Assembly: GCF_030463535.1 (NCBI RefSeq)
Contig: NC_132892.1
Location: 33,658,932 to 33,722,931, forward strand
DNA from: Salminus brasiliensis
Lineage: Eukaryota > Chordata > Actinopteri > Characiformes > Bryconidae
DNA: 64,000 nt
Direction of reading: 5' to 3'
In this document: piece after piece, positions 1-64,000 of the stretch
Numbering within the stretch: position 1 is the stretch's first letter
Layout: every line of letters begins with the position of its first letter
Made by a program: the position numbers and the translations under genes
Notes under the pieces: model-generated
Seen by the model: only the letters and a program-made list of their open reading frames with translations
The model's database searches: none
Told to the model about the DNA's origin: nothing

Positions 1-640
1 GTGTTTATCTGGTAATTAATCAAATCTAAGTTTCAAAAGCTTTATTATGAAAATATATACTATTATTGACAATGTGTAATACTTCTCAAAAAATAAATAT
101 ATAATGAAAATGTTGATACACGTGTTTATTGATTTTGCAAATGTATGCAGTAGAAGAACATATATAAATATAAACATTTATAAAATTTTATTTATCAAAA
201 AGTGCTGTTTTTAAAACTACTACTCAATTATTATTCATAAATACCATAACTGACTTAGCTCTGACCATCAAGCTGAGAAAATAACACATCTATTTTTTTT
301 TTTACGATAAACACACTATAAGTCATACTGGAGAACATCTGCAGTGCAATGTAATATATTTATCAAAAAGTGCTGTTTTTAAACTTTTATAATTATTTAA
401 AAATACCTTACCTGATCATATATGCAATGACGTTTTTAGGGTTAGATGACTTACAACATTTCTGAAACTTTGTGTGAAAACTAATACATTTTACAGCAAC
501 CACCCCATATCATATTTACACTGTGAAAACTAATTCATACTACACTACTGCTTTTCCAGTGTGTGCTGCACTCTAGATGGCAGTAGAGATGTACTGGTTC
601 AGATCAATACACGAGTGACATCATTGTAATGGTGGGTTAC
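1..640. other. A-slot upstream flank, no gene
   Basis: AT-rich sequence without a supported gene. It is a diverged copy of the flank found upstream of the intact Ig genes. The parts with tttattgattttgcaaatgt and with the ctctagatggcagtagagat box have counterparts near 8345-10086. The similarity fades near 600, about 390 bp before a leader exon would be expected, and Tc1 sequence follows. The same stretch recurs at 40752-41390. Confidence 0.6.
571..590 (+). promoter_or_regulatory. CTCF-like box upstream of A1
   Basis: The sequence ctctagatggcagtagagat matches the vertebrate CTCF consensus CCASYAGRKGGCRSY at 13 of 15 positions by eye (AGATGGCAGT core). The same box lies about 420-450 bp upstream of every leader exon in the window. 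That it binds CTCF is inference. Confidence 0.35.
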
Positions 641-654
641 TACCTACCTAATAG

Positions 655-1372
655 GACTGAGATCAGAGCTTTGTAATGGCCACTCCAAAACATTTTCTTT
701 GTTATCCTTACGCCACTTTGTAACCTGTTTGGCAGTTTGCTTTGGGTCATTGTCCATTTGGAAGACCCATTTGAGCCCAATCTTTTACTTCCTGGCTGAT
801 GTCTTGAGATGTTGCTTCAGGATTTTCACATAATGTTCTTTCCTCATGATGCCATCTATTTTGTGAAGTGCACCAGTCCCTCCTGCAGCAAAACAACCCC
901 TCAACATGATGCTGCCACCCATGTTTCACAGTTGGGATGGTGTTCTCAGGCTTCCAAGTTCCCCTCTTTTTCCTCCAAACATAACAATGGTCATTATGGC
1001 CAAACAGTTAAATTTTAGTTTTGTCAGACCACAGGACATCTCTCCAAAAATTTATCTGGCTTTTTTTTGTTATTTCTTTTGGAGTAATGGCTTCTTCCTG
1101 GCAGAGTGGCCTTTCAGCCCATGTGGATACAGTCCTCGTTTCAATGTGGATAATGACCCACTCTTACCAGCTTCAGCCAGCATCTTCACAAGGTCTTTTG
1201 CTTTTGTTCTTGGACTGATAGGCTTATTTCAGACCAGAGCACATTCATCTCTGGGACACAGAACCTGTCTCCTTCCTGAGTGGTATGAAGGCTGGGCATT
1301 CCCATCTTGTTTGTACTTCTGTATAATTGTTTGTACAGATGAACGAGGCACCTTCAGTCAGTGAGGAATTTA
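655..1372 (-). mobile_element. Tc1/mariner transposase relic
   Basis: The minus strand reads as a broken Tc1-type transposase. From high to low coordinates it shows the LMWSDKTK-like region (around 1030), a GGSIMLRGCFAAGGTGALHK-like block (around 850-920), a [15 protein letters not shown]-like block holding the second catalytic Asp (around 740-780), and a [12 protein letters not shown]-like end near 665. The frame is interrupted and no terminal inverted repeats are evident, so it is a dead fragment. It occupies the place where the leader and Ig exons of the A slot should be. Plus-strand open frames here (for example 906-1364) are antisense shadows. Confidence 0.8.
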
Positions 1373-1483
1373 TCACCCTTCATCCAGATCTAATACATAA
1401 ACTATCATATACAAATATTTTATGATTCATAAACATAAATAACATTTTTTTATTTTAATCCAAATCATTGTTTATCATTAAAG

Positions 1484-4263
1484 AGAAATCACAGCAACCA
1501 GTAACTTTATCCAATTCATCAATGTCAAACAAAACTTCACAGAAAACAAAAGCTATCACATCTTCAACATCTAAAACCATCACCAATGCATCACTTAGAA
1601 CAGAAACACCTACAGGTAAAACACACACTGCACAACTCCTGATACTCGGTAATTCAAGATCCAGGTATTCAGCTATGGCCATTTTATGCAGTTTACTACC
1701 AATAAAACCAACCACACCTCTATCCCTCCACCCATACAAGCTAAATTAATCACTTTAATTGAATTTCTCAATTTGAACCCATTAATTAAGCTTGTCCTCA
1801 TTTATTTGCTTTACAAACTATTTGCAAACTAAAGATGGGAATGTTCAGATCTAAAAGAAAATATACATGAAGCACATGCTTTTGTTAACAATACATACCA
1901 GGAAAAACTGTAATCTGTAATCTGTAAATTATACATTCATTACAGGACAAGATCAACCAGTAAGGTCATCAACCTCACCACCAAGAACCTCAAGTCCACT
2001 TAGCACAGAAGTCACCTCCTCCTCAACGTCTAAAAGTACAGTAACCTCTTCATTTAACTGACACTGAAAATGTTTTTTACAGTATATGGAATGGTAAATT
2101 AATATAACTCTTAATAATAATGTGCTACAAAGAGTTATTTAAGTAAGGCTACGAGGAACCATTTTTGTGAAAATGTATATGAAGAACCATAAAATTACAT
2201 TGGTTTCTTTAAACTTGTAAATGGTGCTCCATTCAGAAACAGTTCTTCACAGAATTAAAACTGGTTCTTCTACAGCATTACTCAAAGAATCCTTTGCATC
2301 ACCTTCATTCAAATCTACCATGTGTTTCCTTTAGCTCCAGATGTTCCTCCACAGTCCTCAACACCTATCAGTTTACAGACCACAAAAGCAATCACACTCT
2401 CAACTTCTAAAACCACAGTGTCTTCCTCCTCTGCTGCAGGTGATTATAGAGAATACACACAAACACACACACACACACCCACACACACACACACACACAC
2501 ACCTCAATGAATCAAAAAGGTGTCACTCTCATTGTCAGATACAATTCTGTATGTTCAGGGGTAGCACATCCAGCTTCCTCTGTGATCACCATCCTGGCTG
2601 TGATTCTGATGCTGGTTCTAATTGGACTCTTATTCTTCACAGTCACTCTCATAAAGAGAAGGAACACTCAAGGTACCACCAAACCTATAAACATAACAGA
2701 CACCCATGCATACTAGTTTACACACATGGCAGGGACAGTGGTGTTTCACTATATGCGTAGTGCTTAGAGCAATGGCTGCAGGTCAGAGGGCTGTGGGTTC
2801 AATACCCATGTCTGCTAAACTGCCACTGTTGGGCTCTTTAGCAAGGCTCTTATCCTCTTTGCTCCAGGGGTGCTGCAGCATGGTCAACCCTGAGCTCTAA
2901 GCTGTCTAGCTTGTCTAGTAGAGGAGATTTGCTGATAGAATTGGACTCTCTGAAGCAGATGAACATGAACCTACTGGCACAACGCCTAATGCCAGGTGTA
3001 GGCTACAGAGGTATAAAATCCCCTCAGCATTGAGCTGTAGAGATGGGGAATGATGGAGCTTCATTTAAATACTTTTGGGATGAGCTGGAGAGTTGCATTC
3101 AGCAAACAACGAATTAGGAGGTGTCCCAATACTTTTCACATAGTTCATATAGTGTATAATGACTGGCCCTAGTAGAGAAATACTACAATACTATATTAAA
3201 GTCCAAAAGTAGAAATACTGTTAGCATGTGTTTCCTCTGAGACACGTGATCATAGACTCACTGCTTATATGTCAATAACAAACAGTAGACTTTACTTGGG
3301 CCACCCTTGTCTACTGAATCTCCAAGATGTTTGCTCATGTTAGAAGCTTTAGCTGTTGGTGCAGAAAATAGTTCACTAGGCCTCAGTGGACAATGATGTA
3401 CATATGCTGCCACCTGCTGGCTGTACATGAAAAGGATAGCTAGAGTAAGACTAGACTGGGAACATGTTCTCAAATGAATCTCACAACCTGCTTATGTTTG
3501 AAGTCACTGATATTAATTAATTAATGTGATGTATAAATATGATATTAATGATGAGTGTTTTAATGTTAGGAAATTGTTTTTGCTTAGATCCAGCATCAAC
3601 CCAGGACCAATCCATCAGAGACTCTTTAAACAACTCCAAGGTGAGTCATGACCTGGAGTGGCTGACTTCACATGTATTGGAGCAGGCATGAGCTTGTCCA
3701 CACTTTCCTATTGTCAGGAGCAAAGAAAGTGATAGTGGAGTCCTAGTGAGTGGGAGGGTCTATTGGTTCAACTAAATTGGAGAGAAAATTGGGTTTAAAC
3801 AAAAACACTAGTAAAATGTTATATAATGAATACCAGTCTTGCTGAGACCACTTCAAACCTCTCTAACCGATTGATGATCCAAACAATGTGTTTATTGATT
3901 TTCTAAAACTTCTGTTCTCAGATTTCCCATACAGTCTGTGACTATGAGGAGATTAAAGACCCCAGATGTCTTCCTGCCTCAGAAACTGGAGTTTCCACTG
4001 TCTACTCTACTGTCCACCTGCCCACAGACCCCTTAAATACTACTCAAACTGTGTATGACAATGTTCAGCTGCCCACAAGCCCCTGTGATGTTTTAAATCC
4101 TGTTTATTCTACAGTGCCCCAGCATTCCTCAGTGAAATCTGCTGAAGATCCAGCTTACGCCACTGTCAATTTCTGCAAGAATGATGCTGTTACAACAGCA
4201 ATAACCAAAAAGGAGGACTCATGTGACTATGCTACTGTCAAACATGTTAGCGGAAGTGGCTAG
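1484..4263 (+). CDS. A1: headless stalk-TM-ITSM receptor cassette
   Basis: Six exons read as the C-terminal half of an Ig-superfamily receptor: 1484-1615, 1946-2035 and 2335-2439 (Ser/Thr-rich stalk), 2559-2672 (TM, VITILAVILMLVLIGLLFF then IKRR), 3588-3640, and 3922-4263 ending in TAG. Junctions are phase 1 until the fifth exon, which ends in phase 0. Joined length is about 278 residues. The last exon has six tyrosine motifs: CDYEEI, TVYSTV, TVYDNV, PVYSTV, PAYATV and CDYATV. TVYSTV and TVYDNV fit the ITSM TxYxxV, as in receptors that recruit SH2 phosphatases or adaptors. No leader or Ig exon lies upstream in this window. The second stalk exon uses a weak donor (gtacag), and read-through stops after FN. 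It may be a decapitated gene or an alternative 3' end for an upstream paralogue. Confidence 0.7.
2080..2300. repeat. Possible MITE-like intronic repeat
   Basis: This stretch has the style of fish short non-autonomous repeats (gaaccatttttgtg, gaagaaccataaaatt, gttcttcacagaa, ggttcttctacag). It lies between two stalk exons and recurs in A2 (25440-25660) and A3 (42880-43060). Family assignment was not possible. Confidence 0.3.
2455..2502. repeat. (CA)n microsatellite, A1
   Basis: An interrupted CA tract that begins about 15 bp after the donor of the third stalk exon, inside a 119-bp intron. It is longer and purer in A2 and A3. Confidence 0.95.
2731..2900 (+). mobile_element. tRNA-derived SINE relic
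   Basis: Matches the tRNA-headed SINE seen complete on the minus strand at 54718-55012: gcttagagc, gtgggttcaatacccatg (B box), ctaaactgccactgttgggc, then the ctctttgctccaggggtgc body. Diverged and truncated, in the intron after the A1 TM exon. Confidence 0.7.
2925..3156. mobile_element. Tc1/mariner-type MITE fragment
   Basis: Contains stretches I recognise from widespread fish non-autonomous Tc1/mariner elements (aacctactggcacaacgcct, tacttttgggatgagctgga) and ends in ggtgtcccaatactttt...atatagtgta, which resembles a TIR. The opposite TIR is missing. Confidence 0.6.
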
Positions 4264-4573
4264 GTTAGCATACAGCCTTTTTATTCAGGTCCATTTCCAC
4301 CAAAATCAGAGCCGACAGTGTTCAGTTTCACACACACAAGCTTTTATTTAGAAAAGTGTAAATGTGTGTTTTGATTTAGATGGGTAAATATTGTGGATGA
4401 CTTTGGATGTGGTGAAAACTGTTCTGTCTAGACAAAAATCACTACTGTTGAGAACCATGTATCTCCATTTTTGCTGTTTCACTGTTTGACACAATAAGAA
4501 TCTGGCTATTCTTTACATTTTTGTCAAACTTTCAGGAACAATTGACCAATAGAAACACTCCAAAATTACTTGG

Positions 4574-4579
4574 AATAAA
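4574..4579 (+). terminator. Candidate poly(A) signal, A1
   Basis: AATAAA about 310 bp after the A1 stop, conserved at 27944 and 45283 after A2 and A3. No other hexamer close after the stop is as clean. Confidence 0.45.
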
Positions 4580-5548
4580 GTATATTCACATTCACTTCCA
4601 TTTAGAGTTAATAGGGATTTTTACTTCTCCAGTAAAGTGGATGTTTTGGAGAGGTGTTTTTTTTTAGTCACAGCAACAATGTGCTCTTCTTTGTTTGCTA
4701 TGTTGTTATATAAGTGTAGGCATATTTTTGTGTTATATATTTTAAAGTAGCTGAAAATGAAAAAAAAAACGTATTCTTAATTGTATTCCTATGAACAATT
4801 AAATCATATAAGTGTTTTTAGTGTTTTTCAAACATTTCCCTAGTGAGTCAATGTGGACAAATAAGTTTAGAGCTGTTTTCACAATTGTATTCTTATATGG
4901 ACATAACTGAGGGCATTTCTCTCTCATACTGTAGAACATCTTCTGGTTGTAACAATGTTTCCTATAGATGGCAGTAAATGTACCTCAGCTCAGACCAAAA
5001 CACAACTGGGGACAAAATACTAACTATGGGTACCACTTTATAATAAGACTGTCTTTATAAAGGAGTTATGAACAATGTTTTAACAATGTTATTCACGTGG
5101 TCAAACACATTAGTGAGCAGGATCAAGGATCAAGATAGTTGTAAAAGTCAAAAGGGCTGCACTGTTGGAGAGAGCATGAGGGGTCCCTCATGTTTACTAT
5201 ACCAGAGTGTTTTAAAATAACAGCTATTAAGATAAAAAAAAGATCAAACAAATGAAATCAATGGATACCATCATTGCATCCAGGATGACTTTAGTAATTA
5301 AAATGTTCACTGTGAGCTAAATATCACATTTATGTTACATATGTTTCTGCTTATTTGTGTGTTTAAAGCATGTATGAATGCAGTATATTAAAAAAAGCTA
5401 TTAGAAATGTATGTAGAGTGATTTTTAGAGTGTTTTAGAGTATACAGAGCTAGAAAGTTCTAAAAATACAGGTTGTGGTTTTCTTTCTAGAGTAGTGGAA
5501 ATAGTGGTTCATTATGTTACATTATTACATTATTTTAAGTGTCTACAT
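4580..5548. other. B-slot upstream flank, no gene
   Basis: No coding exon is supported. Position 4961-4980 (cctatagatggcagtaaatg) is a diverged form of the box found upstream of the Ig genes, so this is a paralogous 5' flank whose leader, D1 and most of D2 have been lost. A piece near 5027-5110 (ggtaccactttataataaga) looks like the end of a common fish interspersed repeat. Recurs at 27950-28916 and 45289-46262. Confidence 0.5.
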
Positions 5549-7502
5549 GATCAGACTGGGAATCTGATCATGGATACAAAGTTTATACCACACAGATCAA
5601 GCTCACAGTTACTGGTGAGTAGATCTTTCAGGATTCATTATTTGTGTGTAGAGAGAAAAGGTGTCATATTACTTATGTAGAGGAGGTAGATAGAGGTAGA
5701 TATACCTAATAGAGGAGGTAGATTTGCATTTAGTGATGGAGGTGGGGCAGGTTTTGCTTATGGCCCCAGGAAAGCCAAGTTGTAGTGAAGCACAGGTTGT
5801 AGTGACCTATAATAAGACAAGATAAAGTAATAATGAAGGTATTTTTTAAAAAAGAGTGGATAAATGAGGTATGGGTGAGTGTAAATGAGGTGGCACGACT
5901 TCAAGGGCATAGGACTGGTGGGGACATAAAAGTTGTCCACAGGTAGCACAGGTAGAGACATTTTCATTTATGATAGATTTCTGACTGCAATTCAATGTCA
6001 CCTACAACCTTTATTTATAGTTATGGTAGCCAACACACTCGTACAGTATCACTGCTTTCTGTTCTGCTGCAGGATAAAACAGCTAAACAAGTAAATATTT
6101 AAATGAGGTTGTTTTTTTTCACTCGTTTCTATAACAAATACACTGACTAGCCCCTGCTGGCTGTTATTTTTTAATTAAAGTTACTGCAAGGGACCTTTCA
6201 GTAGTCACAGGATATTGGTATGGACATGTCCCTACTTAATTATATGACCTTGCTCATTCATATCAGGTCAATCCAAGGACATAGCAAACTTAGCAAAGAA
6301 TGATTCAACTAAACAGAACATAGGCCACCACTGCTCCTGTTGTCATGGTTTGGTGACCGTTTAGGCCGCGTTGCTATGCACTGTGGTTTGGTGAGTGTGA
6401 AGTATTTCCCTGTTCCATCTGCAGAGTGCCTCTTTAATAATCTCACTAGAGGGCAAGTCTACTTTTTGCAACTGAGTGTTAAATTCTTTACTAAAATGTT
6501 CAAAATCAAAAGGTCTTAGGTGATTGTGATTCAATTATTAAATAAATAACTAAACCAACATATAAAGTAAGAAAGAAATAAAAGACATTTTTTTACACTC
6601 ATTGTTTGTGTGGTAATGTTTTGGCTGATCAGTGTGTATGTCAAGTGTAACTGAATTATATTTTTGACACAAGCATCTATACACAACAGACAGACTGTAT
6701 TTAGAGAAATGTAATAATGTTTTATATTCTTATTAGCTGTTCTGGACAGGAACTTTTAGAAATTTCAGAGAATACCACACTGTATTCAAATATCTCTAGT
6801 GGATATAATGTAAAAACCTGTACATGTACAGAACCACACATACATTAAAACTAAACTAGAGTCATGAAAGAGAACTCTGTTCATGCAAATCTTTGGACTT
6901 TAGTTGGGTGAGAAATTGTCAGTGATAAATTGGACACTGAATCATTGTAATAGAAAGATGAAAAATACTGTAAAACCTCTTTCTGTCAGATTGAGATTAA
7001 TGGTCTAGTCTCTACATTTTCTTTAGACCTTCTCATTTACATCACTGGAGGATTGGTCATCATGTTGATTGCTTATCTGGTTGCAATGGCAGCACTTTAC
7101 AAGCACAAGAAAGTCAAAAGATCAAACTGTTTTAAATCTGAACACACACAGGCAAACAGCAAACATCATAGGTCTAATTATAATACAATTTATCTGGATG
7201 TTTTGCAGCCCCAAATGAGATGACCCCTCTAAACATAATGCCAACCAGCCCCAAAGAGGTGGGTGTCTTATGATCACTGTTACTTTATCTCCCTCTAGTG
7301 GACACTACTGGGCCTAAATGCTGTAATGTTCTCTTGCAGAACATTTCTAAATCCAGTGTCTAAATCCATGACTTTTCTTTATTGCTATTTCCTTCAATTA
7401 TGTGATACTGATGCAACTGATGACTGCATCTACCAGGGGATCTATGAACAACAGCAGGGGCCTACTGATTTAACCTTGTACTGCACTACTGCACTACCTT
7501 AG
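5549..7502 (+). pseudogene. B1: decayed pIgR/CD300-like receptor gene
   Basis: Only remnants of a paralogue. Position 5549-5614 is the last 66 bp of a D2 Ig exon with its donor (ctg|gtgagt), and it joins directly to sequence that in intact genes follows the stalk exons. The TM exon starts at 7027 (acceptor tttag) with LVIMLIAYLVAMAALYKHKKVK. Its donor (aaag|gtaaca in C genes) has become aaagatcaaa, so the frame runs on to TGA at 7221-7223. Tail relics follow: 7209-7258, around 7340, and 7431-7502 (DCIYQGIYEQQQG). The acceptor before the last one is deleted. There is no leader, no D1 and no complete Ig domain, so it cannot make a receptor alone. The TM has Met where B' genes have Lys. Confidence 0.75.
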
Positions 7503-8588
7503 CAAAGCCCAAACAACTCACCCACTCTACTGGTTATTCCACATAGATTATCTATCAGTAAAGCCAAAACTACCAACCAGCAACTTTCACAGTGTTAACT
7601 ACACCCTGCCTCAACCCACATCATATAAATCCATTTGTAAATTAGATGAGGCATGATTGGGAGGAGAAATGGTAAAACTGGGCAGGGGAGTGTTTGTTGT
7701 TCCATCCTGTGGTGGCTCAGTGGTTAGAGCACTGTTCATGACAGGGTTATGGAGTTAATACCCCGGTTTGCTAAGCTGTTACAGTTGGGTGTAAAAAGAC
7801 TGAAATCAGGAATTGTTCTCAAAGAGAAGCCTAATTAGGTCTTCATTGCTACATGTGTGCCACCGCAAGTCATAATGAAATCTTGGCCTTATTACCTTGT
7901 TGTTACCCTGATAGTCTAACTATTAGTTCAGTTTTGTTGGCCATGTTTGTGGAAGTGGAATCTGGTGCATCAGAAGAGTACTGTCGAAGTGTGCATCTGG
8001 AAAAACACTGGAGTAGATTCTACTTTACTGTCATATTTCAGACAGGCCAAACAGAAAGTTGTTTATATTTTCATTTACTTTAAGGGGTCTTAAAATGCAG
8101 GCCTATTTTCTCATGTTTAATGTGCAAAGTGTACATTTCAATTAATCAATTTTCTTTTCTTTATTTTAACTTAATATTTTATTTTGTGCATCATAATTTA
8201 CTTCATGTGTATGATAAACATATTAAAAACCTTTTATGAATTGCCTTTTTTAATATTTCTGAATGTATTAACCACATTACAGCTTTGTGCTAAGTAGAGA
8301 CATGCTATTTGACCATGCCTCACAGATCATAAAAATGATATACAAAATGTGTTTATTTATTTATTTTGCAAATGTGTGCACTTGAGACAAGGGAATCAAT
8401 AGGCATACCTTTAATTACACTTGAAAACATCTGCAGTCCATGGTTTAAAATAATATTTAAGTGCTGTTTTAAAGATATCATTCATAATTATTATTTATTA
8501 TTACCGAGCTGTTTGCATTTTGCAGCACAAATATCAAGATTTGCTCAATATTCTGTAATTTTATTGATTTATCTATTTTCATGACATT
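7503..8588. other. B to B' intergenic flank, no gene
   Basis: Repeated paralogous 3' flank. The block gagaagcctaattaggtctt near 7822 recurs after every gene slot (14877, 23206, 31067, 39468 and others). A short SINE head lies at 7708-7795. Short open frames such as 7853-8083 recur in each copy but have no recognisable domain and no splice context. Confidence 0.6.
7708..7795 (+). mobile_element. SINE head relic
   Basis: tggctcagtggttagagcac (A-box region) followed by a degraded B-box region (gttatggagttaatacccc) and gctaagctgttacagttggg. Same tRNA-derived family as 54718-55012, truncated. Confidence 0.6.
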
Positions 8589-8986
8589 TGTTAATGTGTG
8601 ATACTCCGTCCAGCCACCAGAGGTCCCTGTCCACAGAATTCCCCAGCAACAACCTCAATCACTTACACCTGACCGTGATATCCTAATCAGTCTCTCACTC
8701 TCTTTGAGAAGCATTGCCAGTTTTCCTTGCTGCAATACTAATTGGTCTCAATTGTGTTGATTTGTTGTCTTGTTATTTAGATCCCTGCCTGCCTTGTGAC
8801 CTTGGATGTTTGGACCGTGTTTTTGGGCTATTTTGCTTTGGATTTATTGTTGCTCCTTTTGGCCTCTGACCCCTTGTTGCCCTGCCTTTGACAACATTTA
8901 CTTGGATTGTGATTTTGTGTAACTTTGCATGTGTTATTAAACCTGCTTATAGATTCTACAAACCTGCCTGGGTCTGCATTGTTACA
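8589..8986. mobile_element. Solo LTR, copy 1
   Basis: 398 bp running from tgttaatgtg to tgcattgttaca, so it has TG...CA ends with short imperfect inverted termini, and is flanked on both sides by ACATT (8584-8588 and 8987-8991) as a 5-bp target duplication. It contains no coding sequence and carries attaaacctgc near the 3' side, as in fish Ty3/gypsy-type LTRs. The superfamily is inference. Confidence 0.75.
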
Positions 8987-8991
8987 ACATT

Positions 8992-10066
8992 AATCCCATA
9001 CGTTAAAGCAAAACATTATTAAGAAAGATCTCTATTTAAATGTGTAAGTTGGATCTAAATTGTGGAAACCACATTGAGAACAGTTTTTAGGTCCACAGGC
9101 TAGATCAAATCAAATCACTTTAGCTGTCACATCACATTGCACAGGTTTAAAGGCGAGTGGAAAACTTGGGTGCATCGCCCCTCACTGTAGTACAAAAAAA
9201 ACAAAAAAAAAACAACAACATTAACTTGTACTATACATGTACACTCTATTTACAATATTACAATATTTGCAAAAGACCCTGGTTGGGTGTGAGTTCAGGT
9301 GTAATGTGGGTGGGGAAAAGCCTTTGTGGGTGCCGTGTGACTGTGCATAGGGTTCCAGTCATATGCGCAGGGTGCAGAGTGTGTTAGTATGAGGAGGAGG
9401 TGTGATTTAGTCCACAGTCTATAAGCTATTGTTCATTCAGCAGCCTAATTGCTTGAAGAAAAAAATCAGGTCGGCACCCCACTGACTGTTTACCACTGCT
9501 GGTCCCCCTTTTGGACCACCCAGATTAATGTCATGTGTACAAGATCTAAATAGTACTTTATCTCATTAAGATTTTAAAAGCAAATAAATGCTTTTTATTT
9601 CAGGAATTAAACTAAAACTAATCTAACAAACTGAGAGAAAATAATAATGACAAGGTTTGATATGAAATGATTCATTTGAAAATGCTGCTGAAACTGAACA
9701 TTTGGTATTAAACCAGCTCATGAATATTAAATAAGAAAAGTAAGAAAAAAGGGAAATCAGTAAAGTGGTCTGTTGGTGGAAAATGAGGGACGAAAGGTGA
9801 AATTTTGTCACATACTCTGCTTTACCACCACGAGCTGTACAGAAAACACAGAGCAATATTTCAATGTACAGGCAGGTTTACCATAAGTCGGCCAACAGTG
9901 GTCAGTGGTTCAATATCAAGAACGACAGAAGAATAATAATTGTGTTTATGTGTGAAGGAAGCAGAAGATATATGTTCCCATATCAACATAGAGCTACATT
10001 AAAAAGACATACAAACACATACAAATACTACTTAATACTACAGGACAGTTTTCCTGTATGTGTGGC
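8992..10066. other. Upstream flank of gene 1
   Basis: No gene. Position 9106-9480 (from aatcaaatcactttagctgt to the gcagcctaattgcttgaaga region) has the look of a diverged LINE or SINE 3' part. Position 9623-9856 carries a minus-strand open frame that recurs upstream of each Ig gene without recognisable domains. Best read as duplicated flank. Confidence 0.5.
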
Positions 10067-10086
10067 ACTCTAGATGGCAGAAGAGA
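10067..10086 (+). promoter_or_regulatory. CTCF-like box upstream of gene 1
   Basis: ctctagatggcagaagagat, 422 bp before the gene 1 ATG; same box and orientation as at 571. Confidence 0.35.
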
Positions 10087-10422
10087 TGAACTACTAAAAG
10101 AGGGAAGTCAAGCAGAGAACAGTAAAAGTATAGAAGCAGTCTATAGGAGCAGTGTGTAGTAAAATAGTAGTTCTGAAAAACAGTGATGGGTCAAAGGATG
10201 AGAAACAGAGTGAACACTTCATGATCATTTGATCAACTGTGTAGAGAAAGTATGTTAAAGGTTACAGCAACTGACTGATTACTGTTGCTGTAACTAGTTC
10301 ACAACATGGTAAGCAAAGAGATCTCTCTCTGTACAAAAGGGAAATGGGCGTCATCTTCGTTCTGCTCGGCTGAACCACAAGCTGATGAACAGACTAAAAC
10401 TCACCACAGACCCACAAGCAGA

Positions 10423-10432
10423 GAAAGAGAAA
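10423..10432 (+). promoter_or_regulatory. IRF/ISRE-like element, gene 1
   Basis: GAAAGAGAAA fits the IRF core GAAANNGAAA exactly and lies 57 bp before the ATG. It is conserved in genes 3, 4 and 5 and deleted in gene 2. It may lie in the 5' UTR rather than the promoter, because the transcription start is not visible. Confidence 0.35.
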
Positions 10433-10488
10433 TGGTCAACTAAACTTATAACAGTCTTTTGATGTTGATCAGGAGAAAATACACTAAC

Positions 10489-13400
10489 ATGACTGTGAAG
10501 ATCCTCCTCTTCTTTACCTTCTATCTGATGTCAGGTAAGAAATTTCATATCTAAATAATTAGCTCAATCAGCATCAAATGAACATTTTACTTAGATGGAC
10601 ATTTGATCTCTTGTAGTAGGTGGAGGGGCCTCCAGGGAAGTGGCAGGATATCCAGGAGGAGGAGTTCTCATCAAGTGTAAATATGAGAGAAGCTACACAG
10701 CAAACCCAAAGTACTTCTGTAAGAGTTCATGGACAAACTGTGATGATCAGATCAAGACAGGAGTTAGTAATGAGTGGAAAAATACAGGAAGATTCTCACT
10801 GTTTGATAACACCAGCGCTGCAGAGTTCTGGGTGTTGATCAGAGAGCTCACTGTGGAGGACTCTGGAACGTACCAGTGTGCAGTTGATATTGAATGGAAC
10901 AAAGACCTCTTCACACCAGTGGAACTGAAGATAAAGGAAGGTGAGTATCTCCCACCACTGCACATGTTCATCGTCACAAACTTCCAGCATCATTAACACT
11001 GACTATGCTGTTTGCAGATCTGATATATCTCTTATTTCCCTTTAGTTTTCCCAGACTTCAGATCTTATTAGCACTGTGTCTAGTTTTCATTACTAAAGTA
11101 AATGTTTATCTATTTTTAGAAACTCTGAATTCGAGCTTTCCTTTCATAAATGTGTCAGCCAGTAATGCACACCTATACACATGCTCCCTGCTTCTACCTT
11201 CTATTCTTCACAATGATCTGAACATACTCTTGATGAAGGGTCTGACCTCCAGAGAAGTGACATTATATGAAACGGGAGGATTCATAACCAAAAGCAGATG
11301 TGACTGTTCTTTTAGGAGTGTTCTGACTTCTGAATAAACTATGTGGGGTAGTGTAAGCTTCATCATCTGACTGTTTATGATTGACAGATCGAGACCATGA
11401 GAAGAGCATCACTGTGAATGGTCATGTAGGTGGAAGTGTGAACATCAGCTGCAAATACCCACAATCCTCCAGCAGTAAGCCCAAGTTTCTCTGCAGGAGA
11501 GTGGGCTCTGCGGACTGTAATTATAAAGCATCTGTTAAAGAGAGCAGAAGATGGATAAAGGAGGGGAAATTCTCTCTGTATGATGAGGGAGAAAATCAGA
11601 CCTTCACTGTGTCCATCAACAACCTGACCAATGAGGATTCTGGTGAATACTGGTGTGGAGCTGAATCAGACTGGGAATCTGATCATGGATACAAGGTTTA
11701 TATCACACAGATCAAGCTCACAGTTACTGGTGAGTAGAGCTTGGTTTGATGATGGTTTATGCTTTCACACAGTTTCTATTGATTATGTTTGTAATCTGGA
11801 GGAATCATGTTGACTGCACTGTAAGTGAGATTACGTCTGTCAATTACAAGAAAACTATAACGTCAGTGTACCACTATAGGGTAACTGGTAACATATTACT
11901 GGATATGGATGCATTCAGCTCTGTGGCCTCTAGTTTTTCCAATGGGCAGTTTTTTGTCTATAAATGGTTTACATGAGGGAGTGAATTAACACTCGATTAC
12001 AGATTCAACTTTCTGGGGAGGATTTCTCTGAAATTTTCCCTGAAACTGTTTTGCTAGGTGGTTCCTATGATGTTGCTACATTATATTCCAAGTTGGTGCT
12101 ATAGTGTTCCTGGGTAGTTGCTACAGTATTCCAAGTTGTTGCTGTTGTTGCTTAGTGGTTTCTAGGCTGTCGCTAGGTGGTTTTTATGCAGTTGCTATGG
12201 TATTCCAAGTCAATGCTATTGTGTTGCATTGCTGTGCAATGTAAAATGGCATTAATATAAAACTGGGTTCAACATTAAGTCAACATCTTTTGGTAAAAAA
12301 CTAATCCACCTCTGAGAGATAATTTTGCTGGTGATTGATTTTGTGTTGTATAGTGGTTCTTGTGGTATCCCAGGTGGTTGCAATGATGTTGCTAAGTGGT
12401 TGCTAGGGTGTTTCTAAATGGTTGCTAGGTAGTTGCTGTAATGTTCCTAGGTAGTTCATGTGGTGTACCAGGTCATTGCTATGGTGTTGCTAGGTGGTTG
12501 CTATGCTATTTTAGGTTGTTATCGTGATGCTGCTTTGTGGTTGCTAGAATGTGCTATGTAGTTGCTATGTGCCACCATATTAAACTGGACACCCTGCAAG
12601 CTAGTATCACCCCCTGCAGGAGAAACATCACAGTGCAGGGAGTTTCAAACATGCTACATGTCTACATGCTTTCTATAAATGGTTCACAAAAAAAAGGGGG
12701 GGGGGCAATAGAGCAGCAGGGCCCTCGAGAATACAGCTATTATAGCTGATGGAAAACCGTTAATTATATTTAGATTTTTTTATATTTTAACATTTATCTG
12801 CATTTCCATTCATGTGCTCCAAACCCAGCTGCTGTCCCCCACTCCACATTCTCTCCTTCATCAGTGCAGACACAATCCACACACCTACCTAATTTTTCAA
12901 CTAAAGGTATGTGCTGTCTGTTAATCTCTGTCCTTACATGTGTGTCCGTCACAACATCCATCAGAAAATCCATACACTCTTCTCACTACTCATTCAGTCA
13001 TCTTCTTAATTTGTATCATTGCTGTTCACAGAGTTTTAGCTTAGAATATATGCATCTTACAACCATCTCTAAGTATACGGGTTCATCCACACTTCTTCCC
13101 AAACAGCTCCCAGATCAGTGCATCCTGAACCCACACATCAACTAAATAGTAAGTCCTTCACTTTTTGAAAGCACATAATCACATATTTGTTGGTGCTAGA
13201 GTTCACAGGGGAACTACGTTAGCTTACATCCATGGGGAATTCATAAATGGCTGGCTTCTTCCTATCCACTATAACAAATATACATTTTTTAACCATTAAT
13301 TATATATTTGCTATATTAAGGCATTTGTGTTCGAGCCATATGGCACACAGCATCCTAAAGGGGTTAGGATTCATTATTTATGTGTAGAGAGAAAAAGTGT

Positions 13401-14115
13401 CATATAACTTTAATAGAGGAGGTAGAACTGCATTTAGTGTGGGAGGTGGGTGGGTTTTGCTTATGGCCCCAGGAAAGCTAGGTTGGAGTGAAACACAGGT
13501 TGTAGTGAACTATAATAAGACAAGATATAATGATGTATTAATGATGGTATTTTCAAAAAAGACATACAGAGTGCATGAATGAGGTATGCATGAGTGGTAT
13601 GTGTTTATGTGGTAGTACAACCTCATTTACAAGGGCATAGGTGGGGGCAATGTTGCAATGTTATAAATGTGGTTTATAGGAAGCTGAGACATTTTCATTT
13701 ATAATAGATTTCAGACTGCAATTTGATGTCACCTTTAGCCTTTATTTATAAATGTGGTAGCCAACACCCTCACAAAGTTGTTTTCTGTCAGTATGTTCCA
13801 GAGACATCAATTACACAATTGTGATTATATTAGCAAACGGCATCAGTTTTCATCACTGCTTTCTGTTCTACTGCATGATAGAACATCTAAGCAAGTAAAC
13901 AAGTAAACAAGGTTGTTTTGGTCACCTGATAAAATAACACACCAATGCTGCTGCATAGGAACAGACAGCAAACACATCCACAGCTTTGAGTTTTATTATT
14001 AACAGTATTGTTTTCTTTAGACCTTCTCATTTACATCACTAGAGGATTGGTCATCATGTTTATTGCTTATCTGGTTGCAAAAGCAGCACTTTACAAGCAC
14101 AAGAAAGTCAAATGA
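10489..14115 (+). CDS. Gene 1: two-Ig pIgR/CD300-like receptor, activating-type (B')
   Basis: Exons: leader 10489-10534 (MTVKILLFFTFYLMS), D1 10617-10940, D2 11388-11729, stalk 12829-12906, probable second stalk 13107-13148, TM and tail 14021-14115 ending in TGA. All junctions are phase 1; about 308 residues. D1 (residues ~16-123) and D2 (~124-237) are V-type Ig domains with canonical Cys (IKCKY...TYQC; ISCKY...EYWCGA) and the extra Cys pair typical of CD300/pIgR domains (YFC/TNC; FLC/ADC). Possible N-glycosylation sites are DNTS, VNIS, ENQT and NNLT. The TM (around 279-302) contains Lys298 (LVAKAAL), and the tail is only KHKKVK. A basic TM residue with no tyrosine motif is the usual design of receptors that pair with ITAM adaptors such as DAP12. 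Expected at the surface of myeloid-type leukocytes (inference). The C-type tail exons downstream are vestigial. Confidence 0.82.
12045..12565. repeat. GTTGCTA minisatellite, gene 1 intron
   Basis: Degenerate tandem copies of units such as ttgctaggtggttgctatgg, ggtattccaagt and gttcctaggtagt fill the intron between D2 and the stalk exon. The array is interrupted near 12240-12350 by unrelated sequence. It recurs at the same place in all five Ig genes. Confidence 0.8.
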
Positions 14116-14206
14116 TCAAACTGTATCAAATCTGAACACACACACACAGGCAAACAGCAAACAGCACATGTCTAATTATAATACAATTTATCTGGATGTT
14201 TTGCAG

Positions 14207-14510
14207 CCCCAGTTGAGATGACCCCTCTAAACATAATGCCAACCAGCCCTAAAGAGGTGGGTGTCTTATGATCACTGCTACTTTATCTCCCTCTAGTGGA
14301 CACTACTGGGCCTAAATGCTGTAATGTTCTCTTGTAGAACATTTCTAAATCCAGTGTCTAAATCCCTGACTTTTCATTATTGCTATTTCCTTCAATTATG
14401 TGATACTGATGCAAGTTCCTCCTTAGGATGACAGCATCTACCAGGGGATCGATGAAAAACAGCAGGGGCCTACTGATTTAACCTTGTACTGCACTACTAC
14501 CCTACCTTAG
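14207..14510 (+). pseudogene. Vestigial C-type tail exons of gene 1
   Basis: Homologues of the three cytoplasmic exons of C genes lie after the TGA at 14113: 14207-14256 (PVEMTPLNIMPTSPKE), around 14338 (NISKSSV then TAA), and 14428-14510 (DDSIYQGIDEKQQG...). The donor that would join them to the TM exon is destroyed (aaatgatcaa instead of aaaggtaaca), and the second exon carries a stop, so they are probably untranslated. Confidence 0.7.
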
Positions 14511-15557
14511 CAAAGCCCTAACAACTCATCCACTCTACTGGTTATTCCACATAGATTATCTATTAGTAAAGCCAAAACTACCAACCAGCAACTTTTACAG
14601 TGTTAACTACACCCTGCTTCAACCCACATCATATAAATCCATTTGTAAGTTGTGATGAGGCATGATTGGGAGAAGAAATGGTGAAACTGGGCAGGGGAGT
14701 GTTTGTTGTTCCAGAAATGAAATCAAGAAACCCTGATCTACTAATTGATGATCCTGTGGTGGCTCAGTGGTTAGAGCACTGTTCAGGACAGGGTTATGGA
14801 GTTAATACCCAGGTTTGCTAAGCTGTCACAGTTGGGTGTAAAAAGACTGAAATTAGGAATTGTTCTCAAAGAGAAGCCTAATTAGGTCTTCATTGCTACA
14901 TGTGTGCCACTGCAAGTCATAATGAAATCTTGGCCTTATTACCTTGTTGTTACCCTGATTGTCTGACTATTAGTTCAGTTTTGTTGGCCATGTTTGTGGG
15001 AGTGGGATCTGGTGCATCAGAAGAGTACTGTCCAAGTGTGCATCTGAAAATCACTGGAGTATATTCTACTTTACTGTCATATTTCAGACAGGCCAAACAG
15101 AAATCAATTTTCTTTTCTTTATTTTAACTTAATATTTTATTTTGTGCATCATAATTTACTTCATGTGTATGATAAACATATTAAAAACCTTTTATGAATT
15201 GCCTTTTTTAATATTTCTGAATATATTAACCACATTACAGCTTTGTGTTAAGTAAAGACATGCTATTTGACCATGCATCACAGACAATAAAAATGATTTT
15301 TTTAGTTATTTTTTTTATTTATGATTATTTATTTATTTTGCAAATGTGTGCACTTGAGACAAGGGAATCAATAGGCATACCTTTAATTACACTTGAAAAC
15401 ATCTGCAGTCCATGGTTTAACATAATATATAAAAAAGTGCTGTTTTAAAGATATCATAAATATTATAATTACTAGAGCTGTTTGCATTTTGCAGCACAAA
15501 TATCAAGATTTGCTGAATATTCTGTAATTTTATTGATTTATCTATTTTCATGACATT
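14511..15557. other. B' to C intergenic flank, no gene
   Basis: Paralogous 3' flank like 7503-8588, with a SINE head at 14755-14840 and the aattaggtcttcattgctac block. A deletion relative to copy 1 near 15100 removes the ggggtcttaaaatgcagg part. No gene seen. Confidence 0.6.
14755..14840 (+). mobile_element. SINE head relic
   Basis: Same truncated tRNA-like head as at 7708 (tggctcagtggttagagcac). Confidence 0.6.
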
Positions 15558-15954
15558 TGTTAATGTGTGATACTCCGTCCAGCCACCAGAGGTCCTGTCC
15601 ACAGAATTCCCCAGCAACGGCATCAATCACTTACACCTGACCGTAATATCCTAATCAGTCTCTCACTCTCTTTGAGAAGCATTGCCAGTTTTCCTTGCTG
15701 CAATACTAATTGGTCTCAATTGTGTTGATTTGTTGTCTTGTTATTTAGATCCCTGCCTGCCTTGTGACCTTGGATGTTTGGACCGTGTTTTTGGGCTATT
15801 TTGCTTTGGATTTATTGTTGCTCCTTTTGGCCTCTGACCCCTTTTTGCCCTGCCTTTGACAACATTTACTTGGATTGTGATTTTGTGTAACTTTGCATGT
15901 GTTATTAAACCTGCTTATAGATTCTACAAACCTGCCTGGGTCTGCATTGTTACA
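15558..15954. mobile_element. Solo LTR, copy 2
   Basis: 397 bp, orthologous to 8589-8986, with ACATT on both sides (15553-15557, 15955-15959). Confidence 0.75.
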
Positions 15955-15959
15955 ACATT

Positions 15960-17028
15960 AATCCCATACATTAAAGCAAAACATAATTAAGAAAGATATC
16001 TATTTAAATGTGTAAGTTGGATCTAAATTGTGGAAACCACATTGAGAACAGTTTTTAGGTCCACAGGCTAGATCAAATCAAATCACTTTAGCTGTCACAT
16101 CACATTGCACAGGTTTAAAGGCGAGTGGAAAACTTGGGTGCATCGCCACTTACTGTAGTACAATAATAAAAAAATAAAAAAAACATTTACACATTAACTT
16201 GTACTATACATGTACACTATTTACAATATTACAATATTTACAAAAGACCCTGGTTGGGTGTGAGTTCAGGTGTAATGTGGGTGGGGAAAAGCCTTTGTGG
16301 GTGCAGTGTGACTGTGCATAGGGTTTCCAGTCATATGTGCAGGGTGCAGAGTGTGTTAGTATGAGGAGGAGGTGTGATTAAGTCCACAGTCTATAAGCTA
16401 TTGTTCATTCAGCAGCCTAATTGCTTGAGGAAAAATCAGGTCGGCACCCCACTGACTGTTTACCACTGCTGGTCCCCCTTTGGACCACCCAGATTAATGT
16501 GTGATGTGTGTACAAGATCTAAATAGTACTTGATCTTATTAAGATTTTAAATGCAAATAAATGCTTTTTATTTCAGGAATTAAACTAAAACTAATCTAAC
16601 AAACTGAGAAAAAAATAGTAATGACAAGGTCTGATATGAAATGATTCATTTGAAAATGCTGCTGAAACTGAACATTCGGTATTAAACCAGTTCATGAACA
16701 ATAAATAAGAAAAGTAAGAAAAAAGGGAAATCAGTAAAGTGGTCTGTTGGTGGAAAATGAGGGATGAAAGGTGAAATTTTGTCATATACTCTGCTTTACC
16801 ACCACGAGCTGTACAGAAAACACAGAGCAATATTTCAATGTACAGGCAGGTTTGCCATAAGTGGGCCAACTGTGGTTCAATATCAAGAACAGAAGAATAA
16901 TAATTGTGTTTATGTGTGAAGGAAGCAGAAGATATATGTTCCCATGTCAACATTAGAGCTACATTAAAAAGACCAGATATAAAAAATACTACTTAATACT
17001 ACAGGACTGTTTTCCTGTATGTGTGGCA
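15960..17028. other. Upstream flank of gene 2
   Basis: Paralogous to 8992-10066; the same candidate LINE/SINE 3' part and minus-strand shadow frames; no gene seen. Confidence 0.5.
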
Positions 17029-17048
17029 CTCTAGATGGCAGTAGAGAT
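17029..17048 (+). promoter_or_regulatory. CTCF-like box upstream of gene 2
   Basis: ctctagatggcagtagagat, 442 bp before the gene 2 ATG. Confidence 0.35.
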
Positions 17049-17080
17049 GAACTACTAAAAGAGGGAAGTTAAGCAGAGAA

Positions 17081-17129
17081 CAGTACATGCAGTATACAGT
17101 ACAGTGCAGTATACAGTACAGTATACAGT
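17081..17129. repeat. TATACAGTACAG repeat upstream of gene 2
   Basis: Short tandem units (gcagtatacagtacagt). Also upstream of genes 3 (33364-33403), 4 (50964-51003) and 5 (58180-58234), with different unit numbers; missing upstream of gene 1. Confidence 0.85.
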
Positions 17130-17470
17130 AAAAGTCTAGGAGCAGTGTGTAGTAAAATAGTAGTTCTGAAAAACAGTGATGGGTCAAAGGATGAGAAACA
17201 GAGTGAAGACTTCATGATCATTTGATTAACTGTGTAGAGAAAGTATGTTAAAGGTTACAGCAACTGACTGATTACTGTTGCTGTAACTAGTTCACAACAT
17301 GGTAAGCAAAGAAATCTCTCTTTGTGCAAAAGGGAAATGGGCGTCCTCATGATTCTGCTTAGCTGAACCACAAGCTGATGAACAGACTAAAACTCACCAC
17401 AGACCCACAAGCAGAGAAACTTCTAACAGTCTTTTGATGTTGATCTGGAGAAAATATACTTCTAACTAAC

Positions 17471-20400
17471 ATGACTGTGAAGATCCTCCTCTTTATCCCC
17501 TTCTATCTGATGTCAGGTAAGAAACTTCATATCTAAATAATTAGCTCAATCAGCATCAAATTAACATTTTACTTTTTATTTTACTAAAAGAGATATTTGG
17601 TCTCTTTTAGTAAGTGGAGGGGCCTCCAGGGAAGTGACAGGATATCCAGGAGGAGGAGTTCTCATCAAGTGTAAATATGAGAGAAGATACACATCAAATA
17701 AAAAGTACTTCTGTAAGAGTTCATGGACAAACTGTGCTGATCAGATCAAGACAGGAGTTAGTAATGAGAGGAAAAATACAGGAAGATTCTCACTGTTTGA
17801 TAACACCAGAGCTGCAGAGTTCTGGGTGTTGATCAGAGATCTCACTGTGGAGGACTCTGGAACGTACTGGTGTGCAGTTGATATTGAATGGAACAAAGAC
17901 CTCTACACACCAGTGGAACTGAAGATAAAGGAAGGTGAGTATCTCCCACCACTGCACATGTTCATTGTCCCAAACTTCCAGCATCATTAACACTGACTAT
18001 GCTGTTTGCAGATCTGATATATCTCTTATTTCCCTTTAGTTTCCCCAGACTTCAGATCTTATTAGCACTGTGTCTAGTTTTCATTACTAAAGTAAATGTT
18101 TATCTATTTTTAGAAACTCTGAACATCAGCTTCCCTTTCATAAATGTGTCAGCCACTAATGCACACCTATACACATGCTCCCTGCTTCTACCTTCTATTC
18201 TTCACAATGAGCTGAACATACTCTTGATGAAGGGTCTGACCTCCAGAGAAGTGACATTATATGAAACGGGAGGATTCATAACCAAAAGCAGATGTGACTG
18301 TTCTTTTAGGAGTGTTCTGACTTCTGAATAAACTATGTGGGGTAGTGTAAGCTTCATCATCTGACTGTTTATGATTGACAGATCTAGACCAAAAGAAGAG
18401 CATCACTGTGAATGGTCATGTAGGAGGAAGTGTGAACATCAGCTGCAAATACCCACAATCCTCCAGCAGTAAGCCCAAGTTTCTCTGCAGGAGAGTGGGC
18501 TCTGCTGACTGTAATTATAAAGCATCTGTTAAAGAGAACAGAAGATGGATAAAGGAGGGGAAATTCTCTCTGTATGATGACCGAGCACAGCAGACCTTCA
18601 CTGTGTCCATCGACAACCTGACCAATGAGGATTCTGGTGAATACTGGTGTGGAGCTGAATCAGACAGGAAATCTGATCATGGATACAAGGTTTATATCAC
18701 ACAGATCAAGCTCACAGTTACTGGTGAGTAGAGCTTGGTTTGATGATGGTTTATGCTTTCACACAGTTTCTATTGATTATGTTTATAATCTAGAGGAATC
18801 ATGTTGACTGCACTGTAAGTGATATTACGTCTGTCAATTACAAGAAAACTATAACGTCAGTGTACCACTATAGGGTAACTGGTAACATATTACTGGATAT
18901 GGATGCATTCAGCTCTGTGGCCTCTAGTTTTTCCAACGGGCAGTTTTTTTGTCTATAAATGGTTTACATGAGGGAGTGAATTAACACTCGATTACTGATT
19001 CATCTTTCTGGGGAGAATTTCTCTGAAATTTTCCCTGAAACTGTTTTGCTAGGTGGTTCCTATGATGTTGCTACATTATATTCCAAGTTGGTGCTATAGT
19101 GTTCCTGGGTAGTTGCTACAGTATTCCAAGTTGTTGCTGTTGTTGCTTAGTGGTTTCTAGGCTGTCGCTAGGTGGTTTCTATGCAGTTGCTATGGTATTC
19201 CAAGTCAATGCTATTGTGTTGCATTGCTGTGCAATGTAAAATGGCATTAATATAAAACTGGGTTCAACATTAAGTCAACATCTTTTGGTAATAAACTAAT
19301 CCACCTCTGAGAGATAATTTTGCTGGTGGTTGATTTTGTGTTGTATAGTGGTTCTTGTGGTATCCCAGGTGGTTGCAATGATGTTGCTAAGTGGTTGCTA
19401 GGGTGTTTCTAAATGGTTGCTAGGTAGTTGCTGTAATGTTCCTAGGTAGGTCATGTGGTGTACCAGGTCATTGCTATGGTGTTGCTAGGTGGTTGCTATG
19501 CTATTTTAGGTTGTTATCGTGATGCTGCTTTGTGGTTGCTAGAATGTGCTATGTAGTTGCTATGTGCCACCATATTAAACTGGACACCCTGCAAGCTAGT
19601 ATCACCTCCTGCAGGAGAAACATCACAGTGCAGGGAATTTTAAACATGCTACATGTCTACATGCTTTCTATAAATGGTTCACAAAAAAGGGGGGGGGGGG
19701 CAATAGAGCAGCAGGGCCCTCGAGAATACAGCTATTATAGCTGATGTTAAACCGTTAATTATATTTAGATTTTTTTATATTTTAACATTTATCTGCATTT
19801 CCATTCATGTGCTCCAAACCCAGCTGCTGTCTCCCACTCCACATTCTCTCCTTCATCAGTGCAGACACAATCCACACACCTACCTAATTTTTCAACTAAA
19901 GGTATGTGCTGTCTGTTAATCTCTGTCCTTACATGTGTGTCCGTCACAACATCCATCAGAAAATCCATACACTCTTCTCACTACTCATTCAGTCATCTTC
20001 TTAATTTGTATCATTGCTGTTCACAGAGTTTTAGCTTATATATATGCATCTTACAACCATCTCCAAGTATACAGGTTCATCCACACTTCTTCCCAAACAG
20101 CTCCCAGATCAGTGCATCCTGAACCCACACATCAACTAACTAGTAAGTCCTTCACTTTTTGAAAGCACATTAACACATATTTGTTGGTGCTAGAGTTCAC
20201 AGGGGAACTATACTAGCTTACATCCATGGGGAATTCATAAATGTCTGGCTTCTTCCTATCCACTATAACAAATACACATTTTTTAACCATTAAATATATA
20301 ATTGCTATATTAAGGCATTAGTGTTCGAGCCATATGGTACACAGCATCCCACAGGGGATAGGATTCATTATTTGTGTAGAGAGAAAAAGTGTCATTACTT

Positions 20401-22654
20401 TAATAGAGGAGGTAGATCTGCATTTAGTGAGGGAGGTGGGTGGGTTTTGCTTAGGGCCCCAGGAAAGCTAGGTTGTAGTGAAGCACAGGTTGTGGTGAAC
20501 TATAATAAGACAATACAATGATGTATTAATGATGGTATTTTCAAAAAAGACATACAGAGTGCATGAATGAGGTATGCATGAGTGTACATGTGGTAGTACA
20601 ACCTCATTTACAAGGGCATAGGTGGAGGCAATGTTGCAATGTTATAAACGTGGTATGTCACAGGAAGACAGAGACATTTTCATTTATAATAGATTTCAGA
20701 CTGCAATTTGATGTCACCTTTAGCCTTTATTAATAAATGTGGTAGCCAACACCCTCACAAAGTTGTTTTCTGTCAGTATGTTCCAGAGACAACAATTACA
20801 CAATTGTGATTATATTAGCAAACGGCATCAGTTTTCATCACTGCTTTCTGTTCTACTGCATGATAGAACATCTAAGCAAGTAAACAAGTAAACAAGGTTG
20901 TTTTGGTCACCTGATAAAATAACACACATGATGCTGCTGCATAGGAACAGACAGCAAACACATCCACAGCTTTGAGTTTTATTATTAACAGTATTGTTGA
21001 GGCACTACCAAATTCTTTGACTTGATGTAAAGTAGCTCCTAATGTCCACGTTTCTTTTACTGGCTACCTTCTTTACTGAGCATATCACCAAATTAGGCTA
21101 ATGACCACACACACACACACACAAACAAACATTTAGGGTTGTAACTACAATAACCTGTAATAGCCCACAGAATTCCTCATTTAAAAATAAATGCACTGTT
21201 CTTTACTGAACCGATACAAGGTGTGATATGTGAGCACACAGCTGCTGGAGAGTGAAATCCAGTTGACAGAGCTTTAATATCTCACAACTACAGCTTCTCA
21301 CACTTTAACAAGAAACAGCAAGACCATTCCTGTTAGTGATGAGTCAGAGAGGCGGGACTGTTAATCGTTTCTATAACAAATACATTGACTAGCCACTGAT
21401 GGGCTGATCTAATTATTTGACTAAACAGAACATAGGCCACCACTGCTCTGCTGTTGTCATGGTTTGGTGACCATTTAGCTCATGTTGCTATGCACTGTGG
21501 TTTGGTGAGTGTAAAGTATTTCCCTTTTCAGTCTGCAGAGTGCCTCTTTAATATTCCCACTAGAAGGCAAGTCTACTTGTTGACAGTGAGGGTTAAATTC
21601 TACTAAAATGTTCAAGACCTCCAATACAGAATTCCCTTTTAAATGATTGTGATCCAATTATTAAAACAAATAAATAAACAAACATGGACCAGCTTAAAAA
21701 ACTCCATGCCTTTTTTTTCTTTCTCTATATCATTGCTTCCTGTCTGCAGGCATTTATAATCCTTGCATGACCTTGAGCTCCAGAATTAAACAAAACAGTT
21801 TCTCTCTCTCTCGCTCTCTCTCTCTCTCGCTCTGTTATACTTCCTGGTGCATTATAATTATCTTGCACTTTAGTGTACACCGACATTACTTTACACCAAT
21901 TACAGCCAAAACATTTATTTAGATGATAAATTGTCACTGTTGATCTGAGCCATATTTCTAAAATCAACCACTAAATCATTGCAATAGGATGATGAAAAAA
22001 CTGTCGAATCTCTTTCTGTCAGATTGAATTTACTGGTCCAATCTCTAATATTTCTTTAGACCTTCTCATTTACATCACTGAAGGATTGGTCATCATGGTG
22101 ATCACTCTTCTGGTTGCAATGACAGCATTTTACAAGCACAAGAAGAATGCCAAAAAGTCAAAAGGTAACAAATCAGAACACACAAAAACACAAACAGCAT
22201 ATGCCTAATAATAATACAATTTATCTGGATGTTTTGCAGCCCCAGTTGAGATGACCCCTCTAAACATAATGCCAACCAACCCTAGAGGGGTAGGGGTCTT
22301 ATGATTAGTGCTACTTTATCTCCCTCTAGTGGACAGTACTGGGGACTAAATGTTGTAATGTATCTTTTCTCTTGCAGAACATTTCTAAATCCACTGAAAT
22401 CCCATCTGCAGTAAGTAGATATGATTTAGGAATGGATACAGTACAGATGGTAGTTTTACATATAGTTTTATTATATTGCCATTTTCTTCAATTATATCAT
22501 ACTGATTCAAGTTCTTCTTTAGGATGACTGCATCTACCAGGAGATCGATGAACAGCAGGGGCCTGCTATGGAGTCCACAGTCAACACAATCTACTCTACA
22601 GCTGAGGGACCCACTGATCCATCAGTCTATTCCACTATTGATGAATCTATCTGA
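17471..22654 (+). CDS. Gene 2: two-Ig pIgR/CD300-like receptor, ITIM-type (C)
   Basis: Exons: leader 17471-17516 (MTVKILLFIPFYLMS), D1 17611-17934, D2 18382-18723, stalk 19824-19901, probable second stalk 20101-20142, TM 22060-22164, tail 22240-22289, 22378-22410 and 22523-22654. About 383 residues. D1 and D2 are V-type with two Cys pairs each; D1 has TYWC, where other copies have TYQC. The TM reads LVIMVITLLVAMTAFY with no charged residue. Tail motifs are CIYQEI, TIYSTA and SVYSTI; the last is a canonical ITIM ([SIVL]xYxx[IVL]), which suggests SHP phosphatase recruitment and an inhibitory role. Compared with genes 3 and 5 there is one extra base near 22649 (tctatctgac for tctactgac). It ends the protein at ESI, about nine residues early but after the ITIM. 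It is the only Ig gene lacking the upstream GAAANNGAAA. Confidence 0.82.
19035..19565. repeat. GTTGCTA minisatellite, gene 2 intron
   Basis: Same degenerate array as in gene 1, between D2 and the stalk exon. Confidence 0.8.
21800..21833. repeat. (CT)n microsatellite, gene 2
   Basis: CT tract with CG interruptions, about 230 bp before the TM exon. Also at 38061-38096 and 62890-62923 in genes 3 and 5; not found in B' genes. Confidence 0.9.
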
Positions 22655-22820
22655 CAACCGTATACTACTCAGCCCACCTTAGCAAAGCAGAACAACTCAC
22701 CCATTCTACTGGTTACTCCACATAGATCATCTATCAGTAAACCCAAAACTTCCAACCAGTATCTTTCACAGTTTCAATTACACCCTCATCAAGAACCTCT
22801 GATGTACTTATTGGCCATTC

Positions 22821-22935
22821 TGGGGTGGCTCAGTGATCAGAGCACTGGACTGTTGATGACAAGGTTATGGAGTAAATGCCCAGGTTTGCTAAACCGTTAC
22901 TGTTGGCCCTTAACCCTCTTTGTTCCCTGGATGTT
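22821..22935 (+). mobile_element. SINE head relic after gene 2
   Basis: tggggtggctcagtgatcag, then ggagtaaatgcccaggtttg and ctgttggcccttaaccctct; tRNA-derived family, truncated. Confidence 0.6.
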
Positions 22936-23149
22936 AAAGCGAAGGCTGTCCACTGCTCTGGGTACATGTGCTCACGGTATCACTGTGTGCATGTTTGTGT
23001 TCACTGCATGGAATGTGGTTGTCATTGTGGCTTACCTTCATCTATGAAACCTGAAAAAGAAAACATGAAAATGTAGCAAACTCTTTCTGAATATTTCCTG
23101 TTGTTTGCAAACTGGTTTGCACTGCTGTCTCAGACATATTGGCTGGTAG

Positions 23150-23155
23150 AATAAA
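23150..23155 (+). terminator. Candidate poly(A) signal, gene 2
   Basis: AATAAA about 500 bp after the gene 2 stop; conserved at 39412 after gene 3. Confidence 0.45.
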
Positions 23156-23159
23156 AATG

Positions 23160-24287
23160 TAGGCAAAAAGGCTGGACTCAGGAATTGTTGAACTTCTCAA
23201 AGAGAAGCCTAATTAAGTTTTCATTTCTACCCTGTGTGCAATCTCAAAGCAAGTGAAATCCTGCCTTTGTTACCTTGTTGTTACTTTGATATCTAGCTAT
23301 GAGTTCAGTATTGTTGACCATTTGTGTTGCACATACATTATTGTAGAAGCACTGTACAGTTTATTTCATTGTTAAGCTAAAATGGAGTGAAATCTGGTGG
23401 GTTAGAAAAGAGCTGTTTTGAGTTGTCCAAGTTGAGTTGTCTGGAAAACACCTGATTAGATTCTACTTCGAGAGGTCAAACAAAATGCAGGCCCATTGTC
23501 TTATGTTTAAGCATAACGTCTTGTTAATTTGTGTTTGTTTAATTAATTTATTTGTGTGTTTACATAATCTCCTTACTTTGTGAAACATTTTGAAAGTTTT
23601 TTTTTTATAAATTGTGTTAATGCTGGAATTAATACAGTTTTAAGTTCTAAGTGGTCATTTTGATGCTGTTTGGTGTTGCTATAGTGCTGCTAGGCAGTAG
23701 CATTCTCATGTCCTTCAATTATGTGATATAGAAATATACTCCACTATCAATGAAACCACTGAATTAACCACATATTGCACCACCTTCCTTAGCAAAGCCT
23801 AAACAACTCACCCACCCTAATGGTTTCTCCACATTATCAGTAGAGCCTAATCCAGGGGTTATCCCAGGTAGGAGTCAACAACAACAACAACAACAACAAC
23901 AACCCAGTACCTGTGTCCTATGTTGAATTAGGAAACCTGATGAATACATAGCAATTTATGAAAGTAAACAAATCTGATATTTTAGAACTTCTGGTTCTAG
24001 TTCAAGTTTTACATTTCATATACTGGATACTGAGATCAAATAACATGTGAGCATGTTTGGCTACTCAAAATCCAGTCATCATTACTGCATGCTGTGTCAC
24101 CACAAGACATAATGAACCCAAGACTTAATGAATCTTTAATTGAAAGTCTGGATTGGACTTGTTACCTTGATATCTGGCTATTAGCTCAGACTTCTCGACT
24201 ACCTTTGTTATTCAAACATGATTTTGTTATCACTGAACAGTTTTTACTAGTTTTGGTTTTGATCATGAGGTGTTAGATTTTAAAGAA
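23160..24287. other. C to A intergenic region
   Basis: Paralogous 3' flank repeated twice: the block at 23206-23330 (aagcctaattaag...ttaccttgttgttac) is echoed in diverged form at 24090-24200. This means an extra gene slot once lay between C and A. It holds an (AAC)n tract (23878-23903) and a relic tail exon (23710-23860). No intact gene. Confidence 0.55.
23710..23860 (+). pseudogene. Relic tail exon of a lost paralogue (D)
   Basis: tccttcaattatgtgatatagaaatatactccactatcaatgaa... matches the last exon and start of the 3' UTR of C/B' genes: an IYSTINETTELTT-like reading, then ccttagcaaagcctaaacaa and actcacccaccctaatggtt. It lacks an acceptor and the DDCIYQ start. A second copy lies at 39970-40110. 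Confidence 0.55.
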
Positions 24288-24700
24288 GTTCCCCTCTTTT
24301 TCCTCCAAACATAACAATGGTCATTATGGCCAAACAGTTAAATTTTAGTTTTGTCAGACCACAGGACATCCCTCCAAAAAGTTATCTGGCTTTTTTTTGT
24401 TATTTCTTTTGGAGTAATGGCTTCTTCCTGGCAGAGTGGCCTTTCATCCCATGTGGATACAGTCCTCGTTTCAATGTGGATAATGACCCACTCTTACCAG
24501 CTTCAGCCAGCATCTTCACAAGGTCTTTTGCTTTTGTTCTTGGACTGATAGGCTTATTTCAGACCAAAGCACATTCATCTCTGGGACACAGAACCTGTCT
24601 CCTTCCTGAGTGGTATGAAGGCTGGACATTCCCATCTTGTTTGTACTTCTGTATAATTGTTTGTACAGATGAACGAGGCACCTTCAGTCAGTGAGGAATT
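24288..24700 (-). mobile_element. Tc1/mariner relic, truncated in unit 2
   Basis: Corresponds to 967-1372 and 41709-42115. The left side joins abruptly at aaagaa|gttcccctct; the sequence present at 40546-41708 in unit 3 is missing here, so this copy lost about 1.16 kb including the A-slot upstream flank and box. Confidence 0.8.
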
Positions 24701-24814
24701 TATCACCCTTCATCCAGATCTAATACATAAACTATCATACACAAATATTGTATGATTCATAAACATAAATAACATTTTTTTTATTTTAATCCAAATCATT
24801 GTTTATCATTAAAG

Positions 24815-25807
24815 AGAAATCACAGCAACCAGTAACTTTATCCAATTCATCAACGTCAAACAAAACTTCACAGAAAACAAAAGCTATCACATCTTCAACA
24901 TCTAAAACCATCACGAATGCATCACTTAGAACAGAAACACCTACAGGTAAAACACACACTGCACAACTCCTGATACTCGGTAATTCAAGATCCAGGCATT
25001 CAGCTATGGCCATTTTATGCAGTTTACTACCAATAAAACCAACCACACCTCTATCCCTCCATCCATACAAGCTAAATTAATCCCTGACAGAGGCAACTGC
25101 ACTTTAATTGCATTTCTCAGCAATTTGAACCCAGTAATTAAGCTTGTCCTCATTTATTTGCTTTACAAACTATTTGCCTCCACAAAACATCAAACTAAAG
25201 ATGGGAATGTTCAGATCTAAGAGAAAATATACATGAAGCACATGCTTTTGTTAACAATACATACCAGGAATAACTGTAATCTGTAATCTGTAAATTATAC
25301 ATTCATTACAGGACAAGATCAACCAGTAAGGTCATCAATCTCACCACAAAGAACCTCAAATCCACTTAGCACAGAAGTCACCTCCTCCTCAACGTCTAAA
25401 AGTACAGTAACCTCTTCATTTAACTGACACTGAAAATGTTTTTTATAGTATATAGAATGGTAAATTAATATAACTCTTAATGTGCTACAAAGAGTTATTT
25501 GAGTAAGGCTACGAGGAACCATTTTTGTGAAAATGTATATGAAGAACTATAAAATTACATTGGTTTCTTTAAACTTGTAAATGGTGCTCCATTCAGAAAC
25601 AGTTCTTCACAGAACTAAAACTGGTTCTTCTACAGCATTACTCAAAGAATCCTTTGCATTACCTTCATTCAAATATACCATGTGTTTCCTTTAGCTCCAG
25701 ATGTTCTTCCACAGTCCTCAACACCTATCAGTTTACCAACCACAAAACCAATAACACTCTCAACTTCTAAAACCACATTGTCTTCCTCCTCTGCTGCAGG
25801 TGATTAT

Positions 25808-25872
<65 letters not shown>

Positions 25873-27635
25873 CAATGAATCAAAAAGGTGTCACTCTCAT
25901 TGTCAGATACAATTCTGTATGTTCAGGGGTAGCACATCCAGCTTCCTCTGTGATCACCATCCTGGCTGTGATTCTGATGCTGGTTCTGATTGGACTCTTA
26001 TTCTTCACAGTCACTCTCAGAAAGAGAAGGAACACTCAAGGTACCACCAAACCTATAAACATAACAGACACACCCATGCATACTAGTTTACACACATGGC
26101 AGGGACAGTGGTGTTTCACTATATGCGTAGTGCTTAGAGCAATGGCTGCAGGTCAGAGGGCTGTGGGTTCAATACCCATGTCTGCTAAACTGCCACTGTT
26201 GGGCTCTTTAGCAAGGCTCTTATCCTCTTTGCTCCAGGGGTGCTGCAGCATGGTCACCCCTGAGCTCTAAGCTGTCTAGCTTGTCTAGTAGAGGAGATTT
26301 GCTGATAGAATTGGACTCTCTGAAGCAGATAAACATGAACCTACTGGCACAACGCCTAATGCCAGGTGTGGGCTACAGAGGTATAAAATCCCCTCAGCAT
26401 TGAGCTGTAGAGATGGGGAATGATGGAGCTTCATTTAAATACTTTTGGGATGAGCTGGAGAGTTGCATTCAGCAAACAACTAATTAGGAGGTGTCCCAAT
26501 ACTTTTCACATAGTTCATATAGTGTATAATGACTGGTCCTAGTAGAGAAATACTACAATACTACAGTAAAGTACAAAAGTAGAAATACTGTTAGCATGTG
26601 TTTCCTCTGAGACACGTGATCATAGACTCACTGCTTATATGGCTATGTCACTAACAAACAGTAGACTTTACTTGGGCCACCCTTGTCTGCTTAATCTTCA
26701 AGATGTTTGCTCATGTTAGAAGCTTTAGCTGTTGGTGCAGAAAATAGTTCACTAGGCCCCAGTGGACAATGATGTACATATGCTGCCACTTGCTGGCTGT
26801 ACATGAAAAGGATAGCTAGAGTAAGACCAGACTGGGAACATGTTCTCAAATTAATCTCACAACCTGCTTATTTCTTTTTGAAATCACTGATGTCATTAAT
26901 ATCATATTTATACATCACATACATCAGTGTTTTAATGTTAGGAAATTGTTTTTGCTTAGATCCAGCATCAACCCAGGACCAGTCCATCAGAGACTCTTTA
27001 AACAACTCCAAGGTGAGTCATGACCTGGAGTGGCTGACTTCACATGTATTGGAGGAGGCATGAGCTTGTCCACACTTTCCTATTGTCAGGAGCAAAGAAA
27101 GTGATAGTGGAGTCCTAGTGAGTGGGAGGGTTTATTGGTTCAACTAAATTGGAGAGAAAATTGGGTTTAAACAAAAACACTAGTAAAATGTTATATAATG
27201 AATACCAGTCTTGCTGAGACCACTTCAAACCTCTCTAACCGATTGATGATCCAAACAATGTGTTTATTGATTTTCTAAAACTTCTGTTCTCAGATTTCCC
27301 ATACAGTCTGTGACTATGAGGAGATTAAAGACCCCAGATGTCTTCCTGCCTCAGAAACTGGAGTTTCCACTGTCTACTCTACTGTCCACCTGCCCACAGA
27401 CCCCTTAAATACTACTCAAACTGTGTATGACCATGTTCAGCTGCCCACAAGCCCCTGTAATGTTTCAAATCCTGTTTATTCTACACTGCCCCAGCATTCC
27501 TCTGTGAAATCTGCTGAAGATCCAGCTTACGCCACTGTCAATTTCTGCAAGAATGATGCTGTTACAACAGCAACAACCAACAAGGAGGACTCATGTGACT
27601 ATGCTACTGTCAAACATGTTAGCGGAAGTGGCTAG
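24815..27635 (+). CDS. A2: headless stalk-TM-ITSM receptor cassette
   Basis: Exons 24815-24946, 25312-25401, 25695-25799 (Ser/Thr stalk), 25927-26040 (TM), 26960-27012, and 27294-27635 (tail, TAG). All six are open and in the same phases as A1. The juxtamembrane sequence is LRKRR instead of LIKRR. Tail motifs: CDYEEI, TVYSTV and TVYDHV (both TxYxxV), PVYSTL, PAYATV, CDYATV. No leader or Ig exon lies between the stop of gene 2 (22654) and this cassette. Gene 2 stalk donors are phase 1, as are the A2 acceptors, so skipping the gene 2 TM and tail would join the head of gene 2 to this tail in frame. Whether that happens needs transcript data. Confidence 0.7.
25813..25871. repeat. (CA)n microsatellite, A2
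   Basis: Pure CA tract, 13 bp after the donor of the third stalk exon. Confidence 0.95.
26101..26270 (+). mobile_element. tRNA-derived SINE relic, A2
   Basis: Duplicate of 2731-2900. Confidence 0.7.
26290..26526. mobile_element. Tc1/mariner-type MITE fragment, A2
   Basis: Duplicate of 2925-3156. Confidence 0.6.
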
Positions 27636-27949
27636 GTTAGCATATAGCCTTTTTATTCAGGTCCATTTCCACCAAAATCAGAGCTGAGTGTTCAGTTTCA
27701 CACACACAAGCTTTTATTCAGAAGAGTGTAAATGTGTGTTTTGATTTAGATGGGTAAATATTGTGGATGACTTTGGATGTGGTGAAAACTGTTCTGTCTG
27801 TCGACACAAATCACTGCTGTTGAGAACCATGTATCTCCATTTTTGCTGTTTTTCACTGATTAACACAATGGAAATCTGGCTATTTACATTTTGTCAAACT
27901 TTCAGGAACAATTGACCAATAGAAACACTCCAAAATTACTTGGAATAAA

Positions 27950-28916
27950 GTATATTCACATTAACTTCCATTTAGAGTTAATAGGAATTTTTACTTCTCC
28001 AGTAAAGTGGATGTTTTGGAGAGGTTTTTTTTTTTGTCACAGCAACAATGTGCTCTTCTTTGTTTGCTATGTTGTTATATAAGTGTAGGCATATTTTTGT
28101 GTTATATATTTTAACGTAGCTGAAAATGAAAAAAAAAAAGTATTCTTAATTGTATTCCTATGAACAATTAAATCATATAAGTGTTTATAGTGTTTTTCAA
28201 ACATTTCCCTAGTGAGTCAATGTGGACAAATAAGTTTAGAGCTGTTTTCACAATTGTATTCTTATATGGACATAACTTAGGGCATTTCTCTCTCATACTG
28301 TAGAACATCTTCTTGTTGTAACAATGTTTCCTATAGATGGCAGTAAATGTACCTCACCTCAGACCAAAACACAACTGGGGACAAAATACTAACTATGGGT
28401 ACCACTTTATAATAAGACTGTCTTTATAAAGGAGTTATGAACAATGTTTTAACAATGTTATTCACGTGGTCAAACACATTAGTGAGCAGGATCAAGGATC
28501 AAGATAGTTGTAAAAGTCAAAAGGGCTGCACTGTTGGAGAGAGGATGAGGGGTCCCTCATGTTTACTATACCAGAGTGTTTTAAAATAACAGCTATTAAG
28601 ATAAAAAAAGATCAAACTAATGAAATCAATGGATACCATCATTGCATCCAGGATGACTTTAGTAATTAAAATGTTCACTGTGAGCTAAATATCACATTTA
28701 TGTTACATAGGTTTCTGCTTATTTGTGTGTTTAAAGCACATATGAATGCAGTATATTAAAAAAGGCTATTAGAAATGTATGTAGAGTGATTTTTAGAGTG
28801 TTTTAGAGTATACAGAGCTAGAAAGTTCTAAAAATACAGGCTGTGGTTTTCGTTCTAGAGTAGTGGAAATAGTGGTTCATTATGTTACATTATTACATTA
28901 TTTTAAGTGTCTACAT
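27950..28916. other. B-slot upstream flank, unit 2
   Basis: Duplicate of 4580-5548; no gene seen. Confidence 0.5.
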
Positions 28917-30707
28917 GATCAGACTGGGAAAGTTTATACCACACAGATCAAGCTCACAGTTACTGGTGAGTAGATCTTTCAGGATTCATTATTTGTGTGT
29001 AGAGAGAAAAGGTGTCATATTACTTATGTAGAGGAGGTAGATAGAGGTAGATATACCTAATAGAGGAGGTAGATTTGCATTTAGTGATGGAGGTGGGGCA
29101 GGTTTTGCTTATGGCCCCAGGAAAGCCAAGTTGTAGTGAAGCACAGGTTGTAGTGATCTATAATAAGACAAGATAAAGTAATAATGAAGGTATTTTTAAA
29201 AAAAGAGTGAATGAATGAGGTATGGGTGAGTGTAAATGTGGTGTCACGACTTCAAGGGCATAGGACTGGTGGGGACATTTAAGTTGTCCACAGGTAGCTG
29301 AGACATTTTCATTTATGATAGATTTCTGACTGCAATTTAATGTCACCTACAACCTTTATTTATAGCTATGGTGGCCAACACACTCGTACAGTTTTTGTTT
29401 CTGTCAGTATGTTTGTGAGACAACAATTACACAATTGTGATTATGTTAACATCACAGTTTTTATCACTGCTTTCTGTTCCGCTGCAGGATAAAACAGCTA
29501 AACAAGTCAATATTTAAATGAGGTTGTTTTTTTTCACTCGTTTCTATAACAAATACATTGACTAGCCCCTGCTGGCTGTTATTTCTTAATTAAAGTTACT
29601 GCAAGGGACCTTTCAGTAGTCACAGGATATTGGTATGGACATGTCCCTACTCAATTATATGACCTTGCTCATTCGTATCAGGTCAATCCAAGGACATAGC
29701 AAACTTAGCAAAGAATGATTCAACTAAACAGAACATAGGCCACCACTGCTCCTGTTGTCATGGTTTGGTGACCGTTTAGGCCGCGTTGCTATGCACTGTG
29801 GTTTGGTGAGTGTGAAGTATTTCCCTTTTCCATCTGCAGAGTGCCTCTTTAATAAGCTCACTAGAGGGCAAGTCTACTTTTTGCAACTGAGTGTTAAATT
29901 CTTTACTAAAATGTTCAAAATCAAAGGTCTTAGGTGATTTTTTTTTTACACTCATTGTTTGTGTGGTAATGTTTTGGCTGATCAGTGTGTATGTCAAGTG
30001 TAACTGAATTATATTTTTGACACAAGCATCTATATACAACAGACAGACTGCATTTAGAGAAATGTAATAATGTTTTATATTCTTATTAGCTGTTCTGGAG
30101 AGGAACATTTAGAAATTTCAGAGAATACCACACTGTATTCAAATATCCCTCTAGTGGATATAATGTAAAAACCTGTACATGTACAGAACCACACATACAT
30201 TCAAACTAAACTAAAGTCATGAAAGAGAACTCTGTTTATGCAAATCTTTGGACTTTAGTTGGATGAGAAATTGTCAGTGATAAATTGGACACTGAATCTG
30301 TAAATATAATACTGTAAAAAAAAATACTGTAAAACCTCTTTCTGTCAGATTGAGATTAATGGTCTAGTCTCTACATTTTCTTTAGACCTTCTCATTTACA
30401 TCACTGGAGGATTGGTCATCATGTTGATTGCTTATCTGGTTGCAAAAGCAGCACTTTACAAGCACAAGAAAGTGTATAATATAATACAATTTATCTGGAG
30501 GTGGGTGTCTTATGATCACTGCTACTTTATCTCCCTTTATCTCCCTCTATCTCCCTGTCCAAATCCCTGACTTTTCATTATTGCTATTTCCTTCATAGTG
30601 ATACTGATGCAAGTTCCTCCTTCGGATGACTGCATCTACCAGGGGATCGATGAACAACAGCAGGGGCCTACTGATTTAACCTTGTACTGCACTACTACCC
30701 TACCTTA
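28917..30707 (+). pseudogene. B2: decayed receptor gene
   Basis: Further decayed than B1. The D2 remnant (28917-28965) has an extra internal deletion. The TM exon starts at 30386 and reads LVIMLIAYLVAKAALYKHKK with the Lys of B' genes. A deletion then removes the old donor and first tail exon, and the frame runs on through intron sequence (VYNIIQFIWRW...) to a stop. The last tail exon relic ends at 30707 (DDCIYQGIDEQQQG). There is no head, so it is not expected to make a receptor. Confidence 0.75.
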
Positions 30708-31830
30708 GCAAAGCCCAAACAATTCATCCACTCTACTGGTTATTCCACATAGATTATCTATCAGTAAAGCCAAAACTACCAACCAGCATCTTTCACAGTG
30801 TTAACTACACCCTGCCTCAACCCACATCATATAAATCCATTTGTGAGTTAGATGAGGCATGATTGGGAGAGGAAATGGTGAAACTGGGCAGGTGAGTGTT
30901 TGTTTTTCCAGAAATTAAATAAAAAAACCCTGATCTACTAATTGATGATCCTGTGGTAGCTCAGTGGTTAGAGCACTGTTCAGGACAGGGTTATGGAGTT
31001 AATATCCAGGTTTGCTAAGCTGTCACAGTTGGGTGTAAAAAGACTGTAATCAGGAATTGTTCTTAAAGAGAAGCCTAATTAGGTCTTCATTGCTACATGT
31101 GTGCCACTGCAAGTCATACTGAAATCTTGGCCTTATTACCTTGTTGTTACCCTGATAGTCTGACTATTAGTTCAGTAATGTTGGCTGTGTTTGTGGAAGT
31201 GGGAGTGGGATCTGGTGCATCAGAAGAGTACTGCCCAAGTGTGCATCTGAAAAACACTGGAGTAGATTCTACTTTACTGTCATATTTCAGACAGGCCAAA
31301 CAGAAAGTTGTTTATATTTTCATTTACTTTAAGGGGTCTTAAAATGCAGGCCTATTTTCTCACGTTTAATGTGCAAAGTGTACATTTAAATTAGTACATT
31401 TTCTTTTCTTTATTTTAACTTAATATTTTATTTTGTGCAACATAATTAACTTCATGTGTACGATAAACATATTAAAAACCTTTTATGAATTGCCTTTTTT
31501 AATATTTCTGAATGTATTAACCACATTATAGCTTTGTGCTAAGTAGAGACATGCTATTTGACCATGCATCACAGATCATAAAAATGATATACAAAATGTG
31601 TTTATTTATTTTGCAAATGTGTGCACTTGAGACAAGGGAATCAATAGGCATACCTTTAATTACACTTGAAAACATCTGCAGTCCATGGTTTAACATAATA
31701 TATAAAAAAGTGCTGTTTTAAAGATATCAAAAATATCATAATTACTAGAGCTGTTTGCATTTTGCAGCACAAATATCAAGATTTGCTGAATATTCTGTAA
31801 TTTTATTGATTTATCTATTTTCATGACATT
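30708..31830. other. B2 to gene 3 intergenic flank
   Basis: Duplicate of 7503-8588, with a SINE head at 30951-31035. No gene seen. Confidence 0.6.
30951..31035 (+). mobile_element. SINE head relic
   Basis: Same truncated head as at 7708. Confidence 0.55.
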
Positions 31831-32228
31831 TGTTAATGTGTGACACTCCGTCCAGCCACCAGAGGTCCCTGTCCACAGAATTCCCCAGCAACGGCATCAG
31901 TCACTTACACCTGACCGTAATATCCTAATCAGTCTCTCACTCTCTTTGAGAAGCATTGCCAGTTTTCCTTGCTGCAATACTAATTGGTCTCAATTGTGTT
32001 GATTTGTTGTCTTGTTATTTAGATCCCTGCCTGCCTTGTGACCTTGGATGTTTGGACCGTGTTTTTGGGCTATTTTGCTTTGGATTTATTGTTGCTCCTT
32101 TTGGCCTCTGACCCCTTTTTGCCCTGCCTTTGACAACATTTACTTGGATTGTGATTTTGTGTAACTTTGCATGTGTTATTAAACCTGCTTATAGATTCTA
32201 CAAACCTGCCTGGGTCTGCATTGTTACA
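31831..32228. mobile_element. Solo LTR, copy 3
   Basis: 398 bp, orthologous to 8589-8986; ACATT at 31826-31830 and directly after the end. Confidence 0.75.
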
Positions 32229-32233
32229 ACATT

Positions 32234-33312
32234 AATCCCATACGTTAAAGCAAAACATAATTAAGAAAGATCTCTATTTAAATGTGTAAGTTGGATCTAA
32301 ATTGTGGAAACCACATTGAGAACAGTTTTTAGGTCCGCAGGCTAGATCAAATCAAATCACTTTAGCGGTCACATCACATTGCACAGGTTTAAGGGCGAGT
32401 GGAAAACTTGGGTGCATCGCCCCTTACTGTAGTACAAAAAAAGAACACATATTTACACAACAGATATACTGCATATTTATACATGTACATGTACTATACA
32501 TGTACACTATTTACAATATTACAATATTTGCAAAAGACCCTGATTGGGTGTGAGTTCAGGTGTAATGTGGGTGGGGAAAAGCCTTTGTGGGTGCAGTGTG
32601 ACTGTGCATAGGGTTTCCAGTCATATGTGCAGGGTGCAGAGTGTGTTAGTATGAGGAGGAGGTGTGATTAAGTCCACAGTCTATAAGCTATTGTTCATTC
32701 AGCAGCCTAATTGCTTGAGGAAAAATCAGGTCGGCACCCCACTGACTGTTTACCACTGCTGGTCCCCCTTTTGGACCACCCAGATTAATGTCATGTGTAC
32801 AAGATCTAAATAGTACTTGATCTCATTAAGATTTTAAAAGCAAATAAATGCTTTTTATTTCAGGAATTAAACTAAAACTAATCTAACAAACTGAGAGAAA
32901 ATAATAATGACAAGGTTTGATATGAAATGATTCATTTGAAAATGCTGCTGAAACTGAACATTCGGTATTAAACCAGTTCATGAATATTAAATAAGAAAAG
33001 TAAGAAAAAAGGGAAATCAGTAAAGTGGTCTGTTGGTGGAAAATGAGGGACGAAAGGTGAAATTTTGTCACACACTGCTTTACCACCACGAGCTGTACAG
33101 AAAACACAGAGCAATATTTCAATGTACAGGCAGGTTTACCATAAGTCGGCCAAGAGTGGTTCAATATCAAGGACAACAGAAGAATAATAATTGTGTTTAT
33201 GTGTGAAGGAAGCGGAAGATATATGTTCCCATGTCAACATTAGAGCTACATTAAAGAGACCAGATAAAAATACTAATTAATACTACAGGACTGTTTTCCT
33301 GTATGTGTGGCA
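32234..33312. other. Upstream flank of gene 3
   Basis: Paralogous to 8992-10066; no gene seen. Confidence 0.5.
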
Positions 33313-33332
33313 CTCTAGATGGCAGTAGAGAT
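33313..33332 (+). promoter_or_regulatory. CTCF-like box upstream of gene 3
   Basis: ctctagatggcagtagagat, 448 bp before the ATG. Confidence 0.35.
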
Positions 33333-33687
33333 GAACTACTAAAAGAGGGAAGTCAAGCAGAGAACAGTACATGCAGTATACAGTACAGTACAGTATACAG
33401 TAAAAGTCTAGGAGCAGTGTGTAGTAAAATAGTAGTTCTGAAAAACAGTGATGGGTCAAAGGATGAGAAACAGAGTGAAGACTTCATGATCATTTGATCA
33501 ACTGTGTAGAGAAAGTATGTTAAAGGTTACAGCAACTGACTGATTACTGTTGCTGTAACTAGTTCACAACATGGTGAGCAAAGAGATCTCTCTCTGTGCA
33601 AAAGGGAAATGGGCGTCCTCATGATTCTGCTTAGCTGAACCACAAGCTGATAAACAGACTAAAACTTACCACAGACCCACAAGCAGA

Positions 33688-33697
33688 GAAAGAGAAA
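33688..33697 (+). promoter_or_regulatory. IRF/ISRE-like element, gene 3
   Basis: GAAAGAGAAA (GAAANNGAAA), 64 bp before the ATG. Confidence 0.35.
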
Positions 33698-33760
33698 TGG
33701 TCAACTAAACTGCTAACAGTCTTTTGATGTTGGTCTGGATAAAATGCACTTCAAACTAAC

Positions 33761-36700
33761 ATGACTGTGAAGATCCTCCTCTTCTTCACATTCTATCTGA
33801 TGTCAGGTAAGAAATTTCATATCTAAATAATCAGCTCAATCAGCATCAAATGAACATTTTACTTAGATGGACATTTGGTCTATTTTAGTAGGTGGTGGGG
33901 CCTCCAGGGAAGTGGCAGGATATCCAGGAGGAGGAGTTCTCATCAAGTGTAAATATGAGAGAAGCTGCACATCAAACCCAAAATACTTCTGTAAGAGTTC
34001 ATGGACAACATGTGGTGATCAGATCAAGACAGGAGTTAGTAATGAGAGGAAAAATACAGGAAGATTCTCACTGTTTGATAACACCAGAGCTGCAGAGTTC
34101 TGGGTGTTGATCAGAGATCTCACTGTGGAGGACTCTGGAACGTACCAGTGTGCAGTTGATATTGAATGGAACAAAGACCTCTACACACCAGTGGAACTGA
34201 AGATAAAGGAAGGTGAGTATCTCCCACCACTGCACATGTTCATCGTCCCAAACTTCCAGCATCATTAACACTGACTATGCTGTTTGCAGATCTGATATAT
34301 CTCTTATTTCCCTTTAGTTTCCCCAGACTTCAGATCTTATTAGCACTGTGTCTAGTTTTCATTACTAAAGTAAATGTTTATCTATTTTTAGAGACTCTGA
34401 ACATCAGCTTCCCTTTCATAAATGTGTCAGCCAGTAATGCACACCTATACACATGCTCCCTGCTTCTACCTTCTATTCTTCACAATGATCTGAATATACT
34501 CTTGATGAAGGGTCTGACCTGCAGAGAAGTGACATTATATGAAACGGGAGGATTCATAACCAAAAGCAGATGTGACTGTTCTTTTAGGAGTGTTCTGACT
34601 TCTGAATAAACTATGTGGGGTAGTGTAAGCTTCATCATCTGACTGTTTATGATTGACAGATCTAGACCAAAAGAAGAGCATCACTGTGAATGGTCATGTA
34701 GGAGAAAGTGTGAGGGCCAGCTGCAAATACCCACGATCCTCTAGCAGTAAGCCCAGGTTTCTCTGCAGGAGAGTGGGCTCTGCTGACTGTAATTATAAAG
34801 CATCTGTTAAAGAGAGCAGAAGATGGATAAAGGAGGGGAAATTCTCGCTGTATGATGACCGAGCACAGCAGACCTTCACTGTGTCCATCGACAACCTGAC
34901 CAATGAGGATTCTGGTGAATACTGGTGTGGAGCTGAATCAGACTGGGAATCTGATCATGGCTACAAGGTTTATATCACACAGATCAAGCTCACAGTTACT
35001 GGTGAGTAGAGCTTGGTTTGATGATGGTTTATGCTTTCACACAGTTTCTATTGATTATGTTTATAATCTGGAGGAATCATGTTGACTGCACTGTAAGTGA
35101 GATTACGTCTGTCAATTACAAGGAAACTATAACGTCAGTGTACCACTATAGGGTAACTGGTAACATATTACTGGATATGGATGCATTCAGCTCCGTGGCC
35201 TCTAGTTTTTCCAATGGGCAGTTTTTTGTCTATAAATGGTTTACATGAGGGAGTGAATTAACACTCAATTACTGATTCAACTTTCTGGGGAGAAGTTCTC
35301 AGAAATTTTCCCTGAAACTGTTTTGCTAGGTGGTTCCTATGATGTTGTTACAATATATTTTAAGTTGGTGCTATAGTGTTCCTGGGTAGTTGCTACAGTA
35401 TTCCAAGTTGTTGCTGTTGTTGCTTAGTGGTTTCTAGGCTGTCGCTAGGTGGTTTCTATGCAGTTGCTATGGTATTCCAAGTCAATGCTATTGTGTTGCA
35501 TTGCTGTGCAATGTAAAATGGCATTGATATAAAACTGGGTTCAACATCTCAAGTCAACATCTTTTGGTAATAAACTAATCCACCTCTGAGAGATAATTTT
35601 GCTGGTGGTTGATTTTGTGTTGTATAGTGGTTCTTGTGGTATCCCAGGTGGTTGCAATGAAGTGGTTGCTAGGGTGTTTCTGTAATGTTCCTAGGTAGTT
35701 CATGTGGTGTACCAGGTCATTGCTATGGTGTTGCTAGGTGGTTGCTATGCTATTTTAGGTTGTTATCGTGATGCTGCTTTGTAGTTTGCTAGAATGTGCT
35801 ATGTAGTTGCTATGTGCCACCATATTAAACTGGACACCCTGCAAGCTAGTATCACCTCCTGCAGGAGAAACATCACAGTGCAGGGAGTTTTAAACATGCT
35901 ACATGTCTTCATGCTTTCTATAAATGGTTCATAAAAAAAGGGGGGGGGGGCAATAGAGCAGCAGGGCCCTCAAGAATACAGCTATTGAAGCTGATGGAAA
36001 ACCGATATTTTTTATATTTTTCTTGCTTAAAGTGGAACATTTATCTGCATTTCCATTCATGTGCTCCAAACCCAGCTGCTGTCCCCCACTCAACATTCTC
36101 TCCTTCATCAGTGCAGACACAACCCACACACCTACCTAATTTTTCAGCTATAGGTATGTGCTGTCTGTTAATCTCTGTCCTTACATGTGTGTCCATCACA
36201 TCATCCATCAGAAAATCCATACACTCTTCTCACTACTCATTCAGTCATCTTCTTAATTTGTATCATTGCTGTTCACAGAGTTTTAGCTTATATATATGCA
36301 TCTTACAACCATTTCTAAGTATACGGGTTCATCCACACTTCTTCCCAAACAGCTCCCAGATCAGTGCATCCTGAACCCACACATCAACTAACTAGTAAGT
36401 CCTTCACTTTTTGAAAGCACATAATCACATATTTGTTGGTGCTAGAGTTCACAGGGGAACTATACTAGCTTACATCCATGGGGAATTCATAAACGTCTGG
36501 CTTCTTCCTATCCACTATAACAAATATACATTTTTTAACCATTAAATATATAATTGCTATATTAAGGCATTAGTGTTCGAGCCATATGGTACACAGCATC
36601 CCACAGGGGATAGGATTCATTATTTGTGTAGAGAGAAAAAGTGTCATTACTTTAATAGAGGAGGTAGATCTGCATTTAGTGAGGGAGGTGGGTGGGTTTT

Positions 36701-38058
36701 GCTTATGGCCCCAGGAAAGCTAGGTTGTAGTGAAGCACAGGTTGTGGTGAACTATAATAAGACAATACAATGATGTATTAATGATGGTATTTTCAAAAAA
36801 GACATACAGAGTGCATGAATGAGGTATGCATGAGTGTACATGTGGTAGTACAACCTGATTTGCAAGGGCATAGGTGGAGGCAATGTTGCAATGTTATAAA
36901 CGTGGTATGTCACAGGAAGACAGAGACATTTTCATTTATAATAGATTTCAGACTGCAATTTGATGTCACCTTTAGCCTTTATTAATAAATGTGGTAGCCA
37001 ACACCCTCACAAAGTTGTTTTCTGTCAGTATGTTCCAGAGACAACAATTACACAATTGTGATTATATTAGCAAACGGCATCAGTTTTCATCACTGCTTTC
37101 TGTTCTACTGCATGATAGAACATCTAAGCAAGTAAACAAGTAAACAATGTTGTTTTGGTCACCTGATAAAATAACACAACGATGCTGCTGCATAGGAACA
37201 GACAGCAAACACATCCACAGCTTTGAGTTTTATTATTAACAGTATTGTTGAGGCACTACCAAATTCTTTGACTTGATGTAAAGTAGCTCCTAATGTCCAC
37301 ATTTCTTTTACTGGCTACCTTCTTTACTGAGCATATCACCAAATTAGGCTAATCACCACACACACACACAAACAAACAAACAAACAAACAAACATTTAGG
37401 GTTGTAACTACAATAGCCTGTAATAGCCCACAGAATTCCTCATTTAAAAATAAATGCACTGTTCTTTACTGAACCGATACAAGGTGTGATGTGAGCACAC
37501 AGCTGCTGGAGAGTGAAATCCAGTTGACAGAGCTTTAATATCTCACAACTACAGCTTCTCACACTTTAACAAGAAACAGCAAGACCATTCCTGTTAGTGA
37601 TGAGTCAGAGAGGCGGGACTGTTAATCGTTTCTATAACAAATACATTGACTAGCCACTGATGGGCTGATCTAATTATTTGACTAAACAGAACATAGGCCA
37701 CCACTGCTCTGCTGTTGTCATGGTTTGGTGACCATTTAGGTCATGTTGCTATGCACTGTGGTTTGGTGAGTGTAAAGTATTTCCCTTTTCAGTCTGCAGA
37801 GTGCCTCTTTAATATTCCCACTAGAAGGCAAGTCTACTTGTTGACAGTGAGGGTTAAATTCTACTAAAATGTTCAAGACCTCCAATACAGAATTCCCTTT
37901 TAAATGATTGTGATCCAATTATTAAAACAAATAAATAAACAAACATGGACCAGCTTAAAAAACTCCATGCCTTTTTTTTCTTTCTCTATATCATTGCTTC
38001 CTGTCTGCAGGCATTTATAATCCATGCATGACCTTGAGCTCCAGAATTAAACAAAACA

Positions 38059-38094
<36 letters not shown>

Positions 38095-38944
38095 CTGTTA
38101 TACTTCCTGGTGCATTATAATTATCTTGCACTTTAGTGTACACCGACATTACTTTACACCAATTACAGCCAAAACATTTATTTAGATGATAAATTGTCAT
38201 TATTGATCTGAGCCATATTTCTAAAATCAACCACTAAATCATTGCAATAGGATGATGAAAAAACTGTCGAATCTCTTTCTGTCAGATTGAATTTACTGGT
38301 CCAATCTCTAATATTTCTTTAGACCTTCTCATTTACATCACTGGAGGATTGGTCATCATGGTGATCACTCTTCTGGTTGCAATGACAGCATTTTACAAGC
38401 ACAAGAAGAATGCCAAAAAGTCAAAAGGTAACAAATCAGAACACACAAAAACACAAACAGCATATGCCTAATAATAATACAATTTATCTGGATGTTTTGC
38501 AGCCCCAGTTGAGATGACCCCTCTAAACATAATGCCAACCAACCCTAGAGAGGTAGGGGTCTTATGATTAGTGCTACTTTATCTCCCTCTAGTGGACAGT
38601 ACTGGGGACTAAATGTTGTAATGTATCTTTTCTCTTGCAGAACATTTCTAAATCCACTGAAATCCCATCTGCAGTAAGTAGATATGATTTAGGAATGGAT
38701 ACAGTACAGATGGTAGTTTTACATATAGTTTAATTATATTGCCATTTTCTTCAATTATATCATACTGATTCAAGTTCTTCTTTAGGATGACTGCATCTAC
38801 CAGGAGATCGATGAACAGCAGGGGCCTGCTATGGAGTCCACAGTCAACACAATCTACTCTACAGCTGAGGGACCCACTGATCCATCAGTCTATTCCACTA
38901 TTGATGAATCTACTGACAACCGTATACTACTCAGCCCACCTTAG
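33761..38944 (+). CDS. Gene 3: two-Ig ITIM-type receptor, B'/C hybrid
   Basis: Exons: leader 33761-33806 (MTVKILLFFTFYLMS), D1 33889-34212, D2 34660-35001, stalk 36076-36153, probable second stalk 36353-36394, TM 38323-38427, tail 38503-38552, 38641-38673 and 38786-38944 (TAG). About 392 residues. The 5' end (FFTFYLMS leader, short intron 1, VGGGAS start of D1) matches gene 1. D2 (RAQQTFTVSIDN) and everything after match genes 2 and 5. The TM lacks the Lys; the tail has CIYQEI, TIYSTA and SVYSTI (ITIM), so an inhibitory role is likely. Oddities: D1 has an extra Cys (ERSCTSN, Tyr in gene 1), and D2 has VRAS where the other copies have the VNIS glycosylation site. It fills the place of both B' and C in unit 2. 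Confidence 0.85.
35325..35815. repeat. GTTGCTA minisatellite, gene 3 intron
   Basis: Same array as in gene 1; shorter by some units around 35660-35690. Confidence 0.8.
38061..38096. repeat. (CT)n microsatellite, gene 3
   Basis: CT tract before the TM exon, nearly pure. Confidence 0.9.
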
Positions 38945-39081
38945 CAAAGCAGAACAACTCACCCATTCTACTGGTTACTCCACATAGATCATCTATCAGT
39001 AAACCCAAAACTTCCAACCAGTATCTTTCACAGTTTCAATTACACCCTCATCAAGAACCTCTGATGTACTTATTGGCCATT

Positions 39082-39195
39082 CTGGGGTGGCTCAGTGATC
39101 AGAGCACTGGACTGTTGATGACAAGGTTATGGAGTAAATGCCCAGGTTTGCTAAACCGTTACTGTTGGCCCTTAACCCTCTTTGTTCCCTGGATG
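39082..39195 (+). mobile_element. SINE head relic after gene 3
   Basis: Duplicate of 22821-22935. Confidence 0.6.
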
Positions 39196-39411
39196 TTAAA
39201 GCGAAGGCTGTCCACTGCTCTGGGTACATGTGCTCACGGTATCACTGTGTGCATGTTTGTGTTCACTGCATGGAATGTGGTTGTCATTGTGGCTTACCTT
39301 CATCTATGAAACCTGAAAAAGAAAACATGAAAATGTAGCAAACTCTTTCTGAATATTTCCTGTTGTTTGCAAACTGGTTTGCACTGCTGTCCCAGACATA
39401 TTGGCTGGTAG

Positions 39412-39417
39412 AATAAA
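39412..39417 (+). terminator. Candidate poly(A) signal, gene 3
   Basis: AATAAA about 470 bp after the stop, matching 23150. Confidence 0.45.
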
Positions 39418-39969
39418 AATGTAGGCAAAAAGGCTGGACTCAGGAATTGTTGAACTTCTCAAGGAGAAGCCTAATTAAGTCTTCATTACTACCCTGTGTG
39501 CAATCTCAAAGCAAGTGAAATCCTGCCTTTGTTACCTTGTTGTTACTTTGATATCTAGCTATGAGTTCAGTATTGTTGACCATTTGTGTTGCACATACAT
39601 TATTGTAGAAGCACTGTACAGTTTATTTCATTGTTAAGCTAAAACGGAGTGAAATCTGCTGGGTTAGAAAAGAGCTGTTTTGAGTTGTCCAAGTTGAGTT
39701 GTCTGGAAAACACCTGATTAGATTCTACTTCGAGAGGTCAAACAAAATGCAGGCCCATTGTCTTATGTTTAAGCATAACGTCTTGTTAATTTGTGTTTGT
39801 TTAATTAATTTATTTGTGTGTTTACATAATCTCCTTACTTTGTGAAACATTTTGAAAGTTTTTTTTTTATAAATTGTGTTAATGTTGGAATTAATACAGT
39901 TTTAAGTTCTAAGTGGTCATTTTGATGCTGTTTGGTGTTGCTATAGTGCTGCTAGGCAGTAGCATTCTC

Positions 39970-40110
39970 ATGTCCTTCAATTATGTGATATAGAAATATA
40001 CTCCACGATCAATGAAACCACTGAATTAACCACATTAACCACCTTCCTTAGCAAAGCCTAAACAACTCACCCACCCTAATGGTTTCTCCACATTATCAGT
40101 AGAGCCTAAT
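39970..40110 (+). pseudogene. Relic tail exon of lost paralogue D, second copy
   Basis: Duplicate of 23710-23860, with a small deletion (cacattaaccacc for cacatattgcaccacc). Confidence 0.55.
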
Positions 40111-41321
40111 CCAGGGGTTATCCCGGGTAGGAGTCAACAACAACAACAACAACAACAACAACCCAGTACCTGTGTCCTATGTTGAATTAGGAAACCTGAT
40201 GAATACATAGCAATTTATGAAAGTAAACAAATCTGATATTTTAGAACTTCTGGTTCTAGTTCAAGTTTTACATTTCATATACTGGATACTGAGATCAAAT
40301 AACATGTGAGCATGTTTGGCTACTCAAAATCCAGTCATCATTACTGCATGCTGTGTCACCACAAGACATAATGAACCCAAGACTTAATGAATCTTTAATT
40401 GAAAGTCTGGATTGGACTTGTTACCTTGATATCTGGCTATTAGCTCAGACTTCTCGACTACCTTTGTTATTCAAACATGATTTTGGAATCACTGAACAGT
40501 TTTTACTAGTTTTGGTTTTGATCATGAGGTGTTAGATTTTAAAGAAATGTTTAGAGAAATTAGCTGAATAAATTGAATCTGGTGAGATTGTGTTCAGAGT
40601 TATGAATGCAGGCCCAGAACATTTTCTTACGTTCACTGAAAGTGTACATTTCTTTTGATGGGTATCTGTGTCCTGTTCAATGTAATATTTTATTTTGTGC
40701 ATCATATTTTAATTCCTGTGAAACTAACATTGATAAAGTCTTTAATGAATTGTGTTTATCTGGTAATTAATCAAATCTAAGTTTCAAAAGCTTTATTATG
40801 AAAATATATACTATTATTGACAATGTGTAATACTTCTCAAAAAATAAATATATAATGAAAATGTTGATACACGTGTTTATTGATTTTGCAAATGTATGCA
40901 GTAGAAGAACATATATAAATATAAACATTTATAAAATTTTATTTATCAAAAAGTGCTGTTTTTAAAACTACTACTCAATTATTATTCATAAATACCATAA
41001 CTGACTTAGCTCTGACCATCAAGCTGAGAAAATAACACATCTATTTTTTTTTTTACGATAAACACACTATAAGTCATACTGGAGAACATCTGCAGTGCAA
41101 TGTAATATATTTATCAAAAAGTGCTGTTTTTAAACTTTTATAATTATTTAAAAATACCTTACCTGATCATATATGCAATGACGTTTTTAGGGTTAGATGA
41201 CTTACAACATTTCTGAAACTTTGTGTGAAAACTAATACATTTTACAGCAACCACCCCATATCATATTTACACTGAGAAAACTAATTCATACTACACTACT
41301 GCTTTTCCAGTGTGTGCTGCA

Positions 41322-41341
41322 CTCTAGATGGCAGTAGAGAT
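41322..41341 (+). promoter_or_regulatory. CTCF-like box upstream of A3
   Basis: Duplicate of 571-590. Confidence 0.35.
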
Positions 41342-41405
41342 GTACTGGTTCAGATCAATACACGAGTGACATCATTGTAATGGTGGGTTACTACCTACCT
41401 AATAG

Positions 41406-42123
41406 GACTGAGATCAGAGCTTTGTAATGGCCACTCCAAAACATTTTCTTTGTTATCCTTACGCCACTTTGTAACCTGTTTGGCAGTTTGCTTTGGGTCA
41501 TTGTCCATTTGGAAGACCCATTTGAGCCCAATCTTTTACTTCCTGGCTGATGTCTTGAGATGTTGCTTCAGGATTTTCACATAATGTTCTTTCCTCATGA
41601 TGCCATCTATTTTGTGAAGTGCACCAGTCCCTCCTGCAGCAAAACAACCCCTCAACATGATGCTGCCACCCATGTTTCACAGTTGGGATGGTGTTCTCAG
41701 GCTTCCAAGTTCCCCTCTTTTTCCTCCAAACATAACAATGGTCATTATGGCCAAACAGTTAAATTTTAGTTTTGTCAGACCACAGGACATCTCTCCAAAA
41801 ATTTATCTGGCTTTTTTTTGTTATTTCTTTTGGAGTAATGGCTTCTTCCTGGCAGAGTGGCCTTTCAGCCCATGTGGATACAGTCCTCGTTTCAATGTGG
41901 ATAATGACCCACTCTTACCAGCTTCAGCCAGCATCTTCACAAGGTCTTTTGCTTTTGTTCTTGGACTGATAGGCTTATTTCAGACCAAAGCACATTCATC
42001 TCTGGGACACAGAACCTGTCTCCTTCCTGAGTGGTATGAAGGCTGGACATTCCCATCTTGTTTGTACTTCTGTATAATTGTTTGTACAGATGAACGAGGC
42101 ACCTTCAGGCAGTGAGGAATTTA
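41406..42123 (-). mobile_element. Tc1/mariner transposase relic, unit 3
   Basis: Duplicate of 655-1372, with the same frame breaks, so the insertion and its decay predate the duplication of the large unit. Confidence 0.8.
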
Positions 42124-42235
42124 TCACCCTTCATCCAGATCTAATACATAAACTATCATACACAAATATTGTATGATTCATAAACATAAATAATGTTTTT
42201 TTTATTTTAATCCAAATCATTGTTTATCATTAAAG

Positions 42236-43226
42236 AGAAATCACAGCAACCAGTAACTTTATCCAATTCATCAACGTCAAACAAAACTTCACAGAAAACA
42301 AAAGCTATCACATCTTCAACATCTAAAACCATCACGAATGCATCACTTAGAACAGAAACACCTACAGGTAAAACACACACTGCACAACTCCTGATACTCG
42401 GTAATTCAAGATCCAGGTATTCAGCTATGGCCATTTTATGCAGTTTACTACCAATAAAACCAACCACACCTCTATCCCTCCATCCATACAAGCTAAATTA
42501 ATCCCTGACAGAGGCAACTGCACTTTAATTGCATTTCTCAGCAATTTGAACCCAGTAATTAAGCTTGTCCTCATTTATTTGCTTTACAAACTATTTGCCT
42601 CCAAAAAACATCAAACTAAAGATGGGAATGTTCAGATCTAAGAGAAAATATACATGAAGCACATGCTTTTGTTAACAATACATACCAGGAAAAACTGTAA
42701 TCTGTAAATTATACATTCATTACAGGACAAGATCAACCAGTAAGGTCATCAATCTCACCACCAAGAACCTCAAATCCACTTAGCACAGAAGTCACCTCCT
42801 CCTCAACGTCTAAAAGTACAGTAACCTCTTCATTTAACTGACACTGAAAATGTTTTTTATAGTATATAGAATGGTAAATTAATATAACTCTTAATGTGCT
42901 ACAAAGAGTTATTTGAGTAAGGCTACGAGGAACCATTTTTGTGAAAATGTATATGAAGAACCATAAAATTACATTGGTTTCTTTAAACTTGTAAATGGTG
43001 CTCCATTCAGAAACAGTTCTTCACAGAACTAAAACTGGTTCTTCTACAGCATTACTCAAAGAATCCTTTGCATTACCTTCATTCAAATATACCATGTGTT
43101 TCCTTTAGCTCCAGATGTTCTTCCACAGTCCTCAACACCTATCAGTTTACAGACCACAAAAGCAATAACACTCTCAACTTCTAAAACCACATTGTCTTCC
43201 TCCTCTGCTGCAGGTGATTATAGAGA

Positions 43227-43290
<64 letters not shown>

Positions 43291-44974
43291 CAATGAATCA
43301 AAAAGGGTCACTCTCATTGTCAGATACAATTCTGTATGTTCAGGGGTAGCACATCCAGCTTCCTCTGTGATCACCATCCTGGCTGTGATTCTGATGCTGG
43401 TTCTGATTGGACTCTTATTCTTCACAGTCACTCTCATAAAGAGAAGGAACACTCAAGGTACCACCAAACCTATAAACATAACAGACACACCCATGCATAC
43501 TAGTTTACACACATGGCAGGGACAGTGGTGTTTCACTATATGCGTAGTGCTTAGAGCAATGGCTGCAGGTCAGAGGGCTGTGGGTTCAATACCCATGTCT
43601 GCTAAACTGCCACTGTTGGGCTCTTTAGCAAGGCTCTTATCCTCTTTCTAGCTTGTCTAGTAGAGGAGATTTGCTGATAGAATTGGACTCTCTGAAGCAG
43701 ATAAACATGAACCTACTGGCACAATGCCTAATGCCAGGTGTGGGCTACAGAGGTATAAAATCCCCTCAGCATTGAGCTGTAGAGATGGGGAATGATGGAG
43801 CTTCATTTAAATACTTTTGGGATGAGCTGGAGAGTTGCATTCAGCAAACAACTAATTAGGAGGTGTCCCAATACTTTTCATACAGTTCATATAGTGTATA
43901 ATGACTGGCCCTAGTAGAGAAATACTACAATACTATATTAAAGTACAAAAGTAGAAATACTGTTAGCATGTGTTTCCTCTGAGACACGTGATCATAGACT
44001 CACTGCTTATATGGCTATGTCACTAACAAACAGTAGACTTTACTTGGGCCACCCTTGTCTGCTTAATCTTCAAGATGTTTGCTCATGTTAGAAGCTTTAG
44101 CTGTTGGTGCAGAAAATAGTTCACTAGGCCCCAGTGGACAATGATGTACATATGCTGCCACTTGCTGGCTGTACATGAAAAGGATAGCTAGAGTAAGACC
44201 AGACTGGGAACATGTTCTCAAATGAATCTCACAACCTGCTTATTTCTTTTTGAAATCACTGATGTCATTAATATCATATTTATACATCACATACATCAGT
44301 GTTTTAATGTTAGGAAATTGTTTTTGCTTAGATCCAGCATCAACCCAGGACCAGTCCATCAGAGACTCTTTAAACAACTCCAAGGTGAGTCATGACCTGG
44401 AGTGGCTGACTTCACATGTATTGGAGGAGGCATGAGCTTGTCCACACTTTCCTATTGTCAGGAGCAAAGAAAGTGATAGTGGAGTCCTAGTGAGTGGGAG
44501 GGTTTATTGGTTCAACTAAATTGGAGAGAAAATTTGGTTTAAACAAAAACACTAGTAAAATGTCCAAACCTCTCTAACCGATTGATGATCCAAACAATGT
44601 GTTTATTGATTTTCTAAAACTTCTGTTCTCAGATTTCCCATACAGTCTGTGACTATGAGGAGATTAAAGACCCCAGATGTCTTCCTGCCTCAGAAACTGG
44701 AGGTTCCACTGTCTACTCTACTGTCCACCTGCCCACAGACCCCTTAAATACTACTCAAACTGTGTATGACCATGTTCAGCTGCCCACAAGCCCCTGTAAT
44801 GTTTCAAATCCTGTTTATTCTACACTGCCCCAGCATTCCTCTGTGAAATCTGCTGAAGATCCAGCTTACGCCACTGTCAATTTCTGCAAGAATGATGCTG
44901 TTACAACAGCAACAACCAACAAGGAGGACTCATGTGACTATGCTACTGTCAAACATGTTAGCGGAAGTGGCTAG
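42236..44974 (+). CDS. A3: headless stalk-TM-ITSM receptor cassette
   Basis: Exons 42236-42367, 42726-42815, 43109-43213 (stalk), 43344-43457 (TM), 44332-44384, 44633-44974 (tail, TAG). All are open and phase-compatible. The tail motifs match A2 (TVYSTV, TVYDHV, PVYSTL, PAYATV, CDYATV). One Val just before the first ITSM is Gly here (TGGSTVYSTV), which does not touch the motif. The intron SINE is shortened (deletion near 43648). It follows gene 3 at 3.3 kb with no Ig exon between, so it is either a decapitated gene or an alternative end of gene 3. Confidence 0.7.
43229..43289. repeat. (CA)n microsatellite, A3
   Basis: The longest CA tract of the three A cassettes, directly after the stalk donor. 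Confidence 0.95.
43518..43650 (+). mobile_element. tRNA-derived SINE relic, A3
   Basis: Duplicate of 2731-2900 with its 3' part deleted. Confidence 0.65.
43660..43898. mobile_element. Tc1/mariner-type MITE fragment, A3
   Basis: Duplicate of 2925-3156. Confidence 0.6.
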
Positions 44975-45288
44975 GTTAGCATATAGCCTTTTTATTCAGG
45001 TCCATTTCCACCAAAATCAGAGCTGAGTGTTCAGTTTCACACACACAAGCTTTTATTCAGAAGAGTGTAAATGTGTGTTTTGATTTAGATGGGTAAATAT
45101 TGTGGATGACTTTGGATGTGGTGAAAACTGTTCTGTCTGTCGACACAAATCACTGCTGTTGAGAACCATGTATCTCCATTTTTGCTGTTTTTCACTGATT
45201 AACACAATGGAAATCTGGCTATTTACATTTTGTCAAACTTTCAGGAACAATTGACCAATAGAAACACTCCAAAATTACTTGGAATAAA

Positions 45289-46262
45289 GTATATTCACAT
45301 TAACTTCCATTTAGAGTTAATAGGAATTTTTACTTCTCCAGTAAAGTGGATGTTTTGGAGAGGTTTTTTTTTTGTCACAGCAACAATGTGCTCTTCTTTG
45401 TTTGCTATGTTGTTATATAAGTGTAGGCATATTTTTGTGTTATATATTTTAACGTAGCTGAAAATGAAAAAAAAAAAAAAGTATTCTTAATTGTATTCCT
45501 ATGAACAATTAAATCATATAAGTGTTTATAGTGTTTTTCAAACATTTCCCTAGTGAGTCAATGTGGACAAATAAGTTTAGAGCTGTTTTCACAATTGTAT
45601 TCTTATATGGACATAACTTAGGGCATTTCTCTCTCATACTGTAGAACATCTTCTTGTTGTAACAATGTTTCCTATAGATGGCAGTAAATGTACCTCACCT
45701 CAGACCAAAACACAACTGGGGACAAAATACTAACTATGGGTACCACTTTATAATAAGACTGTCTTTATAAAGGAGTTATGAACAATGTTAGCAATTAACA
45801 ATGTTATTCACGTGGTCAAACACATTAGTGAGCAGGATCAAGGATCAAGATAGTTGTAAAAGTCAAAAGGGCTGCACTGTTGGAGAGAGCATGAGGGGTC
45901 CCTCATGTTTACTATACCAGAGTGTTTTAAAATAACAGCTATTAAGATAAAAAAAAGATCAAACTAATGAAATCAATGGATACCATCATTGCATCCAGGA
46001 TGACTTTAGTAATTAAAATGTTCACTGTGAGCTAAATATCACATTTATGTTACATATGTTTCTGCTTATTTGTGTGTTTAAAGCACATATGAATGCAGTA
46101 TATTAAAAAAGCTATTAGAAATGTATGTAGAGTGATTTTTAGAGTGTTTTAGAGTATACAGAGCTAGAAAGTTCTAAAAATACAGGCTGTGGTTTTCGTT
46201 CTAGAGTAGTGGAAATAGTGGTTCATTATGTTACATTATCACATTATTTTAAGTGTCTACAT
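45289..46262. other. B-slot upstream flank, unit 3
   Basis: Duplicate of 4580-5548; no gene seen. Confidence 0.5.
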
Positions 46263-47966
46263 GATCAGACTGGGAATCTGATCATGGATACAAAGTTTAT
46301 ACCACACAGATCAAGCTCACAGTTACTGGTGAGTAGATCTTTCAGGATTCATTATTTGTGTGTAGAGAGAAAAGGTGTCATATTACTTATGTAGAGGAGG
46401 TAGATAGAGGTAGATATACCTAATAGAGGAGGTAGATTTGCATTTAGTGATGGAGGTGGGGCAGGTTTTGCTTATGGCCCCAGGAAAGCCAAGTTGTAGT
46501 GAAGCACAGGTTGTAGTGACCTATAATAAGACAAGATAAAGTAATAATGAAGGTATTTTTAAAAAAAGAGTGGATAAATGAGGTATGGGTGAGTGTAAAT
46601 ACAACCTTTGTACAACCTTTATTTATAGTTATGGTGGCCAACACACTCGTACAGTTTTTGTTTCTGTCAGTATGTTTGTGAGACAACAATTAAACAATTG
46701 TGATTATGTTAACATCACAGTTTTTATCACTGCTTTCTGTTCTGCTGCAGGATAAAACAGCTAAACAAGTAAATATTTAAATGAGGTTGTTTTTTTTCAC
46801 TCGTTTCTATAACAAATATATTGACTAGCCCCTGCTGGCTGTTATTTCTTAATTAAAGTTACTGCAAGGGACCTTTCAGTAGTCACAGGATATTGGTATG
46901 GACATGTCCCTACTCAATTATAGGACCTTGCTCATTCGTATCAGGTCAATCCAAGGACATAGCAAACTTAGCAAAGAATGATTCAACTAAACAGAACATA
47001 GGCCACCACTGCTCCTGTTGTCATGGTTTGGTGACCGTTTAGGCCGCGTTGCTATGCACTGTGGTTTGGTGAGTGTGAAGTATTTCCCTTTTCCATCTGC
47101 AGAGTGCCTCTTTAATAAGCTCACTAGAGGGCAAGTCTACTTTTTGCAACTGAGTGTTAAATTATTTACTAAAATGTTCAAAATCAAAAGTCTTAGGTGA
47201 TTTTTTTTTTACACTCATTGTTTGTGTGGTAATGTTTTGGCTGATCAGTGTGTATGTCAAGTGTAACTGAATTATATTTTTGACACAAGCATCTATATAC
47301 AACAGACAGACTGCATTTAGAGAAATGTAATAATGTTTTATATTCTTATTAGCTGTTCTGGACAGAAACATTTAGAAATTTCAGAGAATACCACACTGTA
47401 TTCAAATATCCCTCTAGTGGATATAATGTAAAAACCTGTACATGTACAGAACCACACATACATTCAAACTAAACTAAAGTCATGAAAGAGAACTCTGTTT
47501 ATGCAAATCTTTGGACTTTAGTTGGATGAGAAATTGTCAGTGATAAATTGGACACTGAATCATTGTAATAGACAGATGAAAAATACTGTAAAACCTCTTT
47601 CTGTCAGATTGAGATTAATGGTCTAGTCTCTACATTTTCTTTAGACCTTCTCATTTACATCACTGGAGGATTGGTCATCATGTTGATTGCTTATCTGGTT
47701 GCAAAAGCAGCACTTTACAAGCACAAGAAAGTGTATAATATAATACAATTTATCTGGAGGTGGGTGTCTTATGATCACTGCTACTTTATCTCCCTTTATC
47801 TCCCTCTATCTCCCTGTCCAAATCCCTGACTTTTCATTATTGCTATTTCCTTCATAGTGATACTGATGCAAGTTCCTCCTTCGGATGACTGCATCTACCA
47901 GGGGATCGATGAACAACAGCAGGGGCCTACTGATTTAACCTTGTACTGCACTACTACCCTACCTTA
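46263..47966 (+). pseudogene. B3: decayed receptor gene
   Basis: D2 remnant 46263-46328, then the same junction to stalk-distal intron as in B1. A further intron deletion lies near 46600. The TM exon starts at 47645 (LVAKAALYKHKK) and runs on as in B2 after loss of the donor and first tail exon. The tail relic ends at 47966. There is no leader, D1 or full D2. Confidence 0.75.
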
Positions 47967-49093
47967 GCAAAGCCCAAACAATTCATCCACTCTACTGGTT
48001 ATTCCACATAGATTATCTATCAGTAAAGCCAAAACTACCAACCAGCATCTTTCACAGTGTTAACTACACCCTGCCTCAACCCACATCATATAAATCCATT
48101 TGTGAGTTAGATGAGGCATGATTGGGAGAGGAAATGGTGAAACTGGGCAGGTGAGTGTTTGTTTTTCCAGAAATTAAATAAAAAAACCCTGATCTACTAA
48201 TTGATGATCCTGTGGTAGCTCAGTGGTTAGAGCACTGTTCAGGACAGGGTTATGGAGTTAATACCCAGGTTTGCTAAGCTGTCACAGTTGGGTGTAAAAA
48301 GACTGTAATCAGGAATTGTTCTTAAAGAGAAGCCTAATTAGGTCTTCATTGCTACATGTGTGCCACTGCAAGTCATACTGAAATCTTGGCTTTATTACCT
48401 TGTTGTTACCCTGATAGTCTGACTATTAGTTCAGTAATGTTGGCTGTGTTTGTGGAAGTGGGAGTGGGATCTGGTGCATCAGAAGAGTACTGCCCAAGTG
48501 TGCATCTGAAAAACACTGGAGTAGATTCTACTTTACTGTCATATTTCAGACAGGCCAAACAGAAAGTTGTTTATATTTTCATTTACTTTAAGGGGTCTTA
48601 AAATGCAGGCCTATTTTCTCACGTTTAATGTGCAAAGTGTACATTTAAATTAGTACATTTTCTTTTCTTTATTTTAACTTAATATTTTATTTTGTGCAAC
48701 ATAATTAACTTCATGTGTACGATAAACATATTAAAAACCTTTTATGAATTGCCTTTTTTAATATTTCTGAATGTATTAACCACATTATAGCTTTGTGCTA
48801 AGTAGAGACATGCTATTTGACCATGCATCACAGATCATAAAAATGATATACAAAATGTGTTTATTTATTTATTTTGCAAATGTGTGCACTTGAGACAAGG
48901 GAATCAATAGGCATACCTTTAATTACACTTGAAAACATCTGCAGTCCATGGTTTAACATAATATATAAAAAAGTGCTGTTTTAAAGATATCATAAATATC
49001 ATAATTACTAGAGCTGTTTGCATTTTCCAGCACAAATATCAAGATTTGCTGAATATTCTGTAATTTTATTGATTTATCTATTTTCATGACATT
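47967..49093. other. B3 to gene 4 intergenic flank
   Basis: Duplicate of 30708-31830, with a SINE head at 48210-48295. No gene seen. Confidence 0.6.
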
Positions 49094-49491
49094 TGTTAAT
49101 GTGTGATACTCCGTCCAACCACCAGAGGTCCCTGTCCACAGAATTCCCCAGCAACGGCATCAATCACTTACACCTGACCGTAATATCCTAATCAGTCTCT
49201 CACTCTCTTTGAGAAGCATTGCCAGTTTTCCTTGCTGCAATACTAATTGGTCTCAATTGTGTTGATTTGTTGTCTTGTTATTTAGATCCCTGCCTGCCTT
49301 GTGACCTTGGATGTTTGGACCGTGTTTTGGGGCTATTTTGCTTTGGATTTATTGTTGCTCCTTTTGGCCTCTGACCCCTTTTTGCCCTGCCTTTGACAAC
49401 ATTTACTTGGATTGTGATTTTGTGTAACTTTGCATGTGTTATTAAACCTGCTTATAGATTCTACAAACCTGCCTGGGTCTGCATTGTTACA
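49094..49491. mobile_element. Solo LTR, copy 4
   Basis: 398 bp, orthologous to 8589-8986, flanked by ACATT on both sides. Confidence 0.75.
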
Positions 49492-50504
49492 ACATTAATC
49501 CCATACGTTAAAGCAAAACATAATTAAGAAAGATCTCTATTTAAATGTGTAAGTTGGATCTAAATTGTGGAAACCACATTGAGAACAGTTTTTAGGTCCA
49601 AGGGCTAGATCAAATCAAATCACGAGTGGAAAACTTGGGTGCATCGCCACTCACTGTAGTACAAAAAAACAAAAAAAACAAAAACATTTACACATTAACT
49701 TGTACTATACATGTACACTATTTACAATATTACAATATTTGCAAAAGACCCTGGTTGGGTGTGAGTTCAGGTGTAATGTGGGTGGGGAAAAGCCTTTGTG
49801 GGTGCCGTGTGACTGTGCATAGGGTTCCAGTCATATGCACAGGGTGCAGAGTGTGTTAGTATGAGGAGGAGGTGTGATTAAGTCCACAGTCTATAAGCTA
49901 TTGTTCATTCAGCAGCCTAATTGCTTGAAGAAAAAAATCAGGTCGGCACCCCACTGACTGTTTACCACTGCTGGTCCCCCTTTTGGAGCACCCAGATTAA
50001 TGTCATGTGTACAAGATCTAAATAGTACTTGATCTCATTAAGATTTTAAAAGTAAATAAATGCTTTTTATTTCAGGAATTAAACTAAAACTAATCTAACA
50101 AACTGAGAGAAAATAATAATGACAACGTTTGATATGAAATGATTCATTTGAAAATGCTGCTGAAACTGAACATTCGGTATTAAACCAGTTCATGAATATT
50201 AAATAAGAAAAGTAAGAAAAAAGGGAAATCAGTAAAGTGGTCTGTTGGTGGAAAATGAGGGACGAAAGGTGAAATTTTGTCACACACTGCTTTACCACCA
50301 CGAGCTGTACAGAAAACACAGAGCAATATTTCAATGTACAGGCAGGTTTACCATAAGTGGGCCAAAAGTGGTTCAATATCAAGGACAACAGAAGAATAAT
50401 AATTGTGTTTATGTGTGAAGGAAGCGGAAGATATATGTTCCCATGTCAACATTAGAGCTACATTAAAAAGACCAGATACAAATACTACTTAATACTACAG
50501 GACT

Positions 50505-50892
50505 ACTACTTAATACTTGACTGCTTCACCCCAAGTGTGTGAAGGAGCGGTATCGCAGGTCCTTCCTTCCTGCTGCCGTCAGACTACACAACCAACACTG
50601 CTCCCAGCGGACCACATACACACACACTTAACTTAACTACACACACATGTTCATGTTCAGGGAATACTATGTGCAATATCCCATCCCCATGTGCAATTAA
50701 GAGTCTTTTGCTGTAGATAATATTGTTTATTGCTTTTTTAATTCTTATTTATATTGTGTATATAGTGTAAATTATTTATCCAAATTTTTGTAACTGAGTG
50801 TCCTGCTATCCCTTTCTGCTGCTACACTGTGAATTTCCCCACTGCGGGACTAATAAAGGACTATCTTATCTTATCTTATCTCTCTTAGGACT
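50505..50892 (+). mobile_element. L2-like LINE 3' end insertion
   Basis: Present only upstream of gene 4. It starts with the C-terminal end of a reverse transcriptase frame (CVKERYRRSFLPAAVRLHNQ-like) and ends with gaatttccccactgcgggac, taataaagga and a (TTATC)n tail. It is bounded by aggact at 50499-50504 and 50887-50892, the likely target duplication. 5'-truncated, as usual for LINEs. Confidence 0.85.
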
Positions 50893-50912
50893 GTTTTCCT
50901 GTATGTGTGGCA

Positions 50913-50932
50913 CTCTAGATGGCAGTAGAGAT
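50913..50932 (+). promoter_or_regulatory. CTCF-like box upstream of gene 4
   Basis: ctctagatggcagtagagat, 448 bp before the leader. The LINE lies just 5' of it. Confidence 0.35.
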
Positions 50933-51287
50933 GAATTACTAAAAAAGGGAAGTCAAGCAGAGAACAGTACATGCAGTATACAGTACAGTACAGTATACAG
51001 TAAAAGTCTAGGAGCAGTGTGTAGTAAAATAGTAGTTCTGAAAAACAGTGATGGGTCGAAGGATGAGAAACAGAGTGAAGACTTCATGATCATTTGATCT
51101 ACTGTGTAGAGAAAGTATGTTAAAGGTTACAGCAACTGACTGATTACTGTTGCTGTAACTAGTTCACAACATGGTAAGCAAAGAGATCTCTCTCTGTGCA
51201 AAAGGGAAATGGGCGTCCTCATGATTCTGCTTAGCTGAACCACAAGCTGATGAACAGACTAAAACTTACCACAGACCCACAAGCAGA

Positions 51288-51297
51288 GAAAGAGAAA
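51288..51297 (+). promoter_or_regulatory. IRF/ISRE-like element, gene 4
   Basis: GAAAGAGAAA, 64 bp before the mutated start. Confidence 0.35.
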
Positions 51298-52919
51298 TGG
51301 TCAACTAAACTGCTAACAGTCTTTTGATGTTGATCTGGAGAAAATACACTTCTAACTAATACGACTGTGAAGATCCTCCTCTTTATCCCCTTCTATCTGA
51401 TGTCAGGTAAGGAACTTCATATCTAAATAATTAGCTCAATCAGCATCAAATTAACATTTTACTTTTTATTTTACTAAAACAGACATTTGGTCTCTTTTAG
51501 TAAGTGGAGGGGCCTCCAGGGAAGTGACAGGATATCCAGGAGGAGGAGTTCTCATCAAGTGTAAATATGAGAGAAGCTACACATCAAATAAAAAGCACTT
51601 CTGTAAGAGTTCATGGACAAACTGTCCTGATCAGATCAAGACAGGAGTTAGTAATGAGTGGAAAAATACAGGAAGATTCTCACTGTTTGATAACTCCAGC
51701 GCTGCAGAGTTCTGGGTGTTGATCAGAGAGATCACTGTGGAGGACTCTGGAACGTACCAGTGTGTAGTTGATATTGAATGGAACAAAGACCTCTACACAC
51801 CAGTGGAACTGAAGATACAGGAAGGTGAGTATCTCCCACCACTGCACATGTTCATCGTCCCAAACTTCCAGCATCATTAACACTGACTATGCTGTTTGCA
51901 GATCTGATATATCTCTTATTTCCCTTTAGTTTTCCCAGACTTCAGATCTTATTAGCACTGTGTCTAGTTTTCATTACTAAAGTAAATGTTTATCTATTTT
52001 TAGAAACTCTGAACATCAGCTTCCCTTTCATAAAGGCAGTAATGCACACCTATACACATGCTCCCTGCTTCTACCTTCAATTCTTCACAATGAGCTGAAC
52101 ATACTCTTGATGAAGGGTCTGACCTCCAGAGAAGTGACATTATATGAAACGGGAGGATTCATAACCAAAAGCAGATGTGACTGTTCTTTTAGGAGTGTTC
52201 TGACTTCTGAATAAACTATGTGGGGTAGTGTAAGCTTCATCGTCTGACTGTTTATGATTGACAGATCTAGACCAAGAGAAGAGCATCACTTTGAATAGTC
52301 ATGTAGGAGGAAGTGTGAACATCAGCTGCAAATACCCACAATCCTCCAGCAGTAAGCCCAGGTTTCTCTGCAGGAGAGTGGGCTCTGCTGACTGTAATTA
52401 TAAAGCATCTGTTAAAGAGAGCAGAAGATGGATAAAGGAGGGGAAATTCTCTCTGTATGATGACCGAGCACGGCAGACCTTCACTGTGTCCATCAACAAC
52501 ATGACCAATGAGGATTCTGGTGAATACTGGTGTGGAGCTGAATCAGACTGGGAATCTGATCATGGATACAAGGTTTATATCACACAGATCAAGCTCACAG
52601 TCACTGGTGAGTAGAGCTTGGTTTGATGATGGTTTATGCTTTCACACAGTTTCTATTGATTATGTTTATAATCTGGAGGAATCATATTGACTGCACTGTA
52701 AGTGAGATTACGTCTGTCAATTACAAGGAAACTATAACGTCAGTGTACCACTATAGGGTAACTGGTAACAAATGGATGCATTCAGCTCTGTGGCCTCTAG
52801 TTTTTCGAATGGGCAGTTTTTTGTCTATAAATGGTTTACATGAGGGAGTGAATTAACACTCAATTACTGATTCAACTTTCTGGGGAGAATTTCTCTGAAA
52901 TTTTCCCTGAAACTGTTTT

Positions 52920-53405
52920 GCTAGGTGGTTCCTATGATGTTGCTACATTATATTCCAAGTTGGTGCTATAGTGTTCCTGGGTAGTTGCTACAGTATTCCA
53001 AGTTGTTGCTGTTGTTGCTTAGTGGTTTCTAGGCTGTCGCTAGGTGGTTTCTATGCAGTTGCTATGGTATTCCAAGTCAATGCTATTGTGTTGCATTGCT
53101 GTGCAATGTAAAATGGCATTGATATAAAACTGGGTTCAACATCTCAAGTCAACATCTTTTGGTAATAAACTAATCCACCTCTGAGAGATAATTTTGCTGG
53201 TGGTTGATTTTGTGTTGTATAGTGGTTCTTGTGGTATCCCAGGTGGTTGCAATGATGTTGCTAAGTGGTTGCTAGGGTGTTTCTGTAATGTTCCTAGGTA
53301 GTTCATGTGGTGTACCAGGTCATTGCTATGGTGTTGCTAGGTGGTTGCTATGCTATTTTAGGTTGTTATCGTGATGCTGCTTTGTAGTTTGCTAGAATGT
53401 GCTAT
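52920..53405. repeat. GTTGCTA minisatellite, gene 4 intron
   Basis: Same array as in gene 1. Confidence 0.8.
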
Positions 53406-54717
53406 GTAGTTGCTATGTGCCACCATATTAAACTGGACACCCTGCAAGCTAGTATCACCTCCTGCAGGAGAAACATCACAGTGCAGGGAGTTTTAAACAT
53501 GCTACATGTCTTCATGCTTCCTATAAATGGTTCATAAAAAGGGGGGGGGGGCAATAGAGCAGCAGGGCCCTCGAGAATACAGCTATTGAAGCTGATGGAA
53601 AACCGATATTCTTTATATTTTTCTTGCTTAAAGTGGAACATTTATCTGCATTTCCATTCATGTGCTCCAAACCCAGCTGCTGTCCCCCACTCCACATTCT
53701 CTCCTTCATCAGTGCAGACACAATCCACACACCTACCTAATTTTTCATCTACAGGTATGTGCTGTCTGTTAATCTCTGTCCTTACATGTGTATCCATCAC
53801 AACATCCATCAGAAAATCCATACACTCTTCTCACTACTCATTGTCATCTTCTTAATTTGTATCATTGCTGTTCACAGAGTTTTAGCTTAGAATATATGCA
53901 TCTTACAACCATCTCCAAGTATACGGGTTCATCCACACTTCTTCCCAAACAGCTCCCAGAACATCAGTGCATCCTGAACCCACACATCAACTAAAAGTCC
54001 TTCACTTTTTGAAAGCACATAATCACATATTTGTTGGTGCTAGAGTTCACAGGGGAACTATACTAGCTTACATCCATGGGGAATTCATAAATGGCTGGCT
54101 TCTTCCCATCCACTATAACAAATACACAATTTTTAACCATTAATTATATATTTGCTATATTAAGGTATTTGTGTTCGAGCCATATGGCACACAGCATCCT
54201 AAAGGGGTTAGGATTCATTATTTATGTGTAGAGAGAAAAAGTGTCATATAACTTTAATAGAGGAGGTAGATTTGCATTTAGTGAGGGAGGTGGGTGGGTT
54301 TTTCTTATGGCCCCAGAATAGCTAGGTTGTAGTGAAACACAGGTTGTAGTGAACTATAATAAGACAAGATATAACGATGTATTAATGATGGTATTTTCAA
54401 AAAAGACATACAGAGTGCATGAATGAGGTATGCATGAGTGGTATGTGTTTATGTGGTAGTACAACCTGATTTGCAAGGGCATAGGTGGGGGCAATGTTGC
54501 AAAGTTATAAATGTGGTTTATAGGAAGCTGAGACATTTTCATTTATAATAGATTTCAGACTGCAATTTGATGTCACCTTTAGCCTTTATTTATAAATGTG
54601 GTAGCCAACACCCTCACAAAGTTCTTTTCTGTCAGTATGTTCCAGAGACAACAATTACACAATTGTGATTATATTTTCATCACTGCTTTCTGTTCTACTG
54701 CATGATAGAACATCTAA

Positions 54718-55012
54718 AGGTAAAGGTATTTGTCACTGTACACTGTACAGCGAAATGTGTCCTCCGCATTTAACCCATCTGGTAGTGAACACACACTCAC
54801 ACACACACACATGTGTTAGGGGCAGTGAGTACACACACACACCCAGAGCGGTGGGCAGCCAACTCCAGCGCCCGGGGAGCAGAGAGGGTAAAGGGCCTTG
54901 CTCAAGGGCCCAACAGTGGCAGCTTGCCGAGCCCGGGAATCGAACCCACAACCCTGTTATCGACAGCCCGGATCTCTAACCGCTGAGCCACCACTGCCCC
55001 ATAGTAATCTAA
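54718..55012 (-). mobile_element. tRNA-derived SINE, complete insertion
   Basis: Minus-strand element absent from the same intron in genes 1, 2, 3 and 5. Read on the minus strand it starts ggggcagtggtggctcagcg (A box), then gtgggttcgattcccgggct (B box) and ctgccactgttgggcccttg, and ends in ttaaatgcggaggacacatt, ttcgctgtacagtgtacagt and acctttaccttt. atctaa flanks both sides (54712-54717, 55007-55012). Contains a (CA)n-type tract. This is the intact member of the family whose relics are spread over the window. Confidence 0.85.
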
Positions 55013-55326
55013 GCAAGTAAACAAGTAAACAAGGTTGTTTTGGTCACCTGATAAAATAACACACCAATGCTGCTGCATAGGAACAGACAGCAAACACATC
55101 CACAGCTTTGAGTTTTATTATTAACAGTATTGTTTTCTTTAGACCTTCTCATTTACATCACTAGAGGGTTGGTCATCATGTTTATTGCTTATCTGGTTGC
55201 AAAAGCAGCACTTTACAAGCACAAGAAAGTCAAATGATCAAACTGTATCAAATCTGAACACACACACAGGCAAACAGCAAACAGCACATGTCTAATTATA
55301 ATACAATTTATCTGGATGTTTTGCAG

Positions 55327-55630
55327 CCCCAGTTGAGATGACTCCTCTAAACATAATGCCAACCAGCCCTAAAGAGGTGGGTGTCTTATGATCACTGCTA
55401 CTTTATCTCCCTCTAGTGGACACTACTGGGCCTAAATGCTGTAATGTTCTCTTGTAGAACATTTCTAAATCCAGTGTCTAAATCCCCGACTTTTCATTAT
55501 TGCTATTTCCTTCAATTATGTGATACTGATGCAAGTTCCTCCTTAGGATGACAGCATCTACCAGGGGATCGATGAACAACAGCAGGGGCCTACTGATTTA
55601 ACCTTCTACTGCACTACTACCCTACCTTAG
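55327..55630 (+). pseudogene. Vestigial C-type tail exons of gene 4
   Basis: As in gene 1: PVEMTPLNIMPTSPKE, NISKSSV then stop, and DDSIYQGIDEQQQG up to the TAG at 55630. Not reachable because the TM exon ends in TGA and has no donor. Confidence 0.7.
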
Positions 55631-56756
55631 CAAAGCCCAAACAACTCATCCACTCTACTGGTTATTCCACATAGATTATCTATCAGTAAAGCCAAAACTA
55701 CCAACCAGCAACTTTTACAGTGTTAACTACACCCTGCCTCAACCCACATCATATAAATCCATTTGTAAGTTAGATGAGGCATGATTGGGAGAAGAAATGG
55801 TAAAACTGGGCAGGTGAGTGTTTGTTGTTCCAGAAATGAAATCAAGAAACCCTGATCTACTAATTGATGATCCTGTGGTGGCTCAGTGGTTAGAGCACTG
55901 TTCAGGACAGGGTTATGGAGTTAATATCCAGGTTTGCTAAGCTGTCACAGTTGGGTGTAAAAAGACTGTAATCAGGAATTGTTCTTAAAGAGAAGCCTAA
56001 TTAGGTCTTCATTGCTACATGTGTGCCACTGCAAGTCATACTGAAATCTTGGCCTTATTACCTTGTTGTTACCCTGATAGTCTGACTATTAGTTCAGTAA
56101 TGTTGGCTGTGTTTGTGGAAGTGGGAGTGGGATCTGGTGCATCAGAAGAGTACTGCCCAAGTGTGCATCTGAAAAACACTGGAGTAGATTCTACTTTACT
56201 GTCATATTTCAGACAGGCCAAACAGAAAGTTGTTTATATTTTCATTTACTTTAAGGGGTCTTAAAATGCAGGCCTATTTTCTCACGTTTAATGTGCAAAG
56301 TGTACATTTAAATTAGTACATTTTCTTTTCTTTATTTTAACTTAATATTTTATTTTGTGCAACATAATTAACTTCATGTGTACGATAAACATATTAAAAA
56401 CCTTTTATGAATTGCCTTTTTTAATATTTCTGAATGTATTAACCACATTATAGCTTTGTGCTAAGTAGAGACATGCTATTTGACCATGCATCACAGATCA
56501 TAAAAATGATATACAAAATGTGTTTATTTATTTATTTTGCAAATGTGTGCACTTGAGACAAGGGAATCAATAGGCATACCTTTAATCACACTTGAAAACA
56601 TCTGCAGTCCATGGTTTAACATAATATATAAAAAAGTGCTGTTTTAAAGATGTCATAAATATCATAATTACTAGAGCTGTTTGCATTTTCCAGCACAAAT
56701 ATCAAGATTTGCTGAATATTCTGTAATTTTATTGATTTATCTATTTTCATGACATT
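55631..56756. other. B' to C intergenic flank, unit 3
   Basis: Paralogous flank with a SINE head at 55874-55958. From about 55900 it is closer to 30960-31830 and 48220-49090 (B-type flank) than to the equivalent place in unit 1, which suggests gene conversion. No gene seen. Confidence 0.55.
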
Positions 56757-57154
56757 TGTTAATGTGTGATACTCCGTCCAGCCACCAGAGGTCCCTGTCC
56801 ACAGAATTCCCCAGCAACGGCATCAATCACTTACACCTGACCGTAATATCCTAATCAGTCTCTCACTCTCTTTGAGAAGCATTGCCAGTTTTCCTTGCTG
56901 CAATACTAATTGGTCTCAATTGTGTTGATTTGTTGTCTTGTTATTTAGATCCCTGCCTGCCTTGTGACCTTGGATGTTTGGACCGTGTTTTTGGGCTATT
57001 TTGCTTTGGATTTATTGTTGCTCCTTTTGGCCTCTGACCCCTTTTTGCCCTGCCTTTGACAACATTTACTTGGATTGTGATTTTGTGTAACTTTGCATGT
57101 GTTATTAAACCTGCTTATAGATTCTACAAACCTGCCTGGGTCTGCATTGTTACA
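56757..57154. mobile_element. Solo LTR, copy 5
   Basis: 398 bp, orthologous to 8589-8986, with ACATT on both sides. Confidence 0.75.
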
Positions 57155-58126
57155 ACATTAATTCCATACGTTAAAGCAAAACATAATTAAGAAAGATATC
57201 TATTTAAATGCGTAAATTGTGGAAACCACACTGAGAACAGTTTTTAGGTCCACAGGCTAGATCAAATCAAAATCAAATCACTTTTACGGTCACATCACAT
57301 TGCACAGGTTTAAAGGCGAGTGGAAAACTTGGGTGCATCGCCCCTCACTGTAGTACAAAAAAAAAAAAAAAAAACATTTACACATTAACTTGTACTATAC
57401 ATGTACACTATGACTATGCATAGGGTTTCCAGTCATATGCGCAGGGTGCAGAGTGTGTTAGTATGAGGAGGAGGTGTGATTAAGTCCACAGTCTATAAGC
57501 TATTGTTCATTCAGCAGCCTAATTGCTTGAGGAAAAATCAGGTCGGCACCCCACTGACTGTTTACCACTGCTGGTCCCCCTTTGGACCACCCAGATTAAT
57601 GTGTGATGTGTGTACAAGATCTAAATAGTACTTGATCTCATTAAGATTTTAAAAGCAAATAAATGCTTTTTATTTCAGGAATTAAACTAAAACTAATCTA
57701 ACAAACTGAGAGAAAATAATAATGACAAGGTTTGATATGAAATGATTCATTTGAAAATGCTGCTGAAACTGAACATTCGGTTTTAAACCAGTTCATGAAT
57801 TTTAAATAAGAAAAGTAAGAAAAAAGGGAAATCAGTAAAGTGGTCTGTTGGTGGAAAATGAGGGACGAAAGGTGAAATTTTGTCACACACTGCTTTACCA
57901 CCACGAGCTGTACAGAAAACACAGAGCAATATTTCAATGTACAGGCAGGTTTACCATAAGTGGGCCAAGAGTGGTTCAATATCAAGGACAACAGAAGAAT
58001 AATAATTGTGTTTATGTGTGAAGGAAGCAGAAGATATATGTTCCCATGTCAACATTAGAGCTACATTAAAAAGACCAGATAAAAATACTAATTAATACTA
58101 CAGGACAGTTTTCCTGTATGTGTGGC

Positions 58127-58146
58127 ACTCTAGATGGCAGAAGAGA
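58127..58146 (+). promoter_or_regulatory. CTCF-like box upstream of gene 5
   Basis: ctctagatggcagaagagat, 460 bp before the ATG. Confidence 0.35.
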
Positions 58147-58513
58147 TGAACTACTAAAAAAGGGAAGTCAAGCAGAGAACAGTACATGCAGTATACAGTA
58201 CAGTGCAGTATACAGTACAGTACAGTATACAGTAAAAGTCTAGGAGCAGTGTGTAGTAAAATAGTAGTTCTGAAAAACAGTGATGGGTCAAAGGATGAGA
58301 AACAGAGTGAAGACTTCATGATCATTTGATCAACTGTGTAGAGAAAGTATGTTAAAGGTTACAGCATCTGACTGATTACTGTTAGTAGTTCACAACATGG
58401 TAAGCAAAGAAATCTCTCTCTGTGCAAAAGGGAAATGGGCGTCCTCATGATTCTGCTTAGCTGAACCACAAGCTGATAAACAGACTAAAACTTACCACAG
58501 ACCCACAAGCAGA

Positions 58514-58523
58514 GAAAGAGAAA
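58514..58523 (+). promoter_or_regulatory. IRF/ISRE-like element, gene 5
   Basis: GAAAGAGAAA, 64 bp before the ATG. Confidence 0.35.
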
Positions 58524-58586
58524 TGGTGATCTAAACTTCTAACAGTCTTTTGATGTTGATCTGGAGAAAATATACTTCTAACTAAC

Positions 58587-61500
58587 ATGACTGTGAAGAT
58601 CCTCCTCTTTATCTCCTTCTATCTGATGTCAGGTAAGAAACTTCATATCTAAATAATTAGCTCAATCAGCATCAAATTAACATTTTACTTTTTATTTTAC
58701 TAAAACAGACATTTGGTCTCTTTTAGTAAGTGGAGGGGCCTCCAGGGAAGTGACAGGATATCCAGGAGGAGGAGTTCTCATCAAGTGTAAATATGAGAGA
58801 AGCTACACAGCAAACCCAAAGTACTTCTGTAAGAGTTCATGGACAACATGTGATGATCAGATCAGGACAGACGTTAGTAATGAGTGGAAAAATATAGGAA
58901 GATTCTCACTGTTTGATAACACCAGCGCTGCAGAGTTCTGGGTGTTGATCAGAGAACTCACTGTGGAGGACTCTGGAACGTACCAGTGTAGAGTTGATAT
59001 AGAGATGTGGCCTGATGATCACACACCAGTGGAACTGAAGATAAAGGAAGGTGAGTATATCCCACCACTGCACATGTTCATCGTCCCAAACTTCCAGCAT
59101 CATTAACACTGACTGTGCTGTTTGCAGATCTGATATATCTCTTATTTCCCTTTAGTTTCCCCAGACTTCAGATCTTATTAGCACTGTGTCTAGTTTTCAT
59201 TACTAAAGTAAATGTTTATCTATTTTTAGAAACTCTGAACATCAGCTTCCCTTTCATAAATGTGTCAGCCAGTAATGCACATCTATACACATGCTCCCTG
59301 CTTCTACCTTCTATTCTTCACAATGATCTGAACATACGCTTGATGAAGGGTCTGACCTGCAGAGAAGTGACATTATATGAAACGGGAGGATTCATAACCA
59401 AAAGCAGATGTGACTGTTCTTTTAGGAGTGTTCTGACTTCTGAATAATCTATGTGGGGTAGTGTAAGCTTCATCATCTGACTGTTTATGATTGACAGATC
59501 TAGACCAAAAGAAGAGCATCACTGTGAATAGTCATGTAGGAGGAAGTGTGAACATCAGCTGCAAATACCCACAATCCTCCAGCAGTAAGCCCAGGTTTCT
59601 CTGCAGGAGAGTGGGCTCTGCTGACTGTAATTATAAAGCATCTGTTAAAGAGAGCAGAAGATGGATAAAGGAGGGGAAATTCTCTCTGTATGATGACCGA
59701 GCACAGCAGACCTTCACTGTGTCCATCGACAACCTGACCAATGAGGATTCTGGTGAATACTGGTGTGGAGCTGAATCAGACTGGGAATCTGATCATGGCT
59801 ACAAGGTTTATATCACACAGATCAAGCTCACAGTTACTGGTGAGTAGAGCTTGGTTTGATGATGGTTTATGCTTTCACACAGTTTCTATTGATTATGTTT
59901 ATAATCTAGAGGAATCATGTTGACTGCACTGTAAGTGAGATTACGTCTGTCAATTACAAGAAAACTATAACGTCAGTGTACCACTATAGGGTAACTGGTA
60001 ACATATTACTGGATATGGATGCATTCAGCTCCGTGGCCTCTAGTTTTTCCAATGGGAAGTTTGTTTGTCTATAAATGGTTTACATGAGGGAGTGAATTAA
60101 CACTCAATTACTGATTCAACTTTCTGGGGAGAATTTCTCAGAAATTTTCCCTGAAACTGTTTTGCTAGGTGGTTCCTATGATGTTGCTACATTATATTCC
60201 AAGTTGGTGCTATAGTGTTCCTGGGTAGTTGCTACAGTATTCCAAGTTGTTGCTGTTGTTGCTTAGTGGTTTCTAGGCTGTCGCTAAGTGGTTTCTATGC
60301 AGTTGCTATGGTATTCCAAGTCAATGCTATTGTGTTGCATTGCTGTGCAATGTAAAATGGCATTGATATAAAACTGGGTTCAACATCTCAAGTCAACATC
60401 TTTTGGTAATAAACTAATCCACCTCTGAGAGATAATTTTGCTGGTGGTTGATTTTGTGTTGTATAGTGGTTCTTGTGGTATCCCAGGTGGTTGCAATGAA
60501 GTGGTTGCTAGGGTGTTTCTGTAATGTTCCTAGGTAGTTCATGTGGTGTACCAGGTCATTGCTATGGTGTTGCTAGGTGGTTGCTATGCTATTTTAGGTT
60601 GTTATCGTGATGCTGCTTTGTAGTTTGCTAGAATGTGCTATGTAGTTGCTATGTGCCACCATATTAAACTGGACACTCTGCAAGCTAGTATCACCTCCTG
60701 CAGGAGAAACATCACAGTGCAGGGAGTTTTAAACATGCTACATGTCTTCATGCTTCCTATAAATGGTTCATAAAAAAGGGGGTGGGGGGCAATAGAGCAG
60801 CAGGGCCCTCGAGAATACAGCTATTATAGCTGATGGAAAACCGATATTTTTTATATTTTTCTTGCTTAAAGTGGAACATTTATCTGCATTTCCATTAATG
60901 TGCTCCAAACCCAGCTGCTGTCCCCCACTCCACATTCTCTCCTTCATCAGTGCAGACACAACCCACACACCTACCTAATTTTTCATCTACAGGTATGTGC
61001 TGTCTGTTAATCTCTGTCCTTACATGTGTATCCATTACAACATCCATCAGAAAATCCATACACTCTTCTCACTACTCATTCAGTCATGAGATGATACTTC
61101 TTAATTTGTATCATTGCTGTTCACAGAGTTTTAGCTTATATATATGCATCTTACAACCATTTCTAAGTATACAGGTTCATCCACACTTCTTCCCAAACAG
61201 CTCCCAGATCAGTGCATCCTGAACCCACACATCAACTAACTAGTAAGTCCTTCACTTTTTGAAAGCACATAATCACATATTTGTTGGTGCTAGAGTTCAC
61301 AGGGGAACTATGTTAGCTTACATCCATGGGGAATTCATAAATGGCTGGCTTCTTCCTATCAAATACACATTTTTTAACCATTAAATATATAATTGCTATA
61401 TTAAGGCATTAGTGTTCAAGCCATATGGTACACAGCATCCCACAGGGGATAGGATTCATTATTTGTGTAGAGAGAAAAAGTGTCATTACTTTAATAGAGG

Positions 61501-63770
61501 AGGTAGATCTGCATTTAGTGAGGGAGGTGGTTGGGTTTTGCTTAGGGCCCCAGGAAAGCTAGGTTGTAGTGAAGCACAGGTTGTGGTGAACTATAATAAG
61601 ACAATACAATGATGTATTAATGATGGTATTTTCAAAAAAGACATACAGAGTGCATGAATGAGGTATGCATGAGTGTACATGTGGTAGTACAACCTCATTT
61701 ACAAGGGCATAGGTGGAGGCAATGTTGCAATGTTATAAACGTGGTATGTCACAGAAAGACAGAGACATTTCATTTATAATAGATTTCAGACTGCAATTTG
61801 ATGTCACCTTTAGCCTTTATTAATAAATGTGGTAGCCAACACCCTCACAAAGTTGTTTTCTGTCAGTATGTTCCAGAGACAACAATTACACAATTGTGAT
61901 TATATTAGCAAATGGCATCAGTTTTCATCACTGCTTTCTGTTCTACTGCATGATAGAACATCTAAGCAAGTAAACAAGTAAACAAGGTTGTTTTGGTCAC
62001 CTGATAAAATAACACACCGATGCTGCTGCATAGGAACAGACAGCAAACACATCCACAGCTTTGAGTTTTATTATTAACAGTATTGTTGAGGCACTACCAA
62101 TTGTTTTTTCTTTGACTTGATGTAAAGTAGCTCCTAATGTCCACATTTCTTTTACTGGCTACCTTCTTTACTGAGCATATCACCAAATTAGGCTAATCAC
62201 CACACACACACACAAACAAACATTTAGGGTTGTAACTACAATAGCCTGTAATAGCCCACAGAATTCCTCATTTAAAAATAAATGCACTGTTCTTTACTGA
62301 ACCGATACAAGGTGTGATGTGAGCACACAGCTGCTGGAGAGTGAAATCCAGTTGACAGAGCTTTAATATCTCACAACTACAGCTTCTCACACTTTAACAA
62401 GAAACAGCAAGACCATTCCTGTTAGTGATGAGTCAGAGAGGCGGGACTGTTAATCGTTTCTATAACAAATACATTGACTAGCCACTGATGGGCTGATCTA
62501 ATTATTTGACTAAACAGAACATAGGCCACCACTGCTCTGCTGTTGTCATGGTTTGGTGACCATTTAGCTCATGTTGCTATGCACTGTGGTTTGGTGAGTG
62601 TAAAGTATTTCCCTTTTCAGTCTGCAGAGTGCCTCTTTAATATTCCCACTAGAAGGCAAGTCTACTTGTTGACAGTGAGGGTTAAATTCTACTAAAATGT
62701 TCAAGACCTCCAATACAGAATTCCCTTTTAAATGATTGTGATCCAATTATTAAAACAAATAAATAAACAAACATGGACCAGCTTAAAAAACTCCATGCCT
62801 TTTTTTTCTTTCTCTATATCATTGCTTCCTGTCTGCAGGCATTTATAATCCTTGCATGACCTTGAGCTCCAGAATTAAACAAAACAGTTTCTCTCTCTCT
62901 CGCTCTCTCTCTCTCTCGCTCTGTTATACTTCCTGGTGCATTATAATTATCTTGCACTTTAGTGTACACCGACATTACTTTACACCAATTACAGCCAAAA
63001 CATTTATTTAGATGATAAATTGTCACTGTTGATCTGAGCCATATTTCTAAAATCAACCACTAAATCATTGCAATAGGATGATGAAAAAACTGTCGAATCT
63101 CTTTCTGTCAGATTGAATTTACTGGTCCAATCTCTAATATTTCTTTAGACCTTCTCATTTACATCACTGGAGGATTGGTCATCATGGTGATCACTCTTCT
63201 GGTTGCAATGACAGCATTTTACAAGCACAAGAAGAATGCCAAAAAGTCAAAAGGTAACAAATCAGAACACACAAAAACACAAACAGCATATGCCTAATAA
63301 TAATACAATTTATCTGGATGTTTTGCAGCCCCAGTTGAGATGACCCCTCTAAACATAATGCCAACCAACCCTAAAGGGGTAGGGGTCTTATGATTAGTGC
63401 TACTTTATCTCCCTCTAGTGGACAGTACTGGGGACTAAATGTTGTAATGCATCTTTTCTCTTGCAGAACATTTCTAAATCCACTGAAATCCCATCTGCAG
63501 TAAGTAGATATGATTTAGGAATGGATACAGTACAGATGGTAGTTTTACATATAGTTTTATTATATTGCCATTTTCTTCAATTATATCAAACTGATTCAAG
63601 TTCTTCTTTAGGATGACTGCATCTACCAGGAGATCTATGAACAGCAGGGGCCTGCTATGGAGTCCACAGTCAACACAATCTACTCTACAGCTGAGGGACC
63701 CACTGATCCATCAGTCTATTCCACTATTGATGAATCTACTGACAACCGTATACTACTCAGCCCACCTTAG
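58587..63770 (+). CDS. Gene 5: two-Ig pIgR/CD300-like receptor, ITIM-type (C)
   Basis: Exons: leader 58587-58632 (MTVKILLFISFYLMS), D1 58727-59050, D2 59498-59839, stalk 60915-60992, probable second stalk 61201-61242, TM 63149-63253, tail 63329-63378, 63467-63499 and 63612-63770 (TAG). About 392 residues. Both V domains keep their double Cys pairs. D1 differs from all other copies after the F-strand Cys (CRVDIEMWPDDHTP versus CAVDIEWNKDLYTP), the region equivalent to CDR3. The TM is uncharged (LVIMVITLLVAMTAFY). The tail has CIYQEI, TIYSTA and the ITIM SVYSTI; a Tyr replaces Asp in EIYEQQ, adding a tyrosine. Likely an inhibitory surface receptor. The 5' end is of the gene 2 type. Confidence 0.85.
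60170..60655. repeat. GTTGCTA minisatellite, gene 5 intron
   Basis: Same array as in gene 1. Confidence 0.8.
62890..62923. repeat. (CT)n microsatellite, gene 5
   Basis: CT tract with CG interruptions, as in gene 2. Confidence 0.9.
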
Positions 63771-63908
63771 CAAAACAGAACAACTCACCCATTCTACTGG
63801 TTACTCCACATAGATCATCTATCAGTAAACCCAAAACTTCCAACCAGTATCTTTCACAGTTTCAATTACACCCTCATCAAGAACCTCTGATGTACTTATT
63901 GGCCATTC

Positions 63909-64000
63909 TGGGGTGGCTCAGTGATCAGAGCACTGGACTGTTGATGACAAGGTTATGGAGTAAATGCCCAGGTTTGCTAAACCGTTACTGTTGGCCCTTA
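63909..64000 (+). mobile_element. SINE head relic after gene 5, cut by window end
   Basis: Duplicate of 22821-22935. The window ends inside it, so the array probably continues with another A slot. Confidence 0.6.

Follow-up and report, generated by a model that had tools for sequence, protein, structure and literature searches.

The headless cassettes A1, A2 and A3 are probably 5'-truncated copies of a head-bearing type A receptor gene that were copied along a gene array and are drifting, with a possible fusion between A1 and C0, the C gene before it. The window (the whole 64,000-nucleotide stretch analysed here, C15:33658932-33722931 in its own genome) holds all three cassettes, which a first-pass annotation had read as an alternative 3' end for the upstream C genes. 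Head-bearing A genes elsewhere in the cluster and a head-removing lesion shared by A1-A3 speak against that reading. A designed alternative 3' end was rejected because head-bearing A genes exist and the lesion explains the missing head.

Judged by domain and structure matches, the array is a pIgR/CD300-like receptor cluster of fish. Five head-bearing genes lie within the window (B1, C1, C2, B2 and C3). C1 (17471..22654, plus strand) is complete and open over nine exons: a leader (17471-17516), two V-type Ig exons, D1 (17611-17934) and D2 (18382-18723), two stalk exons (19860-19901 and 20101-20142), a transmembrane (TM) exon (22060-22164) and three tail exons (22240-22289, 22378-22410 and 22523-22654). 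C2 (33761..38916, plus strand) comprises leader 33761-33806, D1 33889-34212, D2 34660-35001, stalk 36112-36153 and 36353-36394, TM 38323-38427 and tail 38503-38552, 38641-38673 and 38786 onwards; C3 models like C1 and C2, and neither C2 nor C3 has a frame break over the part that was read. D1 and D2 of C1 match the Pfam V-set (E 5.6e-13 and 1.5e-12), and together they match polymeric Ig receptor structures in the PDB (E 1.2e-40) as well as CD300/CMRF35 structures. The C genes hence carry the V-type Ig domains of pIgR/CD300-like receptors, and the heads of A0 and F2, two A genes outside the window, are homologous to them. A literature search made without the species, and weak for that reason, found no published account of this cluster in the text available.

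Several features of the C and B genes stand apart from the question of the cassettes. C2 and C3 have one base fewer just 5' of the position of the C1 stop (22649-22654), which alters the C-terminal end of the tail. D1 of C1 differs from D1 of C3 (58727-59050) at 34 of 321 sites, with introns differing by 1.6%, which, at the level of sequence comparison, suggests diversifying selection or gene conversion in this head exon. B1 (10489-14122) and B2 (51361-55244) have C-like heads and an in-frame stop directly after the TM (KHKKVK*), with Arg and Lys within or close to the TM; this arrangement suggests that the B genes, with their short tails, are partners of activating type for the C genes, which bear ITIMs. 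In the B2 leader, the start codon reads ACG.

The A2 cassette (24815..27635, plus strand) consists of three stalk exons (24815-24946, 25312-25401 and 25695-25799), a TM exon (25927-26040) and two tail exons (26960-27012 and 27294-27635, ending in the stop) that bear two TxYxxV motifs, which fit the ITSM consensus. A1 (1484..4263, plus strand; exons 1484-1615, 1946-2035, 2335-2439, 2559-2672, 3588-3640 and 3922-4263) and A3 (42236..44974, plus strand; exons 42236-42367, 42726-42815, 43109-43213, 43344-43457, 44332-44384 and 44633-44974) share its exon lengths of 132, 90, 105, 114, 53 and 342 bases. The three copies agree in all 10 internal splice dinucleotides and in the acceptor AG of exon 1; their exons contain no stops and no indels and diverge by at most about 2.5%. 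The frame decay expected of a gene remnant is absent from these remaining exons. The first-pass description of six open exons and two TxYxxV motifs in each copy is borne out; its statement that all joins are phase 1 holds for the earlier joins and fails at exon 5/6, where the 53-base exon 5 gives phase 0. The 113 residues encoded by the A2 tail exon include six tyrosines, every one within YxxV/I/L and two of them within TxYxxV; among 100,000 shuffles of this exon, six YxxV/I/L motifs occurred at a frequency of 2e-5 and two TxYxxV/I at 0.004. The A tail resembles the C tail (53% over 32 residues, E 2.6e-6). Searches of bacterial/archaeal and viral contigs for A-tail relatives gave 17 and 7 pattern matches, none of them confirmed.

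The cassettes themselves encode no Ig domain that we could find. In the interval that separates the C tail from A exon 1, tblastn on both strands at E up to 0.5 found no match to D1 or D2, and a leader scan found no leader 5' of A1, A2 or A3; the scan recovered four of five known leaders, missing that of B2 with its ACG start. An in-frame TAA lies nine codons 5' of exon 1 in all three copies. On these three results a hidden leader or Ig exon 5' of the cassettes was rejected, and the earlier statement that none precedes them stands.

Complete versions of the same gene lie nearby. A search of the same genome (18 matches) placed A-type relatives on both sides of the window, and in four of these, F1, F2, A0 and A4, the A stalk is preceded on its own strand by D1 and D2, the interval between them giving no match to the C stalk, TM or tail at E up to 0.01. 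Joining D2 to A exon 1 gives an unbroken frame, leader to stop, in both A0 (C15:33641253-33647150, plus strand; 516 codons with the stop) and F2 (C15:33625922-33619848, minus strand; 541 codons with the stop), and the next coding exon 5' of A exon 1 in each is the gene's own D2. They contain the same six cassette exons as A1-A3 (exon 1 being shorter and the tail exon longer in F2), and the A0 tail is 97% identical to that of A2; they differ in carrying the leader, D1 and D2 before exon 1, which A1-A3 are without. Because A0 and F2 have their own D2 in this position, A1-A3 amount to ordinary A genes minus leader and Ig exons, and intact paralogues holding the missing exons exist, as expected for gene remnants. 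The head is broken in F1, and A4 has an open head and a cassette that could not be cleanly modelled. Seven A cassettes were modelled, the 18 matches also containing other A-like fragments, and five of the seven were used for the substitution analysis with outgroups; F1 and A4, whose cassettes did not model cleanly, were dropped. Part of the cluster is inverted: within C15:33607-33632 kb (L010-L013), outside the window, F2 with its head and open frame lies on the minus strand, as do a broken A cassette and genes or gene fragments of B/C type.

The lesion that accounts for the missing head lies between a residual 5' flank and A exon 1. Before A3, positions 40605..41346 (plus strand) retain the 5' flank of the former gene, in main blocks about 64-89% identical to, and collinear with, the 5' flanks of head-bearing genes (five of five); the comparison also gave weaker secondary matches that are out of order, and shuffled controls yielded no matches with E below 1e-4 in 100 comparisons. 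The last flank block of head-bearing genes ends 397-435 bp before the leader start, and the A3 flank ends at this same point. What follows (41347..42104, minus strand) is a scar insert containing Tc1-like transposase pieces in place of the leader, D1 and D2. Copies of this scar precede A1 (596..1353, minus strand; 99.7% identical to the A3 scar) and, as its right part, A2 (24286..24683, minus strand; 99.2%); A2 is without about 1.16 kb present at the A3 scar region, the residual flank included. Of three transposase pieces from the A1 copy, one matches HTH_Tnp_Tc3_2 above the Pfam cut-off (E 1.8e-9), one matches a Sleeping Beauty HTH below it (E 2.2e-6) and one has no match. The alignment of A3 with A0 breaks at 41221 and resumes at 42105, skipping the A0 leader and both Ig exons as well as most of the intron that follows, and that with F2 breaks at 41346 and also resumes at 42105, skipping the F2 head. 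A exon 1 appears normally to join its own D2. On this sequence comparison, the A cassettes sit where a whole gene once lay that has lost its leader, D1 and D2.

The scar insert occurs a fourth time 3' of C3 (L016, C15:33724543-33725298; 98.3%), where it is followed by a head (the A4 leader, at 33725990); by its position, this scar seems to have recombined onto another gene. Of the 5' flank blocks, the best kept (16985-17053, with copies lying some 400-435 bp 5' of every leader) is 78-89% identical to A3 and contains CTCTAGATGGCAGTAGAGATG, which may resemble a CTCF core.

The history that we propose would begin with an ancestral type A gene composed of a leader, two V-type Ig exons, three Ser/Thr-rich stalk exons, a TM exon and an ITSM tail. 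Comparison with A0 and F2 shows that a lesion common to A1-A3 removed the leader, D1 and D2 and left the transposase-bearing insert, probably in a single event because the three share the scar. The truncated A gene, together with the C gene preceding it, would then have been copied along the array, and the A exons would still be open mainly through the youth of these copies, under free drift. A2 and A3 would not be dedicated alternative 3' ends, although rare readthrough splicing of C1 or C2 heads onto them is mechanically possible. A second deletion took the C0 tail; there, the joined frame being open, A1 may supply the tail of a fused receptor that has a C head.

Each A cassette is followed by a second headless relic (5551-7487, 28917-30693 and 46265-47952). 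The one 3' of A2 (28917..30693, plus strand) retains the last part of a D2 exon (28917-28964), a B-type TM (30385-30471) and a tail exon (30625-30693) without an acceptor AG. All three B-type relics are damaged: two share a missing middle tail exon and a missing AG before the tail exon, and in the third the tail acceptor is deleted. With a D2 3' end beside a damaged B-type TM and tail, these relics imply that head loss occurred at least twice in the array, and they may be older.

No constraint was detected in the substitutions of the A exons. Exon and intron divergence are 2.51% and 2.54% for A1-A2, 2.03% and 2.49% for A1-A3, and 0.72% and 0.73% for A2-A3. The 22 variable exon sites among A1-A3 include 16 nonsynonymous changes by hand count (by script, 17 variable sites lie in amino-acid-changing codons, against a neutral simulation mean of 15.9), with omega 0.91 (95% CI 0.34-2.84). 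When A0 and F2 serve as outgroups, 6 synonymous and 19 nonsynonymous changes map to the headless clade, 3 of the 19 on its stem and so perhaps predating head loss; the A0 branch has 1 and 6, and the head-bearing pair A0-F2 has omega 1.18. Because head-bearing A genes give a like ratio, dN/dS has low power here and was set aside as a discriminator: the check that the first-pass annotation had proposed, run on paralogues, returned values near 1 and could not separate headless from head-bearing genes. Indels are absent from 836 exon columns versus 14 non-repeat indels (33 in all) in 4398 noncoding columns, a shortage with P 0.07 for non-repeat indels and 0.002 with repeats included, and simulated neutral change produced no stop in 46% of runs. 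The open state of A1-A3 is mildly unexpected under neutrality, and the indel shortage, the lack of stops and the damage in B-type relics versus three open A cassettes give a mild hint of frame constraint, no more. The open frames require no alternative-3'-end function, and from their sequence A1-A3 look chiefly like young gene remnants.

Use of an A tail by a C head is most credible at C0-A1, where the C tail is gone, and would there be a fusion rather than a single head with a choice of tails. C0 lies just beyond the window edge, and the A1 cassette provides the next exons found 3' of its tail-less head. The match of C0 to C1 breaks off at 22149, close to where the TM exon ends, and picks up again at 23360, so that 1210 bases are absent, among them the end of the TM exon with its donor, three tail exons, the stop and the AATAAA (at 23150 in C1). 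This deletion is a new finding, beyond the earlier note. Every C0 exon from the leader through D1 and D2 to the second stalk exon is open, and when these exons are joined on paper to A1 at the second stalk donor, the frame stays open to the A1 stop; C0 has thus lost its own 3' end, and the joined frame is open, as in a fusion gene. Internal exons without a donor are usually skipped, which makes splicing from C0 to A1 a plausible default on present gene models. A working receptor in which the C0 head skips the donor-less TM exon and splices to the A1 stalk, TM and ITSM tail is a tentative reading with somewhat less than an even chance; human FCGR2C, a head/tail recombinant receptor gene, lends it a precedent (PMC6786274, from the portion available). 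Against it, AATAAA at C15:33658747 and 33659023 could end the C0 message first, the C0 TM exon read onward gives a short tail and then a stop, and C0 may simply be dead.

For C1 and C2, a regulated choice between splicing the head to its own ITIM tail and splicing it to the stalk and ITSM tail of A2 or A3 is, on the gene models, very unlikely. Donors in the C heads are phase 1 and suit A exon 1, so that one head could be joined in phase to the C tail or to the A tail; C1 reads through to its stop without a break, C2 and C3 are open over the part read, and the A exons are open in three of three copies, without indels. Phase-1 exons are the rule in Ig-superfamily genes, and for this reason the match between C and A is expected anyway. 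The own D2 before exon 1 in A0 and F2 weighs against this splicing, as does the lack of detected substitution constraint in the A exons; C1, moreover, retains its terminal exon and the AATAAA at 23150, so a C1-A2 message needs readthrough. Splicing of C1 to A2 or of C2 to A3 is possible on the sequence. The proposal that a C head could splice in frame to the A exons therefore keeps its fitting phases at C1 and its open frame at C0-A1; the supposed distance of about 5-6 kb measured 4.7-7.2 kb, depending on the donor, and the upstream C gene has an ITIM tail of its own at C1, with its terminal tail exon, but not at C0 before A1. A graded tail-swap array, in which C1-A2 and C2-A3 would be two-tailed by readthrough and the swap would be fixed by deletion at C0-A1, so that the same head type has an ITIM at some loci and an ITSM at another, is still a little less probable. 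Expression of the A cassettes alone, as a headless membrane adaptor, is the least likely of these readings and would be very surprising: the TM is open, the tail is tyrosine-rich and A3 (and A1, by near identity there) retains part of the former gene's 5' flank, yet no leader was found, the in-frame stop lies nine codons before exon 1, A2 has no residual 5' flank, and an in-frame ATG before the TM is present in A1 and absent from A2 and A3. The truncated-copy reading remains the one that we prefer.

Clustered immune receptors evolve by head/tail recombination, of which intermediates are seldom seen. At this one locus, A0 is still an open A gene, A1-A3 stand next to C genes with their heads deleted, and C0, which has lost its tail, adjoins the headless A1, making it testable in one animal whether a neighbour pair made by deletion becomes a fused receptor.

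These arrangements have relatives among known receptors. The C heads are like teleost pIgR/CD300-like (CMRF35-like) receptors in having two V-type domains that match pIgR and CD300/CMRF35. Carp SITR has two Ig domains, the C-proximal one CD300-like, according to the part available of the report (PMC3031540); it is soluble, and the C and A genes differ from it by a TM and tails with tyrosine motifs. In the available portions of the respective papers, ITIM and hemITAM are swapped by splicing at some Botryllus FcoR loci (PMC12065747), isoforms of human NKp30 differ in the tail (PMC6514059), and splicing has cost two paralogues of horse CEACAM1 their inhibitory motifs (PMC5856374). Because such designs are in print, one head with two tails would not be a new principle; the Botryllus and NKp30 examples also lend some plausibility to two tails at C1 and C2. 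As far as these accounts go, Botryllus FcoR and NKp30 pair one ectodomain with alternative signalling tails, as proposed for C-A, but their transcripts are reported and their tails lie within one gene, whereas the predicted C-A message would span two genes. Readthrough fusions of neighbouring genes are estimated, in the text available, to involve 4-6% of all genes (PMC3041646). By the accessible account (PMC6786274), human FCGR2C joins the head of one receptor to its neighbour's tail, as C0-A1 would; FCGR2C arose by unequal crossover and is one finished gene, whereas C0-A1 reflects two deletions and its joining would be by splicing.
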